From Platanthera guangdongensis (Eukaryota; Streptophyta; Magnoliopsida; Asparagales; Orchidaceae), in the NCBI GenBank assembly GCA_039583875.1, contig CM077165.1, positions 75,070,757 to 75,134,756 on the forward strand: 64,000 nucleotides of DNA. Reading direction: 5' to 3'. The position numbers and the translations under genes are program-made. The notes below the pieces were generated by a model that worked only from the letters and a program-made list of their open reading frames with translations, had not been told where the DNA came from and did no database searches. Positions 1-64,000 of the stretch are shown here, piece after piece (the stretch's first letter is position 1; the number at the start of each line of letters is the position of its first letter).

Positions 1-300
1 CAAATCAGTATTCTGAAGAAGGGAAAACTGACCACCTGCACACAAAAACACTAGCAATGGAGGACCCTCCAACAATCAACAAAAAGCAATAAAACTACTG
101 GAATGAGCCTCGGGGAGCACCAAGTGCATACTCCCAGCAATCGAATGCACAATTGCGCACCCTCGGGCTAGAAAGATGCACTAAACGTGAAACGCAGTAG
201 GAATGAAATATCAATGAAAATAACCGAAAAGTGAAGTGCAAAGACAGGAAAAACAACCCAGATGATTCCGCAAAACCCTATATAAACGAGACTCATCATA
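1..300. other. unassigned sequence left of Gypsy-A
   Basis: No convincing ORF and no match to the other repeats of this window. The paired Gypsy-A LTR at 6747 has about 700 bp that are missing here, so the copy at 301 is truncated and these bases belong to something else. A TATA-like CTATATAAAC lies at 278-287 on the plus strand and could belong to an LTR or promoter running off the left edge. I cannot classify it. Confidence 0.5.
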
Positions 301-1763
301 TTTCCAATTTCCACATCGTCGTCAAGCCACTAACAAAAAGGGTACAGCAATTCCCCTAACGACATACAAGCCGCTACATGGAAATCTTGCCAAGGCCCCA
401 GCCACTCGTGGGCCTTAGACCCGGGCTTTCCTGCAAGCTCTGACTTCTCACGTCAGGATTCCTTCTCACACACAAATCGATTCTAAGAACCATTGCTGGA
501 CCCCACCCGCTCGTGTGCTTCATTGCCCGTGTTTGTCCTATGTTTGGCGTTCTCGTCAGTCTCACAGAAGGGGACTAGTCTCGCCGTGACACTCTCCCCA
601 CATGACTTGCACGTCACGGGATAGCCAGTCGACCACAGAGACAAAACCGCACCTTAGCATATCATAATCCATAGTCTTTCCCACCCTAATCCATCATTCA
701 AACTGCAACATTCCCACGCACCAAGGAAACCAAATACCGCCAATGTGGAGCTAACCTTGTCCGGTTCCGGCTACATGTACTCACTCAAAAAAAGGGGAAA
801 ACACATACATCACAAATGACATCTTGTCGCAACGGATTTCTACAAAATCCTTAAGGCTCGCTATGCAACATCACTGAATCGGACTAACGGTCATGACTAC
901 GGCTTCATCCAGAATGCCTAATCCACTAACAGAGCGAATCTCTAATGCAATATCATGTCGGGGACGACACAATAGACCTGGTGGTTGCTCTTGAACTACG
1001 ACGACCCAAACGACTCTCATTTGATAGATTTGGTGCCAAAAAGCTTGAAAAGTAAGAAATAAAAAGATGATATGCACGCATCCTAGAAACCGAGTGGAGA
1101 ATTGTCATTACCTTACGACCTCTCTTCTTAGCCATGGAATCCTTGCTTTGAATGGATTGACACGAGCCTCTACATGCCCACTCCACGGATATGGTGTCAG
1201 AACGACGATCGGAGCTCTGAAGCTCCGTCAATGGTGGAAGAAAATTCTCTCTCCTTCCACCTCCCTTATCTTCCCCTCGAACCCTAACTCTCAATCTAAA
1301 AGATGAGAAAATGAGGGGAAAGGCAATCTCAGCCCTATTAAAGTCCAAAGGGCGGAATATCCTGGGCCCTTGGATCGAGTTTAAGGAAGCATCGGACGAC
1401 CACAAAAGAAAATGGCGGAACTGCACCAGCCCGCACGATCAGTTGCGCACGACCAGTGGTTATGCGCACTGGATCCCATGATTGTACGATTAACAAGGCA
1501 GAACTCTAGAGAAAATGGGATAAACGCGCACGAGCAGAGGTTCACGACCAGTGGTCGTCCGCACTATGTCCAATGGTCGTGCGATTGCCCTAGGCAGAAC
1601 TAGGAAAATGGAGAATAGTGTGCACGACAAGTGGTCGTGCTCACTACATCCAATGATCGTGCGCTAGATCCAATATCGAGCTCATCGTCCTACTGCCAAC
1701 AATATCTCTACCGCCGAGCTCTAGCTTCCAACAACTACAGGTCTGAAAACTGGGGGAGTTATA
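301..1763 (-). repeat. Gypsy-A 3' LTR (truncated)
   Basis: Matches the 5' LTR from about 7456 onward, for example the shared block around 330-410 and 7480-7560. It ends at a decayed GTTATA (TGTTACA in the 5' copy) and is followed by the polypurine tract, pyrimidine-rich on this strand (1764-1778). The first 700 bp are missing. On the minus strand the U3 lies at the 1763 end. Confidence 0.85.
1333..1680 (-). promoter_or_regulatory. Gypsy-A U3: dyad array and TATA-like box
   Basis: Between 1416 and 1680 a unit of roughly 85 bp recurs, each carrying versions of GCACGACCAGTGGTCGTGC, whose GCACGACCA/TGGTCGTGC arms are inverted repeats. An exact copy is in the 5' LTR at about 8783-8804. Just downstream on the minus strand is CTTTAATAGGG (1333-1343; equivalent 8479-8489), a weak TATA-like box. 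Array then TATA is the same layout as in the other LTR families here. Promoter function is inferred. Confidence 0.55.
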
Positions 1764-1961
1764 ACTCCTCCCCCCTTACAAGAATTTCGTCCCCGAAATT
1801 AATCTTCATACAGGAAGACTACAAGAAAATTATTGCAGCAAATAAAAACATTGTTACAACAGCTTCACATAAACCATTTCTAATCAGGCAAACAGCCGAA
1901 AACAATATTGCAGTGTTTCAAAACACTGTTGCTACATATCGGTTACTGTTTCAAACCAGCA

Positions 1962-3548
1962 TTACACAAATAAGTCGATATAGTCCTCGCGCATTGCTTG
2001 CTCACTCTCCCAAGAGAACTCGTCATGCCCGCAGTTATCCCAATGCACCTTCACGAGCTTAACTTCTTTGTTCCGCAACTGCTGAACTTCTGTATCCTCT
2101 ATACTAACTGGACGAACTCGCATCCTCAAGTCCTCTTCTATCGGCTTCGATGCCGATTCGATCACCACACTAGACTCCACTAAGGCTTTCCTCAAGACAG
2201 AGACATGGAAAACATCGTGTAATCCACTCAGCTCTGTGGATAATGCCAACCGGTACGCTGCTTCTCCCACCCGTTCTGTAACCTCAAAAGGTCCCAAAAA
2301 CCTCGGACTCAACTTCTTGAGTCGGCAAATCAGTGAAATGTCTTTGAACAACTTAATCTTTAGATAGACCCAGTCCCCTACCGTGAACTCCACCTTCCTA
2401 TGGCGAGCATTAAAATATTTTGCTTGCCGATCTTGAGAAACCTTCATGCGCTCTTGATTGGTTCGCACCAACTCGCATGCATCAGCTACCACTTCTTTTC
2501 CCAAAAGTTTGGTGTCTCCTGCCTCTGTCCAAGACATCGGTGTTCCACACCACCTCCCATACAATGCTTCATACGGCGCCATCTTTATACTTGCTTGGTA
2601 ACTGTTGTTATAAGCTAACTCTACCATGAAGAGGCGATCTTCCAACTTCTTACCGAAGTCAAGAGTACACATCCTCAGCATATCCTCCATAGTACGGTTC
2701 GTTCTTTCGGTTTTCCCATCAGTTTGAGAATGGAAAGACATACTGAACTTGAGCTTCATGCCCAAACTCTTCTGAACCAACCTCCAGTCCTTGGACGTGA
2801 AATGTCCATTGCGATCACTAACTATACTCTTAGGAATTCCATGTAGTCGCACAATGTTGCGAACATACAACTTTACCAGCTTCTCCACACTGTCCTCTTT
2901 CCGATTTGGGATAAAGTGAGCCACTTTGGTCAAGCGATCCACGATCACCCAAATCGCGTCGTTACCCTGCTGCGATTTAGGTAACCCATGTACAAAGTCC
3001 ATGGAGATGTCAACAAATTTCCACTCGGGAATAGGAAGAGGCTTCAGGAACCCGCCCGGCTTCTGACACTCGGCTTTCACTAAGGCACAAGTTTGGCACC
3101 GACACACATACAAAACTATATCCCGCTTCAAACCAGTCCACCAAAAGGATTTCTTCATGTCCAAGTACATCTTTGTACTGCACGAGTGAATGGAGTACTT
3201 TGTGAAGTGAGCCTCAAACATCAACTCCTCACGGAGCTTGCCGAACTGCGGTACACAAATCCTTCTATCCTTCCTCAGAATCCCATCAATCAACTCCCAG
3301 GAGCTACTCTCGCCCTTTTGAGCTTCCAACACGTATGGCTGGAACTCCACATCCAAATGGGTCCCTTCCTGAATACGATCAGACAAGTCATTCTGGATTT
3401 CAATCCAGTTCAACCGAGCCACGTTAGACTCTCCTCTTGCTACACACTCCCTGCTAAGGGACTCCCAGTCCCGTATCAACCGCGCATCATGAGCCTCAAT
3501 CCAACTCCCTTGACCAAAATATTTCCTGCTAAAGGCATCCGCCACCAC
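1962..3548 (-). CDS. Gypsy-A integrase (3' part of pol)
   Basis: A 528-residue open frame starting at the end of RNase H (VVADAFSRK-like). It carries the HHCC zinc site (H..H then CQTC near residues 110-150), the rve core with Asp in the DISMDF block, Asp in SDRNGHF and Glu in TDGKTERTNR, then a GPY/F-like KKLSPRFLGPF block, and a chromodomain-type tail ending in WESEQAMREDYIDLF. The catalytic D,D,E residues look intact. The upstream polyprotein is broken, so this cannot be made as part of a normal Gag-Pol. The tail supports a chromovirus of the Tekay/Del group, in which it is known to contact chromatin. Confidence 0.88.
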   Translation of the reverse strand: MVADAFSRKYFGQGSWIEAHDARLIRDWESLSRECVARGESNVARLNWIEIQNDLSDRIQEGTHLDVEFQPYVLEAQKGESSSWELIDGILRKDRRICVPQFGKLREELMFEAHFTKYSIHSCSTKMYLDMKKSFWWTGLKRDIVLYVCRCQTCALVKAECQKPGGFLKPLPIPEWKFVDISMDFVHGLPKSQQGNDAIWVIVDRLTKVAHFIPNRKEDSVEKLVKLYVRNIVRLHGIPKSIVSDRNGHFTSKDWRLVQKSLGMKLKFSMSFHSQTDGKTERTNRTMEDMLRMCTLDFGKKLEDRLFMVELAYNNSYQASIKMAPYEALYGRWCGTPMSWTEAGDTKLLGKEVVADACELVRTNQERMKVSQDRQAKYFNARHRKVEFTVGDWVYLKIKLFKDISLICRLKKLSPRFLGPFEVTERVGEAAYRLALSTELSGLHDVFHVSVLRKALVESSVVIESASKPIEEDLRMRVRPVSIEDTEVQQLRNKEVKLVKVHWDNCGHDEFSWESEQAMREDYIDLFV

Positions 3549-4880
3549 GTTGGCTTTGCCTGGCGTATACTAAATCGCCACTTTATAATCTCCAAGGAAC
3601 TCGATCCAGCTGCACTGCCACATATTCAAGTACTTCTGATCTATAAGATACTTCAGGCTCTTGTGATCCGTGAAAATCTCCGCTTTCGCACCATACACAT
3701 AATGCCACCACAATATCAAAGGAAAAATTACAGCCACCAACTACAAATCATGGATGGGGTAATTGCTCTCGTGGGACTTTAGCTACCTAAATCCAAAATC
3801 TATCACGCTGCCATGTTGCACCAACACGCAACCCAAACCGCATCCAGATGCGTCACTAAAAATTTGAAATCCTTCAGTCCCTTTTGGAAGGCTTAGGATT
3901 GGAGCTGCCATTAGCCTCCCCTTTCGAGTGTCAAACGCCTGACTGCACTCCGGAGTCCAAATAAACTTCTTGTCTTTACGAGTTAGAGAGGTGAGGAGTA
4001 GGGCTATCGGCAAAAATATTTCCACAAACCTTCTATACTACCCGGCTAGTCCAAGAAAACTTCGGACTTCCTCCACGGTTCTCAAAATTGGCCAATCTCT
4101 GATGGCTTCAACTTTTGCCGGATCCAACACCACCCCATCACCACTAATCCCATGGCCCAAAAAAGCCACCTTCTCCAACCATAACTCGCACTTCGAGAAC
4201 TTATAATAAAGCTGGTTCTCCTCAACACTTGCAAGACCACTCTCAAGTGAGTCTCATGCTCGGCCTCCGATTTGGAGTACACCAAGATATCGTCAATGAA
4301 GACCACTACAAAAGAGTCCAAGTACTCCCGAAATACTCGGTTCATCAAGTCCATGAACACGGATGGCGCGTTCATCAACCCCAACGACATCACCGAGAAC
4401 TCAAAGTGACCATACCTCGTATCAAAAGCTATCTTTGGTATGTCCTCGTCTCGAATTCACAACTGATAGTACCTTGACTTCAGATCCAACTTGGAATACA
4501 CCACCGACCCCACCAACTGGTCAAACAGGTAGTCTATCCGAGGAATCAGATACTAATTCTTGACAGTCAATTTATTCAACTCTCGGTAGTCTATGCACAA
4601 CAACATACTACCATCCTTCTTCTTCACGAAAAACACTGGTGCGCTCCACGGTGAAGAACTCGGTCTAATATACCCTAACTCGAACAATTCCTACAACTGT
4701 ACTTTGAGTTCGGCCAACTCCTTTGGTGCCATCCTAAAAGGAGGTCGTGACTCCGACCTAGCCTCTGACACTAACTTGATCAAAAATCAATCTCCCATCG
4801 AGGAGGTGCTCCAGGAAGCTCCTTAGGAAACACATCCTCGTACTCCGCCGCTACTGGCACTTCCCCAAGTGGTAACTTTG
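3549..4880 (-). pseudogene. Gypsy-A reverse transcriptase and RNase H (broken)
   Basis: Readable only as fragments. RNase H appears at 3783-4025 (FLPIALLLTSLTRKDKKFIWTPECSQAF, then SDASGCGLGCVLVQHG). RT appears at 4082-4393 with [15 protein letters not shown] followed by [12 protein letters not shown], so the catalytic Asp pair survives. The upstream RT fingers (4393-4880) and the RNase H tail (3549-3780) are split by stops and frame changes. The usual MPFGL before NAPS reads as MSLGL. No functional polymerase could be translated from it. Confidence 0.85.
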
Positions 4881-4885
4881 AAAGG

Positions 4886-5413
4886 CTAACCTCCAACAAT
4901 GCTACAAGAGCTACACCCCCCCCCCCCCTGGTTAACTGCCCGCACCAACTGCATGGCCGAAATTAGGGAAAAGGCCGCTCCATAGAGGCCCTCAAACTTA
5001 ACTTCTGACCGCACTTCACCCCTCAGGGTCACCACCTTAGACAAGCAGTAAATATTGGCACGTTGGTATACAAGCCAGTCCATTTCCAAAATGACATCGA
5101 ACTCCACCAACGGTAAAATCGCTGCTATCACTGTGAAGTCAACCCCACCTAGATTCCAACAAATGCGCCCTTTTGCCCCGATGGTCATCGGGCATGCGCA
5201 CCTTCAGCTCTGCGTCCGCTGAGAAAGACTCAACTCCAATTCTCTGGATAAATCTTTTCGCAATAAAAGAGTGTGATGTTCCCGTATCAAACAAAATTCC
5301 CTACCGGGGTATCCAGAAACCAACACAAAGCCTAAATACAGGCAACAAACATAAACGTTCTTGAAAGTATGAAGTATAAGGTTAAATTTAAACTTTCTCA
5401 CGCCTGTCACCAC
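4886..5413 (-). pseudogene. Gypsy-A aspartic protease (broken)
   Basis: The minus frame around 5263-5300 encodes LFDTGTSHSF, the retropepsin active-site block with D-T-G. The second half (4886-5188) keeps the VILEMDWL block typical of gypsy proteases. The two parts lie in different frames and the 4886 fragment stops before RT. A C-run at 4917-4927 is a likely site of indels. The protease would normally process Gag-Pol inside the particle. Confidence 0.78.
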
Positions 5414-6465
5414 ATCGGTTTGACGGATCGCTTATGCTGCCCAAGGTTATAATCCCTTGGTTGCACAGGTTGGAATCGAGAAGCGCTAAACTCTGCCATC
5501 TTTCCTTTCTCCGCGGTACTGCGGCTGGAGCGTACAGACTGCTCATGTCTTGGCTCCTGCTCAGCACCTCCTTTAGTATAAAAATGAGCTATGTGGCCCA
5601 CCTTGCCACAATTAAAGCAGGTCGGTGGTCCATGAAAGCAAGACCCTTCGGACGTCAAGTTGCTTTTCTCACCGAACTTGAAAGGATGAGGCTTTTTCTT
5701 CCATCTATTCCCTTAGGACTTCCCATGGGATTGAGAAGGCTTCCCTTCCCTTTACTTGGCTGCGAAACCCTTACGACATTGGGTTGCATCCAAATCACTC
5801 TCCAGCGTTCTGGCCGCCTCAACTAGCTTGTTGAAACCAACATTCCTCATGAAGATGAGGGGTTGTCTCAGATTCTCCTTTAGAACATGGTAGAAGAGGT
5901 TATCCCTCTCCTCATCATCTGCCATTGTCGTTCCAGCATAACGACCCAGCCGAGTAAACTCCTGAACGTACTCGTCCACCATCTTATCCTGCGGTACCAA
6001 GTGCAAAAATTGCCTTTGAAGGGCCAACCTCATCGAAGCAGGAATGTACTTCTTTAGGAAATCATTCCCAAACTCTTCCATGGACGGGGTCCATCCAGGG
6101 AACTAGCAGCTGCTATGGCTCACCCACCACAACTTCGCATCTCCTTCCAACATAAAGGTCACAAAATCAGATATATCTTCCTCTAACGTCTCTGTAACCC
6201 TCAGAAGTTCTTACATCCGTGCCCACCAATCCTCCGCATCAGTGGGCGTGCCGATTCCATTAAACATTGGAAGATGGATGGTCAGAAAATATTTCATCTG
6301 CCGGTCCCCATGCCCGACAACCACCCTATCAGCCAACAGCTCTACTCGCCTGGCTTCTTCGCCCGGCACGGCCGTCGTCGTATCCGGGGTTGCTACCTTA
6401 CCAATAGGGGTTGCAACTTGGGTTGCCGCTGCAGCTTGGGCTGCCACCATTGCTTTTGCAAGCAT
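5407..6465 (-). pseudogene. Gypsy-A gag with damaged zinc knuckle (broken)
   Basis: Capsid pieces are at 6211-6465 (ends FNGIGTPTDAEDWWARM) and 5752-6081 (FLKKYIPASMRLALQRQFLHL and YVQEFTRLGRYA), both typical of plant gypsy retrotransposon gag. The nucleocapsid at 5407-5658 has CFNCGKVGHIA followed by HFY where the CCHC pattern needs a last Cys; the codon at 5578-5580 reads TAT, so Cys to Tyr is the likely change. Frames differ and stops intervene, so gag is dead. Confidence 0.83.
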
Positions 6466-6730
6466 GCGTCAAAAATCAGCCTGGTTTACACCCATGCCCA
6501 AAGGACCCTGAGTTGTAGCGCTGCTCGCCGAAAGATCTTCTCTTGGCTTCGACGTCGCTGCCTTGTTACTTGCACTCTTAACAAAAGCAAGGTAACAAGA
6601 AATCACTCTCTAATCACAAGACTCGAACATAAGGACACTCACGGTCCCACAATACTCCTATGTGGATAACTTCAATACGTGATCTGATTACATTATATCA
6701 ACTGCTAAACCTGACCTCGGACATCAACCT
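6466..6730 (-). other. Gypsy-A leader between PBS and gag
   Basis: Non-coding stretch between the primer site and the recognisable gag. It presumably contained the 5' untranslated leader and the gag N-terminus, but I see no clear start codon or conserved block. Confidence 0.5.
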
Positions 6731-6743
6731 GGCTCTAATACTA
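6731..6743 (-). other. Gypsy-A primer-binding site (initiator Met tRNA type, decayed)
   Basis: The minus strand reads TAGTATTAGAGCC directly next to the 5' LTR, against the usual TGGTATCAGAGCC. The two differences are G to A and C to T. It marks the internal edge of the 5' LTR. Confidence 0.8.
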
Positions 6744-6746
6744 AAT

Positions 6747-8825
6747 TGTAATACCTCCCCTGTAATGAACATATAATATGGGTCCGGCCGGGGCCTCACA
6801 ACATATGGACGCAATAGCTTTAGCATTAAAAGATGGTATTAACTACCCAACTCAAAACTCAGAATAAAGCAACAGCAGAAACATACCAATAGAACTAGAA
6901 GTTATCCACTACCAATCAGCAGTATAAAAATAGCCTGAAGGCCTTACACAAAATAAGTTCAAAACTGAATGACAACATGGTCAAACAATAAAGTGCAAAA
7001 GCACTCCTATGCTACCTTGGCATGCAAGCCGAAAATACCAATAATATGGAGCATCATAGTCAAGAAGTAAACAAGCTAGTAAGCATGGTAATGAATTCAT
7101 GAGGCTTAGGCCTTTTCGGCCGGCGCACTTGCTCCCGCTTGCAGTCCTTACCCTGTACAAATTGTGGTAACGTGGGTCAGCAAAGGTTGACCTCTACTGT
7201 GTAACATACACATCTCCTCCCCGCCGCCCCTAACGGACCCCAATGTACACCAACCTGCAATTAAGCACTTCGTATGCCATATACATAAACATGTAATGCT
7301 TTAAAATAGGTTTGGATGTCTCAAATAACAAACACATTTTCTATGTTGAACATATTATCAAAGGGGCCTACTATGCAGTATGTATGCAAACTTAAGCTTC
7401 ACCCAAGGCACCCTATCACGTATGCATCTAGCATATCAACATAACAACTGGTACTTCCAATTTCCCCATCAACGTCAAGCCGCAAACAAAAAGGGTACTG
7501 CAATTCCCCTAACGGCATACAAGCCGCCACATGGAAATCTTGCCAAGGCCCCACCTGCTCGTGGTTCTTAGACTCGGGCTTGCTTGCAAGCTCTGACTTC
7601 TCACGTCAGGATTCCGTCTCACACACAAACTGATTCTAAGAACCCTTGCTGGACTCCACCCACTCGTGGCTCAATTGCCCGGTCTTGTCCTATGCTTGGC
7701 ATTCTCGTTAGTCTCACAGAAGTGGACTAGTCTCGCCGGGACACTCTCCCTACATGACTTGCTTGTCACGAGATAGCCAGTCGACCACAGAGATAAAGCC
7801 TCACCATAGCACATCACAATACACAGTCTTTCAGACCCTAATCCATCATTCGTACTGCAACGTTCCAACGCACCAAGGAAACTGGACAACGTGGAGATAA
7901 CCTTGTCCAGTTCTGTCTACACGTACTTACTCAAAAAAGGGGAAAAACACATATATCACAAACGGTATCGTGCCGCAATGGATTTCTACAAAATCCTTAA
8001 GGCTCGCTATGCAGCATCACCGAGTCAGACTAACGGCGCGAGTACGGCTTCATCCACAATGCCTAATCCACTAATGGAGCGAGTCTCTAATGCAGTATAA
8101 TGCTGGGGACGGACATAATTGACCTGATGGTTCCTCTTAAACCATGGCCACCCAAACCCCTTTATTTTGAGTGATTTGGTGCCCAAAATCTTGAAAAGTA
8201 AGATAGAAAAAATGCTATGCACGCATCCTAGAAACTGAGAGGAGAAATGTCGTTACCTTACGACCCCTCTTCCTAGCCATGGAATCCTTGCTTTAAACGG
8301 ATTGACACGAGTGCCTTCATGCCCTCTCCATGGATCTGGTCTCGGAATGAAGATCGGAGCTCTGAAGCTCCGTCAATGTTGGAAGAAAGTTCTCTCTCCT
8401 TCCTCCTCTCTTATCTTCCTCCCCAACCCTAACTCTCACTCTAAAAGATCAGATAAATTAGGGAAAAGGAACTCTCAGCCCTATTAAAGTCCGAAGGGCG
8501 GAAGATCCTGGGCTCTTGGATCGAGTTTAAGGAAGCATCGGAGGACCACAAAATAAAATGACGGAACTGCACCCGCCCGCACGATCAGTGGCACACAACT
8601 AGTGGTCGTGAGCACTAGATCCCATGATTGTGCGATTAACAATGGCAGAACTCTAGAGAAAATCCGATAAACATGCACGAGCAGTAGCGCACGACCAGTG
8701 GTCATGCACACTATGTCCAATGGTCGTGTGATTGTCATAGGCAGAACTTGAAAAAATGGAGAATAGTGTGCACGATCAGTGGCGCACGACCAGTGGTCGT
8801 GCATACTAGATCCAATGATCGTGCA
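6747..8825 (-). repeat. Gypsy-A 5' LTR, first part
   Basis: Begins TGTAATACC next to the PBS and matches the 3' LTR from 7456 onward. It is cut at 8825 by the Athila-type insertion and resumes at 51975-52074. Restored length is about 2.2 kb. The cut falls inside the last repeat of the GCACGACCAGTGGTCGTGC array. Confidence 0.88.
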
Positions 8826-9799
8826 TGATAGGCCCGTGAACAGACTCTTATGCGGGTGGTTGGTTCGATGAGTCGATCTCCGCGAGCTTGCTTAGGTAGG
8901 CAAGTGCACCTATCGCAAGTAATACAGAATATTCGGGGGAATATCCAGATTGTAAATTTACCGGGAAAGGGTTTATTATCCCTACTGCACCGAAAGCACT
9001 ATTATTTTACCGAAATAGTAAGTTGTTGATTTTAACTAAAATAGTGCGAAAATAGATTACGATTAAAGACGATGAAGAGATGACACTCGGTATCGAATTA
9101 CATTAGGATTAAAAATAGATTTGAATAACTAGAGATCTAAAGTTTCAATTTAATTAAAGCAGAAACTTGGCCGTGGAGGTTCCAAAATAATGAGCTCACC
9201 TATCTCTAGGAATATCGCTCACCTGGACATTAAGACTATTTGACCGGGCTCTCGTTCGACAAAAGGATTCCTCTTAATGCCCGCAGTACGCTAAGAACCC
9301 CGCTATTGGGTGGGGAACCCAATCCGGTAGAGTTAGCGAGCCTCCTCTCTCGAGGGTTAGTGCGGAACTCTCTTTACCCCGGGGTGATCAGTCCATACGC
9401 ACGACATCTCGGCTGGCTAGCGTATGGATAATGGAAATGGAACCCACACATTGATATGTCGTTCTACGCGTCGTTAACCCGGGGTAAACCTGAAGTTTTA
9501 ATTAAATAGAAAAATAAGACCTTTAGTTATTTAAAACATTTTCTATATCCCAATGCTCTTTGATGTCGAGGGCTAAAAGCGATTATCCACTCATCGGAAT
9601 GGGGATAACTTATGGGTTTCTTTAGGCGAGCGTTCTAAACTATTCGCTGAAGGGTTCTAAAGAAAATAAGAAGAAAAGCAAGATAATCTAATTTTAGAAA
9701 AGTTACTACAAATAAAAACACCTGCATTCATCCAAACACATAATAAGAGACAGAAATAAAACTAAGTTACAAGTAAGAGAAAATTTCATAATTGAAATT

Positions 9800-10470
9800 G
9801 CAAGTCCCACTCGAACGAGTGGGCAGGAAATAAAGGCTAAAAATTTGCAAGTCCTACTTAAAGAAGTAGGACTGAAATGAAAGCAAGTCCTACTCAAACG
9901 AGTAGGCGGAAATAAATGTGATTACAAGTCCATCTCAAATATTTACAGGGAAATAAAGTCCGGCCATTTAACTCCTAGCGAGTAGGCGGAAGATAAAAAC
10001 CTGTCATTTAACTCAAATGAGTAGGCGGTAAACAAAAGCTGAAAATTACAAGTCCTACTCAAACGAGTAGGAGGAAGATGAAATCCGGCCATTTAACTCC
10101 TAGCAAGTAGGCGGAAGATAAAAAACAACAAGTCCTACTTAAATAAAGCCCAGCCATTTAACTCAAATGAGTAGGCGAAAAATAAAAATACACAAGTCCA
10201 ACTTAAATAAAATCCAGTCATTTAACTCAAATGAGTAGGCAGAATATAAAAACACACAAGACGTATTTGAATAAAATCCAGCCATTTAACTCAAATGAGT
10301 AGGTGGAAAATAAAAACACACACACTTGCTGAAATTAAAACACACACACACGACAGAAAATTAAATACTCACACTGCAGAAAGTAAATACTCACACTTGC
10401 AAATCTTACTCAAATGAGTAGGTGAACAATTAAAGACACGTCATTTAACTCTTAACGAGTAGGCAAAAAT
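9800..10470. repeat. hairpin-motif array CCTACTC-AAAC-GAGTAGG
   Basis: About a dozen spaced copies of an inverted repeat with arms of 4 to 7 bp. The variants change both arms together: CCCACTC/GAGTGGG near 9806, CCTACTT/AAGTAGG near 9853, and ACTCAAATGAGT in several copies. The matching array in the 5' LTR is at about 33315-33960 and 35450-35485. It lies downstream of the TATA box on the minus strand, so it should be transcribed. RNA hairpin function is inference. Confidence 0.75.
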
Positions 10471-11270
10471 AAATGTGCACATGCACACACTCTACATAAT
10501 TGGAGAAAGCAATAAACTTATCTCATACACGCACGCACGCAGACGAAAAAATTAAGAAAAACAAAGTTATCAAAAATTTAAAACAACTGCATTTCTACCG
10601 CTAGAATGGCGTAGAAATGCATAAAAGGGTAAAATAAAAATTGTTTGAGCAAAAAGTTTTCAAACTAAAGCGAGAAAAGCAAGTGCCTGAAAAATTAAAA
10701 TGTTTGCATTTTTACCGTTAGATTTCGACAGAAATGCATAAAAAGTGGAAATAAAAATTGTTTGAGCAAAAATCTTTTTACGTATTTGCTAAAATCAAAG
10801 TCGTTGAACAACTAAAATAACGCTTGATTCATTCTTATATATTTGTAAAAGAGTTTAAAAATTAGCATAAAATGAAAATAAAAATCCTAAGTCTAACCAA
10901 TTTTGATAAGAAAAACAGCTATAATAATGGCTAGAAATTTTGATAAAAATGAAAATTAGGCAAACAGTTTTTCATTTTAAAGAATAAATTTCACAATTTT
11001 AACTCATACACGCACACACGCAATATGAAAATGAAAACAAAAGTACATGAGATTGATGAAAATGAGGCCTTCAAAGACATTCCAAAGCTTTGTAAGGATA
11101 AGAAAAATTACGATTTTATTAACAAAACAGGTTGATTACAAAAGCTTAAACAAACAAACTTCAAAAGGAGGGGGGGAGAATCCTTACATAGCACTACAAT
11201 AGCTCCAAACAGCAGCCCTTAGTCATCAAAATGGTTCAAGAATTTGGAACCCCGGACTCATATAGCAGTT

Positions 11271-11840
11271 GGCCTTTTATAGGAAAAAAAATCCAAGTAC
11301 ACGGCCTCCGACACAGGCGTGTCGGGGGGGGGGGCATGTCAGCACTATTCACATCAGATTTTGGTGATTGATGGCTATTTGACATTGGGCTAAAAATGCG
11401 GCGGTCACGCCCCCGGTCACGGGCATGATGGTGGGCAAGTCGTTTGGCTATTGATGGCATTGTTGACTTCAGGAGGTCCACATAGAAGTCACTCCCCTAT
11501 TCACGTGCGTGACCCAAAGTACACGGGCATGACAGGGAGGTTGAACTGGGTGCCATCTGCATCGAAAGTCGCCGGCGGCAGTTTGTCGGCCAGGTGGAGG
11601 AGTCACGCCCCAAGTCACGGGCGTGACTCTAGGCGTGTCGGCTTGGTCGACGATCGTCGAGCAAATTTCATCGAGCTTGAGTGGCACGGGCCATGGTCAT
11701 GGGGCGTGTCAAATGACACGGGCGTGACCTCGGGTGTGTCAAACTTTTCTCCTCAAAATCTTTTGATTCCACTTGAAATGATGTGCCACGGCCTGGTCAC
11801 GGGCGTGACCCAAAGTACACGGGCGTGTACTAGGGCGTGT
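11271..11840 (-). promoter_or_regulatory. Athila-type U3: TATA box and GTCACGGGCGTGAC array
   Basis: The minus strand reads CCTATAAAAGGCC at 11271-11283, a good plant TATA box. Upstream of it (11310-11840) are many copies of GTCACGGGCGTGAC and relatives such as CACGCCCC and CACGGGCGTGTAC, inverted repeats with GTCACG/CGTGAC arms. In the 5' LTR the TATA is at 36311-36322 and the array is at 51285-51805, now separated by Gypsy-B. The promoter role is inferred from position. Confidence 0.65.
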
Positions 11841-12003
11841 TAGGTTATTTTTTTTGACTTTTTTGAAAAATTACCGGAATCAAAATTAAGTTAAGTTAGT
11901 ACAAAAAGAAAGCAATTTATTAAATAAAACTAACTAAAAAACAAAATTAAACTAAAATGACATAATAAAAATACTATAAAATAGCTATATTTACAACTCA
12001 TCA

Positions 12004-12021
12004 AATACCCCCATACTTAAG
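12004..12021 (-). other. Athila-type polypurine tract
   Basis: The minus strand reads CTTAAGTATGGGGGTATT directly next to the 3' LTR, the expected site for plus-strand DNA priming. A 19-bp identical copy (with one flanking base) occurs at 13599-13617. Confidence 0.75.
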
Positions 12022-13870
12022 CTTTTGCTATTACAGAGCAAAAGTTTGAGGTGAACTTATAAGGAATAGAAAAAACTCTAAGTTTAGCTACCGCTTAATT
12101 AATTACAAGAGAAATCTAAATAAATATACGGGGTGTAAGAGTTAAGTCCTAAAATTATGTAGATGATTTAAATAGCGCAAAAGTTTTGGCCAAAAAACTT
12201 CTTGATGTAATCAAATAGAAAGCAATAATTGTAATGCTTAGATTAACAAAAATAGTTTGGAATTATATGAACTTTTGCTTATAGAAGTTTTACTGGAAAT
12301 AATGCAATTTACAAATTATGCTCTCATAAAGATTTTTGAATTAATTCTAGAAATCATGAAATTGGCTAAGGGGGGTTGATGTTGTTTATGAGAGGGTTTG
12401 GATTTTTGAGGTGAGGTAGTTTTTTTCTCGAACCTCCATATTTTTTCTTTTTGGATATTAGGAAAATGAAATCTTATTTCCCTAATATCATTTTTTTTCT
12501 TCATAATAATAAAAGTAACCCAATGCATATGTGTGGGAGTAATGAATTTTATCCTCTTACTCCGTAACATATAATCTTTTTAAATTATTGGGTGCTTATG
12601 TTTATGGAATGAAATCTTATTCCCATTAACATAGGATCTTTTAAGGTTAAAAAATTTTTTATCATGCCAAGTAAGTCATGATAAGTAGAGGGAGAAAAAG
12701 AAAAACTAGATTTTTAATTAAAAACAATTTTTTGAGAGCAACCTTAATAAATTGTACATTCCAATTTTTCAGAAAGCTAAAAGTAAACATAATTGAATTC
12801 TATAGTCGTTATTTTCTAATAAAATACAAATGCTTCTATCAATGAAAAATTAGAAGTAATGCCTAAAATTAGTTCGCTATTTTTAACAAAGCATAATTAA
12901 TTTTTAAATCTTAACCCCGGCTATTTAAATTTTTCAATCAATAATTAACAAACGAATAGCAAACAAAGAATTAATAAAATTCACATATAAATAAACTCAA
13001 AACAAAATTTTTGGATAACAAAAAAATTAAGGATGGTATATTTGATTTATTTGTTTCAAAATATATTCTTTTTGGTTTTTTATATACGTTATTTACAAGA
13101 ATGAGAGAGAAAAGGAAGGGGGAGAGCGAGAATTATTTACAAAAATATTTACAAAGATTTTTACATAATGAAACTAAATATTTTTGGAATTTTTTGTTTT
13201 ATAATTTTTTTAGAATTTTTGTAAAAAAAAGAAAGGAAAAAAACAAATTTTTTTTGGAATTTTTGTAATTTAAAAGAAAGGAAAAGAACAATTTTTGTTT
13301 TTTTTTTTGAAATTTTTGTAATGAAAAAAAGGAAAAGAACAATTTTTTTGGAATTTTCATTTTCAATTTTTTTTGTTTTGTTTTGTTGTTATATATTTTT
13401 TTTTCATATATATTTTTTTTGAAATTTTTGTAATAAAAAGAAAGGAAAAGAACAATTTTTTTGGAATTTTCATTTTTCAAATTTTTTTGTTTTGCTTTGT
13501 TGTTATATATTTTTTTTTCATATATTTTTTTAAGTTTTTGGAGTGGAGAAAATAGAAGTACAGTGCAGAAAATAGAAGTGCGAAAAAATAAAGCGAGAAA
13601 ATACCCCCATACTTAAGTCCAACATTGTCCCCAATGTTATAACGTAAGTATGCGGAACAAAACAGGAAAGACAATATGTACAAAGAAAATAAAGAGAGGG
13701 GGTAGAAGCTTCCCTGAAAGGAGGTGGGGGAGGCGCAGTTTAGGAACCCTGCATTATTAAGAAAGATAGCAAATAAAAAGGTAAAGAGATAGCGAAAAAG
13801 ATAAACATAGGGTGCCTCCCAGGAGCGCTTTGTTTATAGTCGTGTAGCTTGACTATTTTGGCGGTTCATA
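12022..13870 (-). other. Athila-type 3' non-coding region with second polypurine tract
   Basis: AT-rich and without a credible ORF, where Athila elements often have an envelope-like gene; none is recognisable. At 13190-13545 a unit of purine and T runs (AAAGGAAAAGAACAATTTTT..) is repeated about four times. A second copy of AAATACCCCCATACTTAAG lies at 13599-13617, followed by a hairpin AACATTG-TCCC-CAATGTT (13621-13638). The block at 13811-13860 (AAAGCGCTCCTGGGAGGCACCC on the minus strand in two parts) is one I recognise from Athila elements downstream of integrase. Confidence 0.65.
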
Positions 13871-13945
13871 TATCTAGGAGGGTTATGGATTCGAAATTAC
13901 CGCTCACAGGATCGCATGCTATGTATAATTTTAAGCGATGACCGT

Positions 13946-14539
13946 TCACTTTAAATGAGCCTTTATCCGGGTGGGAGACGAGTACGGTCCCATATAGCCA
14001 AACCTCTTCAACTTTGAAGGGGCCGGACCAGCGTGATCTAATTTTACAGGAAAAATCCTCATTCGTGAGTTATAAAGAAGGACAAGATCGCCCGGAGAAA
14101 AAGTTTTTTGGGGCTTGAGTTTTTGGTCGTGATAAAATTTAAAACGCTCCTCATAGAACTTATTGCTCTCATAAGCGTTTGCACGCCATTCATCGAGCTC
14201 GTTTAGTTGCAATTTTCTATTTCGGGCGTCTAAGTTAACGTCGAGATTTAAAAGTTTTAAAGCCCAAAGTGCGCGATGTTCTAATTCTACGGGGAGATGG
14301 CATGCTTTGTCGTAGACTAATCGATACGGCGTACAACCAAATGCGGTTTTGTATGCGGCACGATAAGCCCACAACGCATTGTCGAGTTTGATGGACCAAT
14401 CTTTCCTATTAAGTGAAACGGTTTTCTCTAATATGCGCTTTATCTCTCGATTTACTACCTCGACTTGGCCACTAGTTTGCGGGTGGTAGGGGGTGGCAAG
14501 TTTGTGCGTGACGCCGTATTTAGCTAACGTCTTAGCCAT
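13946..14539 (-). pseudogene. Athila-type integrase, C-terminal part
   Basis: A 197-residue open frame with [22 protein letters not shown], the block that holds the third catalytic residue (Glu after GQV, intact), then [21 protein letters not shown] and the tail [21 protein letters not shown], all typical of Athila integrase. It is separated from the N-terminal half by a frame break between 14539 and 14633. Its own 3' end is also frame-shifted: the usual Athila ending FKVNGHRLK can be read in another frame near 13940. Confidence 0.85.
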
Positions 14540-14632
14540 CTGGTTGTTGCAGAAATGCGTCCCCCTATCGCTTACAATAGTGCGTAGTGTGCCGAAGCAG
14601 GAAAATAGTCTTTTAAGAAATGTAACGACGAC

Positions 14633-15631
14633 TCACGCATCGTTGGTGGGGAGAGCTTGCACTTCCGCCCACCTTGATACATAGTCGACCGCCTCTAAAA
14701 TATAATTATTTTTGAAAGACGGAGGTAGGGGGCCAACGAAATCTATGCCCCATAAATCGAAGACTTCGCATTCTAAAAACAAATTTTGGGGCATCTCGTC
14801 GCAACGAGAGATATTACCCGACCGCTGGTAGCTATCGCAGGAGCGCACAAAATTGTGAGTGTCTTTGAATAGAGTGGGACAAAAGAAGCCCGCCTCGAGC
14901 GCCTTCCGCGCAATCCGGTTACCTTGATAATGCCCACCAGCTGGACTCTCGTGGCAGTGCCTAAGGATTTGCGTGCACTCCACACCCGCGACACATCTTC
15001 GGACTGTTTGGTCCGCGCAGATACGAAAAAGAAAAGTGTCCTCCCAAAAGAAATATTTCAAGTTAGAAAAGAATTTCTTCTTTTGCTGGCTTGAAAAGTC
15101 TTTTGGGAGCACACTCGCAACTAAATAGTTCGCAAAATCTGTGAACCAAGGCGGGGAAGATGAACTAGTAGTTATCGTTAGGAGGCGTTCCCCGGGGAAT
15201 CTGTCATTTATATCAGATTCGACGAGTGCTTCCGCACCGGGAATTTCTAAGTGGGAGAGGTGATCGGCAGTTAAATTCTCCGTGCCCTTCTTATCCCAGA
15301 TCTCCAAATCAAATTCTTGCAGGAGGAGGATCCATCGAAGAAGGCGTGGTTTGGCGTCCATTTTTGCTAACAAATATTTTAAGGCGGAGTGGTCGGTAAA
15401 TACGATAACTTTGGATAGCGTGATATATGAGTGAAACTTATCGAAAGCAAATACGACGGCTAAAAGTTCCTTTTTTATTGTCGTGTAATTTCCTTGTGCT
15501 GAAGTGAGTGTCTTACTAGCGTAATAAATAGGATGAAAATATTTGTTTATACGTTGGCCAAGAACGGCACCTACGACAATATCACTAGCATCGCACATAA
15601 TCTCGAACGGAAGAGTCCAATCGGGCGCCAC
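14633..15631 (-). pseudogene. Athila-type RNase H and integrase, N-terminal part
   Basis: 332 open residues. RNase H begins at [18 protein letters not shown] with [13 protein letters not shown] and [11 protein letters not shown]. The integrase zinc site follows with [10 protein letters not shown], then [10 protein letters not shown], where the second Cys of CxxC is Tyr (codon 14828-14830). The core starts [12 protein letters not shown] and stops after LPTNDA. The second core Asp lies in the gap to the next fragment. RNase H removes the RNA template during reverse transcription; the damaged zinc site makes integrase non-functional. Confidence 0.87.
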
Positions 15632-15660
15632 TAAAATGGGTGAATTGATAAGTTTTTGTT

Positions 15661-16662
15661 TTATAAAATTAAACGCAGACTCGCATTCGCTATAAAAGAA
15701 AAATTTGATTTCTTTTCCAAGAGGCGAGTAAGCGGCTTTGTTATTTTTGAAAAATCTTGAATGAAACGCCTATAAAAGCACGCGTGGCCTAAGAAACTTC
15801 TAATAGATTTAACGTTAGAAGGCGGGGGAAGTTTTTCGATAATTTCAAATTTGGCTTTATCTACCTCCATCCCCTTAGACGTAATCAAATGGCCGAGAAC
15901 CAAACCTTCTCGAACCATAAAGTTCCATTTTTCCTAATTTAAAACGAGATGCGTGTCCTCGCATCGCTGGAGGACGCAATCTAAATTACGAAGATAGGAC
16001 GGGAAAGAGCTTCCGAAAACAGAGAAGTCATCCATAAAGACTTCCATAATGTCTCCTACCAGCTCACCAAAGATTGCCAGCATACATCTTTGGAATGTAG
16101 CGGGCGCGTTGCAGAGGCCAAATGGCATTCTTCGATATGCGAAGGTACCAAACGGGCAGGTAAAAGTTGTTTTCTCTTGGTCATCGGGGGAAATGGGGAT
16201 TTGGAAAAACCCTGTTAAGCCATCAAGAAAACAAAAATACGGATGACCGGATAAACGCTCTAAAATTTGGTCTAAGAATGGTAGTAGGAAATGATCCTTA
16301 TGGGTGGCGTCATTTAGTTTTCTATAATCGATGCACACCCACCAACCCGTAACAGTACGAGTTGGGACGAGTTCATTGTGCTCATTCTCCACTACGGTAA
16401 GACCTCCATTTTTGGGCAACACACGAATGGGACTAACCCACGTACTATCCGATATTGGATAAATAATCCCCGCATCTAATAATTTAATAATTTCCGCTTT
16501 AACGACGTCTTTCATGTTTGGGTTAAGTTGTCGTTGCGGCTGAATAGTTTTGCGGCAATTATCGAGAAGGAAAATCTTATGGGTGCAGAAAGATGGGTTA
16601 ATACTTTTGAGATCAGAAATTTGCCACGCAATTGCGTAGCGATGTTTAAACAAAACTCCCAA
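15661..16662 (-). pseudogene. Athila-type reverse transcriptase
   Basis: The polymerase spans 15934-16662 (242 residues) with [62 protein letters not shown] (in two parts) and the catalytic FMDDFSVFG. A stop follows VLN at 15934. The connection domain continues at 15661-15918 (LGHLITSKGMEVDKAK and [17 protein letters not shown]). The DGLTGFFQI block differs from the usual DGYSGYNQI. The catalytic Asp pair is intact, but stops cut the polyprotein. Confidence 0.88.
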
Positions 16663-16853
16663 TAAATTGGAAGTCTCTGATTAGCTCAAATGTGAAGAAA
16701 TGATAACGGGAAGGGTATCAACTTCTCCCAAAAAGGCGTATTTGAGTGAATTAGGTAGGGGTTTGAGATCTAGGATGGGCGGTTCTTCTAGGGAGGTTTT
16801 AATTCCTGTCTTTCTTACCAATTGGTTCGAAAGGCAAGTCTATAGAGGTATCC

Positions 16854-17627
16854 TCATCGCATTAAAAAATTTTCGAGCGCATAAATATCATCGTTTAAAA
16901 AAGTAGACTCGAAAATAGGAGAAGAACAATCTCCGGTATAAGTGTCTAAATTATAACAAAAGTCATCGCTCGATGACGAGTCTCCTATGGAGGGATTAAT
17001 AGAGAAAGTAACTTCATCATCTCCTACCCGAAGGAGGATACAACCGTTACTGACATCAATTAATGCGCGGGAGGTGGCGAGAAAAGGGCGACCGAGTATA
17101 ATTGGTACATCGGTGTCCTCCTCGATGTCCAAGATGATGAAGTCTACCGGAAAGATAAACTTATCAACTTGGACAAGTACATCCTCCACTACCCCGACGG
17201 GAAACTTAACCGAGCGATCCGCTAATTGGATTCGCATTCTAGTACGGGACGGAGTGCCCAAACCTAATTTTTTAAAAAGCGAGAATGCATCAAATTAATG
17301 CTCGCGCCTAAATCTGCAAGAGCATATTTTACTAATATATTGCAAAAAAGGCATGGGATGGAGAACCTTCCCAGGTCATTTCGTTTTAGGGGCAATTTAT
17401 TAGTAAGAGCTACTGAGCAGTCAACATTTAGAGAAATATGCGAAATATTTTTTAATTTTTGTTTATTGGAAAGAAGTTGTTTTAAATATTTCGCATATTT
17501 AGGCATCTGAGAGATTGCCTTGCAGAAGGGAACATTAATATGAATTTGTTTTAATAATAAAATAAATTTTTCATATTGTGCGTCCTTACGCTCACTGTTG
17601 AGTTTATGCGGATACGGCAAGGGCATT
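16854..17627 (-). pseudogene. Athila-type protease region
   Basis: Two fragments. 17264-17627 carries LHIN-like HINVPFCKAISQMPKYAKYLK and the protease site LADLGASINLM. 16854-17261 carries IILDIEEDTDVPIILGRPFLA and TSRALIDV, the second protease half. A frame break separates them at about 17262. The SIRE insertion at 17627/30704 lies just upstream; the reading frame into gag is also lost there through the length of an A tract near 30716. The D-L-G active site is usual for this lineage. Confidence 0.85.
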
Positions 17628-17906
17628 TGAAAGATATGGTACCTAAACACCTAGAGGGGGGGTGAATAGGTGACCTAATCCTTTTCTTAATTCTTTGTTG
17701 GCAGTCAACAGTTTATAACACAGATTTCTGAATAAGTAATCACAGCACACAGCAATTCTCAACACAGTACAATCACAGCACAGAATACACAAGATTTTAT
17801 AGTGGTTCCCCAATCTTTGGGTACATCCACTTTCCCCCTTCGCCTATCTAGCAGTGTACTAGATTCGGCCAAACTTCTCCACTAGCTCAGAACCCAACAA
17901 GGTTCC

Positions 17907-18062
17907 TACCTCAGGCCCAAAGCCTTACACTCAGCCAAAAGGCCTACACTCAGCCACCCAGGCCTACACTCAGCCAATCAAGGCTTACACTCAGCCAATT
18001 AAAGGCCTACACTCAGAGTTCTTCAACTCCTACACTCAGGCACCAAGCCCTACCCTCAGCCT
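17907..18062. repeat. short tandem repeats in SIRE-type LTR leader
   Basis: Six or seven degenerate units of about 20 bp based on GGCCTACACTCAGCCAA. The same array is at about 28918-29062. It lies downstream of the TATA box, so it would be in the RNA leader. Function unknown. Confidence 0.8.
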
Positions 18063-18538
18063 TTATAAAATAGGCTTACAATCACTCAGATCCTATGGAT
18101 CTTACAAGTTTAAAATAGAAATTACAAATGCTAACTCTACAACTCAGAAAGGATGAGAGGAGTTGAGAGTTTCTTGAAGAGTTCTTGGAAGAACTCAGCT
18201 TGATCCAAACTGACTTAGCTTTCTTCAAAGCTTCTTGAGTAGAACTGAATTAGTCTGAATCTTCTGCAGTTGATCCTTGATCTCTGCTTCTTGAAATCCA
18301 GATGACTCTGAATTGTTCTTCTCAGCCTTAGTTCCAAAGACTGAATCCTTAGTTGGAGCTCTCTCTCTCCAACTACTTAGATCTGCAGTTGGACTGCCTG
18401 ATCTTCTTGTGTTGATCCTCTATGTATCACTTCTTGATTTAATCTGATCAACTACTTCAATTATTCTCACAACAAGTAATGATTGTGAACAACTTGACCA
18501 CTTAACAACTTAACTGCTTATTCTGTAAACTGTGGGTG

Positions 18539-18550
18539 CCTATTTATAGG
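18539..18550 (-). promoter_or_regulatory. SIRE-type LTR TATA box
   Basis: The minus strand reads CCTATAAATAGG, about 155 bp downstream of the end of the GTGTCGACAC array and inside the LTR. The copy in the 5' LTR is at 29540-29551. It is the likely start signal for genomic RNA. Confidence 0.75.
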
Positions 18551-18704
18551 CTTCCTTCATGGTAACCGGCTGATCCGGTTTATAACAGACTTTTGACTTC
18601 TCTGACAGTTGCTGTAGACCGGCTGGATTGGCAGCTGTCATGTCAACCAGTCACTTCTTGAAATTCTCTAACTGTCAGTTAGTGTCGAGACTTTCTGTTC
18701 TTAA

Positions 18705-19557
18705 GTGTCGACACTTATAGACCAAGTGTCGACACATGTTGTGTAAGTGTCGACACAAGTCTACAAGGTGTCGACACAATTCCTTGTATGTCTCGACACA
18801 GTTTCTTCTGCATGTGTCGACACTGAAATTGAGTGTCGACACAAGTACTTGTACTTCATTCTTTATCTGTATTCTTCTAAGTGTCGACACATCTCCTTTG
18901 TGTCGACACATCTTCATGTGTTGAAACTGTCAAGTGTCGACACTGATTCTTGGTGTCGACACAAGTCTTCATTCTTGATTCTTCAGCTGAGTGTCGACAC
19001 ATTCCCTTAGTGTCGACACTTATACTTAGAATATTTTACAACTTTTCTGTTCTTTGCTAAGTGTCGACACAGCTCCTTGTGTCGACACTTCTTCAAGTGT
19101 TGAGTCTTCTGGTTATGTGTCGACACATTGTGCTGAGTGTCGACACATTCTTCAAGTGTTGACTTCTTTGAGTGTGTGTCGACACATTGTGCTGAGTGTC
19201 GACACATTCTTCATATGTTGACTCTGCTGATTGAGTGTCGACACATTGTGTTGAGTGTCGACACTTGTACTTAGTCTCTGCAGAATTTTGCTGGAGTGTC
19301 GACACAACTCCAAGTGTCGACACTTTCTGATGTTGACTCAGCTCTTCTAGGTGTCGACACTTCTGCTAAGTGTCGACACAGCTTTTCTGCATCCTTCTAC
19401 ACTGAGTGTCGACACAGCTCCAAGTGTCGACACTTTCTGACTGGTGTCGACTCTTCTTCCCAGGTGTCGACACAATGACTCCAAGTGTCGACACTGCATG
19501 TCTGGGTGTCGACACAAGCTTTCTCAAGTGTCGACACTTGCCTCTGGGTGTCGACAC
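18705..19557. promoter_or_regulatory. GTGTCGACAC palindrome array, 3' LTR
   Basis: I count 31 exact copies of the self-complementary decamer GTGTCGACAC, plus variants (GTGTCGAGAC, TGTCTCGACAC, GTGTCGACTC and TpG-type GTGTTGAC). They are spaced irregularly by about 10 to 60 bp and separated by unlike, T-rich sequence, so the motif is conserved while the spacers are not. The 5' LTR has the same array at 29706-30559, with one copy changed to GTGTCGTCAC. Position upstream of the TATA box suggests an enhancer bound by a dimeric factor. Confidence 0.85.
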
Positions 19558-19701
19558 ATGGACTTAGAATTTTTAGCTTCAGTCCAGTGTATTCCTAACC
19601 TGCACAAGTAACTCAAACAAACATCAAATACATTCTGATGTATATCATTGAGTTAGGTGAGGCTTCTTCAAATCAGGTACATTTGACCAATGTACCCAAC
19701 A

Positions 19702-19999
19702 ATCTCCCCCTATTTGGAGAAGTCATAACCCTTAGTCAATGATATACACCACTCATAATTAAAAATTACAAAATGATGTAAAACATATAAATGACAACAG
19801 GGTAAACTTGAACATGTAATAAAGCACACATGTATACTTATTAAACATTGCAGAACAATTAAGAAACACACATATTTCAGAACATTCATACTATATTTAT
19901 CATATACTGTTCCAATAATGTTCCTTATACATTTTCAATGAAGTATTACAATGTTTTATCACTTAACAGATTACAACAAGCATCAAGTTAATTCCTAAT
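19702..19999 (-). other. SIRE-type polypurine tract and 3' untranslated region
   Basis: Next to the LTR the minus strand reads CCAAATAGGGGGAGAT (19702-19717), the polypurine tract. The rest, up to the stop of the envelope-like ORF, is AT-rich with no coding signal. Confidence 0.75.
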
Positions 20000-22784
20000 C
20001 TAGTGCTGATCAGGTTCTTTAATAACAATGCCTTTTCCAGCTTTAACTTGAGCTTTCACAGCAGCAGCAGCAGCAGGCTCAGCTTCAGCAGTCTTCTTCC
20101 CTTTAGAGTCCTTCTTCTTCTGTTCTTCAGCCTTGATCTTTTGTCTTTCAAAATAATGATAGGGCTTAGGAAAGTACTTGCTAGGCTCCACAGCTGTTGG
20201 AGGTAGCTTTCCTAACTTAGCCTTCCTTCTAAATTGGACAATTGCTTCCTGCCTACTCTCATGCTTTCTCCATTCAGCCTCTGAGAACCACTTGTTCCTC
20301 TCATGGGCATTGTCCTTGGCAGCTTTCCAGGCTGTGAGAATTATGTTCCTAGAAGTAGGGCTCCATTGTTCAAAATCTGGCTTTTGCTCAGCAATTTCCC
20401 TAAACTTCTTCTTTGACAGCCTAGTTTCTTCTTCCTTGTCCAAAGCCTCTTGCATTGCAGCTGTGATAGGTTGAACAACCTTTTCCAGAATAATATTAGG
20501 CTTGCCAGCAGGTGGACTATACATTGTGCTTATATCTGCATGAATCATTTCAAAGTCTGGAGGTGGATAGATTACATCAGCCACTGCTTGTTGCTCACCT
20601 CCAAGATATGCATTTTGAATACCAGATTCAGCCACTTCATTGTCATCACACAGGGGAGGATATCCAAGTGTAGCCCTGATAGAATTGGAAATCCATTTTG
20701 CATGCTCAGAACTGGCCTTGACTAACACTCTCTCCCCCTTTATGACTTCTTGGGCCACATGATCTCTCACATCATCTTTCTGGAATCGGATTTGGCTATC
20801 CAAATACCTTATGCCCTCTTTAAAGAAAGGTCTAAGCTTTGTAAGCTGTTCTGAAATGACCTTCTGTGAGTCTTTTATTGCAGTCTGTACAGCAGCAATC
20901 TCTGCTTGAAATAGCTTATCAAAATCAGCCTTTGGCAGCAGCAGTGGAGGTTGAAGGTTCATCAGACTTTTTCTTGAGTTCAGTGACTATGGCATTGTGA
21001 GATGCAGTCAAATTATCATTCATCCTGAGTTGATTCTCCAGCACATAGCCTTGCTTTAGTGCTATATCATCAACTTGAGTCTCTTTATTTTCTCTTGATG
21101 TTTAGCCAAATAGACTACTGCATGAGCACCCTTTGTAAAACAATCAGTCATCTCCTTTTTATTAAGGTTCATTTCAAACCTTATTGACTTGATTTCCTGG
21201 CCTAGATCAGATTGTAGTGCTTTGTGCCCTTCATCAACATAAGTTTCTAAAGCTTTCCTTTGTTCATCCATCTTGATTTGCATGGCAAGCAATAGAGCAC
21301 TGTAATCAGTGGATGGAGCTTGTTGAACTAAGGAATGTTGAGCAACTGTTTGGAGAGCCTTCTTATAGCTCTGGCTTCTTCTTTTGAAAACAAAGAACTT
21401 CTTTTTCTGAGCTTGCTCAGCTTCATCATCTTCAGAGTCTGATGTACTGGCTATATCCACCCTATCCTTAGGGCTGGATTGTTTTTCAGTATGCACATCT
21501 TGTGCCTTCTCAGTATCTAGCCTTATAGGCTCTTCCACAACTTCAATGTTCTCCCCCTCAGCAGCAGCATTCCTTTACTGTATCAGCATCATTCTTTTCC
21601 ATATCAAAATCTTCTTGATCTAAGTTCAAAAAGAGATCTTCCATTGTATATTCTGCTGGAGACTGTGCAGGAGATGTACTGGTTTCATCAGCTATAACAG
21701 ATGTGTCTTGGAAGAACAACATCTGGTTCTTGAGTTGCTGGCTGATTTTGCTGATGGTCATCAGACAAATCAGAATTTATTATAGAAAAATCTAATGTAT
21801 TAAGGTCAACAAGTACCTCTTGAATGAGGAGGGTGGCTTGTTCACTCTCCAGTGTAGATGGTTCTGCTACACCTGGAAGCTCCCCCTGGATGTCAGCTGC
21901 CTCCTGAGGAGCAGGTGTCTTCTCTGCAGGCACATCAACTGGACTTTCAGGAGTGAAGACCACATGTTCTTCACTGCCTGAGCTGCTGGAGGACTCTTGA
22001 GGCACAGCAGCAGTCTTCCTCTTCTTCCTGGGAGGAGAGTCTCTCTTAGAAGCTTGTTTCTCAGGGGTGGTCAATTCCTTTGACACCAGCACCCTTTCCC
22101 ATCTAGAGAATATCCTGGAGTCCATTCTCCTCATATGATTGATCTTAGATCCTGCAGCAGTGCTCATTACCTCTGGAATTGATCCAGCCAGGTAGAGACT
22201 TAGTATCCTGCCCAGATTGGGCTTCTTCAGGCTTTCTTTTACTTTCTCATAAACCACCATTGACCAATCTGTTTTCAGATTGAAGATGATTCTGGTCATG
22301 ACTTCAAACATGGAGGCAGACACCCTGTCATGCCCTCCTGGCTTGCTCAGTATTACCTTGCCCACTACTTCAGACAAGAACTTGCCTTGAATATTCATAC
22401 CTTTCCTGTTAAAGACTGATCCCACCTTCATCTTTGGATCCAGTCCACACCAAGTAAGAGCTTCCCTGGTCTTAGAAGCAGTTACTTCCTCTTCATCTTG
22501 AACTTTAGGTAGCTGAAGTACCTTTCTTAAAGACTTGGGTGAAATTTGACCTTGGTGCCATGCACCCTGGACTTAATCCTGAAGCCTGAGTCATCTATAG
22601 ACGCGCCAGAAAGGAATTCAATGACTTCCTTCTTCCATATTTTCGTTGGTTCTGAAACCAAGAATTCCAATCCTGAATTGACAATTAGGGTTATCACTGA
22701 TTTGATTTCTTGATCGCTGTCGTCAAATGCGCCTCGCACAAGCTCATAGCCTTCGTTTACGTTCTCTTCCAGCTTGGGAGCCAT
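20000..22784 (-). pseudogene. SIRE-type envelope-like ORF (ORF3), frameshifted
   Basis: The likely start is the ATG at 22782-22784 (MAPKLEENVNEG), about 98 bp downstream of an internal TATA box. The frame then breaks near 22550, 21720, 21560 and 21000, leaving open pieces 22527-22784, 21688-22431, 21558-21761, 21062-21538 and 20000-20962. The N-terminal half is globular; the middle is rich in Ser, Glu, Pro and Ala; the last third is Lys/Glu-rich, with coiled-coil character near the DFDKLFQAEIAAVQ block. I see no signal peptide or clear membrane segment. Known: SIRE elements carry an envelope-like ORF of unproven function. The name reflects position and lineage, not demonstrated activity. Confidence 0.75.
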
Positions 22785-22879
22785 TAGGGTTTTGAGAATT
22801 AGTCTTGAGATGAGAGAAATGTCGACACAAGAGTTTAGGTCTCGAAACTTTGAAAGCGTGTCGACAATCAAAGACAGAA

Positions 22880-22892
22880 CCCTATTTATACC
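22880..22892 (-). promoter_or_regulatory. internal TATA box before envelope-like ORF
   Basis: The minus strand reads GGTATAAATAGGG, the same core as the LTR TATA box. It lies 44 bp downstream of the internal GTGTCGACAC array and about 98 bp upstream of the ATG of the envelope-like ORF, which leaves room for a short 5' leader. This is the expected layout of a separate promoter. Confidence 0.65.
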
Positions 22893-22935
22893 TTTCTTGT
22901 TTGAAGACGAACAGGCGGGATGAATTTCTAATGAT

Positions 22936-23265
22936 GTGTCGACACTGTCAATAAGTGTCGACACTGACTTATAATGTCTCGACACTCATGTGTCGACACA
23001 AATTTAGTCAACAGATTTTATGTGTCGACACTTGGTTAAGTGTCGACACCACTATACTCGACATGTGTCGAGACTTTACTTAGAAAAATTCTGAGTAAAA
23101 CTTAAGTGTCGACACTTTATTGGATGTGTCGACACCTACTCGACATGTGTCGACACTAACATTCTGAAGTGTCGACACTAACTTCCTAGATGTGTCGACA
23201 CCATTTTCCTGAAGTGTCGACACTTACTATTCTGTGTCGACATAGACTTGTCTATGTGTCGACAC
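22936..23265. promoter_or_regulatory. internal GTGTCGACAC array between pol and envelope-like ORF
   Basis: Twelve exact copies of GTGTCGACAC in 330 bp plus variants (GTGTCGAGAC, TGTCTCGACAC, GTGTCGACAT). The last codons of pol (VSTHRQVYVDTE, stop 23227) read through one end of the array. A motif otherwise confined to the LTR U3 is thus placed between the two coding regions, just upstream of a TATA box. Confidence 0.85.
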
Positions 23266-25384
23266 CTTTTTACTTAGCCAATTTTTGTTCTGTATACTTA
23301 GTCTAAAGTTTATCATACCTAGTTCAATTTTGAACCTATTAAACTTAGCTTCTTCTAAGGGCTTAGTAAACATATCAGCTATCTGATTATCTGTTTTAAC
23401 ATATTCAAGTGCAATATCATTTCTTTCTACATGCTCCCTAAGAAAGTGATATTTAATCTCAATATGTTTAGTTCTACTATGTGATACAGGATTATTAGCT
23501 ATGGAAATAGCACTAGTAGAATCACAATAAAGTGGAGTTCTACTTACCTGACATCCATAGTCTTCTAGCTGATGTTGAATCCACAGAAGTTGAGCACAGC
23601 AACTTCCTGCAGCTACATATTCTGACTCAGCTGTGGAGATGGCCACACTGGTTTGCTTCTTACTACTCCATGAAATGAGTCTTCCACCTAGGAATTGACA
23701 GGATCCAGTAGTGCTCTTTCTATCTTCTTTGCATCCTGCAAAGTCTGCATCTGAATAAGCCTGTTAGATCAAAATCTCCATTCCTAGGGTACCAGAGGCC
23801 TAGATAAGGTGTGCCCTTTAGATATCTCAAGATTCTCTTGACTGCAGTCAAGTGAGACTCTTTAGGGCAGGCTTGATACCTGGCACAAACACATGTAGCA
23901 TACATAATGTCAGGCCTACTTGCAGTCAAGTAAAGTAGGGAGCCAACTATCCCTCTATACAAGGTTTCATCCACAGGTTTCCCTGCATCATCCTTGCTTA
24001 GAGACATACTTGACCCCATAGGAGTCTTCATGGTACTGGAGGAATCCATACCATATTTCCTTATGAGTTCTAGGGTGAACTTTGACTGACATATGGACAA
24101 GCCACTTTCAGTCTGTTTAACTTGGAGACCCAAGAAAAACTTCAGTTCTCCCATACTACTCATTTCAAATTGACTTTGCATAAGCTTTGCAAACTTTTTG
24201 CAAAGGCTACTTTCAGTAGACCCAAATATAATGTCATCTACATATATTTGGACAAGTATTACTTTGCCTCTAGATTCCCTAAGGAATAGAGTCTTATCTA
24301 TTTTCCCCCTTGTGAACTTGTTCTCAATGAGGAAACTAGATAGGGTTTCATACCAAGCTCTAGGAGCTTGCTTTAACCCATACAATGCTTTCCTAAGTCT
24401 ATAGACATAATGTGGAAGAGTAGGATCAACAAAACCTGAAGGCTGCTCCACATATACTTCTTCTTTTAAATTACCATTAAGGAATGCTGACTTCACATCC
24501 ATTTGGTATACTTTGAATCCTTGGTAGGTTGCATAGGCCAAGAACATCCTGATGGCTTCCAGTCTGGCTACTGGAGCAAAGGTTTGATCAAAATCAATAC
24601 CTTCTTCTTGCCTATATCCTTTTGCAACCAGTCTTGCCTTATTCTTAATGATGACTCCTTGTTCATCTAACTTGTTTCTGTAGATCCACTTTGTTCCTAT
24701 CACATTGTGATCTTTAGGCTTAGGAACTAAGTCCCAAACCTTGCACCTCTTGAACTGGTTTAGCTCTTCCTGCATAGCTTCAGTCCACTGTGGATCTTGT
24801 ATTGCTTCTTCAAATTTCTTTGGTTCTATTTGAGACAGAAAACTTGAATATACTGCAGCATTCTGATTTCTGCTCCTTGTCTGAACACCTTGTCTTGGAT
24901 CTCCAATGATCAGCTCCACTGGATGATCTCTTAGATGCCTGTTGGCTGGAGGCATCCTTACTTCTGGTTGTACTTCTTCAGCATCTTCATCATGCTGAGT
25001 TCCTTGAACTTCTTCAGCTCCTGGTACATGTAGTTCTCCCCCTGGACATAAGCCATCTTCTTCTACTTGCTGTCTTGCAGCAGGTACATCTTCCATGGTT
25101 AGCTTGTCCATCTTCTTAGAAAGACCTGTGGGGCTGCACACACTACTAGACAACTCATTGTTAATAAGAAGTGTCTCATCAAAAACTACATGCACAGACT
25201 CCTCTACAACTTGTGTAGTCAAGTTGTAGACTCTATAAGCCTTACTATTACTGCTGTACCCAACAAACACTCCCTCTTGGGATTTGGCAGCAAACTTAGT
25301 TAAGTAAGACTTCCCATTGTTAAGTATGAAGCATTTACAACCAAAAATCCTGAAATAGGATAGATTTGGTTTCCTGCCTTTCAC
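23227..25384 (-). pseudogene. SIRE-type reverse transcriptase and RNase H (two frames)
   Basis: 23720-25384 (554 residues) begins in the integrase tail ([17 protein letters not shown]), then runs through a variable linker to [54 protein letters not shown] and the catalytic [10 protein letters not shown] frameshift near 23765 separates it from RNase H at 23227-23646 (STAESEYVAAGSCCAQLLW, CDSTSAISIANNPVSHSRTKH, NQIADMFTKPL). Catalytic motifs look intact, so the frameshifts are the only visible damage. Pol ends inside the internal palindrome array. Confidence 0.9.
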
Positions 25385-26466
25385 TACTTCATAGGGGTCT
25401 TGTTTAACCTTTTAGTGATGGTAGCCCTATTTATCACATGGCATGCAGTGTTTACTGCTTCAGCCCAGAAATATTCTGGCAGTGATGAATCACTTAATAG
25501 GGTTCTACCAGCCTCTATCAAGGTTCTATTTTTCCTTTCAGCAATGCCATTTTGCTGAGGTGTTCTAGGTGAAGAGAATTCTTGAAATATCCCATAGTCT
25601 TCACATAGTTTTGTCATGCTTTCAGATTGAAACTCTGTACCATGGTCACTTCTAATTTTGACCACTGTACAGTTCAATTCATTCTGAATTTGCTTAACAA
25701 AACTGTGGAAGACACTAGGTGTTTCAGATTTCTGCTTTAAGAAGAACACCCAGGAAAACCTTGAGTAGTCATCAACAACTACAAAGGTGTAGACCTTCCT
25801 ACCTAAGCTGTGAACTGGCATTGGACCAAATAGATCCATATGCAAGAGGTATAAACACCTCACAGCATCCTTGTTGTCAATGCTTCTAAAGGTGGATTTA
25901 GTCTGCTTGCCCTTTTGACAAGCTGAGCAAATGCCATCTTTGACACACTTAACTTGAGGACCATTCCTCACTAACTCTTTACTAAAGAGTTTGCCAATAG
26001 TCTTGTAATTAAGATGAGCAAGCCTCTTGTGCCACTTGACACATTGAGAGACTGTCTCATCAGCTACAAGACAAACTGGAGAACTATTGTTCTCAACCAT
26101 AATGTCTAAACAATAGACATTTCTCTTCCTATAACCTGTCAAAATGATCTTTTGATCACTTGACCTCTTGATATGACAACCATTTTTAACAAATGAGATG
26201 TCATACCCTACATCACTTAATTGACTTATACTAATGAGGTTATGTTTCAAACCTTTAACATAAGCCACTTGAGTAATGGTAACAAGGTTAGAAGAAATGT
26301 TACCAAACCCTTTGATGATTCCTTTTTCAGAACCACCAAAGGTCACCTTTGGACCATTTTTGATTGGGATGTAGTCCTTCAGTAGTCCCCTAGTTCCAGT
26401 CATGTGTCTGGAACATCCACTATCCAAGTACCATGTAGGGGTATGGCCACTTGGATTTTCCTGCAA
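25384..26466 (-). pseudogene. SIRE-type protease and integrase
   Basis: 360 residues in frame with gag but separated from it by one TAA (26473-26475). The end of the protease has WYLDSGCSRHMTG with D-S-G. The integrase has the HHCC site (HKRLAHLNY.. CSACQKGKQ) and core blocks MDLFGPM, DDYSRFSWVFFLK, IRSDHGTEF and PQQNGIAERKNRTL, so D,D,E is intact. A one-base deletion near 25390 shifts the frame into the RT fragment. The codon before QENPSG is TTG and follows TTTGTTTTGCAG, which resembles a 3' splice site. Either the TAA is a defect, is suppressed, or lies in an intron. Confidence 0.88.
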
Positions 26467-26472
26467 AACAAA

Positions 26473-28512
26473 TTAATGAACCTTAGAACCCAAAGTAAAC
26501 TTGGGTCCTTGGTGATTGTTAGTTTGCAATTTGACATAGCTACCTGCTGTCTTTCCAACAGGTAACTTGCTACACAACTTGGCACTGGCATTGTGCCAAC
26601 AATCCAAAGCAAAGTGGCCAACCTTGCCACAGCACCAACATTCAAATTTGTTGTACCTTTGCTTAGGTTCTGACTTAGCTGTCTTAACTACAGCAGTCTT
26701 GTTGAATGTTGGGGCTTTGCCCTTGGACTTGGACTGATCCTGAACAGTCCTAGCTGGATTAACAAAACCCAGTCCAGTCTTTCCTTTATGATGAACAAAA
26801 TCATCAATCAAGGGTAGCACTGATTTAGGTTTTGAATACCTAGCTGCTAGCTCTTTCTCCTTCTGAAGATTAATCTCCAGTTTCTTAATTTGATCATTCT
26901 TAAATGTAATAGTACCCATCTGAATCACAGTAATGTGTTTCAGCCTAGCCACTTCATTCAGTTTTTGATCATAATTCTTCTCATAATCTATTGCAGCTGC
27001 CTTGAGATCAGCAATTTCCTTGGCCAAATTTTTGGCTAGGGTCTTGCTTTTCTTATAGGCTTGCAATAGTACTTGATATTCATCTAGGAGTTGATGAATA
27101 TCTCCCTCAGACTCAGATATATTCTCATCACTTGATGAAGAATAATCTGACTCTGAACTAGAACTGGAATCAGAACTTTGAGTTAAACCTTGTACCTGAC
27201 TGGGTCCTGGCTGCTCCAGGTTTTTAGTACTTTCAGTCAAAGCCATCAGTCCTTGGCTTTGACAGTCTTCTTGCTCATAGATAGATTCCATGATCTGCAT
27301 AAACTCTTCTTCTTCTTCAGCAAATAGCCCAATATAGGCTTCAGCATCTGTCTCAGTGTCTGAAGAAGACATATCTGAAAGAGTCTTCTCATTCTTTGCA
27401 ACAAAGGACTTCTCCTTCTTTCCTTTGAAGTGTGTTTTCTTTTTGTCACTGGATTCTTTCCTTCTTTCAGGACAGTCTGCAATAACATGGCCCTGTCTAT
27501 TGCAGCAGTAACAAATTATCTTGGATCCAGTTGCCTTACTAGTCTTGGTCCTTTTCTTGTCCTTCTTTGAAGGCTTCTTTTCCTGATACTGAACCTCTTT
27601 CCCTTTGGAAGATGAAGGTCTAGACCTCCACTGTTTCTTCTTAAGGAACTTCTGAAAATGTCTGGTGAATGCAGCAAAGTCTTCATCACTTTCACTGCTT
27701 GTAGATTTTGTACTTTCTGACTCTTCAGATTCTGATTCAACTACCTCAGGAGGAGGAGTTGATGACTTGGTCCTGCTCTTTCTGGGTACATCTGACTTAA
27801 AGGCAACAGTCTTTTCTCTGTATTCAGTCCTTGTTGACTTTTCTTCTTCTTTTCTCACTGACAATTGCATCTCATAAGATAACAACTTGCCAAAAAGTGT
27901 GGGAGGAGGAATTTCTCCCAACTTTGCCATTTCTCTGATGGCACAGATCTTGGTGTCCCAGTCTTTGGTGAGGGACCTCAAGAATTTATCATTCAACTCA
28001 TAGTTTGTGAACTCTCTTCCATATGACATGAGTTCATTTACAATTCTATAAAATTTCTTGTAGCATTCAGTGATGCTATCCCCTCTTCCTTGCCTAAAGC
28101 TTTCATATTCTTGATTAAGCAAGGACTTCCTATCTTGCCTTACTTCTTCAGAACCTTCCATATAGACAATGAGGGTGTCCCACATTTCTTTTGCAGTTTT
28201 ACAGTGAATAAGGTTCTGGAAGGTGGCATCATCAATTGCACTAACTATTATATTCTGTGCTCTTTTGTCCATGGTTGCTAGGACAATCTCATCCTTGGTC
28301 ATTTCAGAGAAATCCTTTGGAGTCCTCTGATTTGCATCCAATACTGAAATCTTCATGGGCACATATGGCCCTTCTTTGACTGTGATGTATATCCTAGGGT
28401 CAGAGGCTTCCATAAAAAGCCTAACCCTCTCTTTCCAGATCCCAAAGATCTCTTTTCTGCATATAGGTAGTTTCATTGAACCCAACTCCTTATGATTCTC
28501 TGAAGAACCCAT
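26473..28512 (-). CDS. SIRE-type Gag polyprotein
   Basis: 679-residue open frame from ATG 28512 to TAA 26473. The N-terminal capsid-like part has IWKERVRLFMEASDPRIY, MWDTLIVYMEGSEEVRQDRK, and FRQGRGDSITECYKKFYRIV. A first zinc knuckle CYCCNRQGHVIADC lies near residue 345, an acidic Ser-rich region follows, then a coiled coil (about 480-575, LDEYQVLLQAYKKSKTLAK..) and a second knuckle CWCCGKVGHFALDC near 630. It would form the cytoplasmic particle. Large gags with added C-terminal domains are usual in SIRE elements. It is the only fully open major gene of this element. Confidence 0.92.
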   Translation of the reverse strand: MGSSENHKELGSMKLPICRKEIFGIWKERVRLFMEASDPRIYITVKEGPYVPMKISVLDANQRTPKDFSEMTKDEIVLATMDKRAQNIIVSAIDDATFQNLIHCKTAKEMWDTLIVYMEGSEEVRQDRKSLLNQEYESFRQGRGDSITECYKKFYRIVNELMSYGREFTNYELNDKFLRSLTKDWDTKICAIREMAKLGEIPPPTLFGKLLSYEMQLSVRKEEEKSTRTEYREKTVAFKSDVPRKSRTKSSTPPPEVVESESEESESTKSTSSESDEDFAAFTRHFQKFLKKKQWRSRPSSSKGKEVQYQEKKPSKKDKKRTKTSKATGSKIICYCCNRQGHVIADCPERRKESSDKKKTHFKGKKEKSFVAKNEKTLSDMSSSDTETDAEAYIGLFAEEEEEFMQIMESIYEQEDCQSQGLMALTESTKNLEQPGPSQVQGLTQSSDSSSSSESDYSSSSDENISESEGDIHQLLDEYQVLLQAYKKSKTLAKNLAKEIADLKAAAIDYEKNYDQKLNEVARLKHITVIQMGTITFKNDQIKKLEINLQKEKELAARYSKPKSVLPLIDDFVHHKGKTGLGFVNPARTVQDQSKSKGKAPTFNKTAVVKTAKSEPKQRYNKFECWCCGKVGHFALDCWHNASAKLCSKLPVGKTAGSYVKLQTNNHQGPKFTLGSKVH

Positions 28513-28607
28513 GTTCTTGATTTTCTTGAAACTGTTTCCTGTTTCCTGACTTATACTGAATCTGCCAAACTGGATCTCCTCAGACAGTTAGTCCTGATTT
28601 TGAGGAA

Positions 28608-28623
28608 CCTCGCTTTGATACCA
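28608..28623 (-). other. SIRE-type primer-binding site (initiator Met tRNA)
   Basis: The minus strand reads TGGTATCAAAGCGAGG two bases inside the 5' LTR, complementary to the initiator Met tRNA end (TGGTATCA core). The short leader to the gag ATG at 28512 follows. Confidence 0.85.
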
Positions 28624-28625
28624 CT

Positions 28626-30703
28626 TGAAAGATATGGTACCTAAACACCTAGAGGGGGGGGGGTGAATAGGTGACCTAATCCTTTTCTTAATTCTTTGTT
28701 GGCAGTCAACAGTTTATAACACAGATTTCTGAATAAGTAATCACAGCACACAGCAATTCTCAACACAGTACAATCACAGCACAGAATACACAAGATTTTA
28801 TAGTGGTTCCCCAATCTTTGGGTACATCCACTTTCCCCCTTCGCCTATCTAGCAGTGTACTAGATTCGGCCAAACTTCTCCACTAGCTCAGAACCCAACA
28901 AGGTTCCTACCTCAGGCCCAAAGCCTTACACTCAGCCAAAAGGCCTACACTCAGCCACCCAGGCCTACACTCAGCCAATCAAGGCTTACACTCAGCCAAT
29001 TAAAGGCCTACACTCAGAGTTCTTCAACTCCTACACTCAGGCACCAAGCCCTACCCTCAGCCTTTATAAAATAGGCTTACAATCACTCAGATCCTATGGA
29101 TCTTACAAGTTTAAAATAGAAATTACAAATGCTAACTCTACAACTCAGAAAGGATGAGAGGAGTTGAGAGTTTCTTGAAGAGTTCTTGGAAGAACTCAGC
29201 TTGATCCAAACTGACTTAGCTTTCTTCAAAGCTTCTTGAGTAGAACTGAATTAGTCTGAATCTTCTGCAGTTGATCCTTGATCTCTGCTTCTTGAAATCC
29301 AGATGACTCTGAATTGTTCTTCTCAGCCTTAGTTCCAAAGACTGAATCCTTAGTTGGAGCTCTCTCTCTCCAACTACTTAGATCTGCAGTTGGACTGCCT
29401 GATCTTCTTGTGTTGATCCTCTATGTATCACTTCTTGATTTAATCTGATCAACTACTTCAATTATTCTCACAACAAGTAATGATTGTGAACAACTTGACC
29501 ACTTAACAACTTAACTGCTTATTCTGTAAACTGTGGGTGCCTATTTATAGGCTTCCTTCATGGTAATCGGCTGATCCGGTTTATAACAGACTTTTGACTT
29601 CTCTGACAGTTGCTGTAGACCGGCTGGATTGGCAGCTGTCATGTCAACCAGTCACTTCTTGAAATTCTCTAACTGTCAGTTAGTGTCGAGACTTTCTGTT
29701 CTTAAGTGTCGACACTTATAGACCAAGTGTCGACACATGTTGTGTAAGTGTCGACACAAGTCTACAAGGTGTCGACACAATTCCTTGTATGTCTCGACAC
29801 AGTTTCTTCTGCATGTGTCGACACTGAAATTGAGTGTCGACACAAGTACTTATACTTCATTCTTTATCTGTATTCTTCTAAGTGTCGACACATCTCCTTT
29901 GTGTCGACACATCTTCATGTGTTGAAACTGTCAAGTGTCGACACTGATTCTTGGTGTCGACACAAGTCTTCATTCTTGATTCTTCAGCTGAGTGTCGACA
30001 CATTCCCTTAGTGTCGACACTTATACTTAGAATAATTTACAGCTTTTCTGTTCTTTGCTAAGTGTCGACACATCTCCTTGTGTCGACACTTCATTCTAGT
30101 GTTGAGTCTTCTGGTTATGTGTCGACACATTGTGCTGAGTGTCGACACATTCTTCAAGTGTTGACTTCTTTGAGTGTGTGTCGACACATTATGCTGAGTG
30201 TCGACACATTCTTCATATGTTGACTCTGCTGATTGAGTGTCGACACATTGTGTTGAGTGTCGACACTTGTACTTAGTCTCTGCAGAATTTTGCTGGGTGT
30301 CGACACAACTCCAAGTGTCGACACTTTCTGATGTTGACTCAGCTCTTCTAGGTGTCGACACTTCTGCTAAGTGTCGTCACAGCTTTTCTGCATCCTTCTG
30401 CACTGAGTGTCGACACAACTCCAAGTGTCGACACTTTCTGACTGGTGTCGACTCTTCTTCCCAGGTGTCGACACAATGACTCCAAGTGTCGACACTGCAT
30501 GTCTGGGTGTCGACACAAGCTTTCTCAAGTGTCGACACTTGCCCTCTGGGTGTCGACACATGGACTTAGAATTTTTAGCTTCAGTCCAGTGTATTCCTAA
30601 CCTGCACAAGTAACTCAAACAAACATCAAATACATTCTGATGTATATCATTGAGTTAGGTGAGGCTTCTTCAAATCAGGTACATTTGACCAATGTACCCA
30701 ACA
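28626..30703 (-). repeat. SIRE-type 5' LTR
   Basis: 2078 bp, pair of 17628-19701. TATA at 29540-29551, GTGTCGACAC array at 29706-30559, leader repeats at 28918-29062. It is followed by the TSD GCATT (30704-30708). Confidence 0.95.
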
Positions 30704-30708
30704 GCATT

Positions 30709-32183
30709 TTAATAATTTTTTTCATTTGAAATTTGTAAAGGCAGCGTAATCGAAGAAGGGAGAAGAGGGGTCGGAGGTGAAATATGTACATGCGGATCGG
30801 TCCGTTTTGGATCGATCACCTCCTTTCCGCTACGGAGGGTTATAGCGTTAATATTCTCTCGCGGATTGGGCTCCATGTTTCCCGGTAGTGCCCCGAGCGC
30901 GCACTCGGACATCATTCGCGTAAGCTGTCCAACCTGTAGTTCTAAGGTTTTTAGCGTTCCGGTGATGTTCCGGATATTTGACTCGTTGGAAGCGATATAT
31001 TTAGAAAAATTCTCCTCCATCGGGGAGGGTTTTGGAAGATGGGGAGGCGGCAGAAATCCAGGCGCAAAAGAATTTGGCGGGCGCTGCGCATTATTCGCAT
31101 TGCTCCATGAGAATTTGGGGTGGTTCCCCCAACCTGGATTATAGTTATTACTATAAGGGTTGTTGTTGGGGTTGAATAAAGGTCGCCCAGCATTTCCCAC
31201 ATAGTCTACGAATTCATTGACTACGTCAGCATTAGGGGGAATTGCCCAAGGCGGAGTGGTGGAAGCAGTAGACATCTCTGCCACCTGCTTCGTCAGTCGT
31301 TCAACTTGAAGTGTTAAGTGGGCAGTGGCATCCACTTCGAAGAGGCCGGTCGCCTGCTTCGGACGTCCCCGCGGGACATTCCATTGGTAGGTGTTCATAG
31401 CCATCTCTTCAATAAGAGATTGGGCAGCCTCAGGGGTCATATTATTCAAGGTACCCCCGACAGCCGCATCAATCATTTGACGCGTCTGATAATTAAGCCC
31501 GTTGTAGAAGATTTGGACCTGCAACCATGCAGGCAGCGCGTGGTGCGGACACTTGCGGAGAAATTCTTTAAAGTGCTCCCAAGTCTCAAATAGAGACTCG
31601 GAATCATTCTTCACAAACGAAGAAATGTCCGCCCGAAACTTTGCAGTTTTGGCGGGCGGAAAATACTTCGCCAAGAACCATTCCGCAAGCTCGGCCCAGG
31701 TGGTGATACATCCTCGTGGGAGGGAATTCAACCACGCCTTAGCTTTGGATCTGAGGGAGAATTGAAAAAGGTGCAAACGAATGGCCTCATCAGTGACGCC
31801 ATTAATCTTAAAGGTATCGCAAATTTCCAAAAAAAACTAGACAAATGAACGTTCGGGTCCTCATCCGGCAGTCCATCGAACTGCACAGCATTTTGGATCA
31901 TTTGGATAACGCTCGATTTGATCCCAAAATTATTGTTCGCCACCGTAGGGTGAATAATACTGGACCCAGTATCGTCCAAATTCAGTCGGGCGTAATATGG
32001 CACTGTACGCTCGATGGCCGCGTTCGGATTGGGGTCGGCCATAGTAACGGAAGAGGGTTCTCTGACGGATTCTTTGGGATCCAAAGAGGGATTTCGGTGT
32101 TGACACCGAATACGCGCAAGCGAGTGTTCGATCTCAGGATTGAAATCCAAATTTTCGGAATCCGAAGGTTGTCCACGGGTCAT
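30709..32183 (-). pseudogene. Athila-type gag (one frameshift)
   Basis: The start is most likely the ATG at 32181-32183 (MTRGQPSDSENLDFNPE). The first frame runs to about 31830 (VPYYARLNLDDTGSSIIHP, FDGLPDEDPNVHLSSF), then shifts into 30709-31830, which has the gag core DEAIRLHLFQFSLRSKAKAWL, TTWAELAEWFLAKYFPPAKT and MIDAAVGGTLNN, followed by a Pro/Asn-rich linker and VGQLTRMMSE. Athila gags usually lack a clear zinc knuckle and none is seen. The C-terminus is separated from the protease (17627) by the SIRE element. Confidence 0.88.
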
Positions 32184-32313
32184 AAACCCTAAAATATAAA
32201 GTAGAAAATTAACATTTTTTTGGATTTTGAAGAAAAGTTTTAAGTTTTTTTTAGTTTCTATAAATAATGGTAAAAGTAATAGACTTCGTATTCGAAATAA
32301 CAACTCAAATATT

Positions 32314-32332
32314 GTCCCCGGCAATAGTGCCA
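32314..32332 (-). other. Athila-type primer-binding site (tRNA-Asp type, decayed)
   Basis: The plus strand reads GTCCCCGGCAATAGTGCCA, which differs from the plant tRNA-Asp 3' end (..CCCCGGCAACGGCGCCA) by two changes, both fitting C-to-T/G-to-A loss at CpG-type sites. It lies six bases from the LTR start at 32339. Confidence 0.72.
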
Positions 32333-33852
32333 AAAACTCGATAGGCCCGCGAACAGACTCTTATGTGGGTGGTTGGTTCGATGAGTCGATCACCGCGGGC
32401 TTGCTTAGGTAGGCAAGTGCACCTATCGCAAGTATTACAGAATATTCGGGGGAATATCCAGATCATAAATTTCCCGGGAAAAGGTTGATTATCCCTACTG
32501 CTCCAAAAGCACTATTATTTTACTGAAATAGTAAGTTGTTGATTTTAACTAAAATGGGGAGAAAATAGGTTAAGATTAAAGGCGATGAAGAGATAACGCT
32601 CAGTGTCGAATTACGTTGGGATTAAAAATAGATTCGAATAACTAGAGATTTAAAGTTTCAATTTAATTAAAGCGGAAACTTGGCCGTGGAGGTTCCAAAA
32701 TAATTGGCTCACCTATCTCTAGGAATATAGCTCACCTGGATATTAAGACTATTAACCGGGCTCTTGTTCGATGAAGGATTCCTCTTAATGCCCGCAGTAC
32801 GCTAAGAACCCCTCTATTGGGTGGGGAACCCAATCCGGTAGAGTTAGCGCGCCTCCTCTCTCGAGGGTTAGTGCGGAACTCTCTTTACCCAGGGGTGATC
32901 AGTCCATATGCACGGCCTCTCGGCTAGCTAGTGTATGGATAACGGAAATAGAGCCCACACATCGATATGTGGTTCTACGCGTCGTTAACCCAGGGTAAAC
33001 CTTAAGTTTTTAATTAAATAGTAAAATAAGATCTTTAGTTATTTAAAACATTTTTTATATCCCAATGCTCTTCGATACCGAGGGATAAAAGCGATTAGCC
33101 ACTCATCGGAATGGGGATAGCTTATGAGTTTGGTTAGGCGAGCGTTCTAAACTATTTGATGAAGGGTTCTAAAGAACATAAGAAGAAAAGCAAGATAACC
33201 TAATTTTAGAAAAGTTACTACAAATAAAAATACCAGCATTCATCCAAACACATAACAAAGAGACAAAAATAAAACTAAGTTACAAGTAAGAGAAAATTGC
33301 ATAATTGAAATTGCAAGTCCCACTCAAACGAGTGGGCGGGAAATAAATGTTGAAAATTTACAAGTCCTACTCAAACGAGTAGGGCTGAAATGAAAGCAAG
33401 TCTTACTCAAACGAGTAGTCGGAAATAAATTCGATTACAAGTCCATCTCAAATATTTACAGGGAAATAAAATCCGACCATTTAACTCCTAGCGAGTAGGC
33501 GGAAGATAAAAACCTGCCATTTAACTCAAATGAGTATGCGGTAAACAAAAGCTGAAAATTACAAGTCCTACTCAAACGAGCAGGAGGGAGATGAAATCCG
33601 GCCATTTAACTCCTAACGAGTAGGCGGAAGATAAAAAATAACAAGTCCTACTTAAATAAAGTCCAGTCATTTAACTCAAATGAGTAGGCGGAAAATAAAA
33701 ACACACAAGTCCTACTTAAATAAAATCCAACCATTTAACTCAAATCAGTAGGCGGAAAATAAAAACACACGAAGTCTTATTGAATAAAATTCAGCCATTT
33801 AACTCAAATGAGTAGGCGGAAAATGAAAACATGCACACTTGCTGAAATTAAA

Positions 33853-33888
<36 letters not shown>

Positions 33889-34109
33889 CAGAAAATGAAA
33901 TACTCACACTGCAGAAAGTAAATACTCACACTTGCAAATCCTACTCAAATGAGTAGGTGAAAAATTAAGGGAATTGATATACGCAAACCTCCACCCGCTA
34001 TCCGCAAACCGGGTTAAGTAGTTTTTTAGGGTTTTATTTTTTTATATCAACAAACAATGATGCGGAGGTTTGCGTATACCTCCACCCAACAGCAGCTGGC
34101 GCTGGAGTT

Positions 34110-34318
34110 ATGGACGGCCTCGGGAGTAACAACAACAATGATGGCGGAGGCGGAGCTGGCACTGCATGGATGAAGATGGATGATGTGGCAGCGCTCTGGA
34201 TGGAGGCGGGATCTCGGGGTGGAGCTCGGTCTGCGGGCGTGGAGATGGTGCTTGGGCGGATCGCTGACGTGGAGGAGGCAGAGCTGGCTTGCGGGCAGAC
34301 CTTTTTGGGGGTCAAGAT
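34110..34318. other. GC-rich cargo in the TIR transposon
   Basis: Distinctly GC-rich compared with the surrounding AT-rich LTR, with an open plus frame (MDGLGSNNNNDGGGGAGTAW..) and also an open minus frame. Low complexity and the absence of a recognisable domain make coding doubtful. It may be a captured gene fragment. Confidence 0.35.
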
Positions 34319-34594
34319 GGCTTCAAATCGAAAAGTGATCAACATAAAAGTAGATCTCGGCGAGACGAACACCTTTCATGTTGATCACTTTTTGATTTGG
34401 AGCCGTCTTGTACCTCGATTTGGGCCCCGAAATCTGGGTCAGCGGACGGTTTACTGTAGCAGTTCCGCCGCCCCAGATTTCGGGGCCCAAATCGAGGTCC
34501 AAGACGGCTCCAAATCAAAAAGTGATCAACATGAAAGTTGTTCGTCTCGCCGAGATCTACAACTTTCATGATGATCACTTTTCGATTTGAAGCC
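34319..34594. repeat. two-level palindrome in the TIR transposon
   Basis: The 276 bp form one large inverted repeat centred near 34456 (arms include GGGCCCCGAAATCTGGG and its complement). Each arm contains its own smaller inverted repeat: GGCTTCAAATCGAAAAGTG...CACTTTTTGATTTGGAGCC on the left and the equivalent on the right. The element GTGATCAACAT thus appears four times in alternating orientation. RNA from it would fold as a branched hairpin. Confidence 0.85.
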
Positions 34595-37420
34595 TCCTTA
34601 ACCCTTGCCCGTACGCCTGTACATATATGTGTACGCTTATATATATAGATATAATAAATAATAAGTAGAGGCTTGCATGCTTGGAGGCGTTGAAGAAGGT
34701 GACTGAGAACCCATGTATGCAAATGTGGTGGTCGGGCTCCATGTTGACGAATCTGACTCGTATGCGAACTTTGGTCGCGACAGCACGATATTGCCTATAA
34801 TTGGAGAGTGCATTACAACGAACGGTTGCAAGAAGCACCGCCGGCAACGGGACCAAGTATATTACTGACATTGGATAATTGATAATGAAAAGTGGTATGT
34901 ACATGTTTTTTATGCAATTTCACTTAAAATTTTTTTTTCAAATGGTAATGTTACAACTATTAATATTAATTTTTCTTCATATTTAGACAAAAACACTGAC
35001 AAAATACAGTGACAGATTATGCCAAAAACGATGCTAAATATTTTCAAGACAACTTTAGAGGCTATTTATGACTTCTTTTGACTTCTTTTCAAGGCAACTA
35101 TTAATATTGATATCTTCTTCATTTTTGCAGGCTAAAACATCAGTGTGAAGCAATATCATATTAGGCTACAATCATGACTTCTATTGAATGTTAACTATGT
35201 TCGTATGGACTTTAGAAAAACTAAAATTAATTACATTATGATGATATTTTGGGAAGTTTATTAATATCTTTGTATTTGTGGTGTCATTATTGCGGCTAAC
35301 AATTATGTCTGCGGATAACAAATTTATAAAACAGTAGTTTGCGGATAATAATTATGTTTGCGGATAGCTAATTTGAAAAACAGTGGTTTGCGAATATCAA
35401 ATGTTTGCGGATAGCGAAAAGTGATTTGCGTATATCAATCCCCAAAATTAAAGACACGTCATTTAACTCTTAACGAGTAGGAGGAAATCCATGCATACAC
35501 GCACACACTCTACATAATTGGGGAAAACAATAAACTTATCTCATACACGCACACACGCAGGCGAAAAAATTAAGAAAAACCAAGTTATCGAAAAATTAAA
35601 ACAACTGCATTTCTATCGCTAAAATGCCGTAGAAATGCATAAGAAGGCAAAATAAAAATTTTTTGAACAAAAACTTTTCAAACTAAAGCGAGAAATGCAA
35701 GTGCCTGAAAAATTAAAACGTTTGCATTTTTACCGTTAGATTTTGACAGAAATGCATAAAAAGTGGAAATAAAAATTGTTTGAGCAAAAATCTTTTTATG
35801 TATTTGCTAAAATCAAAGTTGTTGAACAACTAAAATAACGCTTGATTCATTCTTATATATTTGTAAAAAAGTTTAAAAAGTAGCAGAAAATGAAAATAAA
35901 AATCCTAAGTCTAACCAATTTTGATAAGAAAAATGGATCTAATAACGGCTAGAAATTTTGATAAAAAAGGAAAATTAGGCAAACAGTTTTTCATTTTAAA
36001 AAATAAATTACACAATTTTAACTCATACTCGCACACACGCAATATGAAAATGAAAACAAAAGTACATAAGATTTATGAAAAGGAGGCCTTCAAAGACATT
36101 CCAAAGCTTTGTAAGGATAAGAAAAATAATAATTTTATTAACAAAACAGGTTGATTACAAAAGCTTAAACAAACAAACTTCAAAAGGCGGGGGGGGGGGG
36201 GGGGGGGGGGTGGGGAGAATCCTTATATAGCACTACAATAGCTCCAAACAGCAGCCCTTACTCATCAAAATGGTTCAAAAATTTGGAACCCCGGACTCAT
36301 ACAACAGTTGCCCTTTTATAGGCAAAAATTTCCCAAGTACACACCCTCCGACACGGGCGTGTCGGGGGGGGGGGGGGGCGTGTCAGCACTATTCTGTAAC
36401 AACCCCATCTGTTCATATCGTATATACTAGAAGGTCCGGCCGGGGCCCCACAGCATATACCACAGAACGAGCGGTGAAGTCACGGTATGGCACCAGAGTA
36501 GCGCAGCACACCTTAACCCATTGCATTCTAGCGGAAGCCTATACAGTACACTTGAACTCCACACCTGAATGTCCGACATATAAAACACCATATTTTATAT
36601 ATTCATAGGAATGTCTTACAACACATACAAGACAAAGAGTTGGCCTTAAGGCCTTACAGGTCTTTCATACAAGTGGCCATAAACAATGGCATGGAAGCCG
36701 GCCACACAAAAGAAAACATCACATGTTCATTTCTTTAGCCTTCGAGGGCTAGTGGTGGCAGCAGCAGTAACAACAGGGACTTTAGCCCTTGTGCATCCCG
36801 CTTGGCTCTCCAACTCCTGCACAGGGACAGGCCACCCAATGGTGGAAAAAGATGAAATGGTCAGCATTCCGCTGACCAAATTATAACGACCCTACCCCTT
36901 CTCTCGGGGCAGCGGTATTCTTCCCTGCAAAGCATAGCATGTACAAGCATATATATCTATAGCTCATTCAATGTGCACTCACGCACATCCATTCCATCAC
37001 AATTGTCATCCACACGGCCAAACGATCCGTGCACTCAGGGCACATTCTTGGTGTACCGGTGAACCAGTTGACCACCACCGTATCAGGGTCGCAACGCAAC
37101 GGCAAATTACTTGAGCATTTACGCCATGGCGTGCAGCCTGAGTTCAAGTCTTAATGCACCGGGATGGTCCGTAGCCCTTCATTGTGACATGGCTCGAAGG
37201 CCTAAGACTCTCGCTATGCGCTCTAACATACCACACTTTCAGGTCTCACGTCAGACGGACATAGCGCAGGTCGGATCCTCCACCCCACATTGCTCAAATC
37301 GCCTTTGCCATCACCGAGTACCACGTACTCGCGGCACATAAAAGGCGAGGGTTGGTCTCACCGATCGTGTTTGGCATTACAGCCTGGGTATCCTCTGACA
37401 CCCATTTCTAGCACAATATT

Positions 37421-37785
37421 GGCGGGTCTTTCCTGGGCACACCAGTACTTCCTATCTTAACAGGTAACACACCACAAAGATCATAGCGTCGGCGGGTCTT
37501 TCCTGGGCACACCAGTACTTCCTGCTTCTGCAGGTACCACACCACGCATATAACAAATGTCAGGGGTCTTTCCTGGCTTACCATGCCAGTACTTCCTGTT
37601 ACTCTCTTCACAGGTACCACCTAAACATTCAGCATCACAATAGGCCTTTCCCGGACTTCCATCCGGTACTTCTTGCTATTATCTTCACAGGCATGACCCA
37701 ACAACACAAGCATGACACGGATATTTTCCTAGACTACCACTCCAGTACTCCCTGCTACTTCCTTCACAGGTCCAATCCGTCGACT
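37421..37785. repeat. five tandem repeats of about 72 bp in the Gypsy-B LTR
   Basis: Units start near 37421, 37492, 37563, 37643 and 37717, each with TCTTTCCTGG..ACCAGTACTTCCTG..CACAGGTACC. The copy in the 5' LTR spans about 49982-50332. They lie in the transcribed part of the LTR. Function unknown. Confidence 0.8.
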
Positions 37786-38344
37786 CCTAACTATTCGTTT
37801 ATCATGGAGTCTTCTCCGGTTTGTATGCAACATCACCAATCCAGACCAACCTGTCTAGAAGGGCTTCACACAGCATGTCTATTCTGTAATGTCATTTTCG
37901 GATCTATATGCTAACCACTTGGGGATTTCATGAATCAACCCAACGATCCCCATAACTGACCACCTGCTGGTGGGGGAATCATGTGCATATGAAAAAAAGG
38001 GAGCCTTCATATGGCTATGAAGAAAAGTCGTTACCCTCGTAGACCGCTTCGGTGCCATGAGCTCCAAGCTGGCTCGAACGAATCATAAGAGCATTTCCTC
38101 CGCAACGTCGGCCTCGGATCTCTCGTCGGCAAACCGCAGCACCACCGGTGATCAGTCCCCAACTCCTCCTCCTCCTTATTCATCTCTGTTTCTCTCTCTA
38201 GAAATGTAGAAAGAGGAAGCTAAAAGCCAAATGAGCTTTTCATGCTCATTCTCGGCCTTAAGAAGATAGGTAGGCCTCTCAGCCCTTGGATCCAGGCTGA
38301 AGGAATGGATGGCCACGATTTCACCAAAAATCATAAATTTTGCC

Positions 38345-38690
38345 TAACACGGCCTGTGACACGCCCATGTCCATGGTCATGTTCTCCTAAGCGGTGCTCA
38401 ACCGACTCATCAATTCTACTACACGACCATGTGACACGCCTGTGTCATGGGCCGTGTCACCCGATATGCCTACCAACACGGTCGTGTCTGTGGTCGTGTT
38501 CCTCAGGCTACAAAAACTCGAAATCACCCGAGACTCACACGGCCTTGTGCCACGCCCGTGTCTTAGGCCGTGTGCCCATACACGGCACCAGACACGCCCG
38601 AGTTCAAATGTTGAGTTCGTCAACCGTTCACCCAGGAAGCACATGCCCTTGGACATGCCCGTGTCCCAGGCCGTGTCACATACATTTTTT
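38345..38690 (-). promoter_or_regulatory. Gypsy-B U3 dyad array GACACGCCCGTGTC
   Basis: About a dozen full or partial inverted repeats with GACACG/CGTGTC arms (CACGCCCGTGTC, ACACGGCC, GGCCGTGTCAC). The 5' LTR copy spans 50905-51240, with an exact GACACGCCCGTGTC at 51111-51124. The core CACGCCCGTG matches the Athila array core. No strong TATA box is seen downstream. Confidence 0.6.
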
Positions 38691-38828
38691 CCAACTTCTG
38701 AATTTTGGGGTGTTACAACCCTCCCCTCCTTACAAAAATTTCGTCCCTGAAATTTGCACCATGTAAGGACTCAAACAAAATGATTTTCATTCGATAATTA
38801 GTTTAATATCAGTCGATACACAGTGTAT

Positions 38829-39169
38829 GACCATTACACAAAACGTTCGGGAAACTCAGCTCGCAAGATCTGCTCTCGCTCCCATGTAAGCTCTTCACGG
38901 TCGTAGTTGTCCCACCGGACTTTCACCATCCCGACCGTCTTATTCCGCAACTATTTCTCGGCTCGATCCTCGATCTGAATGGGCCTAACTTTCATTATTA
39001 ACCCGTACTCTACCGGCACACGATCAACCCTGATCACCTGAGTTGGATCTTTCATGGCCTTCCGCAACACCGAGATGTGAAATATATCATGTAAGTCACT
39101 CAATTCTGCCGAAAGAGCTAGCTGACACGCAGCTTCCCCAACTCGCTCGACCACGTCAAACAGACCAAG
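38829..39169 (-). pseudogene. Gypsy-B integrase tail (left of Copia-B)
   Basis: 38951-39154 reads VGEAACQLALSAELSDLHDIFHISVLRKAM, the segment after the GPY/F block. A stop in the linker near 38950 precedes a chromodomain-type end (VRWDNYDREELTWEREQ) that stops near 38829. The Copia-B insertion at 39174 separates it from the integrase core at 44496. Confidence 0.82.
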
Positions 39170-39174
39170 GTATC

Positions 39175-39590
39175 TGTAAAAACCGAACAGAAATAAACTG
39201 GAAGTGGTTTAACTGAAACTTTATTATCTGAAAAAGGTATCTATTACAAAGGTATGATCTCCCTTATATAGAATGGAGGAGAGAAGAGAGAATACAAATA
39301 TGAGATGTGGGACTAAAAATTTACAGGACACAAGTGAACTATAAATACACAAACCGCACAAGCCGTGCGGTTTGACAGAAGGGCTAACCGCTCGGCTACT
39401 ACCAGAGAGAGATCGCCATGTGAAACTACTAGACCGCCCGGTCTCCAAGTCGCCAGAGACAAACCGCTAGACCGCTTGGACCTCAGACAGCAACACACAG
39501 GAACTAAACAGCTGAAGGGTAACAACAAAACCGCACGGTCATCAACCCGGCAAACCAGACCGCCAGACCCCCCGGTCACCAACTTCAACA
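39175..39590 (-). repeat. Copia-B 3' LTR with TATA box and dyad array
   Basis: TGTAAAAACCG...AACTTCAACA, followed by the polypurine tract CTCCCCCTCAAGCTGG (39591-39606, plus strand). A minus-strand TATA box CTATATAAGGG is at 39262-39272. Upstream lie inverted repeats with ACCG/CGGT arms: AAACCGCAC/GTGCGGTTT at 39351-39373, GACCGCCCGGTC near 39434, and ACCGCACGGTC near 39531. Same arrangement as in the other families. Confidence 0.88.
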
Positions 39591-39597
39591 CTCCCCC

Positions 39598-40329
39598 TCA
39601 AGCTGGAGCATATATATCGATCATGCCCAGCTTGTCACAAATATGAAGAAATGAGGCAGATACTGGCTTGGTGAAGATGACAACCAGCTCTTTATCAGAA
39701 GTGACGAAGGGAGTGCAAATTTGTTCTTTCAAAATCTCTTCATGAATGAAATGACAGTCGACCTCAATGTGCTTGGTTCTTTCATGGAAGATCGGATTTT
39801 TGGAGATGTATATGGCAGCCTTATTGTCACAGAACATAGGTAGAGGATGGCTGTAGTACTCTCCAAAATCCAGCATGAGAGCCCGTAGACATTTTAACTC
39901 ACAAGTGGTCGATGTCATACTCTGATACTCTGCTTCAGCACTGGACCTGGAAACAACAGACTGCTACTTGCTCTTCCAGCTTACCAGATTTCCCCCAACA
40001 AAGGTGCAGAAACCGGAGATAGACTTGCGATCCCCTTTGTCATCAGTGTAACTCGTATCTGAGTATGCTTCAACCCTCAGATGACCATTCTTCTGAAAGA
40101 GTAATCCTTTCTCTGGCGCTGCTTTGACATACTCCAAGATCCGCAAGGCGGACTGTAGATGGCACTCCCTAGGTGCTTGCATGAATTGACTCACCTTGCC
40201 CACATCATAGGAAATGTCGGGCCTGGTCACTGTGAGATATATGAGCTTACCAACTAGACGGCTGTACCGCGTAGTATCCGAAAGAAGAGGCGAATCATTT
40301 GTCCAGGTTTTGTCTTCTCCAATTGCCAT
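39598..40329 (-). pseudogene. Copia-B RNase H (two pieces)
   Basis: 39964-40329 reads TRYSRLVGKLIYLTVTRPDI, MQAPRECHLQSALRILEYVK and SISGFCTFVGGNLVSWKSK, the end of RT and the start of RNase H. A stop separates 39598-39918, which has CDNKAAIYISKNPIFHERTKH and ends in KLGMIDIYAPA. Upstream, a frame break and stop (40330-40390) separate it from RT. Confidence 0.87.
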
Positions 40330-40390
40330 GGGGCATCAGGCAGGTTTGGCTCCAGTCAATCCTGCTTCTTTTAATAGATCAAGGGCATAC

Positions 40391-41083
40391 TTACGCTGGA
40401 AGAGGACTAAGGAGTTGGGCTTCTGAGAGATTTTGATCCCCCAAAAAGTACTTCGGAGATCCCAAATCTTTCGTGACCAGATGTTGACGAATATGCCGCT
40501 TTGTCAAGGATACCCCTTCCTGATCATCGCCAGTGAGAAGAATATCATCGACGTACACAGCAAGAACCACCAGTCCCGAGCAGGTTTTGAGAATAAATAG
40601 CGAGTGATCGGCAGAGCTGCACGCAAAACCAACGGCCTCCACGATGCCGCTGAACTTGTCAAACCAAGCTCGAGGGCTCTTCTTGAGGACATAGATTGCC
40701 TTCTTCAGCCGACATACTCGTGTCTCCCCCTGAGCAACATACACAGGAGGTTGCTCCATATAGACGGCCTCCTGAAGATCACCATAAAGGAAGGCATTCT
40801 TTACATCCAGCTGGGAAATCAGCCACTCTCGATTGACAGCCACAGAGAGAAGGACATGTATAGTGCTGAGACGAACCACAGGAGAGAAAGTGTCAAAGTA
40901 ATCAACTTCATATGTCTGGGTAAAGCCCTTAGCAACAAGGCGAGCTTTATAACGGTCCATTGTGCCGTCCGGGCCAAATTTGACCACAAAGACCCAGCGA
41001 CAACCAACAACATCAGTACCGAAGGGAGGAGGAACAAGAGTCCAGGTACCCCGCTCCATGAGGGTCGTCATTTCCTCATTCAT
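40391..41083 (-). pseudogene. Copia-B reverse transcriptase
   Basis: 230 residues: [55 protein letters not shown] and the catalytic YVDDILLTG, intact. Frame lost after PKYFLGDQ. KAIYVLKKSPRAWF replaces the usual YGLKQSPRAWF. A stop at 41117 cuts it from integrase. Confidence 0.88.
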
Positions 41084-41116
41084 GGCCAGCTTCCAGTGAG
41101 GAATAACAAGGGCCTC

Positions 41117-42412
41117 CTAGTAGGAACGAGGTGTGGCAGTGGCAGAGATAGCCAGCGCAAAGGCCCTGTGAGAAGAGGTAAGACGATCATATGAAACAAC
41201 AACAACAAGGGGGTGTAGGGTACACGTCCGCACCCCTTTGCGAAGAGCCACAGGAAGGTCCAGGTCGGCGGTTCCTTCGGCATCCGGAGCATCCGTGTTA
41301 GAGAGAGTTGGCCTGGGAGGAGAGAGCGACGGCGGTGGAGATGAGGGAGACGGTGGCGGAGAAGTGAGAGAGAGAGGCGGATGGAGAGGAGTTGACGGAG
41401 ACGGTGTAGGGGTGGATATCGCGGGAGGAGACGATGGAATGAAGGGAATAGCATGAGAATCATAAGCTAGGGGAAGAGGAGAGGAAGCTGGGGGAAGAGA
41501 AGTGGAGTCATCCGAGAAGTAGGAGGCATTCTCGAAGAAGGTAACGTCAGCGGAGACGAACTGTTGACGAAGAACGGGGTTAAAGCAACAGTAGCCTTTC
41601 TGAGTGGTGGAGTACCCCAGAAAGACATATTTGGTGGAGCGAGGGGATAGCTTATCACGGGTGGCAGATGGGGCATGCACAAATACAGTGCACCCAAAGA
41701 TGCGGAGAGGGATAGGAAAAGGCTCCTTGCCCGGATACAGAATGGAGAATGGGGTTTTCCCATGGAGAACGGTGGAGGGAATGCGATTGATGAGGTAGCA
41801 GGCAAGGAGAACATCATAGCCCCAATATGAGCGAGGGACATGCATTTGGGTCATCAACGTGCGAGCGACATCGAGGAGGTGACGGTTTTTGTGTTTCGCC
41901 ACCCCATTTTGTTGGGAGGTATAAACACAGCTAGTTTGATGAATAATGTCATGTTGCACACAAAAAGAGGTAAACGCATGACTCAAATATTCTTTAGCAT
42001 TGTCGGAGCAAAATGTTTTAATGCAAACACCAAACTGAGTTTTAATTAACTGATAAAAAGAGATCCACACATCTAAAAGTTCAGAGCGATCTCGTAAGAG
42101 ATACACCCAGGTACATCTAGAAAAATCATCAATAAAGGTTACAAAATAAGAACTACCCCGACCAATGGTGAGGGTAGGAGCAGGTCCCCAGACATCGTAG
42201 TGGACAAGATCAAATGGACGAGTAGAGCCCCGACCTTGCTTCGGATGGAAGGAGGAATGGTGATGCTTGCCTAGTTGATAAGCGTCGCAGTGGAGAGGAG
42301 TACTGGAGGGAGGGAGGTGGGGCAGAAGCTGATGTAGAAGCCGTGGTGGAGGATGACCGAGGCGGAGATACCACTGGAGAAGATCCGTACAAGAAGATGA
42401 GAAGGCGGACAA
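41117..42412 (-). pseudogene. Copia-B integrase with lost catalytic Glu
   Basis: 431 residues. The zinc site has LGHPPPRLLHQ and CDAYQLGKHHH, where the second Cys is Tyr (codon 42278-42280). The core has YDVWGPAP, FIDDFSRCTWVYLL and CSDNAKEYL, then QQNGVAKHKNRHLL, where the usual AERKNRHLL Glu is Lys (41894-41896) and the next Arg is His. All fit G-to-A changes on the coding strand. The long Pro/Ser-rich tail (about residues 290-380) is a typical copia INT-RT linker. Confidence 0.9.
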
Positions 42413-42525
42413 GGTGGAAACGTTGTCGAGGAAGTAGAGGCCGCCGCTCTCAGTCCTAGTAGCAATCGTCTATTGGGAGCTCGAATCCTAAAAAAACAAG
42501 AAGTCGGAGTAAACGTCACAGAACA

Positions 42526-43689
42526 CTAAAGCTGCTTGCATAAAGAGGTAACCGACAATAAATTGCACGGAAACTTGGGCACATAGAGACTGTCCGCTAG
42601 TCGAAGGGACGGAGTAACATGAACCACTCCCGACCCATGAACTGGGGAGGGAGAACCGTCTGCAATGATGATCGGGGGCAACCGATCATGCTGTCCGAGT
42701 AGAGAGAAGCACTGAGGATTGCCCATCATGTGATTAGTTGCACCAGAGTTGATGAGCCATTTACCGTAAGTTACCACATGGGCACTACCTGAGGATGTGA
42801 CCATTGAGGCAGACGGCTTGGAAGAGGAGGCAGAAGAGTCACCGGAGGGGCGAAGATGGGGATGCTTCGTCCAGCAGCGTTCGGAAGTATGGCCGGTGCG
42901 GCCACAGTGAGAGCAGAGGTAGCGGGAAGAAGCACATCCGCCGGACTGGTGACTGTGGCTACCAGAGCCACTCCGCTGAGTTTGATGAGCATAGTTATCC
43001 GGTGGAGGAGTAGCGGGCAGAAGTGGGCGCTGAAGGAGAGAAGTGACAACGGCGATGCGGGCAGCGCTGGCATCTAAGGTAGGAGATTTTGCCTCACCCA
43101 GAATTTGATGGCGGATCATGTCATAAGTATCAGAAAGTCGGAGCAGATAACAAACAACCAGATGCTCCTGGAAGTGCTTGTGTTGTTGAGCCAAATCCGC
43201 AGAAAAGGGGCTATTCTGAAGAATCTCAGCCCCAAGATCCTGAACCTGTTGGTAGGCAGCAGCAGGAGACAAGGTAGGACGGGCAAAGAGGTCTGCATAC
43301 AACGTATAGATGCAGGACATCTAAGCCCCTTTGGAGTACAGAGCGGTAAGATGAAGCCAAGCGGCCTTGACCATCTCATCATGACGGATTACGGGAAGGC
43401 ACTCATCGGATAGGCTGTTAGCGAGCCAAGTACGCACAGGAGTGTCACTCGCATCCCAGTCATCAAAGAGAGGTGAAGTTGTAGGAGGAGGGTCATCAAC
43501 GAGATGGTGGCGTTTGCGTTGCGAGCGTAGGAGAAAGGTGAAAGAGATGCTCCAATCTGGGTAGTTAGAGCCGACAAGCTTGGAAACTGTGCCAAGGTTC
43601 CCGGAAGGAGTAGGAGGAAGAGGCGGAGCCAGATTGGCGATAGGGGTGGTGGCAGGAGTGGTGGCAGTAGAAGCATTAGAAGGAGCCAT
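42526..43689 (-). pseudogene. Copia-B gag and protease
   Basis: Gag starts MAPSNASTATTPATTP at 43689 and is interrupted by one TAG (43321-43323), in frame with the next part at 43320. The capsid-like part has LVGSNYPDWSISFTFLL; the zinc knuckle is CSHCGRTGHTSERC. The protease site reads WLINSGATNHMMG, with Asn (codon 42748-42750) in place of the catalytic Asp. The frame stops at 42526 within the protease. Such a protease could not cleave the polyprotein. Confidence 0.9.
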
Positions 43690-44070
43690 AGGAGCAAATA
43701 ACGGGAAGCCGTGCGGTTAGGAAACAATCCTTGCGGATAGGAAGAAGAAGAGCTGCAGCGGTCACAAGGGCAGACAACAGCGGCCAGAGAAGCCACGACC
43801 AAGCCACAGACCCAAGCAAAGGGATAGAAGTCGAGCGGCTAGAAGATAGTCCGCTCGAACAGAAGCAAAGAGCAACAAGGCAAATAAGGCAACAGGTCGC
43901 GGCGATAGGATGCAGTGACTGAGCACAGGTAACAAAGAGGTCACGCACACAGAGGGCAACGATAAGGATATAAAGAAGCCGCGCGGACAGGGAGCATACA
44001 GGCGAAGCAAGCCACGCAGACAGGGAAGGCGGACAGAATCAGGAGGATAAGATCAAGCCCTCTGATACCA
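43690..44070 (-). other. Copia-B leader and primer-binding site
   Basis: The PBS (minus strand TGGTATCAGAGGGC, 44057-44070) abuts the 5' LTR and matches the initiator Met tRNA type. The leader to the gag ATG contains GCGCGG and CCGCTCG motifs like those of the LTR array, but no ORF of note. Confidence 0.85.
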
Positions 44071-44490
44071 TGTAAAAACCGAACAGAAATAAACCGGAAA
44101 TGGTTTAACTGAAACTTTATTATCTGAAAAAGGTATCTATTATAAAGGTATGGCCTCCCTTATATAGAATGGAGGAGAGAAGAGATAATACAAATAAGAG
44201 ATGTGGGACTAAAAATTTACAGGACACAAGCGGACTATACATACACAAACTGCACAAGCCGCGCGGTTAGACAGAAGGGCTAACCGCTCGGCTACTACCA
44301 GAGAGAGAGAGATCGCTATGGGAAACTGCTAGACCGCCCAGTCTCCAAGTCGCCAGAGACAAACCATTAGACCGCTTGGACCTCAGACAGCAACACACAG
44401 GAATCAAACTGCTGAAGGGTAACAGCAAAACTGCGCGGTCATCAACCCGCCAAACCAGACCGCCAGACCGCCCGGTCACCAACCTCAACA
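44071..44490 (-). repeat. Copia-B 5' LTR
   Basis: 420 bp pair of 39175-39590, with TATA at 44157-44167. Differences include decay of AAACCGCAC to AAACTGCAC and of GACCGCCCGGTC to GACCGCCCAGTC in the array. Confidence 0.93.
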
Positions 44491-44495
44491 GTATC

Positions 44496-45585
44496 TTGGA
44501 CTCAACTTTTTCAACCGTCGAATCCAGGATACGCCTTTAAATGGTTTGATCTTCAAGTATACCCAGTCGCCGACCGCGAACTCCACATTCTGGTGTTTGG
44601 AATTATAGTATTTCGCTTGCCGATCTTGAACGATCAATAGTCGTTCCCGAACAGTACGAATCGTTGAATTCGCTCCATCGATTTCATTTCTGTTATACAC
44701 TCTGGCTTCGCCTGCCTCTATCTAAGATAAAGGTGTACGACACTTCCGTCCATACAGAGCCTCATACGGTGACATACCAATGCTCTCCTTGTAGCTGTTA
44801 TTGTAGGCAAACTCCACCATGTAGAGATGATCTTCCCATCTCTTTCCGAAGTCTAGGGAGCACATCCTGCGCATGTCATCCATCGTTCTGTTGGTCTGTT
44901 TAGTTTGGCCATCCGTCTGGGGATGAAAGGCCGTACTAAATGTCAACTTCGTGCCCAACAGCTGATGAACTAGCCTCCAATCATTGGACATGAACCGCCC
45001 ATCTCGATCACTAACGATGCTTCGAGAAACATCGTGAAGCTGCACAATCTGGTGAACATATAATTTTTCCAAACTTTCAACCGAATCATCTCGCCTGTTT
45101 GGGAGAAAATGTGCTACTTTCGTTAGCCGGCCGACAATCACCCAGATGGAATCATTCCCTCGCTGCGATCTTGGCAACCCATGCACGATATCAATGGAAA
45201 TATCATCAAACTTCCACTCTGGAATCGGCAGCGACTTCAAATACCCGCCCAGCTTCTGGCATTCCTCCTTGACTATCGCACATGTTTGGCATTTGACCAC
45301 ATCTCTCTTTAGCCCTGGCCACCAGAATAGCTTTTTCAGATCATTGAACATCTTCGTGCTCCCGAGGTGGATGGATTATTTTGTATAATGCGCTTCATAC
45401 ATCAATTCTTCCCGCAATTTACCCATATTCGGGACGCACAAACGGCCCTCTTTCTGCAAAAGACCGTCATTCCAGGATATTTTGACCTCTGGCCCCTCTT
45501 TAACATAGCGGAAGAGATCTTCATCTAACCCCGTTGCTCGTCGAATCCGGTCTGTAGGGTCACATTGCACCTCCGTCCAATTCAT
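44496..45585 (-). pseudogene. Gypsy-B integrase core with lost catalytic Glu
   Basis: 45376-45585 is the N-terminal zinc region start; 44722-45351 is the core (DDISIDIVHGLPRSQRGND, SIVSDRDGRFMSNDW); 44496-44700 has QDRQAKYYNSKHQNVEFAVGDWVYL and KKLSPRYC. In DGQTKQTNRT the usual ERTNRT Glu is Lys (codon 44899-44901). A stop near 44702 and breaks near 45352 and 45376 split the frame. Copia-B separates it from its tail at 39154. Confidence 0.87.
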
Positions 45586-45666
45586 ACATGCATTGGCGGT
45601 GGAATTCTTGTCAACACAAGAAATCTCTAACTCTTCTAGCTCCTGTATGAGACGTTCATCATGCCT

Positions 45667-47006
45667 CTACAACCAATTTGCTCTTGCCGGAGTCCGCCGA
45701 CTCAAGGCATCCGCGACAACATTCCCCTTCCCAGGAGTATAGTGAATCTCAAAGGTGTAGTCCCCGAGGAACTCCAACCACCTTTGTTGTCGCATATTTA
45801 AGTCATTCTGTTCCAATAGGGACTTTAGGCTCTTGTGATCTGTATAGATCTCCACCTTCACTCCATAAAGATAGTGTCGTCATAGCTTTAGTGCAAAAAT
45901 TACCGCCGCCAATTCTAAGTCATGGACGGGATAATTTCGCTCATGCACCTTTAGCTGGCGTGAGCCATAAGCATTCACCTTTCCATTTTGCAGAAGAACG
46001 CAGCCTAAGCCGCTCCCTAAGGCATCACTATAGATTACAAATCCTTCGATCCCACATGGCGAAGACAACACCGGTGTCGTGGTCAACCGAACCTTCAGCT
46101 CTTCAAAAGCTCGTGCGCACTCTGGCGTCCAGACGAACTTCTGATCTTTTCTCGTCAGCGTGGTTAACGGCAAAGCGATCCGTGAGAAATTCTCAACAAA
46201 TCTTCGATAGTAGCCCGCAAGTCCAAGGAAGCTCCTGACCTCGGCCACTGAGGACGACACCGACCACTCCTCTATGGCCCTTCTCTTTGCAGGATCCACT
46301 GTTATGCCCGCTCCACTCACCACATGGCCTAAAAAAGCCACTGACGATAGCCAAAACTCGCACTTCGAGAACTTGGCATAGAGCTTGTTCTGCCGCAATG
46401 TGTGCAACACCAACCGCAAGTGGGTTTCATGCTCAGCTTTAGACTGCGAGGACACCAGGATGTTATCAATGAACACTATCACGAACAAGTCCAGGTACTC
46501 GCGGAACATACGGTGCATCAAATCCATAAACACTGAGGGCGCATTACACAGTCCAAATGGCATCACCGTGAATTCGTAGTGCCCGTAACGCGTTCCAAAT
46601 GCGGTTTTGGGAATGTCGCCTTCCCAGATTCTCAATTGGTAATAACCAGATCTCAAATCCAACTTGGAATAGACGGTCAATCCCACTAGCTGATCAAACA
46701 GCTCATCAATCCACGGAATCGGATATTTGTTCTTCTCAGTCAGCTTGTTCAGCACACGGTAATCAATACACAACCGCAAACTCTCGTCTTTCTTTTTCAC
46801 AAAAAGCATAGGGGCGCTCCAAGGTGATATGCTTGGGCTATATAACCCTGCTCCAGTAATTCTTGCAGTTGGACTTTCAACTCCTCCATCTCCTTTGGCG
46901 CAATGCGATATGTCGAGCGAGCCACAGGTTTCGCACCTGGCACCAGCTCTATCGTGAAGTCAATCTCTCGCTGGGGTGGTAGCCCAGGGAGATCCTTGGG
47001 AAACAC
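45667..47006 (-). pseudogene. Gypsy-B reverse transcriptase and RNase H
   Basis: 46797-47006 has the start ([20 protein letters not shown]). 45880-46809 has [39 protein letters not shown] and [12 protein letters not shown], where the second catalytic Asp of FIDD is Asn (codon 46462-46464), so the polymerase is dead. RNase H continues with [27 protein letters not shown] and 45667-45861 ([20 protein letters not shown], ending VVADALSRR). One frameshift at about 46805 and a stop near 45862-45880. Confidence 0.9.
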
Positions 47007-47015
47007 ATCTGTAAA

Positions 47016-47561
47016 CTATGATACGATCGGAACATCACTCGCACTGGCCTTAGGCTCCATCGCCTGAATTAGCGTGAAGTATACCTCCACGCCCTTCCAA
47101 ACAGCTTTGACAGCTTGGAGGGCAGACATCAACGTCCCTCCAACTCCTCGCATACCCGCGAACTTTGTCTCCTGTTCTATATTTTGGCCCAACGTGATCT
47201 CTTTGGACTGGAAATCAATCAAGGCATGCTGCTCCGCAAGCCAATCCAACCCAAATATCACATCAAATTACGATATCGATAATACAGATGTCGTCAAACA
47301 GAAATCTCGACTTCCTATATGCACTGCCACATCGCAAGCTTGATCCTCAAGCATCATACACCCATTTGGCAACACAACTCTGACGCTATCTGCCTTTACA
47401 CGACTGGGTATCCCAAGCCGCGCTATAAACTCTCGAGACAGAAAAGAATGCGACGCACCCGTATCAAACAGTGTTCGCGCCAGCATGTTCCGAATCAGTA
47501 CAAAGCCTGTGGTAATCGCATTACACACAAGCCACATACACATATGCAATAAACAAAGCAT
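47016..47561 (-). pseudogene. Gypsy-B aspartic protease
   Basis: 47268-47561 carries LARTLFDTGASHSFLS with an intact D-T-G site, and VRVVLPNGCMM. 47016-47261 continues with MIFGLDWLAEQHALIDFQSKEI. One break near 47262-47267 replaces the usual DVIFGMDWL junction. Of the Gypsy-B genes this keeps the best catalytic site. Confidence 0.85.
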
Positions 47562-47583
47562 ACAAACAAAATAAGACTCAAAA

Positions 47584-48721
47584 CTAAACTCGTACCTGTG
47601 ACGACGTCACTTTGTTTAATGGCCTCCTGCAGGCCAAGATTGTTGACCTGGGGCTACGCCTGAGAGGCGGAGGATTCCACCACTGCTTTGCCCTTCTCAG
47701 CATATGATGCTCCCGCCTTCTTTTCATTCTTTGGCGGCACCCGACAGTCACGGGCAATGTGCCCCACCCGTCCACACATAAAACACGTACGAGTCTCCGG
47801 CTTTTAGGTAGCCCCCGACGTTGCTCCCGAGGCAACTGAAGAAGGAGCTTGTCCAACCATCTTGGGCCTCTTGCCCCACTTCTTCTTATAGAATGACTTT
47901 GCCGGTCGGGGTAACTTAAACTATGGCTGTGTCACGGCCAAGGCCCTCTTCCCCTGCACCCTCTTCATGTCTTTCTCCAGTGCGCACGCAGTGTCTACTA
48001 ACGTCTGGAAGCCCTGGTTCACCGAACTCGAAAGCAGGAACCTCAGCTCATCCTGCAATCCTTTGTAGAACTGATTTGTCTTCCTCTGCTCATCGGCAAA
48101 TATTGAACCCGCATATCATCCCAAGCGAGTAAACTCATGCAGGTACGCTTCAACACTGTCGTCTCCTTGCGTTAATCTCTGGAATTCATTCTCCATGGCT
48201 ATACGCTGTGCCACGGAAAGGTGTTTCGCCAGGAAGAGTCGAGAGAATTCCTCCATGGTCACTTGTGTCAACGGTCTCCCCGCCAAGTGATGCAACTCCA
48301 TCTCGTCCCACCATAATCTCACTTCTCCTTCAAGTAGAAAGGTAGCTAATAAGGTAACTTTCTGATGTTCCTCCGACCCGATCGCCGTCATAATCCTCTT
48401 AACGTGCGATATCCAATCCTCAGCCTGCGTAGGAGATCCTGCTCCCAAAAACGTAGGCGGATGAAAACTCAAAAACCGTGTCAACCGCCGTTCAGCCGCT
48501 CGAGGATCTACAGCCACAACAGGTTCTGGCCTTGCCGCCACCTGTTCTGGTCTCAAAACCGGCTGTGCCTGCCCAACTGGCTGGCCTTGCATCATTGCAA
48601 ATACATCCTCAGCAACTAATCGAACGGTTTCCGCAGATGGTGGAGGTGTAGTCACCTCGGTCGGTGCCGTACATTCTTCAGAACGCTGGGGCTCCGACGG
48701 CCCAGCTCCACTTCGTGTCAC
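47584..48721 (-). pseudogene. Gypsy-B gag
   Basis: 48116-48721 starts MTRSGAGPSEPQRSEEC and carries the gag core FLGAGSPTQAEDWISHVKRI, LEGEVRLWWDEMEL, FSRLFLAKHLSVAQRIAMEN and YLHEFTRLG, then a stop. The continuation and a zinc knuckle (CFMCGRVGHIARDC-like, around 47745-47800) are readable in other frames. Leader and PBS lie to the right. Confidence 0.86.
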
Positions 48722-48940
48722 CCAAAGGTGGACAAGACAAACACATTAGCGACCGCACACAAGCAATCACAACAAAATAGGAACGTGCAGGTTCCTCAAA
48801 CACATGTATTTGCATTCCTATTATGGACATTCAGGAGTTCAAACGTGTTAATTTGGTGTGCACAGACACGTGCCGCCATCCCACAAAAGAAGTCGACCAC
48901 AACTACGAAAGGGAAAGAGCAAGACAGCTGATACCAAAAA
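48722..48940 (-). other. Gypsy-B leader and primer-binding site
   Basis: The minus strand reads TGGTATCAGCT at 48926-48936, four bases from the 5' LTR, an initiator Met tRNA type PBS. The rest is leader with no ORF of note. Confidence 0.82.
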
Positions 48941-51279
48941 TGTAACAACCTCATTCGTTCATATTGTATATACTAGAAGGCCCAGCCAGGGCCCCACAGC
49001 ATATACCACAAAACGAGCGGTGAAGTCACGGTATGGCACCAGATTAGCGCAGCGCACTTTAACCCATTGCATTCTAGCGGAAGCCTATACAGCTCACTTG
49101 AACTCCACACCTGTATGTCCGACATATAAAACCCCATATTTTATATATTCATAGAAATGTCTTACAACACATACAAGACAAAGAGTTGGCCTTAAGGCCT
49201 TACAGGGCTTTCATACAAGTGGCCATAAACAATGGCGCGCAGGCCGGCCACACAAAAGAAAACATCATACGTTCATTTCTTTATACTTCGAGGGCTAGTG
49301 GCGGCAGCGGCAGCAATAACGGGGACTTCAGCCCTTGTGCGTCCCGCTTGGCTCTCCAACTCCTGCACAGGGACAGGCTACCCAGTGGTGGCAAAAGAGG
49401 CAACGGTCAGCATTCCGCTGACAAAATTATAACGACCCTACCCCTTCTCTCGGGGCAGCGGTATTCTTCCCTGCAAAGCATAGCATGTACAAGCATATAT
49501 ATCTATAGCTCATTCAATGTGCACTCATGCACATCCGTTCCATCACAATCGTCAGCCACGCGGCCCAACGATCCGTGCACTTAGTGCACATTCTTGGTGT
49601 ACCGGCAAACCAGTTGCCCACCACTGTATCAGGTTCGCAACCCAACGGAAAATTACTTGATCATTTACTTCATGGCGTGCAGCCGGAGTTCTAGACATAA
49701 CGCACCGGGATGGCCCGTAGCCCCCCATTGTGACATGGCTCGAAGGCCTAAGACTCACACTATGCGCTCCAACAGACCACACTTTTATGTCTCACGTCAG
49801 ATGGACATAGCGTAGGTCGGATCCTCCACCCCCCCCCCCCCCCCCCCCCCGTTACTCAAATCGTCTTTGCCATCACCGAGTACCACGTACTCGCGGCACA
49901 TAAAAGGCGCGGGTTGGTCTCACCGATCCTATTTTGCATTACAGCCTGGGTATCCTCTAACACCCATTTCTAGCACAATATTGGCGGGTCTTTCCTGGGC
50001 ACACCAGTACTTCCTGCCTTAACAGGTACCACACCACAAAGTTCACAGTGTCGGCGGGTCTTTCCTGGGCAAACCAGTACTTCCTGCTTCTGCAAGTACC
50101 ACACCACAAATATCACAAATGTCAGGGGTCTTTCATGTCTTACCATGCCAGTACTTCCTGTTACTCTCTTCACAGGTACCACCTAAACATTCAGCATCAC
50201 AATAGGCCTTTCCCGGACTTCCATCTGGTACTTCCTGCTATTATCTTCACAGGCATGACCCAACAACACAAGCATGACACGGATATTTTCCTGGACTACC
50301 ACTCCAGTACTTCCGACTACTTCCTTCACAGGTCTAATCCGTCGACTCCTAAACTATACGTTTATCACGGAGTCTTCTCCGGTTCGTATGCAACATCACC
50401 AATCCAGACCAACCTGTCCAGATGGGCTTCACACAGCATGTCTATTCCGTACTTTCATTTCCAGATCTATATACTAACCACTTGGGGATTTCATGAATCA
50501 ACCTAACGATCCCCATAACCGACCACCCGTTGGTGGGGGAATCATGTGCATATGCAAAAAGGGAGCCTTCACATGCCTATGAAGAAAAGTCATTACCCTC
50601 GAAGACCGCTTCGGTGCCATGAACTCCAAGCTGGCTCGAACGACTCACAAGATTTTTTCCTCCGCAACGTCGGCCTCAGATCTCTCATCGGCAAACTGCA
50701 GCACCACCGGTGATCAGCCCCCAACTCCCCCTCCTCCTTCTTACTCTCTCTTTCTCTCTCTAGAAATGTAGAAAGAGGAAGCCAAAAGCGAAATGAGCTT
50801 TTCATGCTCATTCTCGGCCTTAATAAGATAGGGAGGCCTCTCAGCCCTTGGATCCAGGCTGAAGGAATGGATGGCCACGATTTCACCAAAAATCGTAAAT
50901 TTTGCCTGACACGGCCTGTGACACGCCCGTGTCCATGGCCGTGTTCCCCTAAGCGGTGCTCAACCGACTCATCAATTCCAGTACACGCCCATGTGACACG
51001 CCTGTGTCATGGGCCGTGTCACCCGACACGCCTACCAACACGGTCACGTCTGTGGTCGTGTTCCTCAGGCTGCAAAAACTGGAAATCAGCCGAGACTCAC
51101 ACGGCCTTGTGACACGCCCGTGTCTCAGGCCGTGTGCCCATACACGGCACCAGACACGCCCGAGGTCAAATGTTGAGTTCGTCGACCGTTCACCCAGGAA
51201 GGACACGACCTAGGACACGCCTGTGTCCCAGGCCATGTCACTCACATTTTTTCCAACCTATGTATTTTCGGGTGTTACA
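48941..51279 (-). repeat. Gypsy-B 5' LTR
   Basis: 2339 bp pair of 36395-38717. Contains the 72-bp repeats (49982-50332) and the dyad array (50905-51240). A run of 22 C (49829-49850) replaces four C in the 3' LTR (near 37282). Confidence 0.93.
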
Positions 51280-51284
51280 TATTC

Positions 51285-51969
51285 ACATCAGATTTCGGTG
51301 ATTGACGACGATTTGACATTGCGGTGTAAAACACGGCGGTCACGCCCCCGGTCACGGGCGTGATGGTGGGTGTGTCGTTCGGCGATTGATGGCGTTGTTG
51401 ACTTCTGGAGGCCCACGTGGAAGTCACGCCCCTGGTCACGGGCATGACCCAAAGTACACGGGCGTGACGGGGAGGTTGAACTGGGCGTCGTCTGCGTTGA
51501 AAGTCGTCGGCGGCAGTTTGTCAGCCAAGTGGAGGAGTCACGCCCCAGGTCACGGGCGTGACTCTGGGCGCGTCAGTTTGGTTGATGATTGTCGAGCAAA
51601 TTTCATCGAGCTTGAGTTTCACGGGCCATGGTCACGGGGCGTGTCAAATGACACGGGCGTGACCCTGGGCGTGTCAAATGACACGGACGTGACCCTGGGC
51701 GTGTCAAACTTTTCTCCTCGAAATCTTTTGATTCCACTTGAAATGAAGTGTCACGGCCTGGTCATGGGCGTGACCCAAAGTACACGGGCGTGTACTAGGG
51801 CGTGTCAGGTCATTTTTTTGACTTTTTCTGAAAAATTGCAGGAATCAAAATTAAGTTAAGTTAGTACAAAAAGAAAGCAATTTATTAAATAAAAGTAACT
51901 AAAAAGACAAAATTAAACTAAAATGACATAATAAAAATACTATAAATTAGGTATATTTACAACACATCA
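51285..51969 (-). repeat. Athila-type 5' LTR, second part
   Basis: Continuation of the LTR cut at 36394; matches 11350-12003. Includes most of the GTCACGGGCGTGAC array (exact copy 51549-51562) and ends ..ACACATCA. Followed by the outer TSD GTGCG (51970-51974). Confidence 0.92.
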
Positions 51970-51974
51970 GTGCG

Positions 51975-52074
51975 CTAAATCCAATGTCGAGCTCATCGTC
52001 CTACCGCCGGCGGTATCTCTACCACCGGGCATTAGCTTTCAGCGACTCCAGGTCTGAAAACTGGGGGTGTTACA
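51975..52074 (-). repeat. Gypsy-A 5' LTR, second part
   Basis: 100 bp matching the end of the Gypsy-A 3' LTR (1664-1763), ending TGTTACA. This identifies Gypsy-A as the host of the whole nest from 8826 to 51969. Confidence 0.9.
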
Positions 52075-52978
52075 CCGAGACCAAAAGGCGAAACTCGCAA
52101 CAGAGAAAATAAACCGGGAGAACACAACAAGTTGCAAAGAAGCGCGGTTAGCAAGGAAAGTCGGGCAAACAGAAAAGCCCGAAAGGAAGCAAGATGCAAG
52201 CACAGCGAGAAGCAAGGGATTGAAGGGAAGGGAAATTAACCAGACAAACCTGAAGAAGCCGGTGGAAGAGGACACGCGGTTAAACCAACAAACCACGATC
52301 TTTTTGAAGCAAATGATCGTTTTGGTCTGATACCATGCAAAAAATGGACAAAGAGCAAATAAATCGCAAACTTTTTTGCTCCAAAAAGATAATTATTACA
52401 TAGATATGCCCCTTATTTACAAAAACCAGGGGAGATGCGAGAATTATAACAAACATTGCGGGACTAAATACAATCTGCATGGCTTATGTGGTTTAATAAT
52501 GTCAAACCACACACTATACAAAAAAATAACAAAACTCCCAACAATAGCAAGGGAAACCACACGTCCGCCAGGGAAGACCGTTGGGCAAACCGCCAGACCG
52601 CAACTACAGGTTGCCACCAGGCCGCAGTTGTGTCTAATCACCACACCATTGTTGCGGGTTTCCACATGACCGCATCTGTGGGTAATCATCAGACCGCTGC
52701 TGCGGCAAACCTTCAGACCTCAACTACGAGCTGCCACCAGGCGGAAGTTGCGGCTTATCATCATATCGCTGTTGTAGTAAGACTCCAGACTATAAGAGAG
52801 GATTGCCACCACACCATAATTGCGGCTAACCACCAGACCGCTAGTAAACGATCACTACCAGACCACTGCACCAACCAGCCAGACCACCAGACTGCCTGAA
52901 CTAGCCGCCAGGTCTAACCGCCAGACCGCCCGAGCTACTAACCGCCCGACTAGAGAGACAAACCCCCAATTTATAACA
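52075..52978 (-). mobile_element. Copia-C fragment: leader, PBS and LTR
   Basis: 52075-52321 looks like a purine-rich leader; 52322-52335 reads TGGTATCAGACCAA on the minus strand, an initiator Met type PBS; the LTR follows at 52336-52978. The rest of the element is absent because Gypsy-A lies to the left. The LTR resembles Copia-B in layout (TGCAAAAAATGG start, a TGTAAATAAGGGG TATA-like box at 52410-52422, ACCGC-type repeats) but is a different family. Confidence 0.75.
52336..52978 (-). repeat. Copia-C LTR with degenerate ACCGC repeats
   Basis: TGCAAAAAA...TATAACA, 643 bp. From 52560 to 52965 about ten degenerate units of roughly 40 bp contain AGACCGC..CTGCGG or ACCAGACCGC, upstream of the TATA-like box on the minus strand. 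No paired LTR in the window. Confidence 0.7.
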
Positions 52979-54292
52979 CTCCCCTTCCCATTCATACACA
53001 CATAAATGCATTATGTTCGTTGGCTGGCTCTCAGGCCACCAAGCTGGGCTATCAAGCACTCAAATCCACAATACTGGCCCCCAGGTCTCGACGAGACAGG
53101 CCTCACAATTGCTCTCTCACAGAGCTACCACTGGCGGTAACACTACCGCCGTGCGGTACCTGGCTGAAATATGATTCTGCCCAGATTTCCGAGTGCTTCT
53201 TGAAGTTAGCCCCCAAAGTTCCCTGCTACAATCTACCGCATAGAAACTGGAAAAAAATACAGCAAAGAGTCTTCTCTGGCAAAATAGGCATATGAAAAAC
53301 ATCACCAATCCAGGCAAACAAGTCTGAATGGGCTTCACACACCATTTCCATGTTCATACTTCATTTCCGAAATGTAAATGCAAATCTATGGTGATATACA
53401 GTATCTACCCTAAGGAAGACCTCACGCTTACCGCTCACTCGCGGGAGTGGGTTTCCTATGAAAAAGGAAAAGGACTTCACATGTCCAAGTAGAAAATCGT
53501 TACCCTTTGCGCTCTCTTCGGTGCCATGCCAAAAAATCTAGACGGATGAACGCGAACGCAACGATCTTGCCTCCAAAGATCCGGACACATATTGAGAATC
53601 GGAGCTTCGGAACACCAATGGTGGAGAGATCTCCATCCTCTTCATCCTTCTTCACTCTCTCTTCTCTCTAACACTTAGAAAGAGAAGATCCAAAAGAAAA
53701 GTGATATGGAAACCTACACTCTTGGAATATACCTGCAGGGGTAACCTCCAGTCATCAGAACCCTTATGAAAACCTGCGGATATCCACGATTCGCTCCAGA
53801 ATTCAGTTTACGAGCACTACCACCGCGCGGTAAGAAGTAACCGATGCGTAGTACATCAATCATTTAGTTTGTTGGGGACTCCAGCTCTTAGAACTCAAAT
53901 CGGGCATTGACACGTGGACGTATCATAACTGCTCTGCTACCGCTCCATGGTAAGGCTAACACTACGCGTTAGCCAACCCAAGAACTTGGCCAAATTAATT
54001 ACCAAATCTACCGCCAGTGCTAATACTACCGTCGCACGGTAGGCACTCAATGCCTAGCAGAAGGCATTGAGATCTTTGAGTGTTTTCACCACACGATAGT
54101 ATACTACTACCCCACGGTAGTTACTCAATGCTTTATAGCATTGAGTGGTAGCGCCACGCTCTAGCTTACTATCACCTAGCGTTAGGTTCCCGAGCCCTCA
54201 GCCGATTTAATTCAAAGGATAACGCCAGCATTAACCCTACCATTGCGCGTTAGCTCTAAATTCTTCCTTTTTAGGATATTTGGGGCGTTACA
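52979..54292 (-). repeat. Gypsy-C 3' LTR with CTACCGC..GCGGTAG motifs
   Basis: The segment near 53300-53350 matches the Gypsy-B LTR (CATCACCAATCCAG..GGGCTTCACACA). Inverted repeats of ACCGC/GCGGT or TACCG/CGGTA type recur at about 53123-53160, 53817-53831, 53938-53955, 54008-54042, 54098-54122 and 54144-54256. No clear TATA box. The left edge is not resolved; 52979-53000 may belong to Copia-C. Confidence 0.65.
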
Positions 54293-55673
54293 ATTCTCCC
54301 CCACTTAAATAAAGTTTGTCCCAAAATTTGACGTTACGGGAAAATATAAAAAGTAAATAGTGCATCTGATTACCTTAGTGAAAATGCTCGGGGAACTCAT
54401 CCCTCATGGTTTGCTCACGCTCCAAAGATAGCTCTTCTCAGCCGTAGTTGTCCCAAAGTACCTTGACCATTTTAATGGATTTGTTCCGCAACTGCTTGAC
54501 CTCTACGCCCTCGATCTAAATGGGCTTGACCTTCATCATCAACCCTCTATCGACTGACACTTAAATCACAGCAACCACTTGAGTAGATTTTTGAATGGCC
54601 TTCCACAACACTGAGATGTGAAATATGTGATGCAAACCGCTCAACTCCACCGAAAGAGACAAACAATAGGTGGCTTCAGCAACCCACTCCAAGATCTCAA
54701 AAGGCCTAACATACCTTAGACTAAGCTTCTTTAAGCATTGAATCCTTGATACGCCTTTACCTTACTTTATCTTGGGGTATACCCAATCGCCCACCGCAAA
54801 CTCTACATTTTGATGCTTGGAATTGTAGTACTTGGCCTGCCTATCTTGAGTGATCAGTAGTTATTCTTTAATCAACCGTATCATTGAAGTAGCATCTTCA
54901 ACGTCCCTTCCCTTGTACTTCTTCGATTCTCTCATTTCTACCCAAGACAATGACGTACGACACCTCCTACCATACAGAGCCTCAAAAGGTGTCATCTGAA
55001 TGCTTGTTTGGTAGTTGTTATTGTACACGAACTCAATTATAAAAAGATAGTCCTCCCACCCGTTCCCAAAATCCAAAGCACACATACAAATTAAATCTTC
55101 CATTGTCTGATTCACCCTTTCAGTCTGACCATCTGTCTGCGGGTGAAAAGTCGTGCTGAAGTTCAACTAGGTACCCATCAACTAATTAATGAGCCTCCAA
55201 TCATTAGATGTGAACCAATCATCTAGGTCACTAATGATGCTCTGGCGTATGCCGTGCAAACAGACTATGTTGTCCACATAAAGCTTTGTCAGCTTCTCCA
55301 CTAAATCATCGTTCCTATTGGGTATGAAATATGACACCTTCATTAAACGATCAAGGACCCCCCAAATGGCGTCGTTCCCCTTGTGCGATCTCAGCAAGTC
55401 GTGCAAGAAATCCATGGAGATGTCATCAAATTTCAACTCTGGTATAGGTAAGGACTTCAGGAACCCGCCAGGCTTCTAGCATTCGGCCTTCACCAAGATA
55501 CATGTCTGACACTTCGCCACATATAATGCTATATCTTTCTTCAGACTTGGCCACCATAACAATTTTTTCATGTCCTTGAATATCATGGTGTTCCCGTGGT
55601 GAATGGAATACTTTGTGAAATGTGACTCGTACAACAATTCTTCTCGTAACTTCCCCACATTGGGGACGCACAA
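54293..55673 (-). pseudogene. Gypsy-C integrase (fragmented)
   Basis: 55476-55673 has FTKYSIHHGNTM and CQTCILVKAEC (zinc site). 55182-55436 has FDDISMDFLHDLLRSHKGND and SIISDLDDWF. 54861-55166 has TTFHPQTDGQTERVNQTMED (third catalytic Glu kept) and YEALYGRR-like FEALYGRRCRTSLSW. The tail (54400-54860) is readable only in pieces. At least four stops or frame breaks. Confidence 0.85.
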
Positions 55674-55712
55674 TGGACTACCTTTCCATAAAAGGCCATC
55701 GTCGATAGAGAA

Positions 55713-57213
55713 CTAGTCGTTAAACTCATCAATGGCCTCCACCACGTGACATTTCAAGCTTACGTCCAACTCCAAGGACTCCATATCCCGAATAAGCTGC
55801 TCGTTGTGCATCTGCAACCAGTTGGCCCGTACAGGAGTCCTACGGCTCAAATCATCTGCCACAACGTTCCCCTTCCCGGGAATATAATGAATCTTGTATG
55901 TGCACTCCCCAAGGAACTCCATACACCTTCGTTGACACATGTTCAGGTCCTTATGATCTATCAAATACTTCAAGCTCTTATGATCTGAATAAATATCGAC
56001 CTTAACCCCATACAGATAATGCCTCCAAAGCTTGAGAGCGAATACCATGGCCGCCAACTCCAAATCATGGATCGGTTAATTTTTCTCATGCACCTTCAAC
56101 TAGTGCGATCCATAGGCTATCACCTTCCCATGCTGAATTAGAACACAACCTAATCCACTCCCAGAGGTGTCACTATAAATCTCATAACCCTCCGATCCAC
56201 ATGGCGAACACAAGACATGCATTATGGTCAGACAACACTTTAGTTCTTCAAAAGCTTGTGCGCACTCCGACGACCAAACTAACTTTTTATCCTTCCTTGT
56301 TAGAGTAGTGATGGGTAATAATATTCGCGAAAAGTTCTCCACGAAGCGCCTGTAATAGCTGACAAGCCTAGAAAACTGCAAACTTCAGCCAGAGTAGACA
56401 ACACAGACCACTCCCTTATCGCAACTATCTTCGCCGGATCTACCACAATTCCCTCTCCACTAACCAGGTGACCAAGGAATGCTACAGAGGACAACCAGAA
56501 CTTACATTTGGAGAATTTGTCATACAGTTGGTTCCTCCTCAGGGTCTCCAATACCATATGTAGAAGCTTGAAATGATCATCCTCGCACTATGAGTACACC
56601 AGTCTATCATCTATGAAGACTATCACAAACTAGTCCAAGTACTCTCTGGACGTCCTGTTCGTCAAATCCATAAACACGGATGACGCATTCGTCAGCCCAA
56701 ACGGCATGACGGTGAACTCATAATACACATAACACGTGCTAAAAGTCATCTTGGGAATGTCACTTTCCCTTATTCTGAGTTGATAGTACCCGTACTTCAA
56801 ATCTAGCTTCGAGTACATTATCGTCCGACCAGCTGATCGAACAGATCATCAATCCTTTGGATCAGATATCTATTCTTCTCTATCAGCTTATTCAACTCTC
56901 AGTATTCAATGCACAGCCGTAAACTCCCGCCCTTCTTCTTAATAAAAAGGACTGGCACGCTCCAATGTGACGAACTTAGACACACATACCCTTGATCTAA
57001 CAGCTCTTGGATCTGTACTTTCAATTCCTCCATCTCCGTAGGTGCTAAGCAATTTGGGGAGCGTGACACAGGCTTGGTACCTAGCACTAGCTCAATGGCG
57101 AAGTCGATCTCTCGCTGAGGTGGAGCTCCGGGGAGATTTTCAGGAAAAACTTCAGGAAACACTGATACAACTAGGATACTATCCAGAGCTTGCTTGGGCT
57201 TCAAAGCCTCCAC
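55713..57213 (-). pseudogene. Gypsy-C reverse transcriptase and RNase H (fragmented)
   Basis: RT start at 56899-57213 ([28 protein letters not shown]), middle at 56630-56818 ([30 protein letters not shown]), catalytic VFIDDRLVYS readable near 56590-56620 with both Asp kept, connection at 56100-56557 and RNase H at 55713-56063 ([26 protein letters not shown]). Many stops. Confidence 0.85.
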
Positions 57214-57660
57214 TAAAGTTAAAATAGCTCTGCACCATAATGAATTGCCTTAAACATATGGAGAGCAAACATCAAAGTCTTGCTTGATCACTTTATTCCA
57301 GAGAATGTCATCTCACATTCTGTATCCACTCCCAGTCTGACCATCTTGTGGTTGCAATCAATGTACGCACTGCTCTAACAGCCAGTCCATGCCAAAGATC
57401 ACATCAAATTCCATTATTGGTAATAGTTATGCTTGCAAGTCAATCTCTTGATTCCCAATCCATACCTTCACGCACCTCTATCCGCATGCATAGAACACCC
57501 GTTAGGTAGCAGCACATCCAATTTATCCCTTGTGATCGAAGAAAGCTCTCAGATGCGTGATACAAATTCCTCAGACAAAAAGGAGTGTGAAGCTTCCGTA
57601 TTTAATAGTGCTCTCGCCGGATAATTAAAGATCAAAATAAAGTCTGTCATTACATCAACC
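57214..57660 (-). pseudogene. Gypsy-C protease (remnant)
   Basis: No long open frame. Position between RT and the zinc knuckle, and pieces such as FDVIFGMDWL-like and LNTEASHSFLS-like text near 57370-57400 and 57575-57605, identify it. In the latter the site reads N-T-E rather than D-T-G, so it would be inactive. Confidence 0.55.
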
Positions 57661-57701
57661 TGCTTTATGCCCTCCTGTTGGCCATGGTTATAAACTCTAG
57701 G

Positions 57702-58278
57702 CTAGGCTGGAGCGTAGTGGGAAGAGGTTGACACTACTGCCTTTCCCTTCTCCGCATAATATGCTTCAGGCTTCTTCTTTGACTTCGGACGCCCACTCCA
57801 ACAGTCTCGTGCGATGTGTCCCTGCTTGCCACAATTATAACAAGTAACCGGACCTCGCAACGTAGTAACTCTAGACGCACCCAAAGATGGGGCTGGTCCT
57901 GAATTCCTCTCCTTGTTGCTCCAATTTTGAAATCTAGACTTTGACTAGATTGGCAACTTGAACTCTGACTTATTCAAGCTTGATTCGTCCTTCTCTTGAC
58001 CTCTCTTCACACCTTTCTCCAGAGATGGGGCGGTATTGACCAGAGTTAGAAAACCCTGTGTATTGGGCCCATAGAGCAGTAGTCTTAGGTCATCATGCAG
58101 ACCAGCATTGAACCGGTTTGTCTTACGCTCCTCGTCAGCAAAAGTAGTGTCAGCGTAACGTCCCAACCTCATGAACTCATGGAGATACTTATCCACACCA
58201 CTTTCTCCCTGTGTTAGTCTCTGGAACTGATTCTCCATGTCGATTCTTTGTGCCAAGGGGAGGTATATAGCCAGGAAG
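57702..58278 (-). pseudogene. Gypsy-C gag, cut by Gypsy-D
   Basis: 57702-57884 has an intact CCHC knuckle CYNCGKQGHIARDC. 57945-58278 has LPLAQRIDMENQFQRLTQGE and YLHEFMRLGRYADTTFADEE, the gag core. The frame ends at 58278 where the Gypsy-D LTR begins; the rest of gag and the 5' LTR should lie beyond the window. Confidence 0.85.
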
Positions 58279-59548
58279 TGTAATACCCCATTTTTTAAAA
58301 AAAAAAACACCGGGATTATAGGCCTAGAACCGCCGCTTTACGGTGACACCTTCACACCCTGAAGGGTCATCACTGCGAAACGCCGATTCTATCGGCCGAT
58401 TCGATCACAGAAAAGCAACAAAAGTATAGTAAACATAAGTGAGGTAAAACTCTAACCAAAAGTCCATAAAAAAATCACATCAGAGTAATAATATCTCCAC
58501 GAAGGGAGAGTCCACAAAATATAAATGTACTGAAAATAAGGGCTTAAGCCCGATACACCAAATCCTCACTACATAGTCACTCAAGCGGAAGCAAAATAAA
58601 ACACTATTAAGGTCAGGGGCTCATAGTCCCTGCCGTCTGAACTCCAGTGCTAGACTGCCCCATCTCCAAGCGTGCCGACCTACGGGGCAGCTCCCCCATG
58701 CTGGGCTCCATGGTCCCCTAAAATGATGTGGTTCGAAAACCGTTAGTCTAAAAGACTAAGTCCTATCAACCCCCACCCCTTCCCCCATAGCCCCTAGGCA
58801 CCGAGCGGAGAGGAAGAAAGGGGAGGACTTGAAGGTGGAGATTAAACCAAGAAACAGATGACAACAGACCTATACTAGCAATTTTATAGTACATGTGGCA
58901 GTAAAGTAAAGTATGAAAAGTAACCTTAACTTATACGGAAACATATAAGCAAGGGATATTTTATAGGGCTCCCATCGTATAAAGAGTCCCATACCAATTT
59001 ATATGTTGGGGTGTCGGTTATTATTAACAATATATATATAAATAATTTAACCTTAATTTATAAACTTGCCCACACAAGCTTATAGACTAAGGGGTCATTT
59101 TGCATGGCCTATTGTATAAGCGTCCCATACCACTTATACAATAGGTGACAGGGGTTTTATGTTATTATTATGTTATGTCATGCAAGTGGGTTATGATGCG
59201 ATAATGCAAGTGCAACTCACCCACCCGACTCTATGCACACAGACCTTTAGTTCCCCCTTTCTGGAGTCGAACCTCCCAGGATACCTCCGTAGTGGCAGAC
59301 GAAAGCGGTTGGTTGGGCCTCGCCCACCTCTAAACTAGTAAAGCACTACAGGTCAGACCTATCATACGCCTCAATGCTGGTGCACTAAGCGAACTCCTAT
59401 GTACTCTTGCCGGCTGGTGTACCAGACTTCTGTTGGCGAAGTGCTAGCCACACTTGTCGAGTCAACGTATTGTCGTCGGTGCATCGACACTCTAATACCG
59501 AAGACCCACCACCTTTTCTTTATGCACATGCAACCTAATGTATCAGAA

Positions 59549-59720
59549 CTAAGCCAAAGCTACCCGGACCATCCCGTCCGTCACAAACATCAACTGAGCC
59601 AAATCTCCCCGGACAATCCCGTCTGTCACAAACATCAACCGAGCCAAAGCTTGTCGGGCCATCCCGCCCCTCACAAATATCAACCGAGTCAAAGCTCGTC
59701 GGGCCATCCTGCCCCTTTCC
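59549..59720. repeat. four tandem repeats of about 42 bp in the Gypsy-D LTR
   Basis: Units based on CATCCCGCCCCTCACAAA and TCAACCGAGCCAAAGCT, four copies with the last shortened. They lie in the part of the LTR that should be transcribed. Function unknown. Confidence 0.8.
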
Positions 59721-62699
59721 ACAACCACCGAGCCTACTACCCGAACATCCTAGTCAAACCAACTTCGTTGAGACACCGGGGTGTGTGAAAGTGAACCCCT
59801 AATTATTCTAGTTGCTCTTTAAGATTTATCACTGCTATGGTTTACGTTAGCCCAGGGCTGCCCAAGGTATACCCCGTGAAGGGCTCTCGAAGGCACTAGG
59901 AACTACGATGGGATTACGCCCAAAGCTCCATTTCGTAAGGCACTTACTATTATTGGTTGCTATCCGATTTCCCAACCCTTAATTAATTTTTCTGAATTTA
60001 GCCCTAGTGCATTAAACACTTCCTCCCTACGGGAAGGACGATCTTTCGCCGATCCCGAGCACCACCTAACACTAGTCAACCTCACACTCTACTAATCCTG
60101 TCTTCCAATGATAAACTCCTTTATTTACCCAAACCAGCAACCTACTAAGGATTCAACTCTTCAAAATTCATTACCCACTCTAGTTCATTTTCCATAGTTA
60201 CTATATGCAGAACACCATATACTATATGAGATGTATAAAGGAGGTACTCTGGATTGTCTTCCAAATCTCCTATAAAATTTACCAGAGGTCCACCATAACA
60301 ATTTTACTCTAAATCAGAGATTCATATTTTTTTTCTAGCTAATTTGATATTTATTAAATTTTCCCAAAGTTTGGTCATGGGCAATTTTGAACATGAACTA
60401 TATGATCTACTCAGGTAATGGCCACCCAAAAATTTTGATCACTAAATAACAGAGATATATTACTAGATACTAATTTCCATAATTGTTCAGAGATTATTTG
60501 ACCTCTAATTAATTTATCCAAAATAATTTCTTTAATCATATGTAAAGAAGGAAGTACCAAAATTACTCATCATAAAATTATATAAAAATTTTTGAATCTT
60601 AATATGGTACAAAGAGAGTCATTGTGCAAAAAATCATAATTTTACAGGCTTGCTAGACTCCAAAATAAATTTAATTATTTTTCATGAGAAACAGTACTTA
60701 ATGAAGCAACCCATATAATTAGTCTTCCAAAAATTTCATAAAAATTCACAGAGCTTTAAATCATAATAAAAAGTCCTCTAACTATAATGCATCAATTTCC
60801 AGCAAGTAGTTACTTCATAATAAATTTCTAAGTAAATAATACAAATTACCAAATTGTTAATTAAGTATCCAAAATAATAATCCTAAATTCATAATAAAAT
60901 CTCCAGAGCTTGTACTATCTTTAAAAACTACTCAACCCGAATCTCATCAATTTTCAATGAGTTTTAGTGACATTTTCCTTCACTACAATGTTTGTGCCCT
61001 AAGCTAGGGTTAGGGTTTTGAGGGGGTTTAAGGCTTCCAAATTACTAAAACTTTAACCAAAGGACCAGTAAATCATATGGTCCTCTCCACAAATTTTCAA
61101 TTCATTCCAAGGTCATTTGACCCCATGACCTTCAAACTCTAAAAATCCCCATTACGGGACCTACCCTAGGGCTCTAGGGCTACCCTACTATTAACCACCC
61201 CAAATTCCATTGGATGGTGAGACATACTATAGAGAGTCAGTGGCCAAAATATCAGCCTCTGTTGATGTGATTTGACCACTCAAAACCCAAAGGGGGTGCT
61301 TGACCTAGTTAACCTTAAAAGGGTCAACCAAGGGTTGTATCAATACCTAACCCAAACATCTCCAAATGGGATGCAAATTTTACCAGAGCCCTAACATGCC
61401 CTCTAAGACCACCCACCCAAATTTGGGGGAGTTTTGAGATGTTTAGGACACCTAATTAATTTATTCATGGATTATTAAATTTTTCTAAAAACTATAGAAA
61501 CGTTTTTCCAAAAATTCTGATTTTTTGATGTGTCCTAGATATAGTTGAGAGTAGTCCAATCCCAAAATTTCAAATCATTTGGATGTCTGGTTTGGAGTGG
61601 GCATCCATTTTATGCTCTAGACAGCCCTAGGGATAGACCTCACCAAAATGAGTGCCCTGGTCAAACCAGACACCCAAAGTGGTCCAAATAAATTTTAATA
61701 ACCTAGACCCTCCAGGCTACAAATTTTATGTTGACCACTTTTTATGAAATAGCACCTAGGTATTTTTAAACATTAAAACCATTAAATACAAAATCTGTGA
61801 CATAAATTAAATTAATCAGAAATGCATTTCTTATAGTTTAATATCATCCCTTGCACGAATCTTGGCGCGCCATGGACGGAATCCCTTCATCTTCAACCTT
61901 GAGCCGACGTCCAGGATTCAATTTTCCTGGGCCAACTTCAAGCGCATGTCGCCTGCAATCCAGCTGCTGCCCCGGCGGGCCACCGTCACCATCACCTCCG
62001 TTGAGGTGGTGGATGTCGTCAGGTGGCGGCACAGCCGCCGGAGGGCCGTTTTCCGGCGGTTCCACCAGGTTCAATTATCGTCCTGAAGCCATGGAAATTC
62101 AAAATTGGTTCGGGCTCAATTGAGCCCGAACATTGAACCTAGACGTTGCTACGATCTAACCATGAGATAAGGGGAGGAGGAGGACCTTACCGCCGGCCTG
62201 AAGTCGAGAATATCGCTGGGAAACCATCCTTGAAGGCGGTGCCGCTTGGTTTCTGCAAGTACACAGTGGGGAGGCTCGGTTTCTTCAGGTAAGGATTGGG
62301 AAATCCTCCTCTCGGCCCACTGAAGGTGTTTAAAGCCTCAGATGGGGAGAGGAGAGGCTGGATCATCAATGGCCATTAATGGCCTTGAAAGCTTCCTCTC
62401 GGCCTTGGTGGTTCAGTGCATCCAGCTAGTGGAAGAGCCCGGAAAGCCTCCTGATCTTTTCAGGGCTGTTAGGGGAGGTGAACCAAGCAAAGAAGAATGG
62501 CCCTTGGCTTCCCCATGGCATGAATGGCCTTTACTCCATTTTCTCTCTCCTCCATTAAAGGGAAGTTTGAGTTTTTTCTCTCCTACCCCTCATGGCCGAA
62601 TTTGTTCATCACTCTAGCCTATTGGCAGCCCATAAAATCATTATTATTAATTAAAATAAAGTTAACCCAAGTGGGGGGAAATGGGCTTGAGCTTGGGTT

Positions 62700-63330
62700 A
62701 GCCCATTTGGGTTAATTTGACTTAACCTTAAGGTAGAGTTGACCTTGGTCGACATGACCATTTGGGTTGACCCCAATGGGTCCTTGGTGACTCATTAGCC
62801 TCCCCTAAGGTCTATGTAGGGTTTGGTAGGGTTGACTTGGCACCTTGGAGGTCACTTGACCCTTGGTAAGGGCACTTTGACCACTTTGGGGCTAGAGTTG
62901 ACTTGGGTCAACTTGGTCTCTAGAACTGCGCCCAATGTGTCCTTAGTGACCCATTAAGCTCACTTTAGGTCTAGGAAGACCTGGGCAAGGTTGGTTGGGC
63001 ACATTAAAGGCCAACTCCCCTTTGTTAAGGCACCTTGCCCAATTTAGGCCTATGTTGGTCCTAGGTCAAATTGGCCACTTTGGGTTGACTCCAATGGACC
63101 CTTAAGGCTCTAGTGGACCCTCTAATAGGTTAGTGATGTTGTGGTGGAGTCATGGAGTCATGGTGAAGCCCTAAGGTCAAACCCTAGGTTTTGTGATGAG
63201 GTTGTGCCATAGGCAGACCAAGGTGATTCTCACCTTGGCCTTCTATTACTTGGCCCTTTTTAGCTTCTTAGGTTTTTGTCATGACCTAGTCAAGGCAAAA
63301 CCACTCTTAGGGGTCTAGTTGGAAATGGGA
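62700..63330. promoter_or_regulatory. TTGAC/GTCAA (W-box-like) array in Gypsy-D U3
   Basis: About ten TTGAC or GTCAA cores, some as inverted pairs (TTGACTTGGGTCAA near 62908, GTTGACCTTGGTCGAC near 62737). TTGAC(C/T) is the known WRKY-factor site. The array fills the U3 end of the LTR, where the other families have their dyad arrays. Confidence 0.55.
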
Positions 63331-63337
63331 TGTTACA

Positions 63338-63656
63338 AATCCCAATAAACAAAACAAAGATTTCGTCCCCGAAATCAAGGTTAAGCCTAAGGGAATTTCT
63401 ATCGAAGAAAAGGAAACTTGTAACATCCCATAAGAAGTGAAAGATTACATCTCGACGCCATGTTTGCTAAGTGGGGTTTAAAGGGAAACCAAAATCTATG
63501 ACCAATTCGCCCAATTGGCAAATCCAAGATCCCAATAAACAAAAGATTAGTCTCTACTCTTCCTAGAGCAGCCCTACTAGTTTAAAACAGGAAAGTAAAT
63601 TGAACATCTTGAGAGGTTGTGAGGTATACCTGACTGAACAGCTCTGGATACCTTTA
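63338..63656 (-). other. Gypsy-D 3' non-coding region
   Basis: Between the LTR and the end of integrase. Contains a duplicated AATCCCAATAAACAAAA (63338 and about 63529) and the GATTTCGTCCCCGAAATC block (63360-63377), also found next to the Gypsy-A LTR (near 1784-1800). Confidence 0.6.
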
Positions 63657-64000
63657 TCACATCAGGTCCTGTAGTTTCCAGGTATGCTCCTCCTGGCCGT
63701 GGTTTCTCCATAGAACTTTAACTAACAGAACCTTCTTGCGACATAAGATCTGTACTCCTCTGTCATCGATCCGAACCGGCTCCAAGTGAACTGACCCGTC
63801 TGAAGCTAACCGTCCATTTGGGGTTGAAATCTGCTGCTTCTAGCATAGTAGAGCCCTCCTAAGTGAAGAAATATGGAACACATCATGTAAACCTGTCAGT
63901 TCCGGTGGCAAATCCAGCTTGTAAGCTAGGGGCCCGATCCGCTCCAGGATCCTTTAAGGGCCCATATACCTAGGGCTGAGCTTCTTCTTCCGACCACGCA
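63657..64000 (-). pseudogene. Gypsy-D integrase C-terminus (partial)
   Basis: The minus frame from the edge reads RGRKKKLSPRYMGP, stop, RILERIGPLAYKLDLPPEL, HDVFHISSLRRALLC, stop, then LEPVRIDDRGVQIL and KVLWRNHGQEEHTWKLQDLM with the final stop at 63657. These are the GPY/F block and the chromodomain-type tail of a chromovirus. Two in-frame stops make it a pseudogene. It continues beyond the window. Confidence 0.83.

Follow-up and report, generated by a model that had tools for sequence, protein, structure and literature searches.

The locus studied here raises the question of how a Sirevirus expresses the env-like gene that lies beyond pol. According to the accessible parts of two papers from 2010 and 2012 (PMC2829016, PMC3414828), the soybean element SIRE1 makes its env-like protein by stop-codon suppression, and the route taken in other Sireviruses is left open. 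The later paper names stop-codon suppression and an internal promoter as routes of expression and allows for the gene not being a genuine envelope gene (PMC3414828, in the part available). Bousios et al. 2010, as far as the available text goes, described palindromic boxes (RM) in 13 Sireviruses, situated in the LTRs and upstream of ENV; boxes occurred in the linker of all nine RM-bearing Sireviruses with ENV and of none of the four without it, with 77 of 79 upstream of ENV, and CpG islands lay at both the LTR and the linker, the LTR TATA box following its island at a mean distance of 37 bp (PMC2829016). The same paper backs an internal-promoter hypothesis, which it credits to Peterson-Burch and Voytas 2002, and, in the portion at hand, its authors do not conclusively identify a promoter.

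An earlier note on this DNA had proposed that the env-like gene of the Sirevirus found here has a promoter of its own. Within the 64-kb window that we analyzed (the whole stretch of DNA under study), the segment from 23265 to about 22785 would, by a somewhat better than even estimate drawn from sequence features, be an internal promoter of the env-like gene that shares its regulator with the LTR.

RESULTS

The element

The window contains a Sirevirus copy that is young and partly broken, with the following parts.

17628..30703, minus strand: whole Sirevirus (Ty1/copia) element, 13,076 bp, flanked at both ends by the target duplication GCATT
28626..30703, minus strand: 5' LTR, 2078 bp, with 30 exact boxes at 29706-30559 and TATAAATAGG at 29540-29549
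17628..19701, minus strand: 3' LTR, 2074 bp, with 31 exact boxes at 18705-19557 and TATAAATAGG at 18539-18548
23227..28587, minus strand: gag, PR-INT, RT, and RNase H frames, interrupted by one stop and frame changes; the pol frame ends at 23227
19704..19711, minus strand: terminal PPT AGGGGGAG, starting 10 bp ahead of the 3' LTR

The gag, integrase, and RT are of the copia type, as judged by the Pfam domains Retrotran_gag_2, gag_pre-integrs, rve, and RVT_2. The octamer AGGGGGAG occurs five times in the element, once as the terminal PPT (19711-19704), three times in the env-like region, and once in pol, which is the Sirevirus pattern of one copy 10 bp before the 3' LTR and extra copies in the linker. 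At the 5' LTR junction, the sequence reads CA-AGTGG-TATCAAAGC, and the PBS matches the Sirevirus TATCAGAGC at 8 of 9 positions. Since both the PPT and the primer-site junction agree with the motifs given in the accessible text of PMC2829016 (a PPT motif and CA/A(T or G)TGG followed by the PBS TATCAGAGC), we assign the element to the Sireviruses.

Alignment of the 3' LTR with the 5' LTR yielded 10 substitutions and 6 gap columns. At a rate of 1.3e-8 per site per year, these differences correspond to an insertion about 0.19 million years ago. The copy is apparently nested in an older gypsy element, all domains being on the minus strand, with Retrotrans_gag to the right (30709-31830) and RT_RNaseH and an integrase zinc-binding domain to the left (14633-15631). 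Within the Sirevirus, at 26456-26500, the pol frame runs in phase directly past the gag TAA stop, and the same stretch holds TTAATTTGTTTTGCAG|GAAAA, which resembles a splice acceptor; splicing might join or separate gag and pol at this place.

Boxes and TATA box in the linker

The segment between pol and the env-like gene contains the following features (P0004 is one of the orchid proteins described below).

22936..23265, minus strand: internal array of 15 boxes, 12 exact and 3 one-mismatch
22881..22890, minus strand: internal TATA box TATAAATAGG, a 10-mer identical to both LTR copies
22858..22867, minus strand: one-mismatch box 3' of the TATA box; the env frame reads VDT, also found in P0004
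22819..22828, minus strand: one-mismatch box in the presumed leader; reads CVD, also found in P0004

Exact copies of the box GTGTCGACAC number 73 in the 64-kb window, whereas shuffled sequence yields a mean of 0.04 and a maximum of 1: 31 lie in the 3' LTR, 12 in the linker (22936-23265), and 30 in the 5' LTR. These counts reproduce the 12 linker copies and, for the 3' LTR, the 31 LTR copies of the earlier note, as well as its statement that the motif is otherwise confined to the LTRs, in that the window holds no exact copy outside both LTRs and the linker and a single copy with one mismatch, at 32097. When up to one mismatch is allowed, the 3' LTR, the linker, and the 5' LTR contain 34, 17, and 34 boxes; five of the internal boxes carry a mismatch, including the two that lie 3' of the TATA box, and two pol-proximal internal boxes fall within the pol reading frame. 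Neighboring boxes are 17 to 24 bp apart in 23 of 33 LTR intervals and in 10 of 16 linker intervals. Box columns agree at 0.94 to 1.0 in the LTR and at 0.77 to 1.0 in the linker, compared with mostly 0.2 to 0.6 in the flanking columns, one of which reaches 0.77 in the internal array. Both arrays contain recent tandem duplications, with a 59-bp unit at 19079-19264 and a 22-bp unit at 23147-23224, and the divergence of the spacers is therefore incomplete. Recent tandem duplication alone would keep some boxes alike, which counts against a promoter reading.

Beyond the internal array, the minus strand reads GGTATAAATAGGG at 22880-22892. The 10-mer TATAAATAGG occurs three times in the 64-kb window, always on the minus strand, once per LTR and once at 22881-22890, versus a mean of 0.13 in 60 shuffled windows. 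In 5,000 shuffles of the 153-bp gap between the last exact box and the ATG, TATAAATAGG never appeared and TATAAATA appeared in three, and a TATA box by chance is ruled out by these shuffles. The linker had also been described as arranged like the LTR. This is true of the order of array and TATA box but not of their spacing, the last exact box lying 45 bp from the TATA box in the linker and 156 bp in the LTR, a mismatch that counts against the promoter reading, as does the low agreement around the two TATA boxes (23 of 61 positions). From the internal TATA box it is 96 bp to the env-like ATG, with no other ATG between the two, while an RNA started near 29510 in the LTR meets 136 earlier ATGs.

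The pol frame closes with a TAG at 23229-23227, and the env-like ATG at 22784 follows 442 bp on in another frame, in line with the earlier claim of different frames and a gap of more than 400 bp. SIRE1, also a Sirevirus, likewise carries an env-like ORF beyond pol, but there the two are separated by a stop codon alone. The frame difference and the 442-bp gap exclude readthrough of the SIRE1 type in the present element, as the note had argued. Its choice of SIRE1 as the baseline was a poor one, since PMC2829016, in the part available, calls SIRE1 an atypical Sirevirus.

The env-like gene and its relatives

22527..22784, minus strand: start piece of the env-like ORF; the Met at 22784 marks the onset of homology to orchid proteins
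20000..22572, minus strand: further env-like pieces (22572-21688, 21574-21062, 20986-20000), with frame changes and stops between them

The env-like ORF changes frame near 22540 and again somewhere between about 21690 and 21545, and five in-frame stops at 21064-20989 break it further. Using 21688-22572 as the query, we retrieved two Platanthera zijinensis proteins; a profile search in which the best 8,000 candidates were scored added P0004 to P0006, and a third search added P0007. With this scope of the profile step, the protein relatives all belong to two Platanthera species, which suggests an orchid as the host. The counterpart of the Met at 22784 is the N terminus of P0002, P0005, and P0007 and is internal in P0003 and P0004; P0006 is without that part. 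From this Met onward, identity amounts to 55/83 for P0002, 46/81 for P0003, 80.7% over 83 amino acids for P0005, and 59.5% over 84 amino acids for P0007.

P0004 extends upstream of the Met, its alignment beginning at 22895, and over the 36 codons that precede the ATG in the window it matches at 17 (alignment score of 62; best of 2,000 shuffles, 29). The matches comprise 10 of 10 residues over the TATA box (GINR) and the two boxes (VDT and CVD) and 7 of 26 elsewhere, in blocks that were picked after inspection of the alignment and with gene-model residues, not DNA, compared. GINR can be encoded without a TATA box, which weakens this support, and the annotated residues of P0003 upstream of the Met include VD at equal distance and no GINR. 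Selection seems to have acted on the TATA box and the boxes upstream of the ATG and on the protein from the ATG on.

A simple hydropathy scan revealed no clear transmembrane segment in the env-like window pieces or in residues 1 to 770 of P0007, the best 19-residue means being 1.26 and 1.28 in what is a crude test on broken pieces; outside the shared part, higher values are reached in P0003 (1.88) and P0005 (1.48). By a simple pattern, the second window piece and P0005 contain the NLS-like PPRKKRK, P0002 and P0007 contain KKRK, and P0004 and P0006 have no NLS-like motif. A VANC domain was not found, Pfam giving only a match of P0007 to PF20167 (putative plant transposon protein) at 31.4 bits, below the 45-bit cutoff, and a structure prediction for P0007 from six sequences was too poor for use (mean pLDDT, 39.4; pTM, 0.27). 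In the gene models P0005 and P0007, the env-like protein is joined to other sequences, namely a protein kinase domain and a protein annotated as polyamine oxidase 3. Both fusions begin at the env-like Met; they are either artefacts of annotation or host genes lying 3' of an env-like promoter.

CpG content

The element contains 112 CpG, where 542 are expected, and 87 of the 112 sit in 88 boxes (up to two mismatches). Gag-pol (23504-28603) is free of CpG, with 202 expected, and 19702-22590 has 1, with 122 expected. The internal region is CpG-void except for one patch.

22603..23265, minus strand: patch of normal CpG content, 32 versus 28.4 expected in 22600-23270

Outside the boxes there are 25 CpG, of which 13 lie at 23142-22603, in the linker and the 5' end of the env-like gene (9 in the first env-like codons, 2 immediately 5' of the TATA box, and 2 between boxes of the array). 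The remaining 12 are five LTR sites, each counted once per LTR (three close to the TATA box and two close to the LTR end), one CpG next to the primer site, and one at 20788. Synonymous recoding at matched composition gave mean CpG counts of 82 for gag, 44 for PR-INT, and 73 for RT, and the minima in 300 recodings each were 63, 29, and 53. CAG/CTG showed no depletion (202 versus 121 expected), and TG+CA was raised to 1.29, versus 1.00 and 1.10 in the flanks, as the decay of methylated CG would leave it; selection against CpG itself is an alternative to methylation and decay.

Elsewhere, the CpG observed/expected ratio is 0.88 and 0.79 in the flanks, 1.01 in the neighboring gypsy gag, and 0.75 in a copia element at 41117-43320. 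A second CpG-poor stretch lies at 60001-64000, with a ratio of 0.36, so it is not low CpG that is unique to the Sirevirus copy, only its totality. Since the LTRs show only 10 differences, the CpG loss probably predates the insertion.

Decayed cores, counted as GTCAAC/GTTGAC, a definition that misses further decay, were seen in 3 of the 34 boxes of the 3' LTR and in 1 of the 17 linker boxes. The box CpGs survive alike in LTR and linker, which makes the constraint on the internal array look equal to that on the LTR array. With exact boxes masked, the CpG ratio is 1.19 in the linker patch and 0.16 in the LTR array; some of the linker CpGs counted in this way belong to boxes with one mismatch. The CpGs of the linker patch would be accounted for if the DNA around a start site had long stayed unmethylated or if the segment were of younger origin. 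Taken by itself, the CpG pattern suggests an independent footprint, readable from the letters alone, of the parts that have been kept selected or unmethylated.

DISCUSSION

We propose that the palindromic boxes, about 20 bp apart, would form a regulatory array and that the internal TATAAATAGG would set the start of transcription near 22855, giving a short RNA whose first ATG would be the env-like ATG. Because box and TATA 10-mer are shared with the LTR, both promoters probably answer to one DNA-binding factor. We infer transcription, its start point, the factor, and the coregulation with the LTR, and we take this broken copy to stand for working ones. The proposal is partly supported by the order of array, TATA box, and first ATG, by the onset of homology at the ATG, by the CpG footprint, and by the P0004 residues. 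To this extent, the earlier claim of a separate promoter stands; it does not stand as a new idea, the hypothesis having been backed in PMC2829016.

An alternative that we consider unlikely is that the env-like protein is made from a spliced, LTR-started RNA as a truncated Pol-Env fusion, the array serving another task. The RNase H region does contain CAG|GTAAGT (23542..23550, minus strand; intron from 23547), the sole 9/9 donor of the element and its sole match of at least 8/9; the linker offers in-frame acceptor candidates with ends at 22967, 22895, and 22847, and in the P0004 gene model this RNase H residue (the Q of DYGIQ) is linked directly to GINR. P0004 is, however, an annotation, and residue identity is about two thirds after the Met but falls before it to the 7/26 seen outside the motif blocks. 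Near the ATG, the strongest acceptor-like site precedes 22803 and ranks in the top 2.2% of 1,285 AG sites, but it is out of frame for a Pol-Env fusion. Between 28200 and 29510, there is no donor match of at least 7, and a splice that skips gag-pol is thus without a clear donor. We hold the internal promoter to be likelier than splicing because splicing accounts for neither the boxes, the TATA box, nor the CpG.

It is also conceivable, if improbable, that the array is functional in a different way, acting on the entire element as an enhancer or boundary or, at the RNA level, feeding or dodging small RNAs. In maize Sireviruses, LTR palindromes are hotspots of small RNA mapping, according to the accessible text of PMC5311732, and the RNA of the 330-nt array folds at a z score of -11.65. 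Such folding is, however, the necessary outcome of self-complementary palindromic repeats, and an enhancer or RNA role leaves unexplained the link between linker boxes and ENV, the TATA box, and the adjacent first ATG.

A more speculative view, which we consider quite doubtful, is that the env-like protein may itself be a nuclear regulator that binds the GTGTCGACAC boxes and keeps the LTR and its own promoter free of CG methylation, as a retrotransposon counterpart of VANC. The lineage would then have shed nearly all spare CpG, leaving CG silencing only the protein-guarded boxes to hold. Hints in this direction are the NLS-like PPRKKRK, the lack of a clear transmembrane stretch, the identical boxes at both promoters, and the CpG-free gag-pol. 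Against it stand the four published RM-bearing Sireviruses without ENV and the transmembrane domains in ENV-like genes that PMC3414828 mentions in its accessible part. The VANC/VANDAL system of Arabidopsis similarly has repeated short motifs at several noncoding places, including upstream of a gene, and CG methylation is central to its control (PMC5735166, PMC10398659, as far as the text at hand goes). VANDAL, however, is a DNA transposon; no VANC domain was found in the Sirevirus env-like protein, and any binding of that protein to the boxes is conjectural.

Less probable still is that an LTR piece was once copied into the linker and left the array as its relic. This reading fits the shared box, the shared TATA 10-mer, and the unmasked BLAST pieces of 70 to 81% identity between LTR and linker. 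It is rejected by the comparison with boxes masked, which gave no match better than an E value of 1.5; together with agreement at only 23 of 61 positions around the TATA box, this result argues against a linker formed by copying a block of the LTR. The persistence of box CpGs where unconstrained CpGs were lost also speaks against a relic.

Relation to known systems

The arrangement is largely the one described in 2010. As in the Sireviruses of Bousios et al. 2010, high-copy palindromes precede the TATA box in the LTR and recur in the linker before ENV, and the layout of an RM-bearing, ENV-containing Sirevirus (boxes in LTR and linker, TATA box in the LTR) was found here. The Vitis RM CGGTCGACCG and GTGTCGACAC have the core GTCGAC in common. 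A CGG-CCG signature marks 12 of the 13 published RMs, the exception being Tnd-1 (PMC2829016, in the part available); GTGTCGACAC lacks it as Tnd-1 does, and the signature is usual rather than defining. The LTR boxes of our element begin 145 bp in and span about 850 bp, compared with 200 to 400 bp and 300 to 500 bp in the accessible text of PMC2829016. The additions made here are the TATA-bearing linker, with a 10-mer identical to that of the LTR following the array, and the wholly CpG-free gag-pol body. A keyword search of the literature returned no report of a CpG-free Sirevirus body, which is weak evidence of absence.

For env-like expression, the linker offers a concrete candidate, with a mapped TATA box, a predicted start, and a short leader. 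The CpG footprint could be scored across thousands of Sireviruses from sequence only, and a CpG-free body, if general, would suggest that these abundant plant elements evolve around CG silencing.

As to the host factor, auxin response factors are a weak lead. AtARF5 is said to bind everted repeats whose halves are separated by 13 bp (PMC10690724, accessible part). TGTCGA can be read on either strand of the box, and two boxes placed at 21 bp from each other produce an everted repeat of just this spacing. The lead is weak because exactly 21 bp separates neighbors in only 5 of 33 LTR intervals and 2 of 16 internal intervals and because several published RMs, in the text available, are without TGTC (PMC2829016).

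Searches for other copies by RT alone found nothing, an RT alignment gave 100 pattern matches of which none was confirmed, and a phage collection gave no match. A box pair matched two IMG/VR contigs with two boxes each, L001 (65.6% GC) and L002 (49.9% GC). Within the LTRs themselves, about 20 to 30 bp upstream of the TATA box, lies the near-palindrome AACCGG-ATCAG-CCGRTT (29569-29582 and 18568-18581), which holds two of the few LTR CpGs and is similar to the CCG/CGG boxes reported from other Sireviruses.
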